This document shows positions 1 to 45,664 of a stretch of DNA of 45,664 bases, piece by piece. A program made the translations under genes and the position numbers. The notes under the pieces were generated by a model that had not been told where the DNA came from, searched no databases, and saw nothing but the letters and a program-made list of their open reading frames with translations. Each line of letters starts with the position of its first letter. Position 1 is the first letter of the stretch. The DNA is from Oscillospiraceae bacterium (GTDB taxonomy: Bacteria > Bacillota > Clostridia > Oscillospirales > Oscillospiraceae). Location: NCBI GenBank assembly GCA_017622995.1, contig JAGAQA010000020.1, positions 1-45,664 of the forward strand. Reading direction: 5' to 3'.

Positions 1-14
1 AATGCGGCTTATTC

Positions 15-260
15 ACACACCGAAGGTGTGTAATTTCAAAAAATGGCTCTTTTTAACCATTTTTTGAAATTCAGACAGCAATCAATGCGTAGCTTTTCCT
101 GCATGGCGAACCATGCAGGAAAAGCAGGTGCAAGGGTTTTGTGGCCAAAACCGCAAAATCCTTGCACCCGAATAACGCAAAGATTGCCGGAAAGCCTTGG
201 CTTTCAAGGCTTTTTGCGTTATTCAGTACGCATTATGATAAGAAAACGTTCTTCTTATCA
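15..260. repeat. Array of six consecutive hairpins upstream of yfhO
   Basis: Six inverted repeats with unrelated stems follow each other with little spacer. They are 15-21/25-31 (7 bp, loop GAA), 32-46/57-71 (15 bp perfect), 92-106/111-125 (15 bp perfect, CGAA loop), 127-144/151-168 (18 bp with two G-U pairs), 170-181/213-224 (12 bp, enclosing a second inner hairpin 193-199/205-211) and 236-244/252-260 (9 bp). The last ends about 10 bases before the yfhO ribosome site. Function is unknown: a structured RNA, a chain of protein sites, or a repeat element cut by the window start are all possible. Confidence 0.85.
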
Positions 261-281
261 GAAAAACCGGGAGGATCTGAC

Positions 282-2993
282 ATGAGACTACCTGATCCCA
301 GGAAACGAAAATGGAATTTTACGGCCCTGGCCTTTCTCTTTCCCTTTGTGGGAATGCTGATGGTGATGCTCATCAGCGGCTACAAGCCCTTTGGCCAGTA
401 TTCCATGCTGTATTCCGATATGTATCACCAGTACTATCCCTTTTTTGTTGCCTTCCGCCGGAGCCTGCGCACCGGCCAGTCGCTGCTGTACAACTGGAGC
501 ATCGGCATGGGCATCGATTATCTGGGGCTCATCTCCTACTATCTGGCAAGCCCTCTGAACCTTCTGAGCGTGCTGGTGCCGGAAAAGCTGCTGCTGAGCT
601 ATTTTTCTCTGCTGATGCCCATCAAGCTGGGCCTTGCGGGGCTGTTTTTTGCCCTGATGCTGAGAAGGCTCTACGGGAAAAACGACTTTTCCATTACGGT
701 TTTCGGCGGCCTGTACGCTCTGTGCGCCTGGGCTCTGGGTTACCAGTGGAATGTGATGTGGCTGGACAGCTTCGCTTTGCTCCCCCTGGTGGTGCTGGGA
801 GAGATCGCCCTTCTGCGGGAGAAACGGTTCTTCCTCTATACGGCGGCCCTGTTTTTCGCGGTGTTTTCCAATTACTATGTGGGCTTTTTTGTCTGCGTCT
901 TTGTGGCGCTGGTATTTGTGTGCTACGAGATCTGCCGGTTCCCCGGCTGGAAGCGGGCGGGGCTGGACCTGGTGCGCATCGCCCTTTTCTCCCTTCTCGC
1001 CATCGGCATGACGGCTATTCTGGAGCTTCCCGCCCTGGCGGCCCTGCAAACCACCCAGTCCAGCGTCAATCAGTTCCCCAAGGGGTTCCGCATGAACATC
1101 GCCACAAAGAACACCCTCAAGGGCCTGCTGGATGCCATGCGTCAGGTGGCGGGCAATATGGGCGGCGGGCTGGAGCCCAATTTTAAGGAAGGATTGCCCA
1201 ACCTCTACTGCGGCGTGGGCACCATCCTGCTGGCCTGGCTGTTCCTGATGGCAAAGGAGGTAAAGCTCCGGGACAAGGTCTGCTGCATGGTGCTTCTGCT
1301 GTTCTTTATGCTGAGCTTTATCATCCGGCAGCTGGACTATATCTGGCACGGCTTCCATTTCCCCAACATGATCCCGTACCGGTTCAGCTTCCTCTACAGC
1401 TTTGTGCTGCTGTATATGGCCTACCGGGGCTGGCTCCTGCGGAGGCGGTTCCGGGCGGCCCATATCCTGGCGGCGGCGCTGCTGACGGCGGGGGTGCTCT
1501 GCTGCTCCAAGGACCTTTTGACCACCCAGGGCGTGGACTTCCTGGACGGGACTCTGGAAATACCCGTATATATATTGTATAACCTGGGCTTTTTGATTGC
1601 CTTTACCGGGGCGCTGCTCTATGGAACGATTCGTCTTCCGGTGCCGGAGGACCCCACCCCGGAGGAAATCGGGGACATCCGTTACCGCCAGAGCCGCTGC
1701 CGGGTCTATGCCCGCCGGGGGGTGCTGGCTGTGGCGGTGATTGAGCTGACGGCCAATCTATTGGCCTTCGGCCTCTACTTTCCGGGCACCAGCGTCCGGG
1801 ATTATCCCAAGGGCACAGAGGCCGCGGCCTCCATGTTCCGCTACCTCAAGGAGCGGGAAAAGGAGCCCTTCTATCGGGCGGAAACCACCCATTCCCAGAC
1901 CCTGAACGACGACGCGCTGAACGGCTACAACGGCATCTCCGCCTTTACCAGCTCGGCAAATGTCCGGGTAACGGAGTTTATGAAGGCCCTGGGCTACGGC
2001 GCGAAGAACACCTACAACCGCTATTGCTTTGAGGAAAGCTCCCCGGTTGCCAACCTGTTTCTGGATCTCAAGTATATGATCGAGCGGGACGGACGGGACA
2101 GAACCAGCTCCGTGTTCTCCGAGGTACACCATTATGAAAAGGTGTATCTGCTGGAAAATACCGCATACCTGCCCCTGGGCTTCCTGGCGGAGGAAACGCT
2201 GGCGGAGCTGGATTTCTCCGGGGGAGACAACGCCTTTTTCTTCCAGAACGCCCTGTTCTCCGCGGCCACCGGACTGGATGCCAATGTGTGGACGCCCATT
2301 GTGGGCTCCGGCATGACGGTGCTGGGCAACGGCACCCAGGTGGAGGAGAGCCAGGTCCAGGGCAGGGTGTCCTACGGCGAATGCGAAACAGGGGCCTATG
2401 TATCCTATTTCTTTACCGCGGACCGGCCGGGCTTTGCCTGCATCCACCTGGACCTTCCCAAGCGGAATGATTTTGTGGTGGCGGTGAACGGTGTGGATGT
2501 GTACCGGGAGACCATCAGCCTGCCCCAGATGCTGGCGGTGGGGGACCTGAATCCGGGAGACGCGGTGGAGGTGCGGGTGCTCTGCAAAAAGGATGAAACC
2601 GGCTCCATGACGGTGACCGCCGCCCTGCTGGACGAGGACCTGTTCCGCTGGGGCTACAGCATTCTGAACGCCTCCACCCTGCATCTGACCTCCTTCCGCC
2701 AGACCCGGGTGGAGGGCAGCATCCGCTGTGACCGGGATGGGCTGCTCTACACCTCCGTTCCCCAGAACGGCAACTGGCACCTCTATGTGGACGGGCAGGA
2801 GGTGGAGCCCACCCTGGTGGGGGACTGCATGATTTCCGTTCCCCTTTCCCAGGGGGAGCACAGCATTGTGCTGAAATACAGGAACAGGGCCTTTGCCCTG
2901 GGCGCGGCGGTGACCATCCTCTGCGCCGGTGTGTTCGGCACCTTCAGCTACCTGGCCTACAGGCCGGAGCTGGAAAAGAGACGAAAGAAATAA
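282..2993 (+). CDS. yfhO: YfhO family polytopic membrane protein
   Basis: A 903-residue membrane protein of the YfhO family, members of which are linked to lipoteichoic acid glycosylation and resemble GT-C glycosyltransferases; the exact substrate cannot be read here. The N-terminal half has about a dozen hydrophobic segments with the family-like SMLYSDMYHQYYPFF stretch near residue 45 (an acidic residue in the first outer loop, as in GT-C enzymes) and NMIPYRFSF near residue 365. The C-terminal half is a large extracytoplasmic domain closed by a last membrane segment and a KRRKK tail. The start at 282 is chosen because GGGAGG lies at 269-274 and the hydrophobic region begins soon after; an upstream ATG at 141 falls inside the hairpin array. 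It stands alone. Confidence 0.85.
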   Translation: MRLPDPRKRKWNFTALAFLFPFVGMLMVMLISGYKPFGQYSMLYSDMYHQYYPFFVAFRRSLRTGQSLLYNWSIGMGIDYLGLISYYLASPLNLLSVLVPEKLLLSYFSLLMPIKLGLAGLFFALMLRRLYGKNDFSITVFGGLYALCAWALGYQWNVMWLDSFALLPLVVLGEIALLREKRFFLYTAALFFAVFSNYYVGFFVCVFVALVFVCYEICRFPGWKRAGLDLVRIALFSLLAIGMTAILELPALAALQTTQSSVNQFPKGFRMNIATKNTLKGLLDAMRQVAGNMGGGLEPNFKEGLPNLYCGVGTILLAWLFLMAKEVKLRDKVCCMVLLLFFMLSFIIRQLDYIWHGFHFPNMIPYRFSFLYSFVLLYMAYRGWLLRRRFRAAHILAAALLTAGVLCCSKDLLTTQGVDFLDGTLEIPVYILYNLGFLIAFTGALLYGTIRLPVPEDPTPEEIGDIRYRQSRCRVYARRGVLAVAVIELTANLLAFGLYFPGTSVRDYPKGTEAAASMFRYLKEREKEPFYRAETTHSQTLNDDALNGYNGISAFTSSANVRVTEFMKALGYGAKNTYNRYCFEESSPVANLFLDLKYMIERDGRDRTSSVFSEVHHYEKVYLLENTAYLPLGFLAEETLAELDFSGGDNAFFFQNALFSAATGLDANVWTPIVGSGMTVLGNGTQVEESQVQGRVSYGECETGAYVSYFFTADRPGFACIHLDLPKRNDFVVAVNGVDVYRETISLPQMLAVGDLNPGDAVEVRVLCKKDETGSMTVTAALLDEDLFRWGYSILNASTLHLTSFRQTRVEGSIRCDRDGLLYTSVPQNGNWHLYVDGQEVEPTLVGDCMISVPLSQGEHSIVLKYRNRAFALGAAVTILCAGVFGTFSYLAYRPELEKRRKK

Positions 2994-2999
2994 AAAACC

Positions 3000-3030
3000 G
3001 GCCGGTGGGAACCCGTGGTTCTCACCGGCC
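3000..3030 (+). terminator. Stem-loop after yfhO
   Basis: A 12-bp stem (3000-3011 with 3019-3030, one G-T pair) starts 7 bases after the yfhO stop. The following T content is weak (ATATGTTTTG), so termination may be only moderate. Confidence 0.65.
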
Positions 3031-3042
3031 ATATGTTTTGGG

Positions 3043-3122
3043 CAAGCCTTGGCTCCCCCTCCGGGGGAGCCGGCACGGCATCTGCCGTGACTGAGAGGGC
3101 GCCGTCCCGAACGAAGCGGCAC
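3043..3122. repeat. Interspersed GC-rich repeat, copy 1
   Basis: The block runs from AGCCTTGGCTCCCC through CTGAGAGGGCGCCG to GAAGCGGC. It contains a CTCCCCC/GGGGGAG hairpin and a CACGGCA/TGCCGTG hairpin. A diverged copy in the opposite orientation lies at about 10920-10995. It belongs to the short interspersed repeats common in gut Clostridia and has no coding content. Confidence 0.7.
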
Positions 3123-3141
3123 TCCCTCCGTCAAAAATCAA

Positions 3142-3257
3142 TGTCATCCTGAGCGGAGCGCGAAGCGCGCAGTCGAAGGATCTTCCCGGTAATTTGACCG
3201 TACTGCGGGGCGAAGGTAGAAGATCCTTCGACTCGCTTACCCTCGCTCAGGATGACA
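3142..3257. repeat. Inverted-repeat element with TGTCATCCTGAGCG ends
   Basis: The left arm (3142-3184) begins TGTCATCCTGAGCG and ends GTCGAAGGATCTT. The right arm (3220-3257) is its near reverse complement. The centre is about 35 bases. This is a small non-coding mobile or palindromic element. Confidence 0.75.
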
Positions 3258-3340
3258 AATCCGTTTGTACTCCGGTTATTCGCAACATTTGGGACCTTGA
3301 TTCGCATGAATATTTAAAATCATCCCCGGAGGGGATTCCT

Positions 3341-3410
3341 CAATTGTCAACTGTCAATTGTCAACTGTCAATTGTCAACTGTCAATTGTCAATTGTCAAT
3401 TGTCAATTCA
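3341..3410. repeat. Heptanucleotide tandem repeat CAATTGT/CAACTGT
   Basis: Ten consecutive 7-base units alternate CAATTGT and CAACTGT; the last is changed to CAATTCA. The array ends 10 bases before the mnmA stop, so it sits in the 3' end of the mnmA transcript. CAATTG is itself palindromic. It is a slippage-prone microsatellite. Confidence 0.9.
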
Positions 3411-3419
3411 CGTTCGCCG

Positions 3420-4502
3420 TCACCGGATGGCTTCCGTGATGGTGCCGCCGCCCAGAACCAGGTCCCCCTGGTAGAGCACCACGGCCTGACCCGGGGTAAC
3501 GGCCCGGACGGGGGTGTCGAATTCCACCCGGGCAAAGCCATCTGCCTCCGGGTACACGGTGGCAGGGTAGGATTTCTGACTGTGGCGGATTCTGGCGGTG
3601 ACGGTTTGCGGCTCTGTCAGAGCGGGGAAGGGGAACCAGTTCCAGTCATTGGCCCGGAGGGCGCCGGAATAGAGGGCGCTGTCGGGGCCCACGGTAACCG
3701 TATTGGCGGCCATATCCTTGCCGCAGACATACACGGGGCTGCCCATGGCCAGTCCCAGACCCTTGCGCTGGCCGATGGTGTAGCGGACGGCGCCCTGATG
3801 GCGGCCCACCACCTGGCCCTGCTGATCAAGATAGTCCCCCGGGGCATAGCGCTTTCCGGTGAAGCGTTCCATAAAGGCGCAGTAGTCCCCGTCGGGAACA
3901 AAACAGATGTCCTGGCTGTCCCGCTTTTTCGCCGTTACAAAGCCGTGGTCGGCGGCAATGGCCCGGACCTCCGCCTTTGTAAGGGCGCCCAGGGGGAACA
4001 GGGTGTGGGCAAGCATTTCCTGGGTCAGGGGGTAGAGGAAGTAGGTCTGATCCTTGGCCGGGTCCTTTGCCTGATACAATAAGAATCTGCCGGTTTCCGG
4101 ATCCACCCGGATCTGGGCGTAGTGGCCGGTGACCACATGGCTGCAGCCCAGCTCCCGGGCTCTGCGCAAAAGGCTTCCGAATTTGAGGAACCGGTTGCAG
4201 TCGATGCAGGGGCTGGGGGTAAAGCCCATTTCATAGCTTGCAACAAATTTTTCCATGACGCAGCGGCGGAAGTCATCCTGAAAATTAAAGGTATAGTGGG
4301 GAATGCCCATGCGCCGGGCCACGCTTCTGGCATCCTCTACGTCATCCAGGGAGCAGCAGGTGCTTTCCTGCTCCTCTCCCAGAACGTCGTTGCCGAACAG
4401 CCGCATGGTGGCGCCGATGCAGTCAAAGCCCGCCTGCTGGGTAAGGTAGGCCGCAACGGAGCTGTCAACGCCGCCGCTCATACCGATCAATGCTTTTTTC
4501 AT
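3420..4502 (-). CDS. mnmA: tRNA-specific 2-thiouridylase MnmA
   Basis: A 360-residue cytosolic enzyme that makes 2-thiouridine at the wobble base (U34) of Lys, Glu and Gln tRNAs, using ATP and sulfur relayed from a cysteine desulfurase. The PP-loop SGGVDSS is at residues 9-15. The two expected catalytic cysteines are in SPCIDCNRFLKFG (near residue 100) and DSQDICFVPDG (near residue 200), and the C-terminal beta-barrel is present, so it looks complete. ATG at 4502 is chosen because GGGAGAAAATTT stands directly before it; a longer reading frame begins inside the palindrome of the leader. A monocistronic transcript is likely from the promoter at 4632-4660. Confidence 0.96.
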   Translation of the reverse strand: MKKALIGMSGGVDSSVAAYLTQQAGFDCIGATMRLFGNDVLGEEQESTCCSLDDVEDARSVARRMGIPHYTFNFQDDFRRCVMEKFVASYEMGFTPSPCIDCNRFLKFGSLLRRARELGCSHVVTGHYAQIRVDPETGRFLLYQAKDPAKDQTYFLYPLTQEMLAHTLFPLGALTKAEVRAIAADHGFVTAKKRDSQDICFVPDGDYCAFMERFTGKRYAPGDYLDQQGQVVGRHQGAVRYTIGQRKGLGLAMGSPVYVCGKDMAANTVTVGPDSALYSGALRANDWNWFPFPALTEPQTVTARIRHSQKSYPATVYPEADGFARVEFDTPVRAVTPGQAVVLYQGDLVLGGGTITEAIR

Positions 4503-4544
4503 AAATTTTCTCCCAATGGGTTGCTTAGCTTGTCGAAAAATCCT

Positions 4545-4586
4545 GTCATTGCGAACCAGTGACATCGGTCACTGGTTCGCAATGAC
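4545..4586. repeat. Perfect 19-bp inverted repeat in the mnmA leader
   Basis: GTCATTGCGAACCAGTGAC (4545-4563) and its exact complement (4568-4586) enclose ATCG. This resembles a palindrome family often scattered in gut Clostridia genomes. It lies between the mnmA promoter and its start, so the transcript would fold here. Confidence 0.85.
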
Positions 4587-4631
4587 GTGGTGATGGCCTG
4601 TGGAAAGGCAGCAATCAGCTGCTTTATCTGG

Positions 4632-4660
4632 AGTATAGCAACCCGGGGGGCAAAAGTCAA
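4632..4660 (-). promoter_or_regulatory. mnmA promoter
   Basis: Read on the minus strand, TTGACT (4660-4655), a 17-base spacer and TATACT (4637-4632). This is a near-consensus sigma-A promoter facing mnmA. Confidence 0.75.
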
Positions 4661-4811
4661 GAAAACACATCTGGTTACAAAAATGTGTCAATTATGGTAT
4701 AAAAAATTTTTTAACGGTCATTTTCAGGGGCCAGACCCGGGATATAAAGAAAGAATTAAGAATCAAAGGAACAAAAGAGTAACAAAAGTGTAATATTTTT
4801 GAAATTAGGGG

Positions 4812-4840
4812 TTGCAATTTGTAATCGACTCTGTTATAAT
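4812..4840 (+). promoter_or_regulatory. Promoter of the lysozyme-SH3b gene
   Basis: TTGCAA (4812-4817), a 17-base spacer and TATAAT (4835-4840), about 35 bases before the start, followed by ribosome site GGGGGGAG at 4861-4868. The DNA just upstream (4660-4800) is AT-rich and holds no gene. Confidence 0.8.
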
Positions 4841-4874
4841 ACCAATACGCTAGAGACAAAGGGGGGAGTATCCC

Positions 4875-6875
4875 ATGAGAAACCGGGTTCTCTGTGCGCT
4901 TCTGGCACTGGCCATGGTTTTGGTGATGCTTCCAACCACAGCGGTTCCGGTCCTCGCGGCATCTCAGATGGTGTCCAGCGATGATCTCATCAACTGTATC
5001 AAAGAGTACGAGGGCTTCCGCTCCGAGGCTTATCTCAGCGGCGGGGTGTGGAGCATCGGTTACGGCACCTCGGCAAAGCCCGGTGACACCGTAACGGAAA
5101 CAGAGGCCGAACAGGCGCTGCGGGCCCATCTGCACAGCCTGGAGGCCACGGTAAACCGGTTCGCGGACAAGTACAGCCTGAAGCTTACACAGAATCAGTT
5201 TGACGCGCTGACCTGTTTTTCCTACAATTGCGGCGAGGTCTGGATGAACCAGAACGGCCGGTTCCGGGACGCGGTGGTAAAGGGCGCGTCCGAAAATGAA
5301 TTTCTCTTTGCCATCAGCCTGTGGGCCAACAACGGCAGCGCGCCGGACCCGGGGCTGCTGAAGCGCCGGATGGCGGAGGCGGATATGTACCTCAACGGGG
5401 TGTATCTGCAAAAGAGCGATACCTATACATACAGCATTTTTGATGCCAACGGCGGCACGCCCGGTTCTTCCGGGGAGGACAAGATGCAGGGCTACCGGTT
5501 AAACGGCCAGACCCCCATCCTGGTAAAGGACCCGACCCGCACCGGCTATACCTTCGCGGGGTGGTTCACCCAGCAGGAGGGAGGCACCCAGGTAACGGAG
5601 CTGGGTAGCACCACGGCGGGAAAACGGCTGTACGCCCACTACCTTTCCGAGGAGACTTCCTCCGAAGCGACGGAGCAGGAAGGCACCGGTGACGGCAATA
5701 CCCAGGTGCTCTTCACCGGAACGGTTCGGTGCTCCACCTATGTGAATGTCCGCAAGGGCGCGGGTACGGGAAACCCCGTGGTTTCCAGGGCCGTGAACGG
5801 AACAAAGGTGGAAATTTTCGAGACTGCCACGGTGGGCGCCGTCAAATGGGGCCGCATCCAGGGCGGCTGGATCAGCATGGACTATGTGGAGCCGGACAAG
5901 ACCGGCAATTCCGACAAGAATGAGGCTGCTTCCGGTTCTTCCGAAGATTCCGGCGGCCAGGACGGAACCGTCACGGCATACAATGTGAACGTCCGTTCCG
6001 GACCCGGCACCCAGTACGGCATTGTCTGTCGGGTGACCAGCGGGCAGAAGGTAACGGTTTACGAGCAGAAAACCTCCGGCAGCCTGAACTGGGGCCGCAT
6101 CGGCACCAACCAGTGGATCTGTCTGGCCTATGTGCGGCTGGGCGCCTCCGGCGGGGAAAGCGCCTCCGGCGGCACCGAAAGCGCCACGGTTCAGAAAACG
6201 GTTGCCGGCAAGGTAAACGTGGTAAATCTCAATGTCCGTTCCGGACCGGGAACCAACTATCAAAGGGTGGGTTCCTTCGGAGCCGGTGCGAAGGTGACCA
6301 TTTTCGAGCAGACTACCGGGGCGGGCACCAGATGGGGCCGCATCGCCAATGACCGGTGGGTCTGCATGGACTACATCACCCTGGTTTCCGAGGAGGAGGC
6401 CAAGGAGGAGTCAAACAGCGGTTCCGATACCGGCAGCACCCAGGAGGGGGACCCGGCGAAGGTAACCGGGGCGGCCCAGCTGAATGTCCGATCCGGCCCG
6501 GGCACCAATTACCCGAGAGTCCGGTTCCTCAACCGGGGGACGGAGATCCGGATCTGTGAATACAGAACCGAGAACGGCACCAAATGGGGCCGTATCGGGG
6601 TTGACCAATGGGTCTGTATGAGTTATGTCACCCTGGAAAGCGGTACGGCTTCCGACGGCGGCAGCGCCGAAGACAGCCGGACCGGCACCGGTACGGTGAT
6701 CAGCAAGACGAGCCTCAATGTCCGCTCCGCGGCGGGCATCGGCAACAGCCTGGTGGGCCGTCTGGCCCCGGGCACAAAGGTGGAAATCCTGCGAACGACC
6801 CAGGAAAGCGGAGCCTGGTGGGGCGAAACCAGCCAGGGCTGGGTTTGCATGGATTACATCCGCATGAATGGATAA
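4875..6875 (+). CDS. Secreted GH24 lysozyme-like protein with five SH3b repeats
   Basis: A 666-residue exported protein. Signal peptide 1-29 ends PVLAAS. Residues about 36-170 are a phage-lysozyme (GH24) domain: LINCIKEYEGF gives the catalytic Glu46, and GGVWSIGYGT follows. The usual Asp/Cys nine residues after the Glu is Ser55 and the usual Thr is Ser60, so activity is uncertain. Residues about 190-258 (GYTFAGWFTQQEGG) are a Listeria-Bacteroides InlB-type repeat. Five SH3b domains start near 283, 366, 442, 530 and 612, each with N-VR-G-GT then WGRI and a final W-CMDY-type strand. No sortase or S-layer anchor is seen. The likely role is binding and perhaps cutting peptidoglycan outside the cell; a prophage origin is possible but no other phage genes are near. 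Confidence 0.88.
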   Translation: MRNRVLCALLALAMVLVMLPTTAVPVLAASQMVSSDDLINCIKEYEGFRSEAYLSGGVWSIGYGTSAKPGDTVTETEAEQALRAHLHSLEATVNRFADKYSLKLTQNQFDALTCFSYNCGEVWMNQNGRFRDAVVKGASENEFLFAISLWANNGSAPDPGLLKRRMAEADMYLNGVYLQKSDTYTYSIFDANGGTPGSSGEDKMQGYRLNGQTPILVKDPTRTGYTFAGWFTQQEGGTQVTELGSTTAGKRLYAHYLSEETSSEATEQEGTGDGNTQVLFTGTVRCSTYVNVRKGAGTGNPVVSRAVNGTKVEIFETATVGAVKWGRIQGGWISMDYVEPDKTGNSDKNEAASGSSEDSGGQDGTVTAYNVNVRSGPGTQYGIVCRVTSGQKVTVYEQKTSGSLNWGRIGTNQWICLAYVRLGASGGESASGGTESATVQKTVAGKVNVVNLNVRSGPGTNYQRVGSFGAGAKVTIFEQTTGAGTRWGRIANDRWVCMDYITLVSEEEAKEESNSGSDTGSTQEGDPAKVTGAAQLNVRSGPGTNYPRVRFLNRGTEIRICEYRTENGTKWGRIGVDQWVCMSYVTLESGTASDGGSAEDSRTGTGTVISKTSLNVRSAAGIGNSLVGRLAPGTKVEILRTTQESGAWWGETSQGWVCMDYIRMNG

Positions 6876-6929
6876 TCTATTGGAATAAATGGATATAAAT
6901 GGAAAATATTGGATTGGAGGAAACAAACA

Positions 6930-9900
6930 ATGAAAAGAAGTTTTGTACGAATCATGTCGGGACTTCTGGTAATCGCCATGCTGATGGCGCTGCCGGTGGT
7001 TTCTATGGCGACACCCGTGGGGACTGATAACACGATCAGTGTTACCACGGATGGTGTGACGACTTCCGTCAAGCTGCGCTGCAACCACACCCACGCAACC
7101 GTTGGCGATGTTGCTTCGACGCTGAAGCTGGTCAAGGAGAAGGCCGCTACCTGTACGGAGCCTGCCTACAAGGAGTACAAGTGCGATTTCTACGATGACT
7201 GCGGCTACACCGTCAGGGAGTACACCGGCACCATGCTGGGCCACGACTACAGCAAAAGGGAAACCTATGTGGCAAGCGGCGAGGGCAGCGGAGATTACTA
7301 CCTGGCCTGCAGCCGTGAGGGCTGTACCGCCAAGTACCTGGCGACTGCCTATGATGGGGTACATTTTCATATGCATGACGGGAGCGATTCGGTTGCAACG
7401 GGTGCCGAGGTAGAATCTGTCACGACCGCCGGCTGCGCCGGACAGGTCTATGGCTATACTAAGGTTACCTGCTCCAGAGAGGGCTGCACCTATGTCCAGT
7501 ACAAGAATTTCGTTGCGCCCCCTGCCCATACCTATGGGGCCTGGGAGTGGGAGAAGCGGCCCACCGAGAACTCCTACGGCGTTGCTTCCCATAAGTGCAC
7601 GGCCTGCAATGCCGTGGAAAAGGTGAAGACCTTTGCCCTGACCGTGACCCAGAAGGAAGGCCGGGTCAAGACCGACGGCATCTTCGCCTATGACGCTGCC
7701 TATGGCGGAAACAAGGTTCTCTATCTGGCAAAGGGCGTTAGCTTCTATGTGGCCAATGAGATCACCGAGGGGCGCTACCACGCCACCACGCTTAACGCCG
7801 TTGTGGATGGTACAGCATACACCAAGACCGGTGACTTCTATATCGACGCCAAGGATGTAGACGTGTTCCGTCAGGATATTACCAATACCTATAAGACCGG
7901 AAATCCCAACGTTCAGAAGTATGTTGAGATCAAAACGGATGTCCAGATGGATGTTTACTCCGGAAAGGATACCACCAGCGCTCCCATCCAGACGCTGAGA
8001 AGCGGCAACAACCCGATCTATGTCTATCGGATGGATATGGGAACGGCAAATCCCGGCAATGAGTTTGCCTGGGGCCGCATCAGCCGGACCGAGAACAAGT
8101 GGATTCAGCTGAGCGGCAATGACGACAAATATCTGTACAAGCTGGATGCCTTCGGCTTTGGCGAACCCGCAGCCAGACTGGAAGACGTCCAGCTGGGCAC
8201 CAAGCTGGATTCCGGTACGGTTACCGCCAAGACCCTGACGGTTTACAACAGCCCGAGCACTGACTCTGCCTATGTGGGCACTGTGGACAAGGATGATGTG
8301 ATCGATTTCTACTACCGCATCGTGGACGGCAAGCAGGTCAGCCCCTTTGAGGTAAAGGGCGACACCGCCTGGGGCTATATTGAAACCAGAGACGGCAGAA
8401 ACAGCTCCTTGAAGAAGCTGAGCACCTCCGGTTATGTCAACCTGGCACAGATCAAGCTGAAGTCTACCCCCAATCCCGCACCCAAGCCCGCTGCACCGGC
8501 TTCCTCCGGCGGCGTGATTGCCACCGGCAGCGTTACCAGCGCGATTCCTCTGAACGTCCGGAAGGACCCGGAGGTCAGCATCCTTAACAAGATCGGTTCC
8601 CTGCCCACCGGTACCAAGCTGGAGTTCTATGAATTCCGGAACGGCAATACCTGGGGCAGAATCAAGTACAACGGCCAGGACGGCTGGGTCTGCATGACCT
8701 ATGTGCAGATCACCTCCGGCAACACCACCGCCATCGGCGCGGGCAACTCCCAGGCAAAGCTCAACGGCACCGTTGCCAACTGCTCCGTGGGCGTCAATGT
8801 CCGTGATACCAAGGATGCCCGCGGCAAGCTCCTGGGCACCATTCCCGTAAACTCCCGTGTGGCCGTTACCAAGCTGGAAAACGGCTGGGGCTTTGTGGAC
8901 GGCCGGGGCTGGGTTTACATGCAGTACGTCCGTCTGGATCCCGGCGCGGAGGAGGCTATTAAGAATCCTCCCAAGGATACCGGCAAGAAGGACGAATCCA
9001 CCAACGGCGCCATCAAGACCTACACCAATGTAAAGGCTCTGGGTGAGGCCATTGCCGACGAAGGCACCGGTGTGTATAAGAATGCTGTAAAGAATGAAGA
9101 CGAGAAGCTGCTGATTCTGGTGAAGGGCAATACCTTTGTCATCACCGACCGGACCATTGTCAATGATGTGATCTGGTACAAGACCACCATCGGCTCCGTC
9201 ACCGGCTGGGTCAAGGGCGCCCGTACCCCGGGTACCGGGCCTTCCGACAAGGTCAAGCTGGCAGCTCTGTCCGGTACCGTCAGCGCCGGAACCCTGAATG
9301 TGTACAGCGGTCCCAGCCTGGACAGCAAGGTAGTAGACACGCTGATTCAGAATGCTCCTGTAACCATTCAGGAGGATCAGCAGACAACAGACGGCGTCTA
9401 CGTCTGGGGCAAGCTGAAGAACTATGAAGGCTGGGTTCAGATGAACAATCTGACGCTGAACGTTCCCGCTTCCAACGTGATTACCGGCACCAGCGTGGGC
9501 ACCAAGGACATTACCGGTGTGACCAACGCAGCCGATGTGCCTGTCTACTCCGTTGCCAACGGCGACAAGAGCAAGGTGATCCTGAGACTGGTCAAGAACC
9601 GGAAGCTGAGCATCAGCGCCTGGTATATGCACGGCAACACCCTGAGAGGCAAGTTTACCGACGGCGATGTGACCGGCTGGATCGATATGGCCTATCTGGA
9701 TCAGGACGCTCTCACCGCCAAGGTGGTTGTGGATGTGGTGAACTTCTACACCGACAGCAGCGATGCCCCCGGAACCCTGGTCAGCAACCTGAACCTGCGG
9801 CAGAACGCCACCACCACCGTGATTAAGCGGACCCTGAAGGACGGCGTGATCTGGGGTAAGGTTTCCGCCCGTGACAGTGCCGGCCTGCCCACCTACTACT

Positions 9901-10703
9901 GGATCAACCTGGCCGGTACGGATCTGGGCAGCTACTCCCTGACCCCCGGTACGCCCGCCGACAACACTGGCAGCAATACCAACAACAATACGAACAACAA
10001 CACCGCTGCCACCCCGGTTTCCGGCGTGATCTGCAACACCGAAACCGTGAACGTCCGCACCGCTGCCGGTGTGGGGAATCCCCTGGCCACCACCCTGCAG
10101 AAGGGCACCCCCGTGACGGTGACCGAGCAGACCACCGTGGACGGCGCCCTGTGGGGCCACATTCAGCAGGGCTGGGTTGCGCTGCAATATGTGGATCTCA
10201 GCGCCAAGAGTAACGGCACCACTTCCAACGTCACCGGCGGCAGCATGGCCGGCAACTCCATCCTGACCTCCGTTCCCTCCGGCGCCATCGCGGTTGGCTT
10301 TGTCAACACCGACAGCCTGAAGGTTCGTGCGGGCACCGGCTTCGGCTACGCGGTTCAGGCCACCCTGCCCAAGTACACCAATGTGGTTGTCTATGAGCAG
10401 GTGCTCACCGACGGCGTGCTGTGGGTCCGCTGCGATCAGGGCTGGATGGTTGGTACTTACCTGACCTACACCGGTCTCAGCGTCACCGGTTCCGGCACCG
10501 CCGGCACCGTGGCCCGCTGCTTCTACACTGCCCGCGTCCGGTCTCAGCCCGGCGTCAACAGCCCCCTGGTTGGCTATGTGATGGTCAACTCCCGGCTGGA
10601 AGTTTACGAGCAGCAGTCCTACAGCGGCGAGATGTGGGGCCGCACCAGCATCGGCTGGATCAACATGAACTATGTGCTGACCGGCGATGTCCCCGTTGCT
10701 TAA
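6930..10703 (+). CDS. Large secreted protein of SH3b-like repeats with Cys-rich N-terminus
   Basis: A 1257-residue exported protein. A signal peptide (1-26, ending VSMA) is followed by a region (about 51-226) with eleven cysteines in C-x2-C and C-x4/5-C pairs, such as CSREGC twice and CTAC, which could bind zinc or form disulfides. From about residue 335 there are roughly ten SH3b-like repeats; the clearest start near 531, 613, 1035, 1126 and 1197. A Thr/Asn-rich linker (NTNNNTNNN) precedes the last three. No catalytic domain or wall anchor is seen, so it is probably a wall-binding surface protein. It lies 54 bases after the lysozyme-SH3b gene without a terminator between, so they are likely cotranscribed; ribosome site TTGGAGG at 6914-6920. 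Confidence 0.85.
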   Translation: MKRSFVRIMSGLLVIAMLMALPVVSMATPVGTDNTISVTTDGVTTSVKLRCNHTHATVGDVASTLKLVKEKAATCTEPAYKEYKCDFYDDCGYTVREYTGTMLGHDYSKRETYVASGEGSGDYYLACSREGCTAKYLATAYDGVHFHMHDGSDSVATGAEVESVTTAGCAGQVYGYTKVTCSREGCTYVQYKNFVAPPAHTYGAWEWEKRPTENSYGVASHKCTACNAVEKVKTFALTVTQKEGRVKTDGIFAYDAAYGGNKVLYLAKGVSFYVANEITEGRYHATTLNAVVDGTAYTKTGDFYIDAKDVDVFRQDITNTYKTGNPNVQKYVEIKTDVQMDVYSGKDTTSAPIQTLRSGNNPIYVYRMDMGTANPGNEFAWGRISRTENKWIQLSGNDDKYLYKLDAFGFGEPAARLEDVQLGTKLDSGTVTAKTLTVYNSPSTDSAYVGTVDKDDVIDFYYRIVDGKQVSPFEVKGDTAWGYIETRDGRNSSLKKLSTSGYVNLAQIKLKSTPNPAPKPAAPASSGGVIATGSVTSAIPLNVRKDPEVSILNKIGSLPTGTKLEFYEFRNGNTWGRIKYNGQDGWVCMTYVQITSGNTTAIGAGNSQAKLNGTVANCSVGVNVRDTKDARGKLLGTIPVNSRVAVTKLENGWGFVDGRGWVYMQYVRLDPGAEEAIKNPPKDTGKKDESTNGAIKTYTNVKALGEAIADEGTGVYKNAVKNEDEKLLILVKGNTFVITDRTIVNDVIWYKTTIGSVTGWVKGARTPGTGPSDKVKLAALSGTVSAGTLNVYSGPSLDSKVVDTLIQNAPVTIQEDQQTTDGVYVWGKLKNYEGWVQMNNLTLNVPASNVITGTSVGTKDITGVTNAADVPVYSVANGDKSKVILRLVKNRKLSISAWYMHGNTLRGKFTDGDVTGWIDMAYLDQDALTAKVVVDVVNFYTDSSDAPGTLVSNLNLRQNATTTVIKRTLKDGVIWGKVSARDSAGLPTYYWINLAGTDLGSYSLTPGTPADNTGSNTNNNTNNNTAATPVSGVICNTETVNVRTAAGVGNPLATTLQKGTPVTVTEQTTVDGALWGHIQQGWVALQYVDLSAKSNGTTSNVTGGSMAGNSILTSVPSGAIAVGFVNTDSLKVRAGTGFGYAVQATLPKYTNVVVYEQVLTDGVLWVRCDQGWMVGTYLTYTGLSVTGSGTAGTVARCFYTARVRSQPGVNSPLVGYVMVNSRLEVYEQQSYSGEMWGRTSIGWINMNYVLTGDVPVA

Positions 10704-10731
10704 TTTGCCAATCCATTCCAATCCATTTATA

Positions 10732-10766
10732 GCCGGCGCGCCTTCGGGTGCGCCGGCACCCTTTTT
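10732..10766 (+). terminator. Terminator after the SH3b gene pair
   Basis: GCCGGCGC-GCC, loop TTCG, GG-TGCGCCGGC, then ACCCTTTTT. A strong intrinsic terminator 28 bases after the stop. Confidence 0.9.
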
Positions 10767-10795
10767 GCCCGGCGGGGGCGCCCTATTAACACAGT

Positions 10796-10913
10796 AGGGG
10801 ACGGGTTGCCCGTCCCCTACGTTTTCGGTTCAACAAGGTTAGGGGACGGGTTGCCCGTCCCCTACGTTTTCGGTTCAACAGGGTTAGGGGACGGGGAACC
10901 CGTCCCCTACGTT
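10796..10913. repeat. 45-bp tandem repeat, 2.6 copies
   Basis: Units start at 10796, 10841 and 10886. Each opens with AGGGGACGGG then CCCGTCCCCTACG, a 10-bp hairpin, followed by TTTTCGGTTCAACA. The third unit is cut short and has GAA in place of TTG in its loop. No coding content. Confidence 0.85.
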
Positions 10914-10917
10914 GCCT

Positions 10918-10998
10918 TGCCATGGTCGCTTCGGGGCGGCGCCCTCTCAGTCGCGGCTTGCGCCGCGCCAGCTCTCCCAGAGGGAGAGCCAAGGACAA
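10918..10998. repeat. Interspersed GC-rich repeat, copy 2
   Basis: An opposite-orientation relative of the block at 3043-3122: CGGCGCCCTCTCAG, then a GGCTTGCGCC hairpin, then AGCTCTCCCAGAGGGAGAGCC and AAGG. Together with the 45-bp repeats and the terminator it fills the gap before thyA; no gene is seen there. Confidence 0.7.
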
Positions 10999-11040
10999 TT
11001 AATTTTTCCGGCCCACTGGATTCCCGGGGGATTCTATGCT

Positions 11041-11096
11041 AGAATAACAAAAAGCGCAGTGCGTTCCCGCCGGGACGCGGAAACAAGGGAGGAAAC
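11041..11096 (+). promoter_or_regulatory. Possible thyA promoter and leader
   Basis: TAGAAT at 11040-11045 is a plausible -10; no convincing -35 is seen at the right distance. A short stem (GCG-TCCCG with CGGGA-CGC, 11061-11078) and ribosome site AGGGAGGAAA at 11086-11095 follow. Confidence 0.45.
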
Positions 11097-11099
11097 ATC

Positions 11100-11930
11100 A
11101 TGAGCAGAGCTGACGAGCTGTACAAAGCCACCTGCCGGGACATTCTGGAAAACGGCTTTTCCGATGAAAATCTGGAGGTCCGCCCCCACTGGGCAGACGG
11201 GACCCCGGCCCACACCATCAAAAAATTCGGTGTGGTGAACCGGTACAATCTGGCGGAGGAGTTCCCCATTATGACCCTGCGGCGCACCTACTGGAAGAGC
11301 GCCGTGGATGAGCTGCTGTGGATCTGGCAGAAGAAGTCCAACCGGATCGCGGACCTGGGCAGCCATGTGTGGGACGAGTGGGCAGGCCCCGACGGCACCA
11401 TCGGCAAGGCCTACGGCTACCAGCTGGGGATCAAGCACCAATACAAAGAGGGAATGTTCGACCAGGTGGACCGGGTGCTGTTTGACCTGAAGCACAACCC
11501 CGCCTCCCGCCGGATTCTCACCAACATCTATAATTTTGAGGATCTGCACGAGATGAACCTGTACCCCTGCGCCTATTCCATGACCTTTAATGTCACCGGC
11601 GACACCCTCAACGCCATTCTCAACCAGCGCTCCCAGGATATGCTCACCGCCAACAACTGGAATGTGGTGCAGTACGCGGTGCTGACCCACATGATGGCCC
11701 AGGTCAGCGGCCTGAAGGTGGGGGAGCTGGTCCATGTGATTGCGGACTGCCACATCTATGACCGGCACATCCCGGCGGTGAAGGCCATGCTGGAAAAAGA
11801 CGGATTCGATGCGCCGAAATTCTACATGGACGAGAGCATCACGGATTTCTATGCCTTTACCAAGGACTCCTTCCGGATGGAGGGCTATCAGTACCATCCC
11901 TTCCCCTTTGAGATCCCCATGGCCATCTGA
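11100..11930 (+). CDS. thyA: Thymidylate synthase ThyA
   Basis: A 276-residue cytosolic enzyme converting dUMP to dTMP with methylene-tetrahydrofolate as methyl donor and reductant. The nucleophile is Cys157 in NLYPCAYS. QRSQD (176-180) gives the phosphate-binding Arg region, and VIADCHIYDRH carries the conserved His-x-Tyr. The residue after the active Cys is Ala rather than the usual His, and the segment after QRS-D reads MLTANNWNV rather than the common FLG-PFN form. This indicates a divergent ThyA subgroup rather than a defect. folA follows by 9 bases, as expected because ThyA turns tetrahydrofolate into dihydrofolate. Confidence 0.95.
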   Translation: MSRADELYKATCRDILENGFSDENLEVRPHWADGTPAHTIKKFGVVNRYNLAEEFPIMTLRRTYWKSAVDELLWIWQKKSNRIADLGSHVWDEWAGPDGTIGKAYGYQLGIKHQYKEGMFDQVDRVLFDLKHNPASRRILTNIYNFEDLHEMNLYPCAYSMTFNVTGDTLNAILNQRSQDMLTANNWNVVQYAVLTHMMAQVSGLKVGELVHVIADCHIYDRHIPAVKAMLEKDGFDAPKFYMDESITDFYAFTKDSFRMEGYQYHPFPFEIPMAI

Positions 11931-11939
11931 GGTGACGGC

Positions 11940-12428
11940 ATGGAACTGATTGTTGCGGTTTATGAGGATTGGGGCATCGGGAAGGACGGCACCCAGCCCA
12001 TCGCCCTGAAGGCGGACCGGAAATTCTTCCGGCAGACCACAAAGGGCGCCATGGTGATTGCCGGACGGCGGACGGTGGAGGATTTCCCGGGGCAGCAGCC
12101 TCTCCCCGGAAGGGAAAACGTGCTCCTGACCCGGAAGGGAGTAGCCTATCCCGGCTTTTCCCTCTGCGGCAGTGTGGAAGAGGTGCTCCAAAAGGCGGAA
12201 AAGGCCCCCCGGACCATGGTCATCGGCGGGGGGAGCGTCTACCGGCAGCTGCTGCCTTACTGCGATATAGCCTATGTTACCAAGCTGCACACCCGGGTCC
12301 CCTGTGATACCTGGTTTCCCAATCTGGACCAGGACCCGGACTGGGTGCTGGAGGAACTGCTTGGCTCCGGAGAGGAAGCGGGCATCGGCTACGAATTCTG
12401 CCGGTATGTCCGGAAGAGGGCTGAATAA
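11940..12428 (+). CDS. folA: Dihydrofolate reductase
   Basis: A 162-residue enzyme that regenerates tetrahydrofolate from dihydrofolate with NADPH, serving the adjacent thymidylate synthase. Family marks: VAVYEDWGIGKDG at the N-terminus (the W-GIG loop), MVIAGRRTVEDFP (cofactor-binding G-R-T), LLTRKG, and VIGGGSVYRQLLPYCD (the GG motif of the cofactor site). The residue at the usual substrate carboxylate position lies in LKADRKFF. The start is coupled to thyA: GAGGTGACGGC overlaps the thyA stop and serves as ribosome site. It is followed directly by a terminator. Confidence 0.93.
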   Translation: MELIVAVYEDWGIGKDGTQPIALKADRKFFRQTTKGAMVIAGRRTVEDFPGQQPLPGRENVLLTRKGVAYPGFSLCGSVEEVLQKAEKAPRTMVIGGGSVYRQLLPYCDIAYVTKLHTRVPCDTWFPNLDQDPDWVLEELLGSGEEAGIGYEFCRYVRKRAE

Positions 12429-12465
12429 AAATGTCCCTGAACGGTCCATCGTTCAGGGACATTTT
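12428..12465 (+). terminator. Terminator after thyA-folA
   Basis: A 16-bp stem (12428-12443 with 12450-12465) starting at the folA stop, A-run on the left and TTTT on the right. It could work in both directions for the convergent gene at 12517. Confidence 0.9.
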
Positions 12466-12516
12466 ATGGGCGGTTTGTTTTTCCGGATGGGATGAATCGA
12501 ATTGCCAATTGTCCCC

Positions 12517-13077
12517 TCAGACCGCCGCGGGGCGGCAGGCGAGCATTCCGGCGACACAGCAGCTGACGGAAAAGGCGTATCTGGCGTCCCGGAAAATATC
12601 CGGGGTCCGGGAAAGATAAGCCCTGTGGTTCTGGCTGATGGTATCCATCACGCTGGGGCCGGGGCGCTTTTCCATTGTGGACCGGTTCCGCAGAAAGGTG
12701 AGGAAATACTCCTGAAGCGCGTCTTCATACTTTTTGTGCTCCCGCAGATCTGTGGGAAAGCTCTGATTGTGGGCGTATGTAAACGCGTCCATGGTATAGT
12801 GGATCAGCTTCCCGGCGGTGTAATAGTCCAATATGGACCAGTGCCGCTTGCTTTCCAGACGGCGAGAGATCCGAAGCATAAACCGCTTGGCGTTTTCGTA
12901 GTTGTGGCCCCGAAGCCATTGGGCCCGGATGGAGCCCTTCAGATAGGTGGCGGGGTTGCGGTCGGGTTCAATGCAGCCCAGCAAAAAGGCGGTACGGCAG
13001 GGCCTGTCAATCTGGGGGAAATAGGTATCGGCCAGATAGGCGCCCAGCCGGCAGTGACTTTTTCCGCGCATGTTCAT
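12517..13077 (-). CDS. Zinc-dependent phospholipase C-like protein
   Basis: A 186-residue protein resembling the Zn-dependent phospholipase C / S1-P1 nuclease fold (Zn_dep_PLPC family). The pattern of likely metal ligands includes HCRLGAYLAD (about residue 6), LGCIEPDRNP, RGHNYENA and KLIHYTMDAFTYAHN (the last with H-x3-D-x5-H spacing typical of the family). No signal peptide is seen, unlike the secreted clostridial toxins, so it is a short cytosolic or membrane-associated homologue with unknown substrate. The start at 13077 follows AGAGAAGG; a second in-frame ATG is two codons later. TATAAT of its promoter is at 13110-13115 on the minus strand. Confidence 0.7.
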   Translation of the reverse strand: MNMRGKSHCRLGAYLADTYFPQIDRPCRTAFLLGCIEPDRNPATYLKGSIRAQWLRGHNYENAKRFMLRISRRLESKRHWSILDYYTAGKLIHYTMDAFTYAHNQSFPTDLREHKKYEDALQEYFLTFLRNRSTMEKRPGPSVMDTISQNHRAYLSRTPDIFRDARYAFSVSCCVAGMLACRPAAV

Positions 13078-13262
13078 ACACCTTCTCTTTCCTTGTATCC
13101 GGCTACACATTATAGCAGATCTTTTCCGGAATGTGTGAACGGCAGAAAAAATCTACGGTTCAGACAAAATATTTTGGGGCTACTCCCTTCTTTTGCGGTA
13201 TTTCGACAGAAACAGAGGGCTATAATACCGGTAAACATAAAAAAGAGGGGAGAAAGATCCTT

Positions 13263-13355
13263 ATGAAAGAGTTCCTGTATGAAATTGCCACATTTTTCCT
13301 GGCCGCCGTTCAGGCCTTTTGGCTGGTATGGGTAACGGGGGCTTTTGTGCGCTGA
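13263..13355 (+). CDS. Putative 30-residue membrane microprotein
   Basis: A 30-codon ORF with a strong ribosome site (GAGGGGAGAAAG at 13244-13255) and TATAAT at 13221-13226. The product begins MKEFLYEIATFF and is one hydrophobic helix rich in Phe, Trp and Ala with Arg as the last residue, as in single-span membrane microproteins. No family is recognised. Support is the promoter-like and ribosome sites plus composition only. It sits alone between the PLC-like gene and murC. Confidence 0.45.
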   Translation: MKEFLYEIATFFLAAVQAFWLVWVTGAFVR

Positions 13356-13411
13356 AAAAGCCGGATTTCTTCGTCGAAAGCACCAAAGAACGGCTCAAAT
13401 CAAATTTGTGG

Positions 13412-13440
13412 TTGTAAATATCCCGTGAACGATGTATAAT
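13412..13440 (+). promoter_or_regulatory. murC operon promoter
   Basis: TTGTAA (13412-13417), 17-base spacer, TATAAT (13435-13440). The murC start is 44 bases further on, with GGGGGATAG at 13471-13479 as ribosome site. Confidence 0.8.
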
Positions 13441-13483
13441 GAATCAAGTGAGCAAATTTTTTCTTCGTTCGGGGGATAGATAC

Positions 13484-14845
13484 ATGAACAAAAATAAGGA
13501 TATTTCCGCCTTCCTGAACCGAGGCAGCCATGTACATCTGGTGGGCATCGGCGGCGTTTCCATGCGCCCCCTGGGCCTTGTGCTGAAGGGCATGGGAATG
13601 ACCGTTTCCGGTTCGGATATGAGCGCCTCTGTATCTACAGACGAATTGATCGCCCACGGCATCCATGTGGACATCGGCCACAGCGCCGGGAATATCGCGG
13701 GGGCAGACTGCCTGATCCGCACCGCCGCCGCCCACAACGACAATCCGGAAATCGCCGCGGCCCGGGCCGCGGGCATTCCCGTGTTTGAGCGGGCCCAGGC
13801 CTGGGGCCAGATCATGAAGTCCTATAAAAACGCCATCTGCATTTCCGGCACCCACGGCAAGACCACCACAACCTCCATGATGACCCATATTCTCATGGAG
13901 GCCGGAAAGGATCCCACGGTGATGATCGGCGGCTACCTGCCCCTGCTCCATGCGGGCCATCGGGTGGGCAAGGGCGACACCATTGTGCTGGAGAGCTGCG
14001 AATACTGCGATTCGTTCCTGAATTTCTTCCCCACCCTGGCCGTTGTGCTGAACGTGGAGGCGGATCATCTGGATTACTTCAAGGATCTGGCGGATATTCA
14101 GAAATCCTTCCATAAATTTGCCGGTATGGCCACCGACGGCGTCATCGCCAACGGAGACGATTCCCATACCGTGGAGGCGCTGGAGGGCATCCCCTATACC
14201 TCCTTCGGCCTGGGAGAAGGCAATCAGGTTACCGCTGCCAACATCAGTCCCGATTGGCGGCATTTTGATGTTTTGTGCGGCGGGGAATTCTACTGCCATC
14301 TGGATCTGGGCGTGTTGGGCAAGCACAATGCCATGAACGCCCTGGCTGTGGCCGCCACCTCCTGGGTGATGGGAATTCCCGGCACCTGTGTTGCCAGGGG
14401 CGTTCACGCCTTCCACGGCGCCGGCCGCCGGATGGAATATAAGGGAGACTACCATGGGGCAAAGGTCTACGACGACTATGCCCACCATCCCGATGAGGTC
14501 CGGGCAACCCTGGAGGCCATCCGGGGCATGGGCGACAACCGGCTGGTGCTGGCCTTCCAGCCCCACACCTATACCCGCACCAAGCTGCTGCTGGAGGATT
14601 TCGTCCGGGAGCTGGGGAAGGCGGATGTGCTGGTTCTGGCGGAGATCTATGCCGCCCGGGAGAGCAATACCGTCGGCATTTCCTCCGCGGATCTGGCCCG
14701 CCGGATTCCCGGCGCCATCTACTGTGAGACGCTGCAGGAGGTGACCGCCACCCTCCGGGAGACGGTCCGGCCGGGGGACATTGTGGTCACCATGGGCGCG
14801 GGAGATATTTTCCGGGCGGGAGAAGCGCTTTTGGCGAAAGAATAA
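13484..14845 (+). CDS. murC: UDP-N-acetylmuramate--L-alanine ligase MurC
   Basis: A 453-residue cytosolic Mur ligase that adds L-alanine to UDP-MurNAc using ATP, the first step of the peptide stem of peptidoglycan. The N-terminal UDP-binding domain has VGIGGVSMRPLG (20-31). The ATP loop is SGTHGKTTTTS (121-131). The central domain holds NVEADHLDYF, and the C-terminal domain has AHHPDEVRATL. Length matches the family. It heads the murC-ddl-DUF1934 run; the ddl start is 19 bases after its stop. Confidence 0.96.
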   Translation: MNKNKDISAFLNRGSHVHLVGIGGVSMRPLGLVLKGMGMTVSGSDMSASVSTDELIAHGIHVDIGHSAGNIAGADCLIRTAAAHNDNPEIAAARAAGIPVFERAQAWGQIMKSYKNAICISGTHGKTTTTSMMTHILMEAGKDPTVMIGGYLPLLHAGHRVGKGDTIVLESCEYCDSFLNFFPTLAVVLNVEADHLDYFKDLADIQKSFHKFAGMATDGVIANGDDSHTVEALEGIPYTSFGLGEGNQVTAANISPDWRHFDVLCGGEFYCHLDLGVLGKHNAMNALAVAATSWVMGIPGTCVARGVHAFHGAGRRMEYKGDYHGAKVYDDYAHHPDEVRATLEAIRGMGDNRLVLAFQPHTYTRTKLLLEDFVRELGKADVLVLAEIYAARESNTVGISSADLARRIPGAIYCETLQEVTATLRETVRPGDIVVTMGAGDIFRAGEALLAKE

Positions 14846-14864
14846 GGGAAAACGAGGCGAAATC

Positions 14865-15932
14865 ATGGAAAAACTGAGTGTTTGCATTCTGTTCGGCGGC
14901 GTCAGTCCGGAGCATGAGGTCTCCCTGCGCAGCGCCGAATCCGTGCTGAACAACATTGATAAAAATAAGTACAACATCTTCCCCGTGGGCATTACCAAGG
15001 GGGGCGAGTGGATCCTCTACGGCGGCAGGGAGTATGCCGATCTGCCCAGCGGAAAATGGCAGCAGCATCCGGACAACTGCAGGGTTGCCCTTTCTCCCGT
15101 TCGGGGCCAGGGGCTTCTGCGCTTTGAGGGGGACTGCGTGGTGCAGGAGCGGATTGATGTGGTGTACCCGGTGCTCCACGGCGAAAACGGAGAGGACGGG
15201 TCCGTCCAGGGCCTGATGCAGCTGGCGGGCATCCCCTGCGTGGGCCCCCATGTGGCAGCCTCCGCCGTGGCCATGGACAAAACCCTGACCAAGCTGGTTG
15301 CGGACCACGCCGGTGTGACCCAGGCGGACTGGCAGCTGGTCCGCTCCGGGGATATGGGCAGCCGCATGGAAAAAACCCTGGACAGTCTGGAAGCCCGCTT
15401 CCGGTATCCGGTGTTTGTCAAGCCTGCCGGTACCGGTTCCTCCGTGGGCGTGTCCAAGGCCTGTGACCGGGAGGACCTGAGATCCGCGCTGCTGGCAGCG
15501 GGGAAGTATGATGACAAGGTGCTGGTGGAGGAGTTCATCCGGGGCCGGGAGGTGGAAGTGGCGGTTATGGGCAACGACAGCCCGGTGGCCTCCGTCTGCG
15601 GGGAAATTGACTCCGGCGCGGAATTCTATGATTACGACGCCAAGTACATCACCGATACCTCCGTTGCCTACATTCCCGCCCGGATCCCCGAGGATGTGGC
15701 GGAAACCGTGCGGGATACGGCGGTGAAGATCTACAAAGCAATCGGCTGCCAGGGCCTGAGCCGGGTGGACTTTTTTGTGACCTGGCAGGAAAACAAGGTG
15801 GTCTTCAACGAGATCAATACCCTGCCCGGCTTTACCTCCATCTCCATGTACCCCAAGCTGTTTGGGGCCAGCGGCATCCCCTATCCCCAGCTCATCGACC
15901 AGCTGATTGCCCTGGCACTGGAGGCAACGTGA
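14865..15932 (+). CDS. ddl: D-alanine--D-alanine ligase
   Basis: A 355-residue ATP-grasp enzyme making D-Ala-D-Ala, the end of the peptidoglycan peptide and the target of vancomycin. Marks: FGGVSPEHEVS (10-20, N-terminal signature with the D-Ala-binding Glu), HGENGEDGSVQG (105-116), PVFVKPAGTGSSVGVSKA (ATP-grasp strand), and FNEINTLPGFTSISMYP near the C-terminus. The omega-loop reads FYDYDAKY, with Tyr as in D-Ala-D-Ala ligases and not the His of Van-type D-lactate ligases, so vancomycin-sensitive wall ends are expected. ATG at 14865 is preceded by AACGAGG. Confidence 0.95.
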   Translation: MEKLSVCILFGGVSPEHEVSLRSAESVLNNIDKNKYNIFPVGITKGGEWILYGGREYADLPSGKWQQHPDNCRVALSPVRGQGLLRFEGDCVVQERIDVVYPVLHGENGEDGSVQGLMQLAGIPCVGPHVAASAVAMDKTLTKLVADHAGVTQADWQLVRSGDMGSRMEKTLDSLEARFRYPVFVKPAGTGSSVGVSKACDREDLRSALLAAGKYDDKVLVEEFIRGREVEVAVMGNDSPVASVCGEIDSGAEFYDYDAKYITDTSVAYIPARIPEDVAETVRDTAVKIYKAIGCQGLSRVDFFVTWQENKVVFNEINTLPGFTSISMYPKLFGASGIPYPQLIDQLIALALEAT

Positions 15933-16354
15933 TGAAGACCCCTGTTGTACTCTCCATTACGGGCCGCCAGAAATATGCGGACCAGGAGCCGGAAACCATC
16001 GAACTGGTAACAGAGGGCGTTATGTCCTTTGAAAACGGGGGCTGGGACATTTCCTATGAGGAAAGCGCCCTCACCGGTCTGGAGGGCGTGACCACCACCT
16101 TCCGGGTGGAGCCCGGAAAGGTGACCCTGTCCCGGGTGGGAAAGCTCACCTCCCAGATGGTGTTCCAGGAGCGGGTGCCCCACGACTCTTTGTATCAGAT
16201 GGAGTTCGGGGCCCTGATGATCACGGTCAACGCCACCCGGGTGTTTTATGATCTTGTCCCCGACGGCGGCACCATCGATCTGGTTTACGAGATCAGCATT
16301 GAGAACACCGAGGCAGGTATCATCGATTACCATCTGGACATCCGCGCCAAATAA
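15932..16354 (+). CDS. DUF1934 (YwiB-like) protein
   Basis: A 140-residue protein of the DUF1934/YwiB family, expected to form a small beta-barrel of calycin type; function unknown. It is rich in beta-strand stretches (YADQEPETIELVTEG, TTFRVEPGKVTLSRVG) and ends with the family-like IENTEAGIIDYHLDIRAK. Its ATG overlaps the last base of the ddl stop (TGATG), so translation is coupled; a GTG one codon upstream is the alternative start. Being last in a wall-precursor operon suggests, but does not show, a link with wall synthesis. Confidence 0.85.
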   Translation: MKTPVVLSITGRQKYADQEPETIELVTEGVMSFENGGWDISYEESALTGLEGVTTTFRVEPGKVTLSRVGKLTSQMVFQERVPHDSLYQMEFGALMITVNATRVFYDLVPDGGTIDLVYEISIENTEAGIIDYHLDIRAK

Positions 16355-16356
16355 AA

Positions 16357-16386
16357 TGGCACCTGCCGGTCCGGCAGGTGCTTTTT
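16357..16386 (+). terminator. Terminator of the murC operon
   Basis: An 11-bp stem (16359-16369 with 16371-16381, strong GCACCTGCCGG core) followed by TTTTT. It separates the operon from the convergent gene ending at 16399. Confidence 0.9.
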
Positions 16387-16398
16387 GCTGTCAATGGT

Positions 16399-17226
16399 TT
16401 ATTTCCCGCAGCAGCCCTCCTGGGCGCACCGGGGCTGGGGCTTGCAGTCGCAGCCCTTGGGTGTGAACTGGGCGGCGGGGAAGGGGATGCGGCTGAACAG
16501 CTCGCAGGGGTCCTCCGCGCAGCCGGGGGAGTCGCAGCACTCCTTGGTGGGAATGCTGTAGTCCATCACGGGAACGATCAGCTGGGCATCCCGTTCCAGC
16601 CGGACAATGGAGAACTGCCCCAGGGTCACAAACAGCCGTCTCCGGTCCCCCTGCATGGACAGGTCTTCGTCAAAGGCTGCCCGGATCCAGTCCGGCAGCT
16701 GCACCGGGCAGCTGTCCCGGCCGCCGCAGTCGCAGGCCTCCCGCACCCGGCAGCTCAGCACCATGGGATCCAGGGCCTCCACCACGGCGGTGGGGCGGCT
16801 GGAACGGTTCCGGGCATCCGGCGTGCAGCGGTCGTCACTGCGGTAGATGTGGGCGCAGCTCTCCTCCCCGCACAGCACCACCCGCTTGGTAAAGACGGAA
16901 AGGCCGCACAGGGTGGCGGGCCGGTTGGCGCCGATGATGGTATCCGCCAGGATCCGGTAGTAGAAGGTGATGTCAATGCAGTAGTGGTTCCGGTCAAAGG
17001 CCACCGGCTGTACGTCTATGTAGGTGCTGATCAGCTCGGCGCAGCGGACCCGGGTTCCGGCAGAGCCCTCCAGAATCCGCTGGGACCCGGCGGTCAGGTA
17101 GACGGGCAGATCCTCAATACAGTCCTTATCCCGACAGGAATCGGTGATTTTCCGGGTGTGTACGGACATGGCCTGCCGCAGATCGCTGGGATTGCAGCGC
17201 AGGGTGTCCTGACATTGTTCAGCCAT
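16399..17226 (-). CDS. Conserved clostridial Cys-rich protein, function unknown
   Basis: A 275-residue protein with 23 cysteines. The N-terminal part (KITDSCRDKDCIEDLPVYL, then IDVQPVAFDRNHYCIDITFYY and RPATLCGLSVFTKRVVLCG) resembles a family I recall from spore-forming Clostridia, where it carries no assigned function. The C-terminal half has Cys clusters (ACDCGGRDSC, ECCDSPGCAEDPC, CDCKPQPRC and CC near the end), suggesting metal binding or disulfide cross-linking. No signal peptide. A spore coat or exosporium role would fit the composition but is only a guess. The start follows CAGGAGGGAATTCT, a strong ribosome site. Confidence 0.7.
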   Translation of the reverse strand: MAEQCQDTLRCNPSDLRQAMSVHTRKITDSCRDKDCIEDLPVYLTAGSQRILEGSAGTRVRCAELISTYIDVQPVAFDRNHYCIDITFYYRILADTIIGANRPATLCGLSVFTKRVVLCGEESCAHIYRSDDRCTPDARNRSSRPTAVVEALDPMVLSCRVREACDCGGRDSCPVQLPDWIRAAFDEDLSMQGDRRRLFVTLGQFSIVRLERDAQLIVPVMDYSIPTKECCDSPGCAEDPCELFSRIPFPAAQFTPKGCDCKPQPRCAQEGCCGK

Positions 17227-17304
17227 AGAATTCCCTCCTGAAAGAGTTTCTTACAGGACAGTGTATGCGCCGGGGGAGAAATGTGATATTCTCTGGCAGA
17301 AATC

Positions 17305-17336
17305 CGAAAAATCACCCCGGAAGGTTTCTTCCGGGG
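17305..17336 (-). terminator. Terminator after galM
   Basis: On the minus strand CCCCGGAA, loop, TTCCGGGG then TGATTTTT, 9 bases past the galM stop. Confidence 0.85.
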
Positions 17337-17344
17337 AGGAGGCA

Positions 17345-18364
17345 TTATTTCCAGCTGAAGCGGTAGACGGTTTCGGAGTGGTAGGGCTTTTCTGCCTCTA
17401 CGACGGGCTGGGCCCAGTCGGGCTTGTGGATGCAGTCGGGGTAGAACTGGGTTTCCAGGGCAATGCCGGCGTGCTTGCCGTAGTGGACGCCGTCCTTTCC
17501 ATCCTCGTTCAGGAAGTTGCCGGAGTAGAACTGAATGCCCGGGCAGTCGGTATAAACGGCCATGCTGCGGCCGGATTCCGGATCGGTCAGGGTGGCGCAG
17601 GGATTGCAGAAAACCTCCCAGTTGTGGTCGTAGCCCCCTTGCAGGTGCAGGGGCTCGTAATCGGCGTCAATGTCCTGACAGATGGGCTTGGGACTGCGGA
17701 AATCCATGGGGGTGCCCTCCACACTGCGCGTTTCGCCGGTGGGGATGCTTTCCGCGTCATCCGGGCAGAAGTGCCGGCCGGGCAGGGAGAGCACCTGGGC
17801 AATGGCCTTTTCCGGGTGCTGGTGGCCTGCCAGGTTAAAGTAGCTGTGGTTGGTCATATTAAAGATGGTCGCCTGGTCGCACTTGCCGTCGTAGACGATG
17901 TGCAGTCCGCCGTTGCCGTCCAGGGCGTAGGTTACGAAGATGCGGGCGTTGCCCGGCATGCCCTGGTCGCCGTTGGGGCTGTCCAGAGCCAGCTTTACGG
18001 AAGACCTGGTCTGCTCGGCCAGGGTCCACAGACGGGTGTGGTAGCAGTCGGGACCGGAGTGCAGATTGTTGGCGCCTTCGTTGGCCGCCATGGTATAGGT
18101 CTTTCCGCCCAGGGTGAAGGCGGCTCCGGCAATCCGGTTGGCATTGCGGCCCACGGTGGCGCCCAGGTAGCTGGTGCCCTCCAGGTAGCCCTTGGCGGTG
18201 TCGTAGCCCAGCACCACATCATCTTCCTTTCCGGAGGCGTCCGGCACCATCAGCCGGACCAGCGTGGCGCCCAGATCGGAAACCACCGCGGTAATGCCTC
18301 CGCCGGTGATGGTATAGAGGGTTGCGCCCTGGTCTATGTGCAGATTGCTGAAAATTTTTTCCAT
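17345..18364 (-). CDS. galM: Aldose 1-epimerase (galactose mutarotase)
   Basis: A 339-residue cytosolic enzyme interconverting alpha and beta forms of aldoses, mainly galactose and glucose. Expected marks: LGATVGRNANRI (68-78, substrate Arg and Asn), NNLHSGP with His102, TNHSYFNLAG with the catalytic His173, and GIALETQFYPD near residue 300 with the catalytic Glu. Length is normal. No other galactose genes are adjacent, so it is probably a stand-alone sugar-uptake helper. Ribosome site GAAAGGAGC stands before ATG at 18364. Confidence 0.95.
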   Translation of the reverse strand: MEKIFSNLHIDQGATLYTITGGGITAVVSDLGATLVRLMVPDASGKEDDVVLGYDTAKGYLEGTSYLGATVGRNANRIAGAAFTLGGKTYTMAANEGANNLHSGPDCYHTRLWTLAEQTRSSVKLALDSPNGDQGMPGNARIFVTYALDGNGGLHIVYDGKCDQATIFNMTNHSYFNLAGHQHPEKAIAQVLSLPGRHFCPDDAESIPTGETRSVEGTPMDFRSPKPICQDIDADYEPLHLQGGYDHNWEVFCNPCATLTDPESGRSMAVYTDCPGIQFYSGNFLNEDGKDGVHYGKHAGIALETQFYPDCIHKPDWAQPVVEAEKPYHSETVYRFSWK

Positions 18365-18427
18365 GAAAATGCTCCTTTCAATTTTCTGTGTGGAACAAGG
18401 GAAATTATGTTAAGACCATACGTTCCA

Positions 18428-18456
18428 ATTGTACTATATTCTGACGGATTTTACAA
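18428..18456 (-). promoter_or_regulatory. galM promoter
   Basis: Minus strand TTGTAA (18456-18451), 17-base spacer, TACAAT (18433-18428), about 65 bases before the start. Confidence 0.7.
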
Positions 18457-18559
18457 TGGATTATTTTTGCCTGGCCCGGGAAAAGTAAACATTCCGCCGC
18501 TTTTCCGGGATGCGGGGACAACCACAGGTTCGCAAACTTTTTGCCGGAAAAGTGCGCCT

Positions 18560-18608
18560 ACAACATCTTGTGGTTGATGCTTGACAAAACCACAAGATAT
18601 AGTATAAT
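18560..18608 (+). promoter_or_regulatory. nrdD promoter with two NrdR boxes
   Basis: The promoter is TTGACA (18581-18586), 16-base spacer, TATAAT (18603-18608). Two matches to the NrdR palindrome core CACWATATATWGT flank or overlap it: 18591-18603 (12 of 13) and, on the complementary strand, 18560-18572 (11 of 13). Their centres are 31 bp apart, the three-turn spacing known for NrdR tandem sites. NrdR is the zinc-finger/ATP-cone repressor of ribonucleotide reductase genes. Its gene is not in this window. Confidence 0.8.
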
Positions 18609-18651
18609 AAGGCAGCGAAGAGTGATCGATTCCCAGAAGGAGGACTGTACA

Positions 18652-20826
18652 ATGAAGATTATCAAGCGAAACGGTACAGAAGTCATGTTTGATATTTCCA
18701 AGATTACCATGGCCGTTTCCAAGGCCAATGAGGCTGTAGATGAGAAAGTACGCATGACCCCTGTGCAGATTCAGCGCATTTCCGAGAGCGTGAGCGTGGC
18801 CTGTGAGGAGATGGGCCGCAGCCCCTCCGTAGAAGAGATTCAGGACCTGGTGGAAAAGGCCATCATGGCCCACGGCGCCTTTGAAGTGGCCAAGGAATAC
18901 ATCACCTACCGCTACACCCGGAGCCTGGCCCGTCAGTCCAACACCACGGACGACCGGATCCTGAGCCTGATTGAATGCAACAACGAAGAGGTCAAGCAGG
19001 AGAACGCCAACAAGAACCCCACCATCAACGCCGTCCAGCGTGACTATATGGCAGGCGAGGTGTCCAAGGACATCACCAGCCGGATCCTGCTGCCCAAGGA
19101 TATTGTGGCGGCCCACGAGGCGGGCATCATCCACTTCCACGATTCCGATTACTATGCCCAGCATATGCACAACTGCGATCTGGTGAATCTGGAGGACATG
19201 CTTCAGAACGGCACCGTCATTTCCGGCACCCTGATTGAGAAGCCCCATTCCTTCTCCACTGCCTGCAACATTGCCACCCAGATCATTGCCCAGGTGGCCT
19301 CCAACCAGTACGGCGGCCAGTCCATCAGCCTGACCCATCTGGCTCCCTTCGTGCAGATCAGCCGGGAGAAGATCCGCCGCAGTGTGGAAAAGGAAATGGA
19401 AGCCTTTGGCGTCCAGCCCAGTGAGGAGGCCATTTCCAAGGTGGTGGAGGACCGCCTGCGGGATGAGGTCCGCCGGGGTGTGCAGACCATCCAGTATCAG
19501 GTGGTGACCCTCATGACCACCAACGGCCAGGCTCCCTTTATCACCGTGTTCATGTACCTGAACGAGGCCCGGAACGAGCAGGAGAAGAAAGACCTGGCCA
19601 TGATCATCGAGGAGACCCTGCGTCAGCGCTACGAGGGCGTGAAGAACGAAAAGGGCGTGTGGATCACCCCTGCCTTCCCCAAGCTCATCTATGTGCTGGA
19701 GGAGGAGAACATCCGGGAGGGCACCCCCTACTGGTATCTGACCCGCCTTGCCGCCGAGTGCACCGCCAAGCGGATGGTGCCGGACTACATCAGCGAAAAG
19801 AAGATGCTGGAGCTGAAGGTGGACAAAAACGGCCAGGGCCACTGCTATACCTGCATGGGCTGCCGGTCCTTCCTGACCCCCTATGTGGATGAAAACGGAA
19901 AGCCCAAGTATTACGGCCGGTTCAACCAGGGCGTGGTCACCATCAATCTGGTGGATGTGGCCCTGTCCTCCGGCCGGGACTTTGACAAGTTCTGGAAGAT
20001 CTTTGACGAGCGTCTGGACCTGTGCTACCGGGCCCTCATGTGCCGTCACGAGCGGCTGAAGGGCACCCTGTCCGATGCCGCCCCCATCCTGTGGCAGTAC
20101 GGCGCCCTGGCGAGACTCCCCAAGGGCGAGCCCATTGACAAGCTGCTCTACGGCGGCTACTCCACCATCTCCCTGGGCTACGCAGGCCTTTACGAGTGCG
20201 TCAAGTACATGACCGGCAAGTCCCATACCGACGAGGAGGCCAAGCCCTTCGCCCTGCAGGTGATGCAGCACATGAACGATGCCTGCAAGAGCTGGAAGGA
20301 GAAGGAGAACATGGACTTCTCCCTCTACGGCACACCCCTGGAGTCCACCACGTACAAGTTTGCCAAGTGCCTGCAAAAGCGGTTCGGCCTGATCCCCGGC
20401 ATTACCGACAAGAGCTACATCACCAACTCCTACCATGTCCATGTATCCGAGCCCATCGATGCCTTTACCAAGCTGCGCTTTGAGGCGGAATTCCAGAAGC
20501 TGTCCCCCGGCGGGGCCATCAGCTATGTGGAGGTGCCCAATATGCAGAACAACATCGACGCGGTGCTGGAAGTGATGCAGTTCATTTACGACAACATCAT
20601 GTACGCGGAGCTGAACACCAAGAGTGACTACTGCCAGGTCTGCGGCTACGATGGAGAGATCGAAATTCAGGAGGATGACCACAAGCTGGTCTGGGTCTGC
20701 CCCCAGTGCGGCAACCGGGACCAGAACAAGATGAATGTGGCCAGAAGAACCTGCGGCTACATCGGCACCCAGTATTGGAATCAGGGCCGCACCCAGGAGA
20801 TCAAGGACCGGGTCCTGCACCTGTAA
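18652..20826 (+). CDS. nrdD: Anaerobic ribonucleoside-triphosphate reductase NrdD
   Basis: A 724-residue class III ribonucleotide reductase, a glycyl-radical enzyme that makes dNTPs without oxygen. The N-terminal ATP-cone (about 1-90, IIKRNGTEVMFDISKI) senses dATP/ATP. The barrel has HIHFHDSDYYA-type and CTCMGCRSFL-type active-site segments. The C-terminal zinc site is CQVCG with CPQCG, and the glycyl-radical loop is RRTCGYIG with the radical at about Gly702. ATG at 18652 follows AAGGAGG at 18637-18643. The activating enzyme NrdG, often next in the operon, is absent here; a terminator follows instead. Confidence 0.96.
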   Translation: MKIIKRNGTEVMFDISKITMAVSKANEAVDEKVRMTPVQIQRISESVSVACEEMGRSPSVEEIQDLVEKAIMAHGAFEVAKEYITYRYTRSLARQSNTTDDRILSLIECNNEEVKQENANKNPTINAVQRDYMAGEVSKDITSRILLPKDIVAAHEAGIIHFHDSDYYAQHMHNCDLVNLEDMLQNGTVISGTLIEKPHSFSTACNIATQIIAQVASNQYGGQSISLTHLAPFVQISREKIRRSVEKEMEAFGVQPSEEAISKVVEDRLRDEVRRGVQTIQYQVVTLMTTNGQAPFITVFMYLNEARNEQEKKDLAMIIEETLRQRYEGVKNEKGVWITPAFPKLIYVLEEENIREGTPYWYLTRLAAECTAKRMVPDYISEKKMLELKVDKNGQGHCYTCMGCRSFLTPYVDENGKPKYYGRFNQGVVTINLVDVALSSGRDFDKFWKIFDERLDLCYRALMCRHERLKGTLSDAAPILWQYGALARLPKGEPIDKLLYGGYSTISLGYAGLYECVKYMTGKSHTDEEAKPFALQVMQHMNDACKSWKEKENMDFSLYGTPLESTTYKFAKCLQKRFGLIPGITDKSYITNSYHVHVSEPIDAFTKLRFEAEFQKLSPGGAISYVEVPNMQNNIDAVLEVMQFIYDNIMYAELNTKSDYCQVCGYDGEIEIQEDDHKLVWVCPQCGNRDQNKMNVARRTCGYIGTQYWNQGRTQEIKDRVLHL

Positions 20827-20832
20827 TCAAGC

Positions 20833-20862
20833 AAAGAGGCTGCGAAAGCGGCCTCTTTGTTC
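20833..20862 (+). terminator. nrdD terminator
   Basis: AAAGAGGC (20833-20840) pairs with GCCTCTTT (20851-20858) around TGCGAAAGCG, then GTTCGTT. Confidence 0.75.
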
Positions 20863-20900
20863 GTTATGTGGGGGTCATTGGATAAAATTAAGGTGATTAA

Positions 20901-21168
20901 GGATTGCGCCGCAGGCGCCTTGCCTTCCCCCGGGGGGAAGGTGGCTCGCCCGCCAGGGCGAGACGGATGAGGAACTCGGGAGAATGCACTTCAATTTTAG
21001 TGAAGGTTGGTACTTTGTCTCCGCTGACAGGCCGGTATAAGTACCATCCTTATTTGTCAGGAAAGCAAACTTCCCGCATTCCTCATCAGTCACCCAAATC
21101 GGTTCCGAAGAGCCGATTTGGGTGACAGCTTCCCCCCGGGGGAAGCCAAGGCGCCTGCGGCGCAATCC
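20901..21168. mobile_element. 268-bp MITE-like element with 40-bp terminal inverted repeats
   Basis: The left end (20901-20940, starting GGATTGCGCCGCAGGCGCC) and the right end (21129-21168) are reverse complements with one mismatch in 40. The inside has no credible ORF but holds a second inverted repeat (GTCACCCAAATCGG 21089-21102 with 21113-21126). It occupies most of the gap between nrdD and the SdpR-type gene. No clear target duplication is seen, so transposition is inferred from structure only. Confidence 0.7.
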
Positions 21169-21204
21169 CTTGCTTAACGAAACATCCCTTTTCCAATTTT
21201 TCCC

Positions 21205-21257
21205 TTGACAAAACCCGTGCCTGTATGCTATCATACATTTAACGATTAAGTTAAATG
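21205..21257 (+). promoter_or_regulatory. Promoter and palindromic operator of the SdpR-type operon
   Basis: TTGACA (21205-21210), 18-base spacer, TATCAT (21229-21234). Right after the -10 lies CATTTAAC (21236-21243), six bases, GTTAAATG (21250-21257), an 8-bp-arm palindrome of ArsR-operator style; TTAAATG is repeated once more (21258-21264). Its place at the transcription start suggests autorepression by the first gene. Confidence 0.7.
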
Positions 21258-21280
21258 TTAAATGAAAGGAGATGGGGGCT

Positions 21281-21544
21281 GTGTCTTTGCAGCAAACATT
21301 GAAGGCGCTGGCGGACCCAACCCGGCGGGAGATTCTGAATCTTCTGAAGGGCGGCCCAAAATCTGCCGGAGAGATCTGCGACCGCTTCGATATTTCCGGC
21401 GCGGCGGTGTCCCGGCACCTGTCGGTGCTGAAGGAAGCGGATCTGGTCTGCGACAGCCGGGAAGGAAAATTTATTTATTATGAGCTCAATACATCGGTGC
21501 TGGAGGAAGCGCTGCTGTGGCTCACCGATTTGAAAGGGGAATAG
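21281..21544 (+). CDS. ArsR/SdpR-type autorepressor
   Basis: An 87-residue winged-helix regulator. ALADPTRREILNLLKGG (8-24) and GEICDRFDISGAAVSRHLSVLKEADLV are the typical ArsR recognition region; no metal-binding Cys pair is present, which fits the SdpR autorepressor branch. GTG at 21281 is preferred over ATG at 21272 because the ribosome site AAAGGAG (21264-21270) abuts the ATG but is correctly spaced for the GTG. YhfC- and SdpI-type genes follow in one operon, as SdpR and SdpI are paired in Bacillus. Confidence 0.85.
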   Translation: MSLQQTLKALADPTRREILNLLKGGPKSAGEICDRFDISGAAVSRHLSVLKEADLVCDSREGKFIYYELNTSVLEEALLWLTDLKGE

Positions 21545-21547
21545 AAT

Positions 21548-22366
21548 ATGCTTGGATTTAAATTGGCCGCCTGCGCTGTGACCCTGCTGGTGTCTCTGGT
21601 TCTGCCGGTGGCCCTGCCCATTGTGCTGTCCCGGAAATACAGGACAGAAGGGGTCTGGAAGGCCTGGCTGGTAGGCGCCGTGGGATTTGTTGTACCCCAG
21701 GTGCTCATTCGCCTGCCGATTCTCAGCTATCTGGGAACCAGGGCGGATTTTGTGGCCTTCGCCCAGAATCACCTGCTGGTATACATGCTGGGGCTTGCCT
21801 TTACGGCGGGGCTGTTTGAGCTGTCGGGCAGATTCTTTGGGGCAAGGGTCCTTCGAAAGGAGCTTACCTTCCGCAAGGCCGTGATCATGGGCTTGGGCCA
21901 CGGCGGCATTGAGGCCATGATCCTGACGGGGATCAGCTATGTGAGCAATATCGCCTTCCTCATTACCATGCTGAACGGTTCCCTGGACGCCCAGATCGCC
22001 GGTCTGACGGCGGCGGGCACGGATGCCAGCCAGCTGATTGCCATGCGGGAGACGATGCTGAATACCGGCGCCGGGATGTTCCTGCTGGCGGGGTTGGAGC
22101 GGATTCTGGCCATGACCTGTCACGTCTGCATGACCACCATGGTCTGCTACGGCGTCGCCAGGGGCAAGGCGGGAAAAATGTGCCTAAGCTGCCTGCTGGT
22201 GCATTTCCTGCTGGACTGCACACCGGCCTTCAGCCTGCTGCCGCAGAACCAGGCCCTGGCCTACGGCATCATTTACAGCCTTCTGATTGTGATTAGTATT
22301 GTGTGCTTGTACATTCTCAAAAAGCTTTCCGCTGTGTGGAAGGAGGAAAACATCCATGTTCAGTAA
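21548..22366 (+). CDS. YhfC-family putative intramembrane metalloprotease
   Basis: A 272-residue protein with about seven to eight membrane helices. GLGHGGIEAM (116-124) gives the G-x2-H-G-x2-E motif (His118, Glu122), and GLFELSGRF (88-96) supplies a second acidic site and Arg. This layout matches the YhfC family, related to CPBP/Rce1-type proteases that act inside the membrane. It begins 3 bases after the repressor stop and overlaps the next gene by 11 bases. Placed between an SdpR-type repressor and an SdpI-type protein it may cut a signal or toxin peptide in the membrane; the substrate is unknown. Confidence 0.8.
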   Translation: MLGFKLAACAVTLLVSLVLPVALPIVLSRKYRTEGVWKAWLVGAVGFVVPQVLIRLPILSYLGTRADFVAFAQNHLLVYMLGLAFTAGLFELSGRFFGARVLRKELTFRKAVIMGLGHGGIEAMILTGISYVSNIAFLITMLNGSLDAQIAGLTAAGTDASQLIAMRETMLNTGAGMFLLAGLERILAMTCHVCMTTMVCYGVARGKAGKMCLSCLLVHFLLDCTPAFSLLPQNQALAYGIIYSLLIVISIVCLYILKKLSAVWKEENIHVQ

Positions 22367-23387
22367 GAAAAAACGGATTCTTTGCTATGCCCTGACGCTG
22401 CTGCCCGCGGTGCTGGGCTTCCTTGCGAAGCGGCTGCTCCCCGGGGTGGAGGACAGCGGCTTTGTGTGGCCGGTCTATATGCCCCTGGGCATGGTGGTAT
22501 TTGAAGTGCTCCTCTTCCGGCTCATGGATCACATGGGGGAGAACCGGGAGAAAAACAGAAAGATCAACGGGGTGGTCATGTGGATTTTCCCGGTAATGTG
22601 CAACGTTCTGTTCCTTATGAGCTTTGCCCTGAGCACCGGCGTCCGGTTTTCGCCGGGAAAGGTCACCTGCTGGCTGCTGGGTGTGCTCTTCCTGGTGATT
22701 GGCAATTATCTTCCCAAATGCCACCAGAACAGCACCGTGGGCATCCGCATCCCCTGGACCTTTGCCAGTGAGGAAAACTGGAACGCCACCCACCGGATGG
22801 CGGGGCCCGTCTGGATGGCCGCCGGAATACTGATGCTCATTGGCACCTGCTTCCGGGAGGAAGGGATGATGGCCTTGATGTTCGTAGCCGTCGGCGCTGC
22901 CGTGGTGGTGCCCATGGTCTATTCCTACTGCTACTACCGCCGCCAGAAGCGGGAGGGGCAGACCTTTACCACCAAGGTGAAGAAAACGGGGCTCAACAAG
23001 GCGGGCATTCTGCTCCTGACAGCGGTTCTGGTGTTCGCGGCGGTGATGATGTTCACCGGCTCCGTCCGGGTGGATTTCCGGGAGGAAGCGCTGAATGTGA
23101 AGGTTACCTACTACGGCGAGGCGGTTCTGCCCTACGGCAGCATCGAAAGTGCTGAGCTGCGGCAGGAGAATGTGGACGGAATGCGTCAGTTCGGGCTGGG
23201 CTCCCTGCGGCTGCTGGCAGGCAGCTTCCGAAACAGCGAATTTGGGGACTATACCCGCTATACCTACTACGACCCGGACAGCGCCATCGTCCTTACCATG
23301 AAGGACGGCTCCACCGTGGTGCTCAGCGGAAAAGACCCCGTTGAAACGGAGGAAATCTACCAGACGCTCATGGCGCGAATCGGATAG
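22356..23387 (+). CDS. SdpI-family membrane protein with C-terminal PH-like domain
   Basis: A 343-residue protein. The N-terminal half has about six membrane segments with the SdpI signature GNYLPKCHQNSTVGIRIPWT then SEENWNATHR (near 110-145). SdpI in Bacillus subtilis is the immunity protein against the SdpC toxin and also sequesters SdpR at the membrane. The C-terminal soluble part (about 240-343, with LPYGSIESAEL, FGDYTRYTYY and IVLTMKDGSTVVLS) looks like a bacterial PH domain. The start at 22356 overlaps the YhfC gene and has AAGGAGG at 22340-22346. No sdpC toxin gene lies nearby. Confidence 0.85.
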   Translation: MFSKKKRILCYALTLLPAVLGFLAKRLLPGVEDSGFVWPVYMPLGMVVFEVLLFRLMDHMGENREKNRKINGVVMWIFPVMCNVLFLMSFALSTGVRFSPGKVTCWLLGVLFLVIGNYLPKCHQNSTVGIRIPWTFASEENWNATHRMAGPVWMAAGILMLIGTCFREEGMMALMFVAVGAAVVVPMVYSYCYYRRQKREGQTFTTKVKKTGLNKAGILLLTAVLVFAAVMMFTGSVRVDFREEALNVKVTYYGEAVLPYGSIESAELRQENVDGMRQFGLGSLRLLAGSFRNSEFGDYTRYTYYDPDSAIVLTMKDGSTVVLSGKDPVETEEIYQTLMARIG

Positions 23388-23391
23388 AAAA

Positions 23392-23425
23392 AACACCCGA
23401 AGGATCCGCGGATCCTTCGGGTGTT
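23392..23425. terminator. Bidirectional terminator-like palindrome
   Basis: ACACCCGAAGGATCC (23393-23407) pairs with 23410-23424 perfectly. It lies between the SdpI-type gene and the broken zinc-ribbon ORF on the other strand, with A-run on the left and short T content on the right. Confidence 0.8.
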
Positions 23426-23444
23426 CCGTGTCAAAGGGGTGAGG

Positions 23445-23536
23445 TTACGGCTTCTTGTACCCGCACTTCGGGCATACGCCTTTTTCGTTCAACGCGATGC
23501 CGCACAGGGGAAGGTTACGCGGATAACCTTTGACAT
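23445..23536 (-). pseudogene. Frameshifted 30-residue zinc-ribbon protein
   Basis: On the minus strand, GCGGAAGAA then ATG starts MSKVIRVTFPC in one frame, and the same stretch continues in another frame as CGIALNEKGVCPKCGYKKP to a TAA. The join is at the Cys codon (TGTGCGGC): one missing base would give an intact zinc-ribbon microprotein with paired Cys-Cys and C-P-K-C. The span is 92 bases, one short of 31 codons. As it stands the ATG frame stops after 15 codons. Either a decayed gene or a chance likeness; no family name is known to me. Confidence 0.45.
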
Positions 23537-23603
23537 TTCTTCCGCCGCGGGATAGAATAACGGCAGACAATCGAACCCGGAGCGGGGAAAGGGGAGAAAA
23601 GCT

Positions 23604-24620
23604 GTGAAAGAACATCCCGTCCGCATCTGTGATATTGCGGAGGAGCTGGGGCTCAGCACCGCCACCGTTTCCAATGTGATTCACGGCAAAACCAACAAGG
23701 TTTCCGAGGAAACCCTTCAGCGTGTGATGGCCCTGCTGGAGGAGCGGGAGTATATTCCCAGCATGGCCGGAATTCTGCTGGCACGGAACAGTTCGAAAAT
23801 CATCGGCGTGTTTGTCAATGACCATGAGAAATACCAGGGCCACACCCTGGACGATTTCTTTATTTCCCAGTCACTGAACTGCCTTTCTACGGAGATTGAG
23901 AACAGCGGACAATTTATGATGGTGAAAAAGGCGAAATCCGCCCGGGAAATCATCCGGTTCGCGTCCATGTGGAACATGGATGGGCTGGTTGTGATTGGCT
24001 TCTGCGATGCGGACTATCGGTATCTGCGCAGCCATATTCGGATTCCCTTCGTTGTTTATGACGGGGTTTGCGAGAATCCGGATCGATTTCTCAATATTAC
24101 CCTGGACAATTACGACGGCGGGTACCAGATGGGGGCCCATCTGCGAAGCCTTGGACATGAGCGCGCCCTGTGTATTTCCGACAATGACATGGGGGTGGAC
24201 CGGCAGCGGCTCCAGGGCTTCCGCCAGGGCTTTGCCCCCGGAAAAACGGATTTTCTTCAGATTCCCATGAAGCGGGAAGAACGGAGGCGCTTTTACCTGC
24301 AGCACCGGGACAGCTTCCTAAGGGTGAGCGCCCTGTTCGCGGTTTCGGACTATTACGCCATCGATCTGATAGGCTTTCTGAACGAGCAGGGAATCTCTGT
24401 CCCGGAGGAACTGTCTGTGGCGGGGTTTGACGATACACCCATGTGCGAAATGGTCCGGCCGGCGCTGACCACGGTCCGGCAGGACGGTACGGAGCGGGCG
24501 AAAATCGCCATCCGGATGCTCCGGGAGCTGAAAGAGAACCGCAATACCTGTACGGAGGTCACCCTGCCTGTCCGCCTGGTTGTCCGGGACAGCACCGGGA
24601 AACGGAAGAAAAATCCCTGA
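23604..24620 (+). CDS. LacI-family transcriptional regulator
   Basis: A 338-residue regulator. The N-terminal helix-turn-helix and hinge are VRICDIAEELGLSTATVSNVIHGK (6-29) and VSEETLQRVMALLEEREYIPS; the rest is a periplasmic-binding-like sensor domain, with FVVYDG and SVAGFDDTPMCEMVRPALTTV in the usual places. The ligand is unknown. GTG at 23604 is the start, with AAAGGGGAG at 23588-23596. The MATE gene follows by 115 bases and is the most likely target, together with autoregulation. Confidence 0.9.
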   Translation: MKEHPVRICDIAEELGLSTATVSNVIHGKTNKVSEETLQRVMALLEEREYIPSMAGILLARNSSKIIGVFVNDHEKYQGHTLDDFFISQSLNCLSTEIENSGQFMMVKKAKSAREIIRFASMWNMDGLVVIGFCDADYRYLRSHIRIPFVVYDGVCENPDRFLNITLDNYDGGYQMGAHLRSLGHERALCISDNDMGVDRQRLQGFRQGFAPGKTDFLQIPMKREERRRFYLQHRDSFLRVSALFAVSDYYAIDLIGFLNEQGISVPEELSVAGFDDTPMCEMVRPALTTVRQDGTERAKIAIRMLRELKENRNTCTEVTLPVRLVVRDSTGKRKKNP

Positions 24621-24735
24621 AAATAGAGGGATCCCCACAAAAGGCGGGGCCCGATTTTTGGCAGTGGTTACGCACTTAACTTTTGCGATACCGGCTTCAT
24701 GGCGCTAGAATAAAGAAAAAACCAGGAGGCGCGCC

Positions 24736-26088
24736 ATGAAAAACAGAGAGTCCTTTTTTAAAACCGTATGCAGCCTTGCCGTTCCCGTTGCGCTGCAATC
24801 CATGCTGCAATCCTCTTTCAGTATGGTGGACCAGATTATGATCGGGCAGCTGGGCGGCGTCAGTGTGGCGGGGGTTGGACTGGCAGGAAAATTCGCGTCC
24901 ATTTATTCCGTCATTATCTCCGCCGTTGCCGCGGTGGCGGGCATTATGCTGTCCCAATACCTGGGACAGAACAACAGGCGGGCGGCCCGGCGGGGATTCT
25001 GTGTGAATCTTCTGCTGGGCGTCGGCATCGCAGCCTGCTTCAGCTTTGTCTGTGCGCGGTTTCCGGAACGGATTATGGGCGTCTATACGGCGGACGGCGC
25101 CACCGGAAAGACCGCCGCGGCGTACATGGCCATCCTTTCCGGAACATTTCTTCCCATGGCCGGGGCGGCGCTGCTTTCCACTGCCTTCCGCTGTATGGAG
25201 CGGCCCCGGGTGCCGTTGTACGCCAGTATGCTGTCCGCCGCGCTGAATACGGGGCTCAACTACCTTTTAATTTTTGGCAGGCTTGGGTTTCCCGCCATGG
25301 GCGCGGAAGGGGCGGCCATTGCTACGGTGATAGCCCAGCTCGCCAATGTGCTGCTGATGCTGGCAATGGTGCCAAAGAGACTGTTCCAGCTCCAATCCGG
25401 AGAAAAGGGGAACGGGCCCCGGACCGGGCTGAACTGGAGACAGTACCTGTCCATGCTGCTTCCGCTGCTGGTATGTGAGGTGGTTTGGAGCCTGGGAGAG
25501 AATGTCTATGCCGCGATTTACGGCCGCATGGGTACGGATGCCGCCGCCGCGATGACGCTGATCAATCCCATTCAGGGACTGGTCATCGGCGCGCTCTGCG
25601 GACTGTCCCAGGCAGCCGGGATCCTGGTAGGGAAACGGCTGGGCAGCGGGGATTACCCGGGGGCCTATGCCGCCGGAGAAAAGCTCCTGCTCTACGGCGC
25701 GGCAGGCGCCCTGATCCTTTCCGCGGCGGTGGTGCTCACCAGCGGCGTCTATGTGGAAATCTATCGGGTGAGCGAAGGGGTCAAGGCGATGACCAGGCAG
25801 ATCCTCCTTGTCTACGCCTTTGTGGCGCCGGTGAAGGTGCTGAATATGATTCTTGGGGGCGGGATTATCCGAAGCGGCGGCAGAACAAAATATGTAATGC
25901 TCATTGATCTGATCGGAACCTGGTGCTTCGGGGTGCCCCTGGGGCTGCTGGCCGCGTTTGTCCTGGGGCTTTCCATTCCCTATGTGTATCTGCTCCTGTC
26001 TCTGGAGGAGGGGGCCAGGCTTGGCATGTCCATGCTGGTATTTCGCGGGAAAAAATGGATGAACAGGCTGGAAGCCGACAGCCAATAG
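24736..26088 (+). CDS. MATE-family efflux transporter (first)
   Basis: A 450-residue antiporter with about 12 membrane helices arranged in two halves. The start (FKTVCSLAVPVALQSMLQSSFSMVDQIMIGQLGG) is typical MATE, where Q and D-x-I-M-G recur. MATE proteins export cationic drugs or metabolites with Na+ or H+ entry. It follows a LacI regulator, so its substrate may be carbohydrate-derived or sensed by a sugar-like ligand. It is not closely like the second MATE at 36909. Ribosome site AGGAGG at 24723-24728; TAGAAT at 24706-24711 is a possible -10. Confidence 0.88.
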   Translation: MKNRESFFKTVCSLAVPVALQSMLQSSFSMVDQIMIGQLGGVSVAGVGLAGKFASIYSVIISAVAAVAGIMLSQYLGQNNRRAARRGFCVNLLLGVGIAACFSFVCARFPERIMGVYTADGATGKTAAAYMAILSGTFLPMAGAALLSTAFRCMERPRVPLYASMLSAALNTGLNYLLIFGRLGFPAMGAEGAAIATVIAQLANVLLMLAMVPKRLFQLQSGEKGNGPRTGLNWRQYLSMLLPLLVCEVVWSLGENVYAAIYGRMGTDAAAAMTLINPIQGLVIGALCGLSQAAGILVGKRLGSGDYPGAYAAGEKLLLYGAAGALILSAAVVLTSGVYVEIYRVSEGVKAMTRQILLVYAFVAPVKVLNMILGGGIIRSGGRTKYVMLIDLIGTWCFGVPLGLLAAFVLGLSIPYVYLLLSLEEGARLGMSMLVFRGKKWMNRLEADSQ

Positions 26089-26095
26089 GGAAAGA

Positions 26096-26121
26096 CCGGG
26101 AAAGGGATTTCGCTTTCCCGG
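26096..26121 (+). terminator. Stem-loop after the first MATE gene
   Basis: CCGGGAAAG (26096-26104) pairs with CTTTCCCGG (26113-26121); a few T residues follow at 26131-26139 after a GC run. Confidence 0.65.
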
Positions 26122-26159
26122 CCCGCGGGGGTTTATTTTGAAAAGGAACCGGATTTTTC

Positions 26160-26188
26160 TTGACTACCGGGTAAAATTCCACTATAAT
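26160..26188 (+). promoter_or_regulatory. greA-lysS promoter
   Basis: TTGACT (26160-26165), 17-base spacer, TATAAT (26183-26188), about 40 bases before greA. Confidence 0.85.
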
Positions 26189-26230
26189 ATTCGGAGCTAT
26201 GGATATTTTATCTGAGAAAGGATTTTGAAT

Positions 26231-26707
26231 ATGGCTAAGGAATACAAAATTACCAGCCTGCGTCTTGCTGACCTGGAAAAGGAACTGAACTATCTGAAGA
26301 CCACCCGGGAACGGGAGGTTGCCGCCATGATCGCGGAAGCCCGCTCCTACGGCGACCTGTCCGAAAACTCCGAATACGATGCCGCCAAAAACGAGCAGGG
26401 CAAGCTCTACGGCCGCATTGCGGAAATTGAGGACATCCTGTCCCATGCCGTGATCATCGAGGATGAGAACGAGGCCACCGGCCGTGTGGGCCTGGGCTGC
26501 ACCGTGGTGGTGGAAAACGAGCAGGGCCAGCGGATTGAGTACCGCATCACCGGTTCTCAGGAAGCCAACCCCATGGAAAACAAGCTGTCTGATGATTCCC
26601 CCTTCGGCCGGGGCGTTGTGGGCAAGGCTGCCGGTGAGACCTTCACCGTCAACGCGCCTGCCGGTTCCTACACCATGAAGGTCATCAGCGTCTCCCGTGA
26701 GGGCTGA
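26231..26707 (+). CDS. greA: Transcription elongation factor GreA
   Basis: A 158-residue factor that enters the RNA polymerase channel and stimulates cleavage of backtracked RNA. The coiled-coil (about 8-75) carries the acidic tip GDLSENSEYDAAK, with Asp42 and Glu45 as the working residues. The C-terminal FKBP-like part has VGLGCTVVVENEQ and SPFGRGVVGKAAGETF. ATG at 26231 is preferred over an in-frame TTG at 26225, since AAAGGA (26217-26222) is correctly spaced. lysS follows after 3 bases. Confidence 0.95.
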   Translation: MAKEYKITSLRLADLEKELNYLKTTREREVAAMIAEARSYGDLSENSEYDAAKNEQGKLYGRIAEIEDILSHAVIIEDENEATGRVGLGCTVVVENEQGQRIEYRITGSQEANPMENKLSDDSPFGRGVVGKAAGETFTVNAPAGSYTMKVISVSREG

Positions 26708-26710
26708 GCC

Positions 26711-28198
26711 ATGGCCAAGTTTGTACCCCAGGCAGAAATGCCCCTGTCCGACCAGGTAAAGGTCCGGCGGGAAAAGCTGGAAGCCCTCCGGGCCGAGGGT
26801 CTGGATCCCTTTGTGCAGACCAAGTTTGAGGTCACCTCCTCCGCCAGGGAGATCAAGGAGAACTTCGATGCTCTGGAAGGGAAGACCGTTACTCTGGCGG
26901 GCCGCCTGATGAGCAAGCGGGGCATGGGCAAGGTGAGCTTCTGCGACCTGCAGGACAACACCGGAAGAATTCAGCTCTATGTGCGCTTTGACGCCATGGA
27001 GGAAGCGGACTTCCAGCGCTTCAAGAAAAACGACATTGGCGACATCGTGGGCGTGAAGGGCGACGTGTTCAAAACCGAGCGGGGAGAGATCTCCCTGCGG
27101 GTCCACGAGGCCACCCTGCTGAGCAAGAGTTTGCTCCCCCTGCCCGAGAAGTTCCACGGCCTGACCGACCGGGAGACCCGGTACCGTCAGCGTTATGTTG
27201 ACCTGATTGTGAATCCCGAGGTGAAGGATACCTTCGTCAAGCGGAGCCTCATCCTCCGGGAGCTGCGCCACTTCCTGGACAGCAAGGGCTTCCTGGAGGT
27301 GGATACCCCCATTCTGACCCCCTTTGAGATCGGCGCCTCCGCCCGTCCCTTCTACACCCACCACAACACCCTGGACATCGACATGGTGCTGCGCATTGAG
27401 ACGGAGCTGTACCTGAAGCGGCTGGTCGTCGGCGGGATGGATCGGGTATACGAGGTTGGCCGCATCTTCCGAAACGAGGGGATGGACCCCACCCACAACC
27501 CGGAGTTTACTTCCATCGAGCTGTACCAGGCCTACACCGATTTCCATGGCATGATGGATCTGGTGGAGGAGATGATGAAGACCGTGGCCCAGAAGGTCTG
27601 CGGCACCCTGCAGATCCAGTATCAGGGCAAGGACATCGATCTGGGCCACTGGGAGCGGATGACCATGATCGAGGCCGTCAAGAAGTACTCCGGCGTGGAC
27701 TTTGCCGCCATCCAGACCGATGAAGAGGCGATTGCCCAGGCCAAGGCACACAAGGTGGAGCTGCCGGAGATTCCCACCAAGGGCGCGATTCTGGCGGAGT
27801 TCTTTGATGCCTTCGTGGAAGAGAACCTGATCCAGCCCACCTTCATCTATGACTATCCCGTGGAAAACAGCCCCCTGGCAAAGCGGAAGCCCGGCGACCC
27901 CGCCTTTACCGAGCGGTTTGAATACTTCATCAACGCTACCGAGTTTGGCAACGCCTTCTCCGAGCTGAACGATCCCATCGATCAGAAGGCCCGGTTTGAA
28001 AAGCAGGTTGCCGACCGTCTGGCTCTGGATCCCAACTCCAAGGCCCAGGTGGACTACGACTACGTCACCGCGCTGGAGTATGGCCTGCCCCCCACGGGCG
28101 GCTTGGGCTTCGGTGTGGACCGGCTGGTGATGCTGCTGACCGACTCCGCCTCTATCCGGGACGTGCTGCTGTTCCCCACAATGAAGCCCCTCGACTAA
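26711..28198 (+). CDS. lysS: Lysyl-tRNA synthetase, class II
   Basis: A 495-residue enzyme that charges tRNA-Lys. The N-terminal OB-fold (about 55-150, VTLAGRLMSKRGMGKVSF) binds the anticodon. Class II motifs follow: motif 1 in DSKGFLEVDTPIL, motif 2 FRNEGMDPTHNPEF (about 255-268) and motif 3 GLGFGVDRLVMLL near the C-terminus. Length is typical. It is coupled to greA. It is the last core gene before the accessory region; no T-box leader is present before it. Confidence 0.97.
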   Translation: MAKFVPQAEMPLSDQVKVRREKLEALRAEGLDPFVQTKFEVTSSAREIKENFDALEGKTVTLAGRLMSKRGMGKVSFCDLQDNTGRIQLYVRFDAMEEADFQRFKKNDIGDIVGVKGDVFKTERGEISLRVHEATLLSKSLLPLPEKFHGLTDRETRYRQRYVDLIVNPEVKDTFVKRSLILRELRHFLDSKGFLEVDTPILTPFEIGASARPFYTHHNTLDIDMVLRIETELYLKRLVVGGMDRVYEVGRIFRNEGMDPTHNPEFTSIELYQAYTDFHGMMDLVEEMMKTVAQKVCGTLQIQYQGKDIDLGHWERMTMIEAVKKYSGVDFAAIQTDEEAIAQAKAHKVELPEIPTKGAILAEFFDAFVEENLIQPTFIYDYPVENSPLAKRKPGDPAFTERFEYFINATEFGNAFSELNDPIDQKARFEKQVADRLALDPNSKAQVDYDYVTALEYGLPPTGGLGFGVDRLVMLLTDSASIRDVLLFPTMKPLD

Positions 28199-28203
28199 AG
28201 AAA

Positions 28204-28251
28204 GTACAAGATATAGTGCTGATTTGAAAAATGATTCACTATATAATGTGG
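28204..28251 (+). promoter_or_regulatory. Tandem NrdR boxes without an nrd gene
   Basis: Box A (28204-28219) contains ACAAGATATAGTG and box B (28236-28251) contains CACTATATAATGTG. Both fit the NrdR 16-mer ACACWATATATWGTGT with few mismatches and their centres are 32 bp apart. Twelve bases of box A, ACAAGATATAGT, are identical to the nrdD box at 18592-18603. TATAAT at 28242-28247 in box B could be the -10. The next gene is a transposon-type ORF, not a reductase. Confidence 0.65.
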
Positions 28252-28273
28252 TTTCCAGCGGTGTCATCCTCCC

Positions 28274-28295
28274 TTTGACAGCAATTTGACAGCAA
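28274..28295. repeat. Tandem 11-mer at the probable island boundary
   Basis: TTTGACAGCAA occurs twice in a row (28274-28284 and 28285-28295). The stretch 28252-28370 has no gene. Its position between the orphan NrdR boxes and the first transposon genes makes it a candidate recombination junction; no second copy at the far end is visible in the window. Confidence 0.5.
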
Positions 28296-28370
28296 ATTCC
28301 CAAAGAATAACGCATCAACACGAAGCGTTGTGAATTTCAGGCAATACGGTGTCAGGTTTGAACAGACCAA

Positions 28371-28410
28371 AGAGCACTTCTTAGAGTAACTCTGAGAAGT
28401 GCTCTTTTTT
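28371..28410 (+). terminator. Strong terminator before the transposon genes
   Basis: AGAGCACTTCT-T-AGAG, loop TAA, CTCT-G-AGAAGTGCTCT then TTTTTT. It insulates the following genes from readthrough of lysS. Confidence 0.9.
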
Positions 28411-28464
28411 CGTTCTGCGGTCAATTTCTGTCCACACCCAAATCAATTTTAGGAGGATACCACG

Positions 28465-28731
28465 ATGAAAGACAACTATGAACCCATCAAAAGCATGAAG
28501 GAAGTCCCGGCACAGCTGCGGAAGCTGCGCAGAGAGTATGTCCGCTATCAGCAGGCGGAGCTGATATACAGCCTGTCGCACAAGAAATTGCTGGAGCTTG
28601 CCAGCGATGCAGGTGCGATCTACCGCTTTGACAGCACCGTCTTGATCAACAGAGATATTTTTGATGCTTACTTGGAACGGTTCCATGAGCCTGCTACCAG
28701 CAAGTACAGAAATGGAGGCGATGCGGAATGA
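28465..28731 (+). CDS. Small excisionase-like transposon protein A
   Basis: An 88-residue protein. The part RQQAELIYSLSHKKLLELASDAGAIYRFDSTVLINRDIFDAYL-like stretch (about 28-70) has the layout of Xis/MerR-type winged helices: a helix for DNA recognition, then a beta-hairpin with an I/V-L-I-N-R-x-I-F end. Proteins of this type (DUF6462-like) sit in clostridial conjugative and mobilizable elements and may act in excision or regulation. Ribosome site AGGAGGATA at 28451-28459. It overlaps the next gene by 4 bases (ATGA). Confidence 0.65.
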   Translation: MKDNYEPIKSMKEVPAQLRKLRREYVRYQQAELIYSLSHKKLLELASDAGAIYRFDSTVLINRDIFDAYLERFHEPATSKYRNGGDAE

Positions 28732-28973
28732 GTGGAAATGTATGGATGTTTTCTGACCAGATTGATGATGAAGATGTGGAGTTTATGACCCACGAATTTA
28801 TAACATACAACATGGCGTGTGATTATTACCGCCTGGGACTCAAGCCTGTCACTCGTATGGCGCACGAAGCCGGAGCGGTTTATAAGATCGGAAAAAAGGT
28901 ACTGATTCGCAGAAGCATTTTTGAGGCATATCTGCGAGAACAGCGCAGTGTGGAAAGGAGTGAGCGGGAATGA
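28728..28973 (+). CDS. Small excisionase-like transposon protein B
   Basis: An 81-residue relative of the preceding protein: YNMACDYYRLGLKPVTRMAHEAGAVYKIGKKVLIRRSIFEAYL (about 28-70, read with normal breaks) has the same helix-turn-helix and wing with a final I-R-R-S-I-F. The N-terminal part is acidic (DQIDDEDVEF). The gene overlaps its neighbours by 4 bases on each side, so the three genes form one translational unit. Probable role: DNA binding at element ends, or control of excision. Confidence 0.65.
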   Translation: MSGNVWMFSDQIDDEDVEFMTHEFITYNMACDYYRLGLKPVTRMAHEAGAVYKIGKKVLIRRSIFEAYLREQRSVERSERE

Positions 28974-29335
28974 AAGACGGTCTTGAATATAGCCTCGAAT
29001 ATATCCGTTCAGGTGATTACTTTATCCCGAATTTGACACTACCTGAGGAAACCCGCCCCATGGGCAAGTGGGGGCGAATGCACCGGGAGTATCTGAAAGA
29101 GCACAAGCCGATTCAATACAACTGCCTACTGCTGTCCGGCAAGCTGTGGACATACCTTGCAGACCTGAATGAGCAGGCGCAGGACAGGCTGGAACGAATC
29201 ATCTACCAGATGAAAGCTGCCGAGGGAATTACGGAAGCCTTGAAAGCCAGCGACTCAATGGCTTGGATTGGTGCCATGAATAATATCCACGCCCGAGCCG
29301 AGGAGATCATCCGAGAGGAGCTTATTTATGAATGA
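28970..29335 (+). CDS. tnpV: TnpV-family transposon protein
   Basis: A 121-residue protein of the TnpV family known from Tn4451-like and related clostridial elements. Marks: YIRSGDYFIPNLTLPEE at the N-terminus, GKWGRMHREYLKEHKP, LLSGKLWTYLADLNEQAQ, and the conserved end AEEIIREELIYE. Its function in the element is not established; it is not the recombinase. No serine or tyrosine recombinase is present in the window, so the element is incomplete here or its recombinase lies elsewhere. Confidence 0.85.
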   Translation: MKDGLEYSLEYIRSGDYFIPNLTLPEETRPMGKWGRMHREYLKEHKPIQYNCLLLSGKLWTYLADLNEQAQDRLERIIYQMKAAEGITEALKASDSMAWIGAMNNIHARAEEIIREELIYE

Positions 29336-29492
29336 ACATGACAGAAGTATTCAAACACTTGAAGCCTGCATGACTCTCGAATGATCGCTGCCGTTTTCAT
29401 ATGACGAGATCATGGATAGCGTCTTAGATTTCGACATGGTCAATGCCAAGCCGGACGCGATTTTAAGCCAACTGACAGTTTGGGAGCCTTGA
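29328..29492 (+). pseudogene. TnpW-like 54-codon ORF broken by an in-frame TGA
   Basis: The frame starts at ATG 29328, overlapping the tnpV end, and reads MNEHDRSIQTLEACMTLE, then TGA at 29382-29384, then SLPFSYDEIMDSVLDFDM and on to ILSQLTVWEP with a normal TGA at 29490. The sequence after the stop still looks coding, with acidic and hydrophobic alternation, and no other change of frame. A Trp codon TGG changed to TGA is the simplest reading. Small genes after tnpV in related elements are called tnpW; that name is by position and likeness only. Confidence 0.6.
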
Positions 29493-29501
29493 ATCATTTC
29501 C

Positions 29502-29545
29502 ATCCCCCCGGGGGGCTTCCGGAACAGAGCAGAATCTGCTATACT
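29502..29545 (+). promoter_or_regulatory. GC-palindrome operator and promoter of methyltransferase 1
   Basis: ATCCCCCCGGGGGGCTTCCG at 29502-29521 is identical to 30601-30620. The palindrome CCCCCCGGGGGG is followed by -35-like TTCCGG (29517-29522), 17 bases, and TATACT (29540-29545). C-tract/G-tract operators of this kind are typical of the CsoR/RcnR family of metal-sensing repressors; no such gene is in the window, so the regulator is unknown. Confidence 0.65.
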
Positions 29546-29581
29546 GACCCTGTCAGCTTATTAAGAATACCACAAGCGGAG

Positions 29582-29610
29582 GACCACACTCTCTGACAAA
29601 GGGTGTGGTG
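29582..29610 (+). promoter_or_regulatory. Leader hairpin of methyltransferase 1
   Basis: ACCACAC (29582-29588) pairs with GTGTGGT (29604-29610) in the leader, 25 bases before the start. No T-run follows, so it is not a terminator; role unknown. Confidence 0.45.
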
Positions 29611-29635
29611 TTCCATTGTAAAAGGACGGAAAACA

Positions 29636-30361
29636 ATGGAGATTGGACAGCGTGTCAAGGATTACTGGACTCAGCGTTCCCATGATTTTGGAACGGTTCG
29701 AAAGAATGAATTGGAAAACGAAATGGGGCAAAGGTGGCTCCATGAGATCGAACGGTTCCTGCCGGAGGGGAGAAGCCTGAATATTCTGGATGTGGGCACC
29801 GGCACCGGCTTCTTCGCGATTCTTTTGGCAGAAAAAGGACACCGGGTGGAGGGCATCGACCTGACCCCCGCCATGCTGGAGGAAGCCCGGTGGCTAGCGA
29901 AGCAGCGGAATCTCGATATTACTTTCCGGGAAATGGATGCACAGAATCTTGCGTATCCTGACGGCACCTTCGATGTGGTCATCAGCCGGAATCTCACATG
30001 GACGCTGCCAGACCCGCAGAGAGCCTACGCTTCGTGGTTCCGGGTGCTGAAGCCCGGCGGGGTGCTGCTGAACTTTGACGCGGAGTATGCCGCCCATGTG
30101 CGCAGCCACAGCGTCCAGAACCGCAAGGTCGCCCCGGACAGCCCCTACGGTCATGTGGGCATGACGGATGCACTGCAACAGGAGAACGACGCGATTACCC
30201 TTTCTATGGACATAGGGCAGGCACGCCCGGAATGGGACGGGAAGGTTTTGACCCGTATTGGCTTTCAAAGCTGTCAAACGGATACGCAGGTCGGGAAACG
30301 TCTGCTTGGCGAACTGGACTTGACCACCGCTCCCATGTTCGGCATCTTCGCTAAGAAATGA
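29636..30361 (+). CDS. Class I SAM-dependent methyltransferase 1
   Basis: A 241-residue cytosolic Rossmann-fold methyltransferase. Motif I is ILDVGTGTGFF (50-60), the acidic ribose-binding residue is Asp75 (VEGIDLTPAM), then MDAQNLAYPDGTFD (100-113), and a segment RNLTWTLPDPQRAY (118-131) leading to RVLKPGGVLLNFDAEY. The substrate is not recognised. The RN-TW-LP-P segment is shared with the next methyltransferase, so they form one subfamily, placed beside a NikABCDE-type importer. Start at 29636 follows AAAGGACGG. It has its own promoter and a stem-loop after it. Confidence 0.85.
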   Translation: MEIGQRVKDYWTQRSHDFGTVRKNELENEMGQRWLHEIERFLPEGRSLNILDVGTGTGFFAILLAEKGHRVEGIDLTPAMLEEARWLAKQRNLDITFREMDAQNLAYPDGTFDVVISRNLTWTLPDPQRAYASWFRVLKPGGVLLNFDAEYAAHVRSHSVQNRKVAPDSPYGHVGMTDALQQENDAITLSMDIGQARPEWDGKVLTRIGFQSCQTDTQVGKRLLGELDLTTAPMFGIFAKK

Positions 30362-30600
30362 TTGCATGAAAAACAACCGGAGGTACCGCACAGGTGCCTC
30401 CGATCATTTATGCATGTAAGCCAATCAATGCAGCTTTGGTGGGATCGATGGCTGTAAAAACATATTTTTGTAGAAAACGCACAGAATCCAGCCGTATGTT
30501 TCCGTTTTGGGTGCCCGGAATCCGGGCTTTGCACATGATTTTTTGTAGATATCCCACAAAAAATCCCCCTGCCGGGGATAGGGAAAAACGAAAATACGCA
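30362..30600. other. Non-coding gap between the methyltransferases
   Basis: No gene is seen. It holds a 10-bp stem-loop with one mismatch (30378-30387 with 30393-30402, likely the end of the methyltransferase 1 transcript), an inverted repeat TTTTTTGT/ACAAAAAA (30539-30562 region), and a palindrome ATCCCC-CTGCC-GGGGAT (30563-30579) reminiscent of, but weaker than, the operator at 30601. Confidence 0.6.
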
Positions 30601-30644
30601 ATCCCCCCGGGGGGCTTCCGTGGAAATCGATAGCGTGTTAAAAT
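30601..30644 (+). promoter_or_regulatory. GC-palindrome operator and promoter of methyltransferase 2 and the importer
   Basis: The same 20-base block as at 29502, then TTCCGT (30616-30621), 17 bases, TAAAAT (30639-30644). The spacing from palindrome to -35 and -10 is exactly as in the first copy, while the DNA after the block is unrelated, pointing to selected co-regulation. Confidence 0.65.
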
Positions 30645-30689
30645 ACGGATGAAACAAACAGATACACGCATTTTTCCTTCCTAATCCAT

Positions 30690-30732
30690 GAAAAACGCCG
30701 CGCTATGGGGAAGTAGCGGGGCGCTTTTCATA
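30690..30732 (+). promoter_or_regulatory. Terminator-like hairpin in the leader of methyltransferase 2
   Basis: AAAAACGCC-GCGCT, loop, AGCG-GGGCGCTTTTC forms an imperfect GC-rich stem followed by TTTT, about 25 bases before the gene start and about 40 after the predicted transcription start. It could attenuate the whole methyltransferase-importer operon. Confidence 0.5.
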
Positions 30733-30756
30733 ACTCCGATATTTGAGGTTACGATT

Positions 30757-31548
30757 ATGAAACAGTTTGCGACCTATGAAGAAGAAAATATCCACTACTG
30801 GACAAACCGGGCTTCCGGCTACTCCGGGGTCAATCAGGAGGAGTTGGCCTCCAACCAGAAAACGATCTGGCGGGGCGTCATCTCCCGGCGCATTGCTGCC
30901 CGGTTTCCGGGGAAGAAGCCCTCTCAGATACGGGTGCTGGACGTGGGCACCGGCCCAGGCTTTTTCGCCATTATTCTGGCGGAGCTGGGCTATCAGGTGA
31001 CCGCGGTGGACTATACCGCCTCCATGCTGGAGGAAGCTAAGGGCAACGCGGGGGTGTTGGCGGAGAAGATCGACTTCCGGCAGATGAACGCGGAGAAACT
31101 GACCTTCTCGACCGCTTCCTTTGATGTGCTGGTAACCCGGAATGTGACTTGGAATCTTCCCAACCCGGAGAAAGCCTATGCCCAGTGGATGCGGGTGCTG
31201 AAACCCGGCGGGCTGCTCCTGAACTTTGACGCCAACTGGTATCGCTACCTCTGGGACGAGGACGCCCAAGCGGCGCACGCACAGGACAGGGAGAACCTTC
31301 AGGCTTCGGATGTCCGGGACGAGAGTGCCGGAACGGACGTGGATGCCATGGAAGCCATCGCCCGGAAAACGCCGCTTTCCAAGCACCACCGCCCTGCGTG
31401 GGACTTGGATGTGCTGCGGGGACTGGGAATGCAGGCGAATGCTGATATGGAAGTCTGGAAGCAGGTTTGGACGAAAGAAGAGAGAATCAACAATGCTTCC
31501 ACGCCTATGTTCTTAGTGGAGGGTTTTAAGGTGGGTGTTGCTGTTTGA
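30757..31548 (+). CDS. Class I SAM-dependent methyltransferase 2
   Basis: A 263-residue paralogue of methyltransferase 1. Motif I is VLDVGTGPGFF (60-70), the acidic residue is Asp85 (VTAVDYTASM), then RQMNAEKLTF and RNVTWNLPNPEKAY (128-141) before RVLKPGGLLLNFDANW. It has an extra C-terminal stretch with DAMEAIARKTPLSKHHRPAW. Substrate unknown. The stop overlaps the start of the importer permease (TTG at 31545), so enzyme and importer are translated together, strong evidence that they serve one function. ATG at 30757 has only a weak ribosome site (TTTGAGGTT). Confidence 0.85.
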   Translation: MKQFATYEEENIHYWTNRASGYSGVNQEELASNQKTIWRGVISRRIAARFPGKKPSQIRVLDVGTGPGFFAIILAELGYQVTAVDYTASMLEEAKGNAGVLAEKIDFRQMNAEKLTFSTASFDVLVTRNVTWNLPNPEKAYAQWMRVLKPGGLLLNFDANWYRYLWDEDAQAAHAQDRENLQASDVRDESAGTDVDAMEAIARKTPLSKHHRPAWDLDVLRGLGMQANADMEVWKQVWTKEERINNASTPMFLVEGFKVGVAV

Positions 31549-32489
31549 AAAAATACGTTTTACACAGATTCTTACAACTGATACCCGTCCTCATTGGCAT
31601 CACCTTTCTGTCCTTTGCTATGATGCGCGTGGCCGGCAGTGATGCCATCATCGAGCTTTACGGCGATAAGGGCGCGGTGGCGCAGGAGATCATCGACACC
31701 AAACGGGCGGAACTGGGCCTCGATAAACCCTTCCTCACCCAGTATCTATCCTGGGTGGGCGGCATGATGCGGGGCGATATGGGCGTAAGCTATGTTTCCG
31801 GGAAAGATGTGTTTCAGACCTTCATTTCCAAGCTCCCGGCGACGCTGCTCCTTACCGCCCTGTCCATGGTCATGACAGTGGTCATTTCCATTCCGCTGGG
31901 TGTTCTGGCGGCGGTGCGGCATGACAAGTTCACAGACTACGTTCTGCGGTTTTTCAGCTTCGTGGGAAATTCCCTTCCCAACTTTTTCGTGGCGCTGCTC
32001 CTCATGCAGATTTTCTCCATCAAACTGAAAATGCTTCCCGTTATTTCCAAGGGGCTGAGTGTCCAGAGCGCCATGCTGCCCACCCTGACCCTTGCCATTG
32101 CCATGTCTGCCAAGTATATGCGGCAGGTGCGGGCCACGGTGCTGGAGGAGCTGAACAAGGATTACGTCATCGGCGCAAAGGCAAGAGGTGTCCGCAGCTC
32201 CGTGGTTCTCTGGAAAAGCGTGCTGAAATCCTCCATGCTCACCATCATCACGCTGCTGGCTCTGTCCATCGGAAGTCTCTTGGGCGGTACGGCGATTATT
32301 GAAAGTATTTTCATGTGGGACGGCGTGGGCAAGCTGGCGGTGGATGCCATCACCATGCGGGACTACCCCATGATTCAGGCTTATGTGGTCTGGATGGCAA
32401 TCATCTATGTGCTGGTCAACCTGATCACAGACCTGCTGTATCACGCCCTTGACCCGAGAATCCGACTGGGGGTGCGTGCGGATGCGTGA
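31545..32489 (+). CDS. NikB/DppB-type ABC permease (importer A)
   Basis: A 314-residue inner permease of the peptide/nickel ABC class. N-terminal helix (YVLHRFLQLIPVLIGITFLSF) is typical; about six helices; coupling region EELNKDYVIGAKARGV (the EAA-like loop with G) near residue 205; end YHALDPRIRLG. TTG at 31545 is the start, inside the methyltransferase 2 stop, with AAGGTGGG at 31526-31533 as ribosome site. It pairs with the next permease to form the membrane channel; substrate class is nickel, cobalt, chelates or peptides. Confidence 0.88.
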   Translation: MKKYVLHRFLQLIPVLIGITFLSFAMMRVAGSDAIIELYGDKGAVAQEIIDTKRAELGLDKPFLTQYLSWVGGMMRGDMGVSYVSGKDVFQTFISKLPATLLLTALSMVMTVVISIPLGVLAAVRHDKFTDYVLRFFSFVGNSLPNFFVALLLMQIFSIKLKMLPVISKGLSVQSAMLPTLTLAIAMSAKYMRQVRATVLEELNKDYVIGAKARGVRSSVVLWKSVLKSSMLTIITLLALSIGSLLGGTAIIESIFMWDGVGKLAVDAITMRDYPMIQAYVVWMAIIYVLVNLITDLLYHALDPRIRLGVRADA

Positions 32490-33333
32490 AGTTACCATAC
32501 GAAAGCAAAGGATCAAAAAGGACAGCGTAAAATTCCGTCTTATTCTGTTCGGCACCCTCGCTGTGCTGTTAATTGTCTGTTCCTTTTTCTCGGAGTATCT
32601 GACCCCCTGCGACCCCTATTTGCAGGATTTGAGCATTGCCAAGCAGCCGCCAGATGCGGAGCATCTTCTGGGTACGGACCGCTACGGACGGGATATGCTG
32701 TCCCGGGTCATTGTGGGCAGCCGAACCAGTATTTTTTCCACCCTTTTGCTGGTTGCGATCATCACCGCTTTGGGAACCGCCGTGGGCGTGGTCTGCGGCT
32801 GGAACGGCAAAGCGTTGGATACGGTGCTCATGCGGATTTCCGATCTGTTCCTGGCCTTCCCCGGACTGGTGTTCGCGCTGGCGGTAGCCGGTGTGCTGGG
32901 AGGCGGACTGCAAAACGCCATTATCGCGCTGGCGGCGATTTCCTGGCCCAAATATGCCCGGCTCGCCCGGAGCCAGACCCTTGCCCAGAAGGAAACGGCC
33001 TGGATGAAGGCGGCGAAGCTCTCCGGCAGCAGCACGGTCAAGCTCATTTTTAAGCATATCCTTCCCAACATCATCGGCCCGATTTTGGTGACGTCCATGC
33101 TGGACATCGGCACCATGATGATGGAGCTGGCTGCCCTGAGCTTTTTAGGGCTGGGGGCGAAACCGCCCATAGCGGAATGGGGCAGCATGATGAGCGACAC
33201 CCGGAGCCTGATGACCACCTCTCCCTGGATCACCTTCTCTCCCGGCATCGCGATATTCATCTCCGTTATGATCTTCAACCTGTTGGGCGACACCATCCGG
33301 GACTACGCAGACCCGAAGAGCCGAGGGAGGTAA
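32482..33333 (+). CDS. NikC/DppC-type ABC permease (importer A)
   Basis: A 283-residue second permease. Cytosolic N-terminus, first helix FRLILFGTLAVLLIVC, then the DppC-type LLGTDRYGRDMLSRVIVGSRTS (about 72-93) and the coupling loop with MKAAKLSGSSTVKLIFKHILPN. Ends NLLGDTIRDYADPKSRGR. Starts inside the nikB-type gene (8-base overlap, ATGCGTGA). Works with the preceding permease. Confidence 0.9.
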   Translation: MREVTIRKQRIKKDSVKFRLILFGTLAVLLIVCSFFSEYLTPCDPYLQDLSIAKQPPDAEHLLGTDRYGRDMLSRVIVGSRTSIFSTLLLVAIITALGTAVGVVCGWNGKALDTVLMRISDLFLAFPGLVFALAVAGVLGGGLQNAIIALAAISWPKYARLARSQTLAQKETAWMKAAKLSGSSTVKLIFKHILPNIIGPILVTSMLDIGTMMMELAALSFLGLGAKPPIAEWGSMMSDTRSLMTTSPWITFSPGIAIFISVMIFNLLGDTIRDYADPKSRGR

Positions 33334-33337
33334 CGGT

Positions 33338-34120
33338 ATGGAAGAATTGTTGCGATACGACCATGTGGACATTTCCTATAACGGCTTTCTGGCTGTGAAG
33401 GATGTGAGCTTCACCCTGGAACCCGGCGAAATTCTTGGCATCGTAGGCGAAAGCGGCTGCGGAAAATCCACCCTGATCAAAGCCGCCATGGGTCTGCTGG
33501 GGAGCGCCGGAATGGTGACCCGGGGCGACATCTGGTACAAGGGGAAAAATCTTCCCGATCTGTCAGCGAAAGAACTTCGCAGGCTCAACGGCCCAGAGCT
33601 GGGCATGATCTTCCAGAGCGCGGGCAGCTCCTTCTGCCCCATCCGCACCATTGGGGCGCAATTATATGAAACCATGACCGAGCACGAGAAAACTTCCAAA
33701 GCGGAATTTCTCGACCGGGCAATGGAACTTCTGGGCAAGCTGGGCTTTGAGGATGGAAAACGAGTCCTTGGAAGCTATCCCTTTGAACTGTCCGGCGGAA
33801 TGCAGCAGCGGGTGGGCATCGCTGCGGCCATGCTCCTAAATCCCAGCGTCCTTCTGGCGGACGAACCCACCTCCGCACTGGATGTATCTGTCCAGAAGCA
33901 GGTGGTAGAGGAAATGCTGCTGGTGCGCGAGACCTTTGGAACTGCCATTCTCTTGGTGGCCCACAACATCGGTGTCATCGGGGCCATGGCGGACAAGGTG
34001 CTGGTGATGAAGAACGGGGAAGCCGTGGAGTATGGCGACACCCGGCAGGTGCTTGGGAGCCCACAGGCAGCGTATACCCGGCAGCTTCTTTCCGCAGTGC
34101 CGAGACTACGGAGGGCATGA
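33338..34120 (+). CDS. NikD/DppD-type ABC ATPase (importer A)
   Basis: A 260-residue ATPase. Walker A GESGCGKST (37-45), signature LSGGMQQR (151-158), Walker B VLLADEP (171-177), H-loop in LLVAHNIG. It lacks the long C-terminal Cys-containing extension of OppD-type ATPases. It follows the permease by 4 bases and pairs with the next ATPase. Confidence 0.93.
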   Translation: MEELLRYDHVDISYNGFLAVKDVSFTLEPGEILGIVGESGCGKSTLIKAAMGLLGSAGMVTRGDIWYKGKNLPDLSAKELRRLNGPELGMIFQSAGSSFCPIRTIGAQLYETMTEHEKTSKAEFLDRAMELLGKLGFEDGKRVLGSYPFELSGGMQQRVGIAAAMLLNPSVLLADEPTSALDVSVQKQVVEEMLLVRETFGTAILLVAHNIGVIGAMADKVLVMKNGEAVEYGDTRQVLGSPQAAYTRQLLSAVPRLRRA

Positions 34121-34121
34121 G

Positions 34122-34886
34122 ATGGAACCGATTCTGAAAGTTGAAAATCTGACAAAGGTCTTCTCCCGCAGCGGTCAGGAGGATTTCACCGCCGTAAACA
34201 GCATCCGCTTTTCCCTGAACCCCGGCGAGTGCTTAGGCATCATTGGGGAAAGCGGCAGCGGCAAGACCACCGCGGTGAATATGATTACCCGGCTGCTGGA
34301 TGCCACAGAAGGAAGCATTCTGCTGGATGGTGAGGAGATTACCCATCTGAAAGGCAGGGAACTTCGTAAGGTCTATCGGAAAATGCAGATGGTGTTCCAG
34401 ACTCCCACAGATTCCTTTGACCCTCGCCGGACCCTGGGCGACGGCATTGGGGAGAGCCTGCGAAACATCGGGATGTCCCGGAAGGAAACCCGCGAAGAAG
34501 TGGAGCGGCTGCTGGGGAAGTGCGGGCTTCCTGCTGACTTTGCGGATCGCTATCCCCATCAGGTCAGCGGTGGACAATGCCAGCGGGCGGCTATCGCCCG
34601 GGCCCTTGCCGTAAAGCCAAGGCTTCTCATCTGTGATGAAGCCACCTCCGCGCTGGATGTGACCGTTCAGAAGGAAATTCTGGAACTGCTGAATGAACTT
34701 CGTTCCCAACAGGGAAACAGCCTGTCCATCCTGTTCATCTGCCACGACATTTCTCTGGTGCAGCAGTTCTGTGACCGGGTGCTGGTGATGTATCACGGCA
34801 GCATTGTGGAGGAGGGGGTTCCTGATGATGTGATCGGGCATCCCCAGAACGAATATACACAACGTCTGATTGACAGCATTCTATAG
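34122..34886 (+). CDS. NikE/DppF-type ABC ATPase (importer A)
   Basis: A 254-residue ATPase: Walker A GESGSGKTT (42-50), signature VSGGQCQR (148-155), Walker B LLICDEA (168-174), H-loop in FICHDIS. It ends soon after the core domain (NEYTQRLIDSIL) without the C-terminal domain that the corresponding ATPase of importer B has. Start 1 base after the previous stop. Confidence 0.93.
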   Translation: MEPILKVENLTKVFSRSGQEDFTAVNSIRFSLNPGECLGIIGESGSGKTTAVNMITRLLDATEGSILLDGEEITHLKGRELRKVYRKMQMVFQTPTDSFDPRRTLGDGIGESLRNIGMSRKETREEVERLLGKCGLPADFADRYPHQVSGGQCQRAAIARALAVKPRLLICDEATSALDVTVQKEILELLNELRSQQGNSLSILFICHDISLVQQFCDRVLVMYHGSIVEEGVPDDVIGHPQNEYTQRLIDSIL

Positions 34887-34906
34887 AAAAGAAAGGATCG
34901 ATGACA

Positions 34907-36502
34907 ATGAAAAAAGCGTTTTCCCTGATGATTGCCGCCTGCCTTGCGGTTTCTCTGCTGGCTGGCTGCGGCAGCAGTACCCCAGCGCAGGCACCTGCTT
35001 CTGACAATGGCAGCAATGCTCCCCAGCAGGAAGCCCCCGCATCCAAGAAGGTCATGACCATCGGCGACACCACCTTCAATTCCGAAAACTGGGAGGAAAC
35101 CGTTGACCCCCACCGCACCTACAACGGCTGGGCCTGCATCCGCTACGGCATCGGTGAGACACTGGTGCATTACACCGACACCATGGAGCTGGAACCCTGG
35201 CTGGCAAAGGAATGGAGCAACGATGGCAACTGCACCTGGACCATTACCTTGCAGGATAACGTCACCTTCTCCAGCGGACGGAAGATGGACGGCGCGGCTG
35301 TCAAGCAGTGCCTTGACCATTTACTTGCGAACCACGACCGCGCTCCCAGCGACACCAAGATCATTGATGTCAAGGCAGACGGTCAGGTGCTGACGATTAC
35401 CACCAGCGAGCCCAACCCCGCCCTCATGAACTATCTGGGCGACCCCTACGGCTGCATCATTGATGTAGACGCCAGCGACTTTGAAACCGGCATCGTTTCC
35501 GGCACCGGCCCCTATGTGGTGGTGGACATGGTCACCGACGATCACCTGACGCTGACCAAGAACACGAATTACTGGAACGGCACCCCCAAGATCGATGAAT
35601 TGACCATCCGCACCCTCAGTAACGGCGATACCCTGTCCGCCGCTTTGCAGGCCGGTGACATTGACGCCGCCTACGGCATGGCATACGAGGCTTACCCCAA
35701 TTTTGAAAACGGCGATTATCAGTTCTCCTCCATTCAGACCTCCCGGGCCTTCTTCGGCTCCATGAACATGACCAGCCCCATCATTCAGGACGCGGCAGTT
35801 CGGAAAGCCATCGCCATGGGCATCAACAAGGAAGGCTTCGTGGCGACCCTGCTGGATGGTCACGGCGTTCCCGGCAACGGCGCGTTCCCCAACGGCTTCT
35901 CCTCTTTCGGCGGTGAGAAGGTCACGACGGAAACCTACGATCCCGAAGGAGCCAAGGCGGTTCTGGAAGGGGCTGGCTGGATGGACACCGACGGCGACGG
36001 CATCCGGGAGAAGGACGGCGTGAAACTGACCATTCGGTGGCTGACCTATCCCAGTCGTCAGGAGCTGCCCCTGCTGGCCGAGTCCGCACAGGCAAGCCTT
36101 AAGGAAATCGGCATTGACGTGGATATCAACTGCACCGCCAATCGTCGGGAGTTCTTAAAGGATATGACCAGCTGGGATGTCTACGCCTCCGCCTTGGTCA
36201 CCGCCCCCTCCGGTGATCCCCAGTATTTCTTCACCACCAGCTGCCTGCCCGGCATGAGCTACAATTTTGGCGCCTATGAGAACGAGGAAGTCAGCGCAAT
36301 GATCGAAGAACTGTCCACCGAGTTCGACACCGCCAAGCGGGGTGAGCTGGCAGTCCGCCTACAGCAGGCGATTCTCGATGATAACGCCTACGTCTTCTGC
36401 TCCTTCCTGCAAATGAACATGATTTCCAAGACCAACGTGACGGGTTATACCGCCCACGCATGTGACTACTATCAGGTCACGGCAGAATTGGATATCAACT
36501 GA
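34907..36502 (+). CDS. NikA/DppA-type binding lipoprotein (importer A)
   Basis: A 531-residue extracytoplasmic binding protein (SBP_bac_5). Lipobox LLAGC with Cys21 as the lipid anchor; then a Ser/Pro/Ala linker and the binding domain, starting KVMTIGDTTFNSENWEETVDP. The family binds nickel-chelate, peptides or similar ligands; ligand residues cannot be read. It is at the end of the operon, unlike importer B where the binding gene is first. ATG at 34907 is preferred over ATG at 34901 because AAAGGA (34890-34895) is then well spaced. Confidence 0.9.
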   Translation: MKKAFSLMIAACLAVSLLAGCGSSTPAQAPASDNGSNAPQQEAPASKKVMTIGDTTFNSENWEETVDPHRTYNGWACIRYGIGETLVHYTDTMELEPWLAKEWSNDGNCTWTITLQDNVTFSSGRKMDGAAVKQCLDHLLANHDRAPSDTKIIDVKADGQVLTITTSEPNPALMNYLGDPYGCIIDVDASDFETGIVSGTGPYVVVDMVTDDHLTLTKNTNYWNGTPKIDELTIRTLSNGDTLSAALQAGDIDAAYGMAYEAYPNFENGDYQFSSIQTSRAFFGSMNMTSPIIQDAAVRKAIAMGINKEGFVATLLDGHGVPGNGAFPNGFSSFGGEKVTTETYDPEGAKAVLEGAGWMDTDGDGIREKDGVKLTIRWLTYPSRQELPLLAESAQASLKEIGIDVDINCTANRREFLKDMTSWDVYASALVTAPSGDPQYFFTTSCLPGMSYNFGAYENEEVSAMIEELSTEFDTAKRGELAVRLQQAILDDNAYVFCSFLQMNMISKTNVTGYTAHACDYYQVTAELDIN

Positions 36503-36510
36503 TAATACAG

Positions 36511-36540
36511 CCCCTCTCAGCCACTGATGGCTGAGAGGGG
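36511..36540 (+). terminator. Stem-loop after importer A
   Basis: CCCCTCTCAGCCA (36511-36523) and its exact complement (36528-36540), loop CTGA. No T-run follows, so it may protect the mRNA end more than terminate. Confidence 0.7.
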
Positions 36541-36550
36541 CAACGCCATA

Positions 36551-36579
36551 TTGACAAACGATTCATGATATGATAATAT
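36551..36579 (+). promoter_or_regulatory. Promoter of the MATE-ArsR unit
   Basis: TTGACA (36551-36556), 17-base spacer, TAATAT (36574-36579). Transcription would start near 36586, just before the riboswitch. Confidence 0.8.
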
Positions 36580-36616
36580 TTTTAACGATAAAACGCATAA
36601 CAAATATGTCCTGTGC

Positions 36617-36893
36617 TTTCCAATGCGCAAGCCGGTTGGAAAGCTGAAAAGAGAACGGGGTGCAAAGCCCGACACACAACGGTGCTGTAAGTATCGAGAT
36701 TCTGACCGCGTCGGCGGAAGCCGGTCATTGGGGAAACCTGAGAAGGCAGCGGCAGCAATCGTTTGAGGTACAAGTCAGAAGAACTGCAGGAGATTATATC
36801 GCGCGCAGAAGTTGTACTTGCGCGTGTGTTTGTCGTGTAAAAACGTTCGCGGCAGCCTCTTCCTTTTTGGGATCGAGGCTGCCGCGTTTTTGT
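36617..36893 (+). ncRNA. Cobalamin riboswitch 1 with terminator
   Basis: A stem CTTTCCAA/TTGGAAAG (36617-36644) precedes the conserved core: GGGGTGCAAAGCCC (36657-36670), GTGCTGTAAG (36682-36691), TCATTGG then GAGAAGGC (36724-36747), and a B12-box relative AAGTCAGAAGAACTGC (36772-36787). The expression platform is a perfect 12-bp terminator (36848-36859 with 36875-36886) and TTTTT. Binding of cobalamin is expected to favour the terminator and lower MATE expression. The boxes deviate more from consensus than those of riboswitch 2. Confidence 0.75.
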
Positions 36894-36908
36894 TTGGAGA
36901 GGTACATC

Positions 36909-38264
36909 ATGCGTAAAGAATTGGATTTGACCAGAGGAAGCATTCCCAAAGTACTGACTGCCTTTATCGTTCCTATGATTTTGGGAAGTCTTATCCAGCA
37001 GCTCTATACCACAGCGGACGCGGTGATCGTAGGGCAGTTTGCGGGAAAGGTGGGTCTTGCCGCCATTGATTCCGTACACACTCTGTTTAAGTTTCCGATT
37101 AACTTCATGAACGGTCTGGCGGCAGGCGCAACCATCCTGATTTCCGGCTATTACGGCGCAAAGGATGAAAAAAGCCTTCGCTGCTGCGTCCGGACCGCCA
37201 ATACGCTGGCGCTGATTCTTGGTGTGCTCTGTGCCGTTGCCGGCGTGATCTTTACGCCGCAGCTGCTGAACATCATGGCAGTACCCCAGGAAATTTATCC
37301 GCAAACCCTTGCCTATACCCGGATTTACTTCGGCGGTATCTGGGCAATGGTTCTGTACAACATGATGGCGGGAATCCTCCGAGCCTTCGGTGATTCCAGC
37401 CGGCCGCTGTATGTGCTGATTCTCAGCTCCATCCTGAATATCGTGGGGGATTTCCTGCTGGTGGGTATCTTCCATATGGGCGTTCAGGGTGCCGCCATTG
37501 CGACGGTTGCCGCACAGATCGTGAGCGTCCTGTGCGTCGCGGGAATGATCCGTAAAATGGAGCATATTTCCGAAGGAAAGTCCATGCTGCATGTCCATTT
37601 CTGTGGCGAGCACATGAGCGCGATGGTCAAAACCGGCATCCCTCTGGCGCTCCAGTCCATTCTCTTCCCCATTGCCAACTCCATCGTGCAGGCCAGCGTC
37701 AACGGCATGGGTACCGACAGCATTGCCGCCTGGGGCATCTGTGACAAGATGAATCTGCTCATCTGGCTGATTGCCGATGCCATGAGTCCGGCGCTCACAA
37801 CGTATACGGCACAGAATCTGGGCGCAAACCAGCCGGGACGGGTGAAAAAAGGTGTGCTATTGGGCACAGGAATGTCAGTCGGCGCCGTGGCACTGGTGAG
37901 TCTTGTGCTTTATCTGGGAGCAGGCACCATCGGCGGCTGGTTCGTCCCTGGGTCTGACCGGGCATCGGTTATCCCTCTGGTCATCCGATATACCCACATG
38001 ATGGCGCCTTTCTTCGTGTTCTACGCGGTGGCAGAAGCCTTCACCGGTGCCTGCTGCGGCATGGGCGATACCTTGAAACCCATGCTGACGACCCTGATTA
38101 CCGTTTGTCTGCTGCGGGTTGTCTGTATTTTCTTTGTGCTGCCTGCCTACCGCACGATGGAGTGCATCGTGTTTATCTACATTGCTTCCTGGATTGCCGC
38201 AGGGCTTTCCTTTACCGCCATGTACGCGTGGAAGCAGCACAGAATGCTTAAGCAAAAGGAGTGA
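36909..38264 (+). CDS. MATE-family exporter under cobalamin riboswitch control
   Basis: A 451-residue antiporter with about 12 helices; MATE marks are VPMILGSLIQQLYTTADAVIVGQFAG (25-50 region) and the parallel AVIV/GQ in the second half (PLALQSILFPIANSIVQASVNGMG). Substrate unknown. Its leader carries a cobalamin riboswitch, so it is predicted to be made when B12 is low. That makes export of a cobalt or corrinoid-scavenging ligand possible; detoxification is the alternative. ATG at 36909 follows GGAGAGG; longer frames to 36660 run through the riboswitch and are not credible. Four bases separate it from the arsR-type gene. Confidence 0.88.
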   Translation: MRKELDLTRGSIPKVLTAFIVPMILGSLIQQLYTTADAVIVGQFAGKVGLAAIDSVHTLFKFPINFMNGLAAGATILISGYYGAKDEKSLRCCVRTANTLALILGVLCAVAGVIFTPQLLNIMAVPQEIYPQTLAYTRIYFGGIWAMVLYNMMAGILRAFGDSSRPLYVLILSSILNIVGDFLLVGIFHMGVQGAAIATVAAQIVSVLCVAGMIRKMEHISEGKSMLHVHFCGEHMSAMVKTGIPLALQSILFPIANSIVQASVNGMGTDSIAAWGICDKMNLLIWLIADAMSPALTTYTAQNLGANQPGRVKKGVLLGTGMSVGAVALVSLVLYLGAGTIGGWFVPGSDRASVIPLVIRYTHMMAPFFVFYAVAEAFTGACCGMGDTLKPMLTTLITVCLLRVVCIFFVLPAYRTMECIVFIYIASWIAAGLSFTAMYAWKQHRMLKQKE

Positions 38265-38268
38265 TCTC

Positions 38269-38562
38269 ATGCAGATAGCCCCTGAAACCATGCATCGGAT
38301 TGCCGCGCTGTTCAAAGGCTTTGATGACCCCACCCGAATCCACATTCTATCCCTGCTCATTGAAGGAGAGCGGTGTGTCGGTGAAATTGCCGATACGATG
38401 AACCTGACCCAGAGTGCGGTTTCCCATCAGCTGCGGATTTTGAAGGCAATGAAGCTGATAAAATACCGCCGGGACGGGAAAAACCTGTTCTACTCCCTGG
38501 CGGATGACCATGTGCTGTGCATCCTGCAAACCGGCTTAGACTATATCAACACCAACCCATAA
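38269..38562 (+). CDS. ArsR-family (CzrA/NmtR-like) regulator
   Basis: A 97-residue winged-helix repressor. FKGFDDPTRIHILSLLIEG and GEIADTMNLTQSAVSHQLRILKAMKLI are typical; the wing is YRRDGKNLFYSLADDHV. The alpha-5 region DDHVLCILQTGLDYINTN keeps the D-x-H half of the CzrA-type metal site but has Tyr and Thr where the second His pair would be, so metal binding would be altered. Cys residues (RCVGE, LCIL) might contribute. It is cotranscribed with the MATE gene (4-base gap) and may repress that operon or the importers. AAAAGGAGTG is its ribosome site. Confidence 0.88.
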   Translation: MQIAPETMHRIAALFKGFDDPTRIHILSLLIEGERCVGEIADTMNLTQSAVSHQLRILKAMKLIKYRRDGKNLFYSLADDHVLCILQTGLDYINTNP

Positions 38563-38589
38563 TCTGGTCGTTTCAATTCTGACCAATTT

Positions 38590-38840
38590 CATAAGGAAGT
38601 AAGTTCCAGCAATGGATCAAAAGGGAACCCGGTGAAAGTCCGGGACGATCCCGTCACTGTAAAAGCGAGCAAGCCGCATTTATGTCACTGAGGCATGACA
38701 CTCGGGAAGGCGCGGTAAGCGATGCGCTTAAGTCAGGAGACCTGCTTATTTCTGGTTTCTGAGATTCTTACGGACGATAGGAAATTCTCTTTGTCAGCCC
38801 ACCGCCTGTAACCATCGTTACAGGCGGCGTCTGCTTTTCG
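38590..38840 (+). ncRNA. Cobalamin riboswitch 2 with expression platform
   Basis: Very close to the cobalamin riboswitch consensus: GGGAACCCGGTGAAAGTCC (38623-38641), GGGACGATCCCGTCACTGTAA (read in parts, 38642-38662), GTCACTGAGGC (38684-38694), CTCGGGAAGGCG (38701-38712) and the B12 box AAGTCAGGAGACCTGC (38730-38745). A hairpin CCGCCTGTAAC/GTTACAGGCGG (38802-38827) followed by CGTCTGCTTTT is the probable terminator. The binding lipoprotein of importer B follows. No strong promoter is evident between 38563 and 38590, so it may lie on readthrough from the MATE-ArsR unit. Confidence 0.93.
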
Positions 38841-38906
38841 GCAGAGCCAATGGGGGTTGAGAAATGGTCGGAATCGAACAATATATGCAAAAGGAAGATG
38901 AAGCGA

Positions 38907-40565
38907 ATGAAAAACTGCAAAAAACTGATTGCGCTGCTTCTGTCCGCTGCCCTCGCCGCCGGTGTCATGACCGGATGCGGAAGCGCCGACACTGGCAGTA
39001 CCCCCACCACCCGTCCCGCTGCTGAAAACCGGGAGGGCGAAGTCAACCAGCAGGCCTTTGAGGCGGAGCACGCTGTCGCCACCGACCGCACTCTGACCTT
39101 CGGTATTCAGGAATACTCCATCGGTGTGGACCCTGCGCAGGAGGTTAATACCGCCTGGAACTGCTCCCGCTATGGTATCGGCGAGTGCCTGTTCCGTTTC
39201 GATAACTCCATGAACGTGATGCCCTGGCTGTGCGACAGCTATACCGTGAGTGATGACCATACCGAGTGGGTGTTCCACATCCGGGACGGCGTTCAGTTCT
39301 CGGACGGCTGCCCCTGCAATGCTGCTGCGGTGAAGGCCAGCATTGAGCGGCTGTTCCGGGACAGCGTGGGCGGCTCCTCCAAACCCAAGACCTTCCTGGC
39401 GGAGGAATCCGTGCTGACCGTGGATGATGCTGCCAACACCCTCACCATCGTCACCCCGGAGCCTGTGGTGGATCTGACCAAGAATCTGTGCCATCCTGTT
39501 ATGATCGTTCTGGATGTGGCCCATACCACCGACTATGTGGCGGCCCCCATCGGCACCGGTCCCTATGCCGCAAAGAAGTTCACCGAACACGTTGGCATGA
39601 CCGTTGTCCGCAACGAGCACTATTGGAAGGGCGAAGTGCCCTATGCTTCCATCGAACTGCTGTACATGGGTGACGCGTCTGCCAAGGCCATGGCGCTGCA
39701 GGCAGGGCAGGTGGATTTGGTGGAAAACATAACCAACATTGCCGACCTGGATAATCTGCGCAACGACCCCAATTTCACGGTTACCATCGCCCCCGGCATC
39801 CGCACCGGCATCTGCCACATGAACGTCTCCGAGGGCAAGCTCCTGAGCAACGCCACCCTGCGCCACGCCATTTTCAAGGCCATTGACCGGGATACCATGT
39901 GTTCTGTCACCGTTGGCGGACTGTACACCGCCGGCTTCTCCGTGCTGCCCTCCAATCTGGACTACGGCTACGACAATCTCACCAACCCCGACCCCTATGA
40001 CCCCGAGGAAGCCATGCGGATTTTGGACGAAGCCGGTATCGTGGACACCAACGGCGACGGCATCCGGGAGCTGGACGGCAAGGAAATCATGCTCAAGTAC
40101 GTCACCTATCCAAACCGGTGTCTCGATACCTTTGCCGAAGCTGTACAGCAGCAGCTGACCGCGGTGGGCATCGGTGTTGACCTGATTATCTCCGACGGCG
40201 CCGGACAGTGGGATTCCTATCAGTCCGGAGACTTTGACATCAACTCCTCCAACTGGAACACCGCCGCCACCGGCGACCCCTGCGAGTATATGAACGCATG
40301 GTGGGGTGACTGCGAGGCGGATTACTGCGGCTACAACAATCCCGAGTACAATGAACTGTTCGCAAAGCTCCAGACAACCTACGACGATGCCCAGCGGAAA
40401 GATATCATTCAGCGGCTCCAGCAGATTCTGATTGATGATGCCGCCGCCTTCCCTCTGGGCTACTACAACTCCTCCATGATCTCCAACAACGCTGCCATTG
40501 GCGGCGCGGCAATCAATACAGCGGATTATTACTGGGTCACCACCGACATCTATCCCGCTGCCTGA
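38907..40565 (+). CDS. NikA/DppA-type binding lipoprotein (importer B)
   Basis: A 552-residue SBP_bac_5 protein, paralogue of the one at 34907. Lipobox GVMTGC with Cys24; linker STPTTRPA; binding domain from RTLTFGIQEYSIGVDP. Shared with importer A are the W-CSRYGIGE-type segment and the DTNGDGIRELDG repeat near the second lobe. ATG at 38907 is chosen because AAAGGAAG (38890-38897) is 9 bases away; upstream ATGs run back toward the riboswitch. First gene after riboswitch 2, so uptake should rise when cobalamin is low. Confidence 0.9.
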   Translation: MKNCKKLIALLLSAALAAGVMTGCGSADTGSTPTTRPAAENREGEVNQQAFEAEHAVATDRTLTFGIQEYSIGVDPAQEVNTAWNCSRYGIGECLFRFDNSMNVMPWLCDSYTVSDDHTEWVFHIRDGVQFSDGCPCNAAAVKASIERLFRDSVGGSSKPKTFLAEESVLTVDDAANTLTIVTPEPVVDLTKNLCHPVMIVLDVAHTTDYVAAPIGTGPYAAKKFTEHVGMTVVRNEHYWKGEVPYASIELLYMGDASAKAMALQAGQVDLVENITNIADLDNLRNDPNFTVTIAPGIRTGICHMNVSEGKLLSNATLRHAIFKAIDRDTMCSVTVGGLYTAGFSVLPSNLDYGYDNLTNPDPYDPEEAMRILDEAGIVDTNGDGIRELDGKEIMLKYVTYPNRCLDTFAEAVQQQLTAVGIGVDLIISDGAGQWDSYQSGDFDINSSNWNTAATGDPCEYMNAWWGDCEADYCGYNNPEYNELFAKLQTTYDDAQRKDIIQRLQQILIDDAAAFPLGYYNSSMISNNAAIGGAAINTADYYWVTTDIYPAA

Positions 40566-40575
40566 AAAACGGACT

Positions 40576-40606
40576 TCCACCGGGGAGCATTTCCCGGTGG
40601 AGCTTT
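40576..40606 (+). terminator. Intercistronic stem-loop after the importer B lipoprotein
   Basis: TCCACCGGG (40576-40584) pairs with CCCGGTGGA (40593-40601), then GCTTTT. Such a partial terminator between the binding protein and the permeases commonly gives an excess of the binding protein. Confidence 0.7.
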
Positions 40607-40628
40607 TCCAAGATAAGGGGAGAGTACT

Positions 40629-41567
40629 ATGAACGCGAAACAACTTGGAAAACGGCTGCTTCAAATTGTCATTGTGGCGTTGGGCATCACGTTTCTCACC
40701 TTTTTGATCACCTATCTTGCCCCCGGTGACCCGGTGCGCACTATGTTTGCCGCTACCGGCGTCGTGCCCAGCGAGGAGCTGGTGCAGGAGACCCGGGAGG
40801 AAATGGGTCTGAACCGCCCGGTGCTGGTTCAGTATTTCGACTGGCTGACCGGGTGCCTGCGAGGGGACTTCGGCACCTCCTATTCCTTCCATAAGCCGGT
40901 GTCCGCGCTGCTTCTGGCACGGCTTTGGCCCACGCTGAAGCTGTCGCTGATGAGCATGGTGCTGATGCTTCTGGTGGCGGTGCCCATTGGTATGGCCCAG
41001 GCAACCCACAAAAACAGCCCCATTGACTATGCCCTTCGGGGAATTACCTTCTTCGGCGTGTCCATGCCCAATTTCTGGGTGGGCATGCTGCTGATGCTGT
41101 TTTTCTGCGTCCGGCTGAAATGGCTGCCCGTGGTCTGCTCCGGCGGCGATTTCAAAAGCCTGATTCTGCCCGCTGTGACTCTGGCCTTCGCCATGTCCGC
41201 CAAATACACCAGGCAGGTGCGTACCGCCATCGTGGAGGAACTGAGTCAGGACTACGTCATCGGCGCCAGAGCCAGAGGCGTGCCGGAGTGGAAGATTCTG
41301 TGGTGCAATGTGTTTCCCAATTCGCTGCTGCCGCTGATCACCATGCTGGGCCTGTCCCTGGGTTCCCTGCTGGGCGGCACTGCGGTGGTGGAGGTCATCT
41401 TCACCTACCCGGGCCTGGGCAATCTGGCGGTCAGCGCCATTACATCCTACGACTATCCGCTGATTCAGGGGTATGTGCTCTGGATTTCGCTGATATATAT
41501 GCTGGTCAATCTGGCTGTGGATATCTCCTACAGCTATGTTGACCCCAGAATGCGGGAAAAGAGGTAA
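40629..41567 (+). CDS. NikB/DppB-type ABC permease (importer B)
   Basis: A 312-residue permease with six helices: LGKRLLQIVIVALGITFLTF at the N-terminus, LAPGDPVRTMF, and the coupling loop EELSQDYVIGARARGVPEWK near 200-218. It ends SYSYVDPRMREKR. It follows the lipoprotein by 63 bases with AAGGGGAG as ribosome site, and pairs with the next gene. Confidence 0.9.
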   Translation: MNAKQLGKRLLQIVIVALGITFLTFLITYLAPGDPVRTMFAATGVVPSEELVQETREEMGLNRPVLVQYFDWLTGCLRGDFGTSYSFHKPVSALLLARLWPTLKLSLMSMVLMLLVAVPIGMAQATHKNSPIDYALRGITFFGVSMPNFWVGMLLMLFFCVRLKWLPVVCSGGDFKSLILPAVTLAFAMSAKYTRQVRTAIVEELSQDYVIGARARGVPEWKILWCNVFPNSLLPLITMLGLSLGSLLGGTAVVEVIFTYPGLGNLAVSAITSYDYPLIQGYVLWISLIYMLVNLAVDISYSYVDPRMREKR

Positions 41568-41573
41568 CAGGAT

Positions 41574-42392
41574 ATGGAGTTTATCAAAAAGAATAAAGCG
41601 TTCTGCCTGTTTGCGCTTCTCGCCCTTCTCATTATCCTCGGTGCTGTTTTTGCCCCGGTGCTCACCGGCGGCGTCAGCCCCACGGACGCGGTGCTGCGAG
41701 ATGCCCTGCAAGCCCCCAGCGCAAAGCATATCTGCGGTACGGACAAGCTGGGGCGGGATGTGTTTGCACGGGTGATCTACGGTGCCCGCACCAGTCTCAC
41801 GGCAACCTTTGCGGTGGTCGCCATCATTTTTGCGCTGGGCAGTGTCCTTGGCGTGCTGGCAGGCTACTTTGGCGGCTGGGTGGATACCATCATCATGCGC
41901 GTTGCCGACATGATGGTTTCCTTCCCCGGTATGGTGTTCGCCATTGCCATTGCGGGTATCCTGGGTGCCAGCGTGAAAAATGCCGTTATCGCCGTAGCGC
42001 TGGTGAGCTGGACGAAATACGCCCGGTTGGCCCGGAGTCTGGTTCTGAAAATACGAAACCGGGATTTTGTATCCGCTGCCATCGTCACCGGTTCCAAAAC
42101 GCCCTACATTCTGACAAAATATATGCTTCCCAACGTCATTCCCACACTGGTCATCACCGCGGCCACCGATATCGGCGGCATGATGCTGGAGCTGGCAGGC
42201 CTTTCCTTCCTTGGCTTCGGTGCCAAAGCGCCTACGCCGGAATGGGGACTGATGCTCAACGAGGGCAGGCAGTTCATCTCCAACGCCCCCTGGATGATGT
42301 TCTATCCGGGCCTTGCGATTTTCGTTGTGGTGGTGGTGTTCAACCTGCTGGGCGATGCCCTGCGGGATGTGCTGGACCCCAGAAATGAGTAA
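41574..42392 (+). CDS. NikC/DppC-type ABC permease (importer B)
   Basis: A 272-residue permease: ICGTDKLGRDVFARVIYGARTS (about 50-71, in parts) is the DppC mark; coupling loop with VSAAIVTGSKTPYILTKYMLPN; end NLLGDALRDVLDPRNE. Six bases separate it from the previous gene. Confidence 0.9.
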   Translation: MEFIKKNKAFCLFALLALLIILGAVFAPVLTGGVSPTDAVLRDALQAPSAKHICGTDKLGRDVFARVIYGARTSLTATFAVVAIIFALGSVLGVLAGYFGGWVDTIIMRVADMMVSFPGMVFAIAIAGILGASVKNAVIAVALVSWTKYARLARSLVLKIRNRDFVSAAIVTGSKTPYILTKYMLPNVIPTLVITAATDIGGMMLELAGLSFLGFGAKAPTPEWGLMLNEGRQFISNAPWMMFYPGLAIFVVVVVFNLLGDALRDVLDPRNE

Positions 42393-42402
42393 GGAGGCAA
42401 GT

Positions 42403-43185
42403 ATGCTGGAAATTAAGAATATCACGGTCTGCTACGGTGACCGCCCTACAGTCAGAGATTTTTCCATGAACTTAAAGCAGGGGCAGATTGCCTCCCTGGT
42501 GGGAGAATCCGGCTCCGGCAAAACCACCGTCATCCGCGCTGTGCTGGGACTGCTGCCCGGCGGCGGCAGAGTCAGTGAAGGCGACATTCTCTTTGACGGG
42601 AAATCTCTGCTGCAAAATACGCCCATGGAGTGGCGGAAGCTCCGGGGCAGTGAAATCTCCATGATCTTTCAGGACTCCGGCGCCATGCTCAATCCCATCC
42701 GCAGGATTGGCGACGGGTTCGTTGAGTACATCCGCACCCACGAGGAAATTTCCAAACAGGAAGCCTGGAAAAAGGGAACTGCCATGCTGGAAAAGATGCG
42801 TCTTGCCGGGGCGGAAAACATTATGCAGTCCTATCCCTTCCAGCTCTCCGGCGGTATGCGTCAGCGGGTGGGCATCGCCATGGCCATGACCTATGACCCC
42901 AAGCTCCTGCTGGCGGACGAACCCACCTCGGCGCTGGATGTGACCACCCAGGCCCAGATTGTCCGGCAAATGATGGAGCTGCGGGACACCTATGGAACCA
43001 GTATCATCGTGGTGACCCACAATCTGGGTGTGGCGGCCTATATGTCGGACAACATTGTTGTGATGCGCCGTGGGCAAATCGAGGATCAGGGAGACCGGGC
43101 GCATATCCTCAGCCACTCCGAAAACGCCTACACCCGCACACTGCTGGACGCGGTTCCGTCCTTGGGAGGGTTACGCTATGTTTGA
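42403..43185 (+). CDS. NikD/DppD-type ABC ATPase (importer B)
   Basis: A 260-residue ATPase: Walker A GESGSGKTT (34-42), signature LSGGMRQR (148-155), Walker B LLLADEP (168-174), H-loop VVTHNLG. ATG at 42403 with AAGGAGGC as ribosome site. Overlaps the next gene by 8 bases. Confidence 0.93.
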   Translation: MLEIKNITVCYGDRPTVRDFSMNLKQGQIASLVGESGSGKTTVIRAVLGLLPGGGRVSEGDILFDGKSLLQNTPMEWRKLRGSEISMIFQDSGAMLNPIRRIGDGFVEYIRTHEEISKQEAWKKGTAMLEKMRLAGAENIMQSYPFQLSGGMRQRVGIAMAMTYDPKLLLADEPTSALDVTTQAQIVRQMMELRDTYGTSIIVVTHNLGVAAYMSDNIVVMRRGQIEDQGDRAHILSHSENAYTRTLLDAVPSLGGLRYV

Positions 43186-44152
43186 TCAGAATGAAATCGT
43201 GCTGGAAGCCCGGCACGTTACCCGGCGGTTCCCCACAGCCAGCGGCAAACTGCTGCTTGCGAACAACGATATCAATTTGAAATTCTACAAAGGCAAGACC
43301 TTGGGTCTGGTGGGAGAATCCGGCTGCGGAAAGTCCACCTTTATGCGCTTTCTGGTGTCGCTGGACACGCCCAGCGAGGGAGAAATCCTCTATCGTGGGC
43401 AGGACATCACCAAACTGAAAGGCGAGGCCCTGCGTCAGAACCGCCAGAATATCCAGATGGTATTTCAGGACCCCAACGCTTCCTTCAACCCGAAAATGAA
43501 AATCCGGGACATTGTGTGTGAGCCGCTGCTGAATTTTGGGCGCATTCGGAAAGGGGAAAAGGATGCGGCCTGCCGCCGGCTTCTGGAAATGGTGGAACTG
43601 CCGGGCGACTTTGCCGACCGCTATCCCCACAATATGTCCGGCGGTCAGCGGCAGCGGGTGGCGATTGCCAGGGCGCTGGCGCTGGAGCCGGAAATTTTGA
43701 TTATGGACGAGGCAACGGCGGCGCTGGATGTATCCGTGCAGAAAACCATTGTAGAGTTGGTGACAAAGCTCCAGCGGGAGAAGGAGATTGCCATCGGCTT
43801 TATCTGCCACGATATTGCCCTGGTGCAGTCGCTGTCCCATCAGGTAGCTGTCATGTATCTGGGAACGATTGTGGAGGTGCTGCCGGGTGAAGACCTGTGG
43901 AAGAAGGCCCGGCATCCCTATACCAGAGCGCTGATCGGTTCTGTTTTTGATACCCACATGGATTTCAGCGTACCCATCCAGCCCCTGCAAAGCGAAGTGC
44001 CCAGCCCGTTGGACACGCCCCCCGGCTGTCCCTTCCAGACCCGGTGCGACCATTGCACGGAGCGTTGCCGCCGGGAGCGTCCAACGCTTAAGACCATCGG
44101 CCAGGGGCACGAAGTGGCGTGTCATCTGTATAACGAGGAATACAAAAGATGA
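43178..44152 (+). CDS. NikE/DppF-type ABC ATPase with Cys-rich C-terminus (importer B)
   Basis: A 324-residue ATPase: Walker A GESGCGKST (46-54), signature MSGGQRQR (153-160), Walker B ILIMDEA (173-179), H-loop FICHDIA. The C-terminal oligopeptide-transporter domain has PPGCPFQTRCDHCTERCRRE, four Cys that in this family can hold an iron-sulfur cluster; the importer A partner lacks it. The stop overlaps the next gene start (ATGA). Confidence 0.93.
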   Translation: MFDQNEIVLEARHVTRRFPTASGKLLLANNDINLKFYKGKTLGLVGESGCGKSTFMRFLVSLDTPSEGEILYRGQDITKLKGEALRQNRQNIQMVFQDPNASFNPKMKIRDIVCEPLLNFGRIRKGEKDAACRRLLEMVELPGDFADRYPHNMSGGQRQRVAIARALALEPEILIMDEATAALDVSVQKTIVELVTKLQREKEIAIGFICHDIALVQSLSHQVAVMYLGTIVEVLPGEDLWKKARHPYTRALIGSVFDTHMDFSVPIQPLQSEVPSPLDTPPGCPFQTRCDHCTERCRRERPTLKTIGQGHEVACHLYNEEYKR

Positions 44153-45369
44153 AGAAAATAATTGCGTGCGCGCTGGGGATTCTCTGTCTGCTGGCAGCTC
44201 TGTTCGGCTGCTCCGCGAAAACCACGGAAGACATTGCCAATCAGGATCAGCTCGCGGCGGAGGCTAGCGGCTTAACCCTTCATAAAATCGGAGTCGCCAC
44301 CTACGATATCCAGGATGCGCAAATTCGGATGTTCAAGAACTATCTGGATGGTTACATCAAAGAATGCTTTTCCGATGTCACCTTCCTCTACTCCAACAGT
44401 ATTTCCGGCGGTGAAGAGCTGATGGATTTTCTGGAGCTGTGCAGCCAGAACGATGTGGAAGGCGTTCTGGTATTCGGCTCCTATGACCTAAAGAAAGAAG
44501 TGGAATTCTGCGCCACCCATAAAATGTATTACATTCGCCCCACTGCCACCTCCTCGGAGGCGGATTTCCAGTCGGTTGCCGCCAATCCCTACTTTGTGGG
44601 TGAGATCGGTCCCGGCGCGGAGAGTGAGTATCAGGCGGGCTTTGATATGGGAAAAGCCATGGCAAAAACCGGCAAAAGCTATGTGATTCTATCCGGCGGC
44701 GGAAGCCTGGGGAACGAAATGCACCGGCTGCGCACCGTGGGCATCCTGGATGCCCTTCAGGAAACCTACGGTGTCCGATTCGCCCAGAGCTCCGAAGAAC
44801 TCGCTCGGGTATCAGAGCCGGTGACCCTGGAGGTGGGAGAAGGGAAGGCGGTTATTTGCCCCGGCTACCTGGCGCAGGAGAGCGCTCTTGCCAATGCCAA
44901 AGGGCTCATCGCCTCCGGTGAGTACACAACCGTGTTGTCTACGGTTCCTGTTACAACGCTGGCAGATGTTCTGGATGCTTCGGAAATAGAATACGGTGTA
45001 ATCGACTGCTTTTCCGAAGAAAACTATTTTGCCTTCCAGTCCGGGAAGCTATCCTATGTAGCGGGAAAATACGAGTCGGAGATTGGTCCGGGCTTTGCGG
45101 CACTGTACAATGCCATCACCGGACACGCGGATGCCTTCCGGGAAAACGGCAGGGCGTTCCGGCTGAAGCAGGGCTTCTGGACAGCCGCAAGCATGGAGGA
45201 GTATGACAGTATGTATGCCCTTGCTGTCGGCGCTGCCGTCAATGCGTACAACTACGAAGACCTGTACACTGTCATTCAAAGCATTACCCCCGAGGCCAGC
45301 TTCAATTCCTTCCGAACCCTTGTAGAAAGCTATCGGTATGAGGACTGTCTGGCACGGCGGTCTGCGTGA
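44149..45369 (+). CDS. Type-I periplasmic-binding-like lipoprotein
   Basis: A 406-residue lipoprotein (lipobox ALFGC, Cys21). The mature part has the alternating alpha/beta layout of sugar-binding or LacI-like (Peripla_BP_4 type) proteins: KIGVATYDIQDAQIRMF, then DVEGVLVFGSY, ATSSEADFQ, GKSYVILSGGGSLGNEMHR and IEYGVIDCFSEENYFAFQSGK. This fold differs from the SBP_bac_5 protein that opens the same operon. It may be a second binding or sensing subunit for the importer, or a chaperone for its ligand. Start overlaps the ATPase stop by 4 bases. Confidence 0.8.
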   Translation: MKKIIACALGILCLLAALFGCSAKTTEDIANQDQLAAEASGLTLHKIGVATYDIQDAQIRMFKNYLDGYIKECFSDVTFLYSNSISGGEELMDFLELCSQNDVEGVLVFGSYDLKKEVEFCATHKMYYIRPTATSSEADFQSVAANPYFVGEIGPGAESEYQAGFDMGKAMAKTGKSYVILSGGGSLGNEMHRLRTVGILDALQETYGVRFAQSSEELARVSEPVTLEVGEGKAVICPGYLAQESALANAKGLIASGEYTTVLSTVPVTTLADVLDASEIEYGVIDCFSEENYFAFQSGKLSYVAGKYESEIGPGFAALYNAITGHADAFRENGRAFRLKQGFWTAASMEEYDSMYALAVGAAVNAYNYEDLYTVIQSITPEASFNSFRTLVESYRYEDCLARRSA

Positions 45370-45407
45370 CAAAAAGAATTTCATTGCAAGCAAAGGAGAA
45401 CACAACT

Positions 45408-45664
45408 ATGCGCGAGCATGAAAACGATTGCTGCTGCGGTCATGAGCATGAGCACAAGCATGAGTACGAGCATCATCATGCCCATGAACACGATCACGAC
45501 CATGACTGCGGTCATGATCACAAACATGAGCATCATCACGATCATGATGGCTGCTGTGGGCATGACCATGAGCACGAGCACCACCATCACGACCATAATG
45601 CGTGCGGCTGCGGTCACGACCATGAGCATGAGCATCATCACGAGCACGGTCATGATGGCTGCTG
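45408..45664 (+). CDS. His/Cys-repeat metal-binding protein (5' part, cut by window end)
   Basis: The frame is open from ATG 45408 to the last base (85 codons), with CAAAGGAGA at 45390-45398 as ribosome site. The product is made of Cys-Gly-His-Asp/Glu repeats: a CCCGHEHEH block, DCGHDHKHEHHH, GCCGHDHEHEHHHH, and ACGCGHDHEHEHHH. Thirty-five of 85 residues are His and nine are Cys; no signal peptide. Such tracts bind Ni, Co or Zn, as in nickel-storage or metallochaperone proteins. Whether a folded domain (for example a CobW-type GTPase) follows cannot be seen. Confidence 0.8.
   Translation, partial: MREHENDCCCGHEHEHKHEYEHHHAHEHDHDHDCGHDHKHEHHHDHDGCCGHDHEHEHHHHDHNACGCGHDHEHEHHHEHGHDGC

Follow-up and report, generated by a model that had tools for sequence, protein, structure and literature searches.

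Paired SAM methyltransferases heading a Nik-type importer operon: a probable link to nickel or cobalt acquisition

Why does an importer operon begin with two methyltransferase genes? The question is raised by a plus-strand run of genes in the window, by which I mean the whole 45,664-nucleotide stretch of DNA that was analysed. The run reads MT1, MT2, NikB, NikC, NikD, NikE, NikA, and a check of the open reading frames left the gene positions as first noted (Table 1). The first-pass annotation had described two paralogous SAM methyltransferases of one subfamily ahead of a full nickel/peptide-type importer, the second overlapping the permease start, and both points stood. MT1 and MT2 are 41% identical across MT2 residues 13–239 and have the RN-TW-LP-P segment in common (RNLTWTLPDP and RNVTWNLPNP), while NikB starts, with TTG, four letters from the end of MT2.

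The methyltransferase pair and its importer

Both enzymes score well above the Pfam cut-offs for Methyltransf_11/25, and the SAM motif residues G64, G66, G68 and D85 are invariant among 60 aligned sequences. MT1 and MT2 are class I SAM methyltransferases with an intact SAM site, for which activity is predicted. The AlphaFold2 model of MT2 has a mean pLDDT of 96 and a pTM of 0.92, and the closest solved structures cover the SAM-binding half of these enzymes only. In the tree of the subfamily, an MT1-type clade (31 rows, SH-aLRT 99) stands beside an MT2-type clade (22 rows, SH-aLRT 82); the subfamily is old, with two paralogous clades.

The importer set is complete, with a substrate-binding protein, two permeases and two ATPases. 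When measured against the curated NCBIfam cut-offs for nickel importers, NikC lies above, NikB just under, and NikA and both ATPases under. The nearest PDB entry to NikA is the nickel-binding protein 3t66, followed by SaNikA (4ofj) and E. coli NikA. In its sequence this is a nickel/peptide (Nik/Opp) importer.

Table 1. Features of the operon and of the unit downstream (positions are those of the window)
Feature	Position	Strand	Details
MT1 operator-promoter	29502..29545	+	ATCCCCCCGGGGGGCTTCCG, 18 nt, TATACT
MT1, class I SAM-dependent methyltransferase, MT1 clade	29636..30361	+	241 aa; Pfam PF08241 91.4 bits
MT2 operator-promoter	30601..30644	+	ATCCCCCCGGGGGGCTTCCG, 18 nt, TAAAAT
MT2 leader	30645..30740	+	GC-rich hairpin (GGGGAAG in loop), T-run; may act as terminator/attenuator or small RNA
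MT2, class I SAM-dependent methyltransferase, MT2 clade	30757..31548	+	263 aa; Pfam PF08241 83.8 bits
NikB-type permease	31545..32489	+	TTG start, overlapping MT2 stop; PF00528; NCBIfam Opp2B 347.9 bits (cut-off 350)
NikC-type permease	32482..33333	+	NCBIfam Opp2C 308.1 bits, above cut-off 300
NikD-type ATPase	33338..34120	+	ABC_tran; top NCBIfam CntF/CntD/NikD, all under cut-offs
NikE-type ATPase	34122..34886	+	ABC_tran; OppF/NikE-like, under cut-offs
NikA-type substrate-binding lipoprotein	34901..36502	+	SBP_bac_5 242.8 bits; Opp5A_nikA 348.9 bits, under cut-off 600
Cobalamin riboswitch before MATE-ArsR, separately controlled	36594..36805	+	RF00174 61.9 bits (gathering 31.5)
MATE exporter	36909..38264	+	PF01554 165.5 bits; TIGR00797 208.3 bits
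ArsR/SmtB-family metalloregulator	38269..38562	+	PF01022; NF033788 90.7 bits, above cut-off
Cobalamin riboswitch before second Nik-type importer	38584..38763	+	RF00174 110.9 bits (gathering 31.5)
Second Nik-type importer	38898..44152	+	SBP 38898–40565; permeases 40629–41567 and 41574–42392; two ATPases to 44152

A neighbourhood analysis of the methyltransferase subfamily had been named beforehand as a check. In a species-wide collection, a Nik or Fec importer gene lies within 3 kb of 54 of 70 subfamily loci (42 with a Nik-type and 17 with a Fec-type gene), a share of methyltransferase loci and not of Nik operons since the loci were collected from the methyltransferase side; generic methyltransferases from the same search gave 0/8. 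At 1.5 kb the importer is near 50/70 subfamily loci, as against 0/25 for the loci at which related genomes gave a methyltransferase hit, one of these being itself a subfamily member without a transporter (L013). The Nik/methyltransferase arrangement is not due to chance. The view that uptake operons do not normally need methyltransferases thus has to be given up for a sizeable set of them, found with Nik- or Fec/Btu-type importers in Bacillota, Desulfovibrio, Gilliamella, methanogens and actinomycetes. The block MT1-MT2-NikB recurs in four genomes, with MT2 touching or overlapping NikB in two (G005, G009) and not in the others (G013, G045). At least two subfamily enzymes are present in 28/70 loci. 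No Nik or Fec gene was found within 3 kb in 16/70 loci, some of which are close to contig ends and one of which (L081) has CbiM; some members may therefore act elsewhere.

This association strongly disfavours the reading in which the importer is an ordinary peptide importer and the methyltransferases are housekeeping enzymes that happen to adjoin it. The Nik/Opp/Dpp family does include peptide importers, and the scores of NikA (well under) and NikB (just under) against the nickel cut-offs would suit one; against it stand, besides the 54/70 loci, the preserved contact between MT2 and NikB in G005 and G009, the Lar and NikR neighbours, and an operator common to cbiM and other metal genes, described below.

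The neighbours of the subfamily point to nickel and cobalt. LarC is close to 4/70 loci, and LarE and LarB to 2/70; curated cut-offs are passed by LarE and LarB in L089 and L110 and by LarC in L110. NikR adjoins a subfamily gene in Virgibacillus (L093), and in L081 CbiM is divergent from MT2-MT1, with one operator for each in between. An AstE/AspA-type hydrolase lies within 3 kb in 6/70 loci and is missing from the operon studied here; its AspA catalytic domain is in the same ORF as MT1 in one locus (L077) and between MT2 and MT1 in another (L084).

An operator common to the methyltransferases and cbiM

Exact CCCCCCGGGGGGCTTCC occurs three times in the 2.55-Mb genome, twice at the MT1 and MT2 operators. 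With at most one mismatch there are four sites, before MT1, before MT2 and, in tandem, before cbiM; with 2–3 mismatches there are 11, as against one for a reversed-pattern control. The cbiM operon encodes CbiM, CbiQ and an ATPase, and is followed by CbiK and other B12-pathway genes. The hairpin of the MT2 leader has a counterpart behind the same operator before cbiM and in five other loci (L050, L052, L063, L067 and L069), the copies of this genome having been folded as single strands and those of relatives judged by reading the sequence.

The operator is also found at orthologous loci and in other genera. Its core (at most 3/15 mismatches) lies within 300 nt upstream in 16/64 methyltransferase loci, as against 1.1% of control windows; none was found at the archaeal loci of this 64-locus scan, outside which most actinomycete loci lie. 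Eight further genomes contain 20 sites with at most one mismatch, the reversed-pattern control giving none in all eight. Seventeen of the 20 precede subfamily methyltransferases or an AspA-MT2 pair (7), CbiM, NikB or NikA (4), FecCD (2), a HypB-like gene (1), a MATE gene (1) or other methyltransferases (2), and three lie elsewhere. Once the nine sites already seen at the loci used to choose the genomes are removed, 9/11 precede such genes. NikR (PF08753) was found in none of 13 genomes, this one included, and in 5/14 controls. The operator-linked genes read as a nickel/cobalt regulon without NikR. The role in cobalt or nickel acquisition proposed at first therefore gains from the operator held in common with cbiM, and from LarC/E/B, NikR or CbiM beside the subfamily in some loci; such a role for the operon is very probable.

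The operator is perhaps under the control of a His-rich CsoR-family protein, a predicted regulator. Of 11 genomes, 10 have a CsoR-family gene with a His-rich tail and one has a LarC-CsoR fusion instead; such genes are common, being found in 6/14 control genomes also. The operator was seen within 76 nt upstream of the CsoR-family gene itself in 2/12 cases, at 3 mismatches, and nothing similar in 8/12. The C-tract/G-tract palindrome of the methyltransferase operator resembles the operator forms of the CsoR/RcnR/InrS sensors, known members of which mostly control efflux. Its flanks differ from those of the ATACCCC-N-GGGGTA sites, presumably of copper type, that accompany 5/8 CsoR genes without a His-rich tail.

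The first-pass annotation had joined to the operon the riboswitch-controlled exporter and second importer downstream. Both are real: the binding protein of the second importer is NikA-like in the PDB (SBP_bac_5, 256.5 bits), its permeases and ATPases being called from ORFs alone. That they belong to the same system did not hold, for no cobalamin riboswitch reached the gathering score in any of 27 other methyltransferase loci scanned, and the operon itself gave no riboswitch match. The MATE exporter and second importer are a separate B12-controlled unit. NikABCDE behind a B12 riboswitch has been described in Clostridium tetani and Desulfitobacterium (PMC2667541); the second importer (38584–44152) is of the same kind, whereas the methyltransferase operon differs in having no riboswitch match and another operator.

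What the methyltransferases may act on

It is about an even call that MT1 and MT2 act on the metal's small-molecule ligand, with processing after import slightly ahead of biosynthesis. The best overall reading, which I hold with a confidence no greater than that, is that the paired enzymes modify an organic ligand of imported nickel or cobalt. When metal runs short, the operator would be vacated by a repressor that may belong to the CsoR/RcnR family. The Nik importer would then take in cobalt or nickel held by a small organic ligand, which MT1 and MT2 would methylate in the cytosol, one site each; the two paralogue clades, with two or more enzymes in 28/70 loci, point to a retained two-enzyme step. 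In some relatives an AstE/AspA-type amide hydrolase may work alongside them. Methylation would weaken the ligand's hold on the metal, allowing its release, and a MATE exporter could expel the spent ligand. Such an export step may occur, as MATE genes adjoin the methyltransferases or have the same operator in three lineages (L095, by similarity; L118; Selenomonas L189), a MATE similar to the window's being within 3 kb in 1/70 loci. The direction could also be the reverse, a methylated chelator being made from a primary metabolite, exported and re-imported.

A wider proposal, put forward tentatively, is a non-opine nickel/cobalt ligand cycle extending from Clostridia to methanogenic archaea, in which the two methyltransferases would convert a chelator between metal-binding and metal-releasing forms. 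Some lineages would add the AstE/AspA-type hydrolase or the MATE exporter, Nik- or Fec-type importers would serve for uptake, and in Clostridia a His-rich CsoR-family sensor would act at the C6G6-CTTCCG operator, through which cbiM, a hypB-like gene and putative small RNAs would be controlled too.

Somewhat less probable, and in my view doubtful, is a secreted methylated metallophore, in which MT1 and MT2 would convert a primary metabolite or SAM into a nickel/cobalt chelator, a MATE-type exporter would release it and Nik- or Fec-type importers would retrieve the metal complex. The MATE genes of the three lineages above are consistent with it, as are the Sporomusa ovata locus L142, where MT-FecBCD has a TonB-dependent receptor upstream, and the Kibdelosporangium locus L136, where a distant member is surrounded by a metallophore-like cluster with a PLP enzyme, DUF364, a RimK-type ATP-grasp, MFS and FecBC. 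Extra methyltransferases are also reported in opine-zincophore clusters whose importers are of the dipeptide or FecCD type (PMC7438024). Most operons, however, have no visible exporter, and the initial proposal of a metal ligand made or trimmed by these enzymes was not borne out: no scaffold-building family is among the neighbours common to at least 3 of 65 clustered loci, nor do CntM and CntK recur there, and CntL/NAS (PF03059) is present in 0/13 operator- or orthologue-bearing genomes, this one included, the Methanosarcina acetivorans control being positive. Where CntL/NAS does occur, in 3/16 genomes of another set, no subfamily methyltransferase lies in the stretches read around it.

It is unlikely that the enzymes act on a nickel or cobalt cofactor (a corrinoid, the nickel-pincer nucleotide or another tetrapyrrole), the common control then reflecting cofactor demand. 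Their top NCBIfam match is CpaM (67.4 and 63.8 bits), the operator-linked cbiM operon precedes CbiK and other B12-pathway genes, and LarC/LarE/LarB neighbours and FecBCD/Btu-type partners would fit; but the CpaM scores are far under the cut-off of 180, the importer link holds across hosts, with Gilliamella and Paenibacillus loci lacking corrinoid genes in the stretches read, and the riboswitch is missing from the 27 other loci. Detoxification, by methylation of a toxic metal or metalloid compound entering with the metal, is the least credible reading, since a faint NCBIfam likeness to arsenite methyltransferases (about 42–63 bits against cut-offs of 240–575) is opposed by the control common with importers and by the lack of any arsenic-modifying family among neighbours common to at least 3 of the 65 clustered loci.

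Hydrogenase, acetyl-CoA synthase, methyl-CoM reductase and B12 contain nickel or cobalt, and little is known of how anaerobes without NikR sense and acquire these metals. A narrow search of open PMC full text, leaving subscription papers and preprints outside, returned no description of the association, and the subfamily has probably gone unrecognised as a component of metal acquisition. Its tie to importers, with a cross-genus operator, defines a gene set and a chemistry to test; subfamily and operator provide a marker for finding more members, and a role would be given to many genes annotated merely as class I SAM-dependent methyltransferases.

Among known systems, NikABCDE/Opp5 (E. coli and S. 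aureus NikA) has the same five-gene importer, and the NikA studied here is closest to solved nickel-binding proteins; the present operon differs in being headed by two SAM methyltransferases, in its C6G6 operator common with cbiM, and in the lack of NikR from 13/13 genomes. The likeness to CpaM (NF043040) is confined to a stretch of some 110 residues at the SAM domain. The opine metallophore systems (staphylopine, pseudopaline; CntKLM-CntABCDF) likewise combine a peptide- or FecCD-type importer with SAM-using enzymes, and some of their clusters have MatE exporters, some extra methyltransferases (PMC7438024). Unlike them, the present loci do without CntL/NAS, and the methyltransferases are the sole enzyme conserved throughout.

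The operon and its surroundings in the window

The window is the whole of contig C9 in a 2.55-Mb genome of 66 contigs. The first-pass annotation had described two methyltransferases followed by a full nickel/peptide-type importer, and this is borne out by the open reading frames (ORFs), Pfam and NCBIfam: the Nik/Opp importer set behind the paralogous class I SAM methyltransferases MT1 and MT2 is complete, and nickel-binding proteins are the closest solved relatives of NikA. The riboswitch-controlled MATE exporter and second importer, which had been counted as parts of the same system, belong to a separate unit downstream that runs in the order cobalamin riboswitch, MATE, ArsR-type regulator, second cobalamin riboswitch, second Nik-type importer. 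No riboswitch was found before MT1 in the window, where the matches were chance ones to miRNA-type hairpins.

Genes of the methyltransferase operon and of the downstream unit
Gene	Position	Strand	Remarks
MT1	29636-30361	+	class I methyltransferase (Pfam, NCBIfam)
MT2	30757-31548	+	class I methyltransferase (Pfam, NCBIfam)
NikB	31545-32489	+	2 bits short of the curated cut-off
NikC	32482-33333	+	above the curated cut-off
NikD	33338-34120	+	part of the Nik/Opp importer
NikE	34122-34886	+	part of the Nik/Opp importer
NikA	34901-36502	+	far under its own curated cut-off
MATE	36909-38264	+	downstream unit, cobalamin riboswitch in front
ArsR-type regulator	38269-38562	+	downstream unit, after MATE

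Directly after the second importer lies a lipoprotein-like ORF of 406 aa (44149-45369) that by eye resembles a substrate-binding protein. The same genome holds a third Nik-type importer (contig C20; L046, about 6675-12253), with a cobalamin riboswitch in front and no methyltransferase of the MT1/MT2 subfamily close by. Just upstream of MT1 (28465-29335) are short ORFs that I take to resemble mobile-element accessory and TnpV-type proteins; these may account for the patchy distribution of the pair within the genus, close MT2 orthologues occurring in 5 of 73 same-genus genomes, many of these incomplete. An integrase-like gene also lies near the cbiM operon on contig C44 (L045, 15359-16654).

A transporter-linked methyltransferase subfamily

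A profile (A1) built from MT1 and MT2 orthologues was searched against a collection holding one genome per species, and the best 80 of 250 confirmed candidate loci were compared. The subfamily was defined by a score of at least 100 bits, reached at 70 loci, mostly by full-length matches; eight loci scoring below 80 bits, through the SAM domain only, served as generic methyltransferases, and two trimmed by contig ends (L121 and L135) have no counted ORF and stand in neither group. The first-pass annotation had proposed a neighbourhood analysis of the subfamily, and among these best 80 of 250 a Nik- and/or Fec/Btu-type substrate-binding protein or permease lies within 3 kb at 54 of the 70 subfamily loci (Nik-type at 42, Fec/Btu-type at 17) versus none of the eight generic ones, per-locus counts not being independent as related genomes are included, so that P values based on them are indicative only. 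With the limit set at 1.5 kb, such genes accompany 50 of 70 subfamily loci and 0 of 25 methyltransferase-match loci from related genomes, one of these 25 being a lone subfamily member itself. The MT1/MT2 subfamily is transporter-linked; the reading of the importers as chance neighbours, tested against generic methyltransferases, is strongly disfavoured.

Among the best 80 of 250, subfamily members come from many Bacillota, from Desulfovibrio, Gilliamella, Paenibacillus, Virgibacillus, Sporomusa and actinomycetes, and, in the archaea, from Methanosarcina, Methanothrix, Methanocella and Archaeoglobaceae. Cultured, non-pathogenic hosts of the system are Selenomonas ruminantium, Sporomusa ovata and Acetobacterium. 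Two clades emerge from a tree of 104 rows with midpoint rooting only, one MT1-type with 31 rows (SH-aLRT 99) and one MT2-type with 22 rows (SH-aLRT 82), and at least two subfamily members occur at 28 of the 70 loci (best 80 of 250). Because of these two clades and the recurrent pairing, the MT1/MT2 pair looks old and not the product of a recent duplication. Sequence comparison finds the SAM sites of the subfamily intact, and the structure model of MT2 is confident; Arg128, Trp132, Asp158, Arg212 and Asp216 are conserved residues of MT2. A solved-structure search with the methyltransferases gave matches to the SAM domain only, and the sole PADLOC match was that domain against mad2.

Other genes within 3 kb of the 70 subfamily loci (best 80 of 250) are AspA (6), LarC (4), LarE, LarB and the CsoR family (2 each), and NikR, CbiM, a TonB-dependent receptor and MATE (1 each). 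LarE and LarB exceed their curated cut-offs in L089 and L110, as do LarC in L110 and NikR in L093, and PF02583 is confirmed at L081. In L077 a single ORF carries both MT1 and an AstE/AspA catalytic domain, and in L084 such a domain links MT2 and MT1 within one ORF; judged by similarity, L078, L079 and L082 seem to be alike, and in genome G147 unfused AspA-type and MT2-type genes form an overlapping pair after the operator. A MATE gene sits between MT1 and MT2 in L095 (by similarity) and immediately after a methyltransferase in the archaeal L118. Sporomusa ovata has a TonB-dependent receptor upstream of MT-FecBCD, and in Kibdelosporangium a distant subfamily member is clustered with a PLP enzyme, DUF364 (putative heavy-metal chelation, according to Pfam), a RimK-type ATP-grasp protein, MFS and FecBC. 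The richest arrangement observed is that of Acetobacterium (L098, 11-13436), where a Nik importer, a double-MT ORF, an ABC gene pair with an exporter-type membrane domain (scanned in one of the two), a third MT and FecBC form one run.

The operator and its candidate reader

The operator, a C-tract/G-tract palindrome, reads ATCCCCCCGGGGGGCTTCCG in the MT1 and MT2 promoters, where 18 nt separate it from a TATAAT-like box. Its exact 17-mer occurs three times in this genome; with at most one mismatch there are four sites, one before MT1, one before MT2 and a tandem pair, 208 nt apart, before cbiM-cbiQ-ATPase, downstream of which come a cobalamin riboswitch and CbiK/B12 genes. Eleven further sites are weaker. 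Within the genus, CCCCCNGGGGGGCTTCC gives 19 matches in 15 of 81 genomes, the reversed pattern none. With the genes that follow named from three Pfam scans and otherwise from similarity or reading, cbiM comes after five matches, MT1/MT2 after five and Fec/Btu-type genes after three; two more stand before an ECF S component that has another methyltransferase behind it, and the remaining four have no assigned gene or a hairpin only. The ECF loci, L055 and L068 (1575-2705), encode a methyltransferase of a different type (194 aa) after the S component (PF12822 in L055), which is a second predicted methyltransferase-importer pairing under the MT operator. In the window (30645-30740), L045 (4390-4475), L050, L052, L063, L067 and L069, the operator runs into a short leader, at the end of which stands a GC-rich hairpin whose loop is of the GGGGA type. 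This leader-hairpin, frequent after the operator in the genus and placed before MT2, before cbiM or without a close gene, is a candidate small RNA or attenuator.

Farther afield, a copy of the operator core with no more than 3 mismatches in 15 positions lies within 300 nt upstream in 16 of 64 subfamily-list loci (the 65-locus list used for neighbour clustering, minus L121) versus 1.1% of control windows. Eight further genomes, chosen since their MT loci bear the operator, contain 32 sites, and the reversed pattern gave none in any of the eight. Leaving aside 12 sites with two mismatches, 20 have at most one; 17 of these precede named kinds of gene and three do not. Nine of the 20 had turned up earlier, at the loci by which the genomes were chosen, and nine of the 11 new ones precede such genes. 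The 17 comprise subfamily MTs or AspA-MT2 (7), CbiM/NikB/NikA (4), FecCD (2), other methyltransferases (2), MATE (1) and a HypB-like gene (1; Pfam cobW/HypB/UreG). These names come from Pfam at L177, L180, L187, L188, L189, L193, L203 and L204, from NCBIfam for CbiM of L176 (= L081), from likeness to L058 for FecCD of L179 and L198, and otherwise from similarity or reading. Some two-mismatch sites (L199, L202, L195) precede CbiM or a Nik-type permease, and others (L196, L200) are chance-like. The operator-linked genes are read as a putative nickel/cobalt regulon. In G143 and G147, a conserved stretch of ~120-150 nt follows the operator-promoter at four sites (L187, minus strand; L193, L197 and L201, plus strand), beginning ~50 nt past the operator start. 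All four copies have CCUC-type boxes, and three of them also a terminator-like hairpin; the stretch is a candidate nickel/cobalt-controlled small RNA.

The leading, though unproved, candidate for the operator's reader is a CsoR-family protein whose tail is long and rich in His (C36:58288 in the window's genome). It is present in 10 of 11 genomes; the remaining one, G149, encodes a LarC-CsoR fusion (L221, 685-1740), a single ORF whose nickel-insertion LarC domain and CsoR/RcnR-family repressor domain both exceed Pfam cut-offs. The family is common in general (6 of 14 control genomes). The operator lies 74-76 nt upstream of the His-rich CsoR gene in G005 and G009 only, with three mismatches; looser copies stand at the CsoR-family gene in the window's genome (seven mismatches) and in L222 (five), and none at the other eight genes tested. 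Near five of eight CsoR genes lacking the His-rich tail the motif is ATACCCC-N-GGGGTA, unlike the operator. NikR is rejected, its gene being absent from 13 of 13 genomes, as is riboswitch control of the MT operons, with cobalamin riboswitches in 0 of 27 scanned loci.

Proposed function and known systems

In the most likely scheme, which draws on the SAM sites, the MT2 model, the importer, the operator and the partner genes, metal shortage would derepress the MT-Nik unit, the Nik-type importer would take up a cobalt or nickel chelate, and MT1 and MT2 would act on its organic ligand, with an amide hydrolase or MATE exporter assisting in some relatives. The metal is more likely cobalt in the window's genome, because the sole other near-exact operator target is cbiM, adjoining B12 genes; elsewhere Lar, NikR and the HypB-like gene make nickel likelier. 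A role of MT1 and MT2 in making a methylated metallophore is less likely, though it gains some weight from the export partners. Against it, no scaffold-building family was found among the neighbour families common to at least three of 65 loci, a clustering that did not separate MT-fused domains and excluded L128, L129, L132, L136, L138, L139, L140 and the eight generic loci. That the enzymes process the ligand, or simply derivatise a primary metabolite, is for this reason likelier than a full metallophore pathway.

A limited search of the full-text literature found neither the methyltransferase-importer association nor the operator described, and the word methyltransferase does not occur in the text of PMC11247825 and PMC10617489. 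Opine metallophore loci are similar in transporter types, but CntL/NAS is absent from the MT-system genomes (0 of 13), which rules out membership. Around the NAS genes of three actinomycete genomes no subfamily member was found, the one methyltransferase-like match (42 bits, in an ORF whose reading frame is doubtful) not being one; some opine-zincophore clusters do include unexplained methyltransferases, according to PMC7438024. The MT operon would itself work like a Nik-type importer. Control of NikABCDE by a B12 riboswitch is already known (PMC2667541), and the second importer of the window is of that kind.
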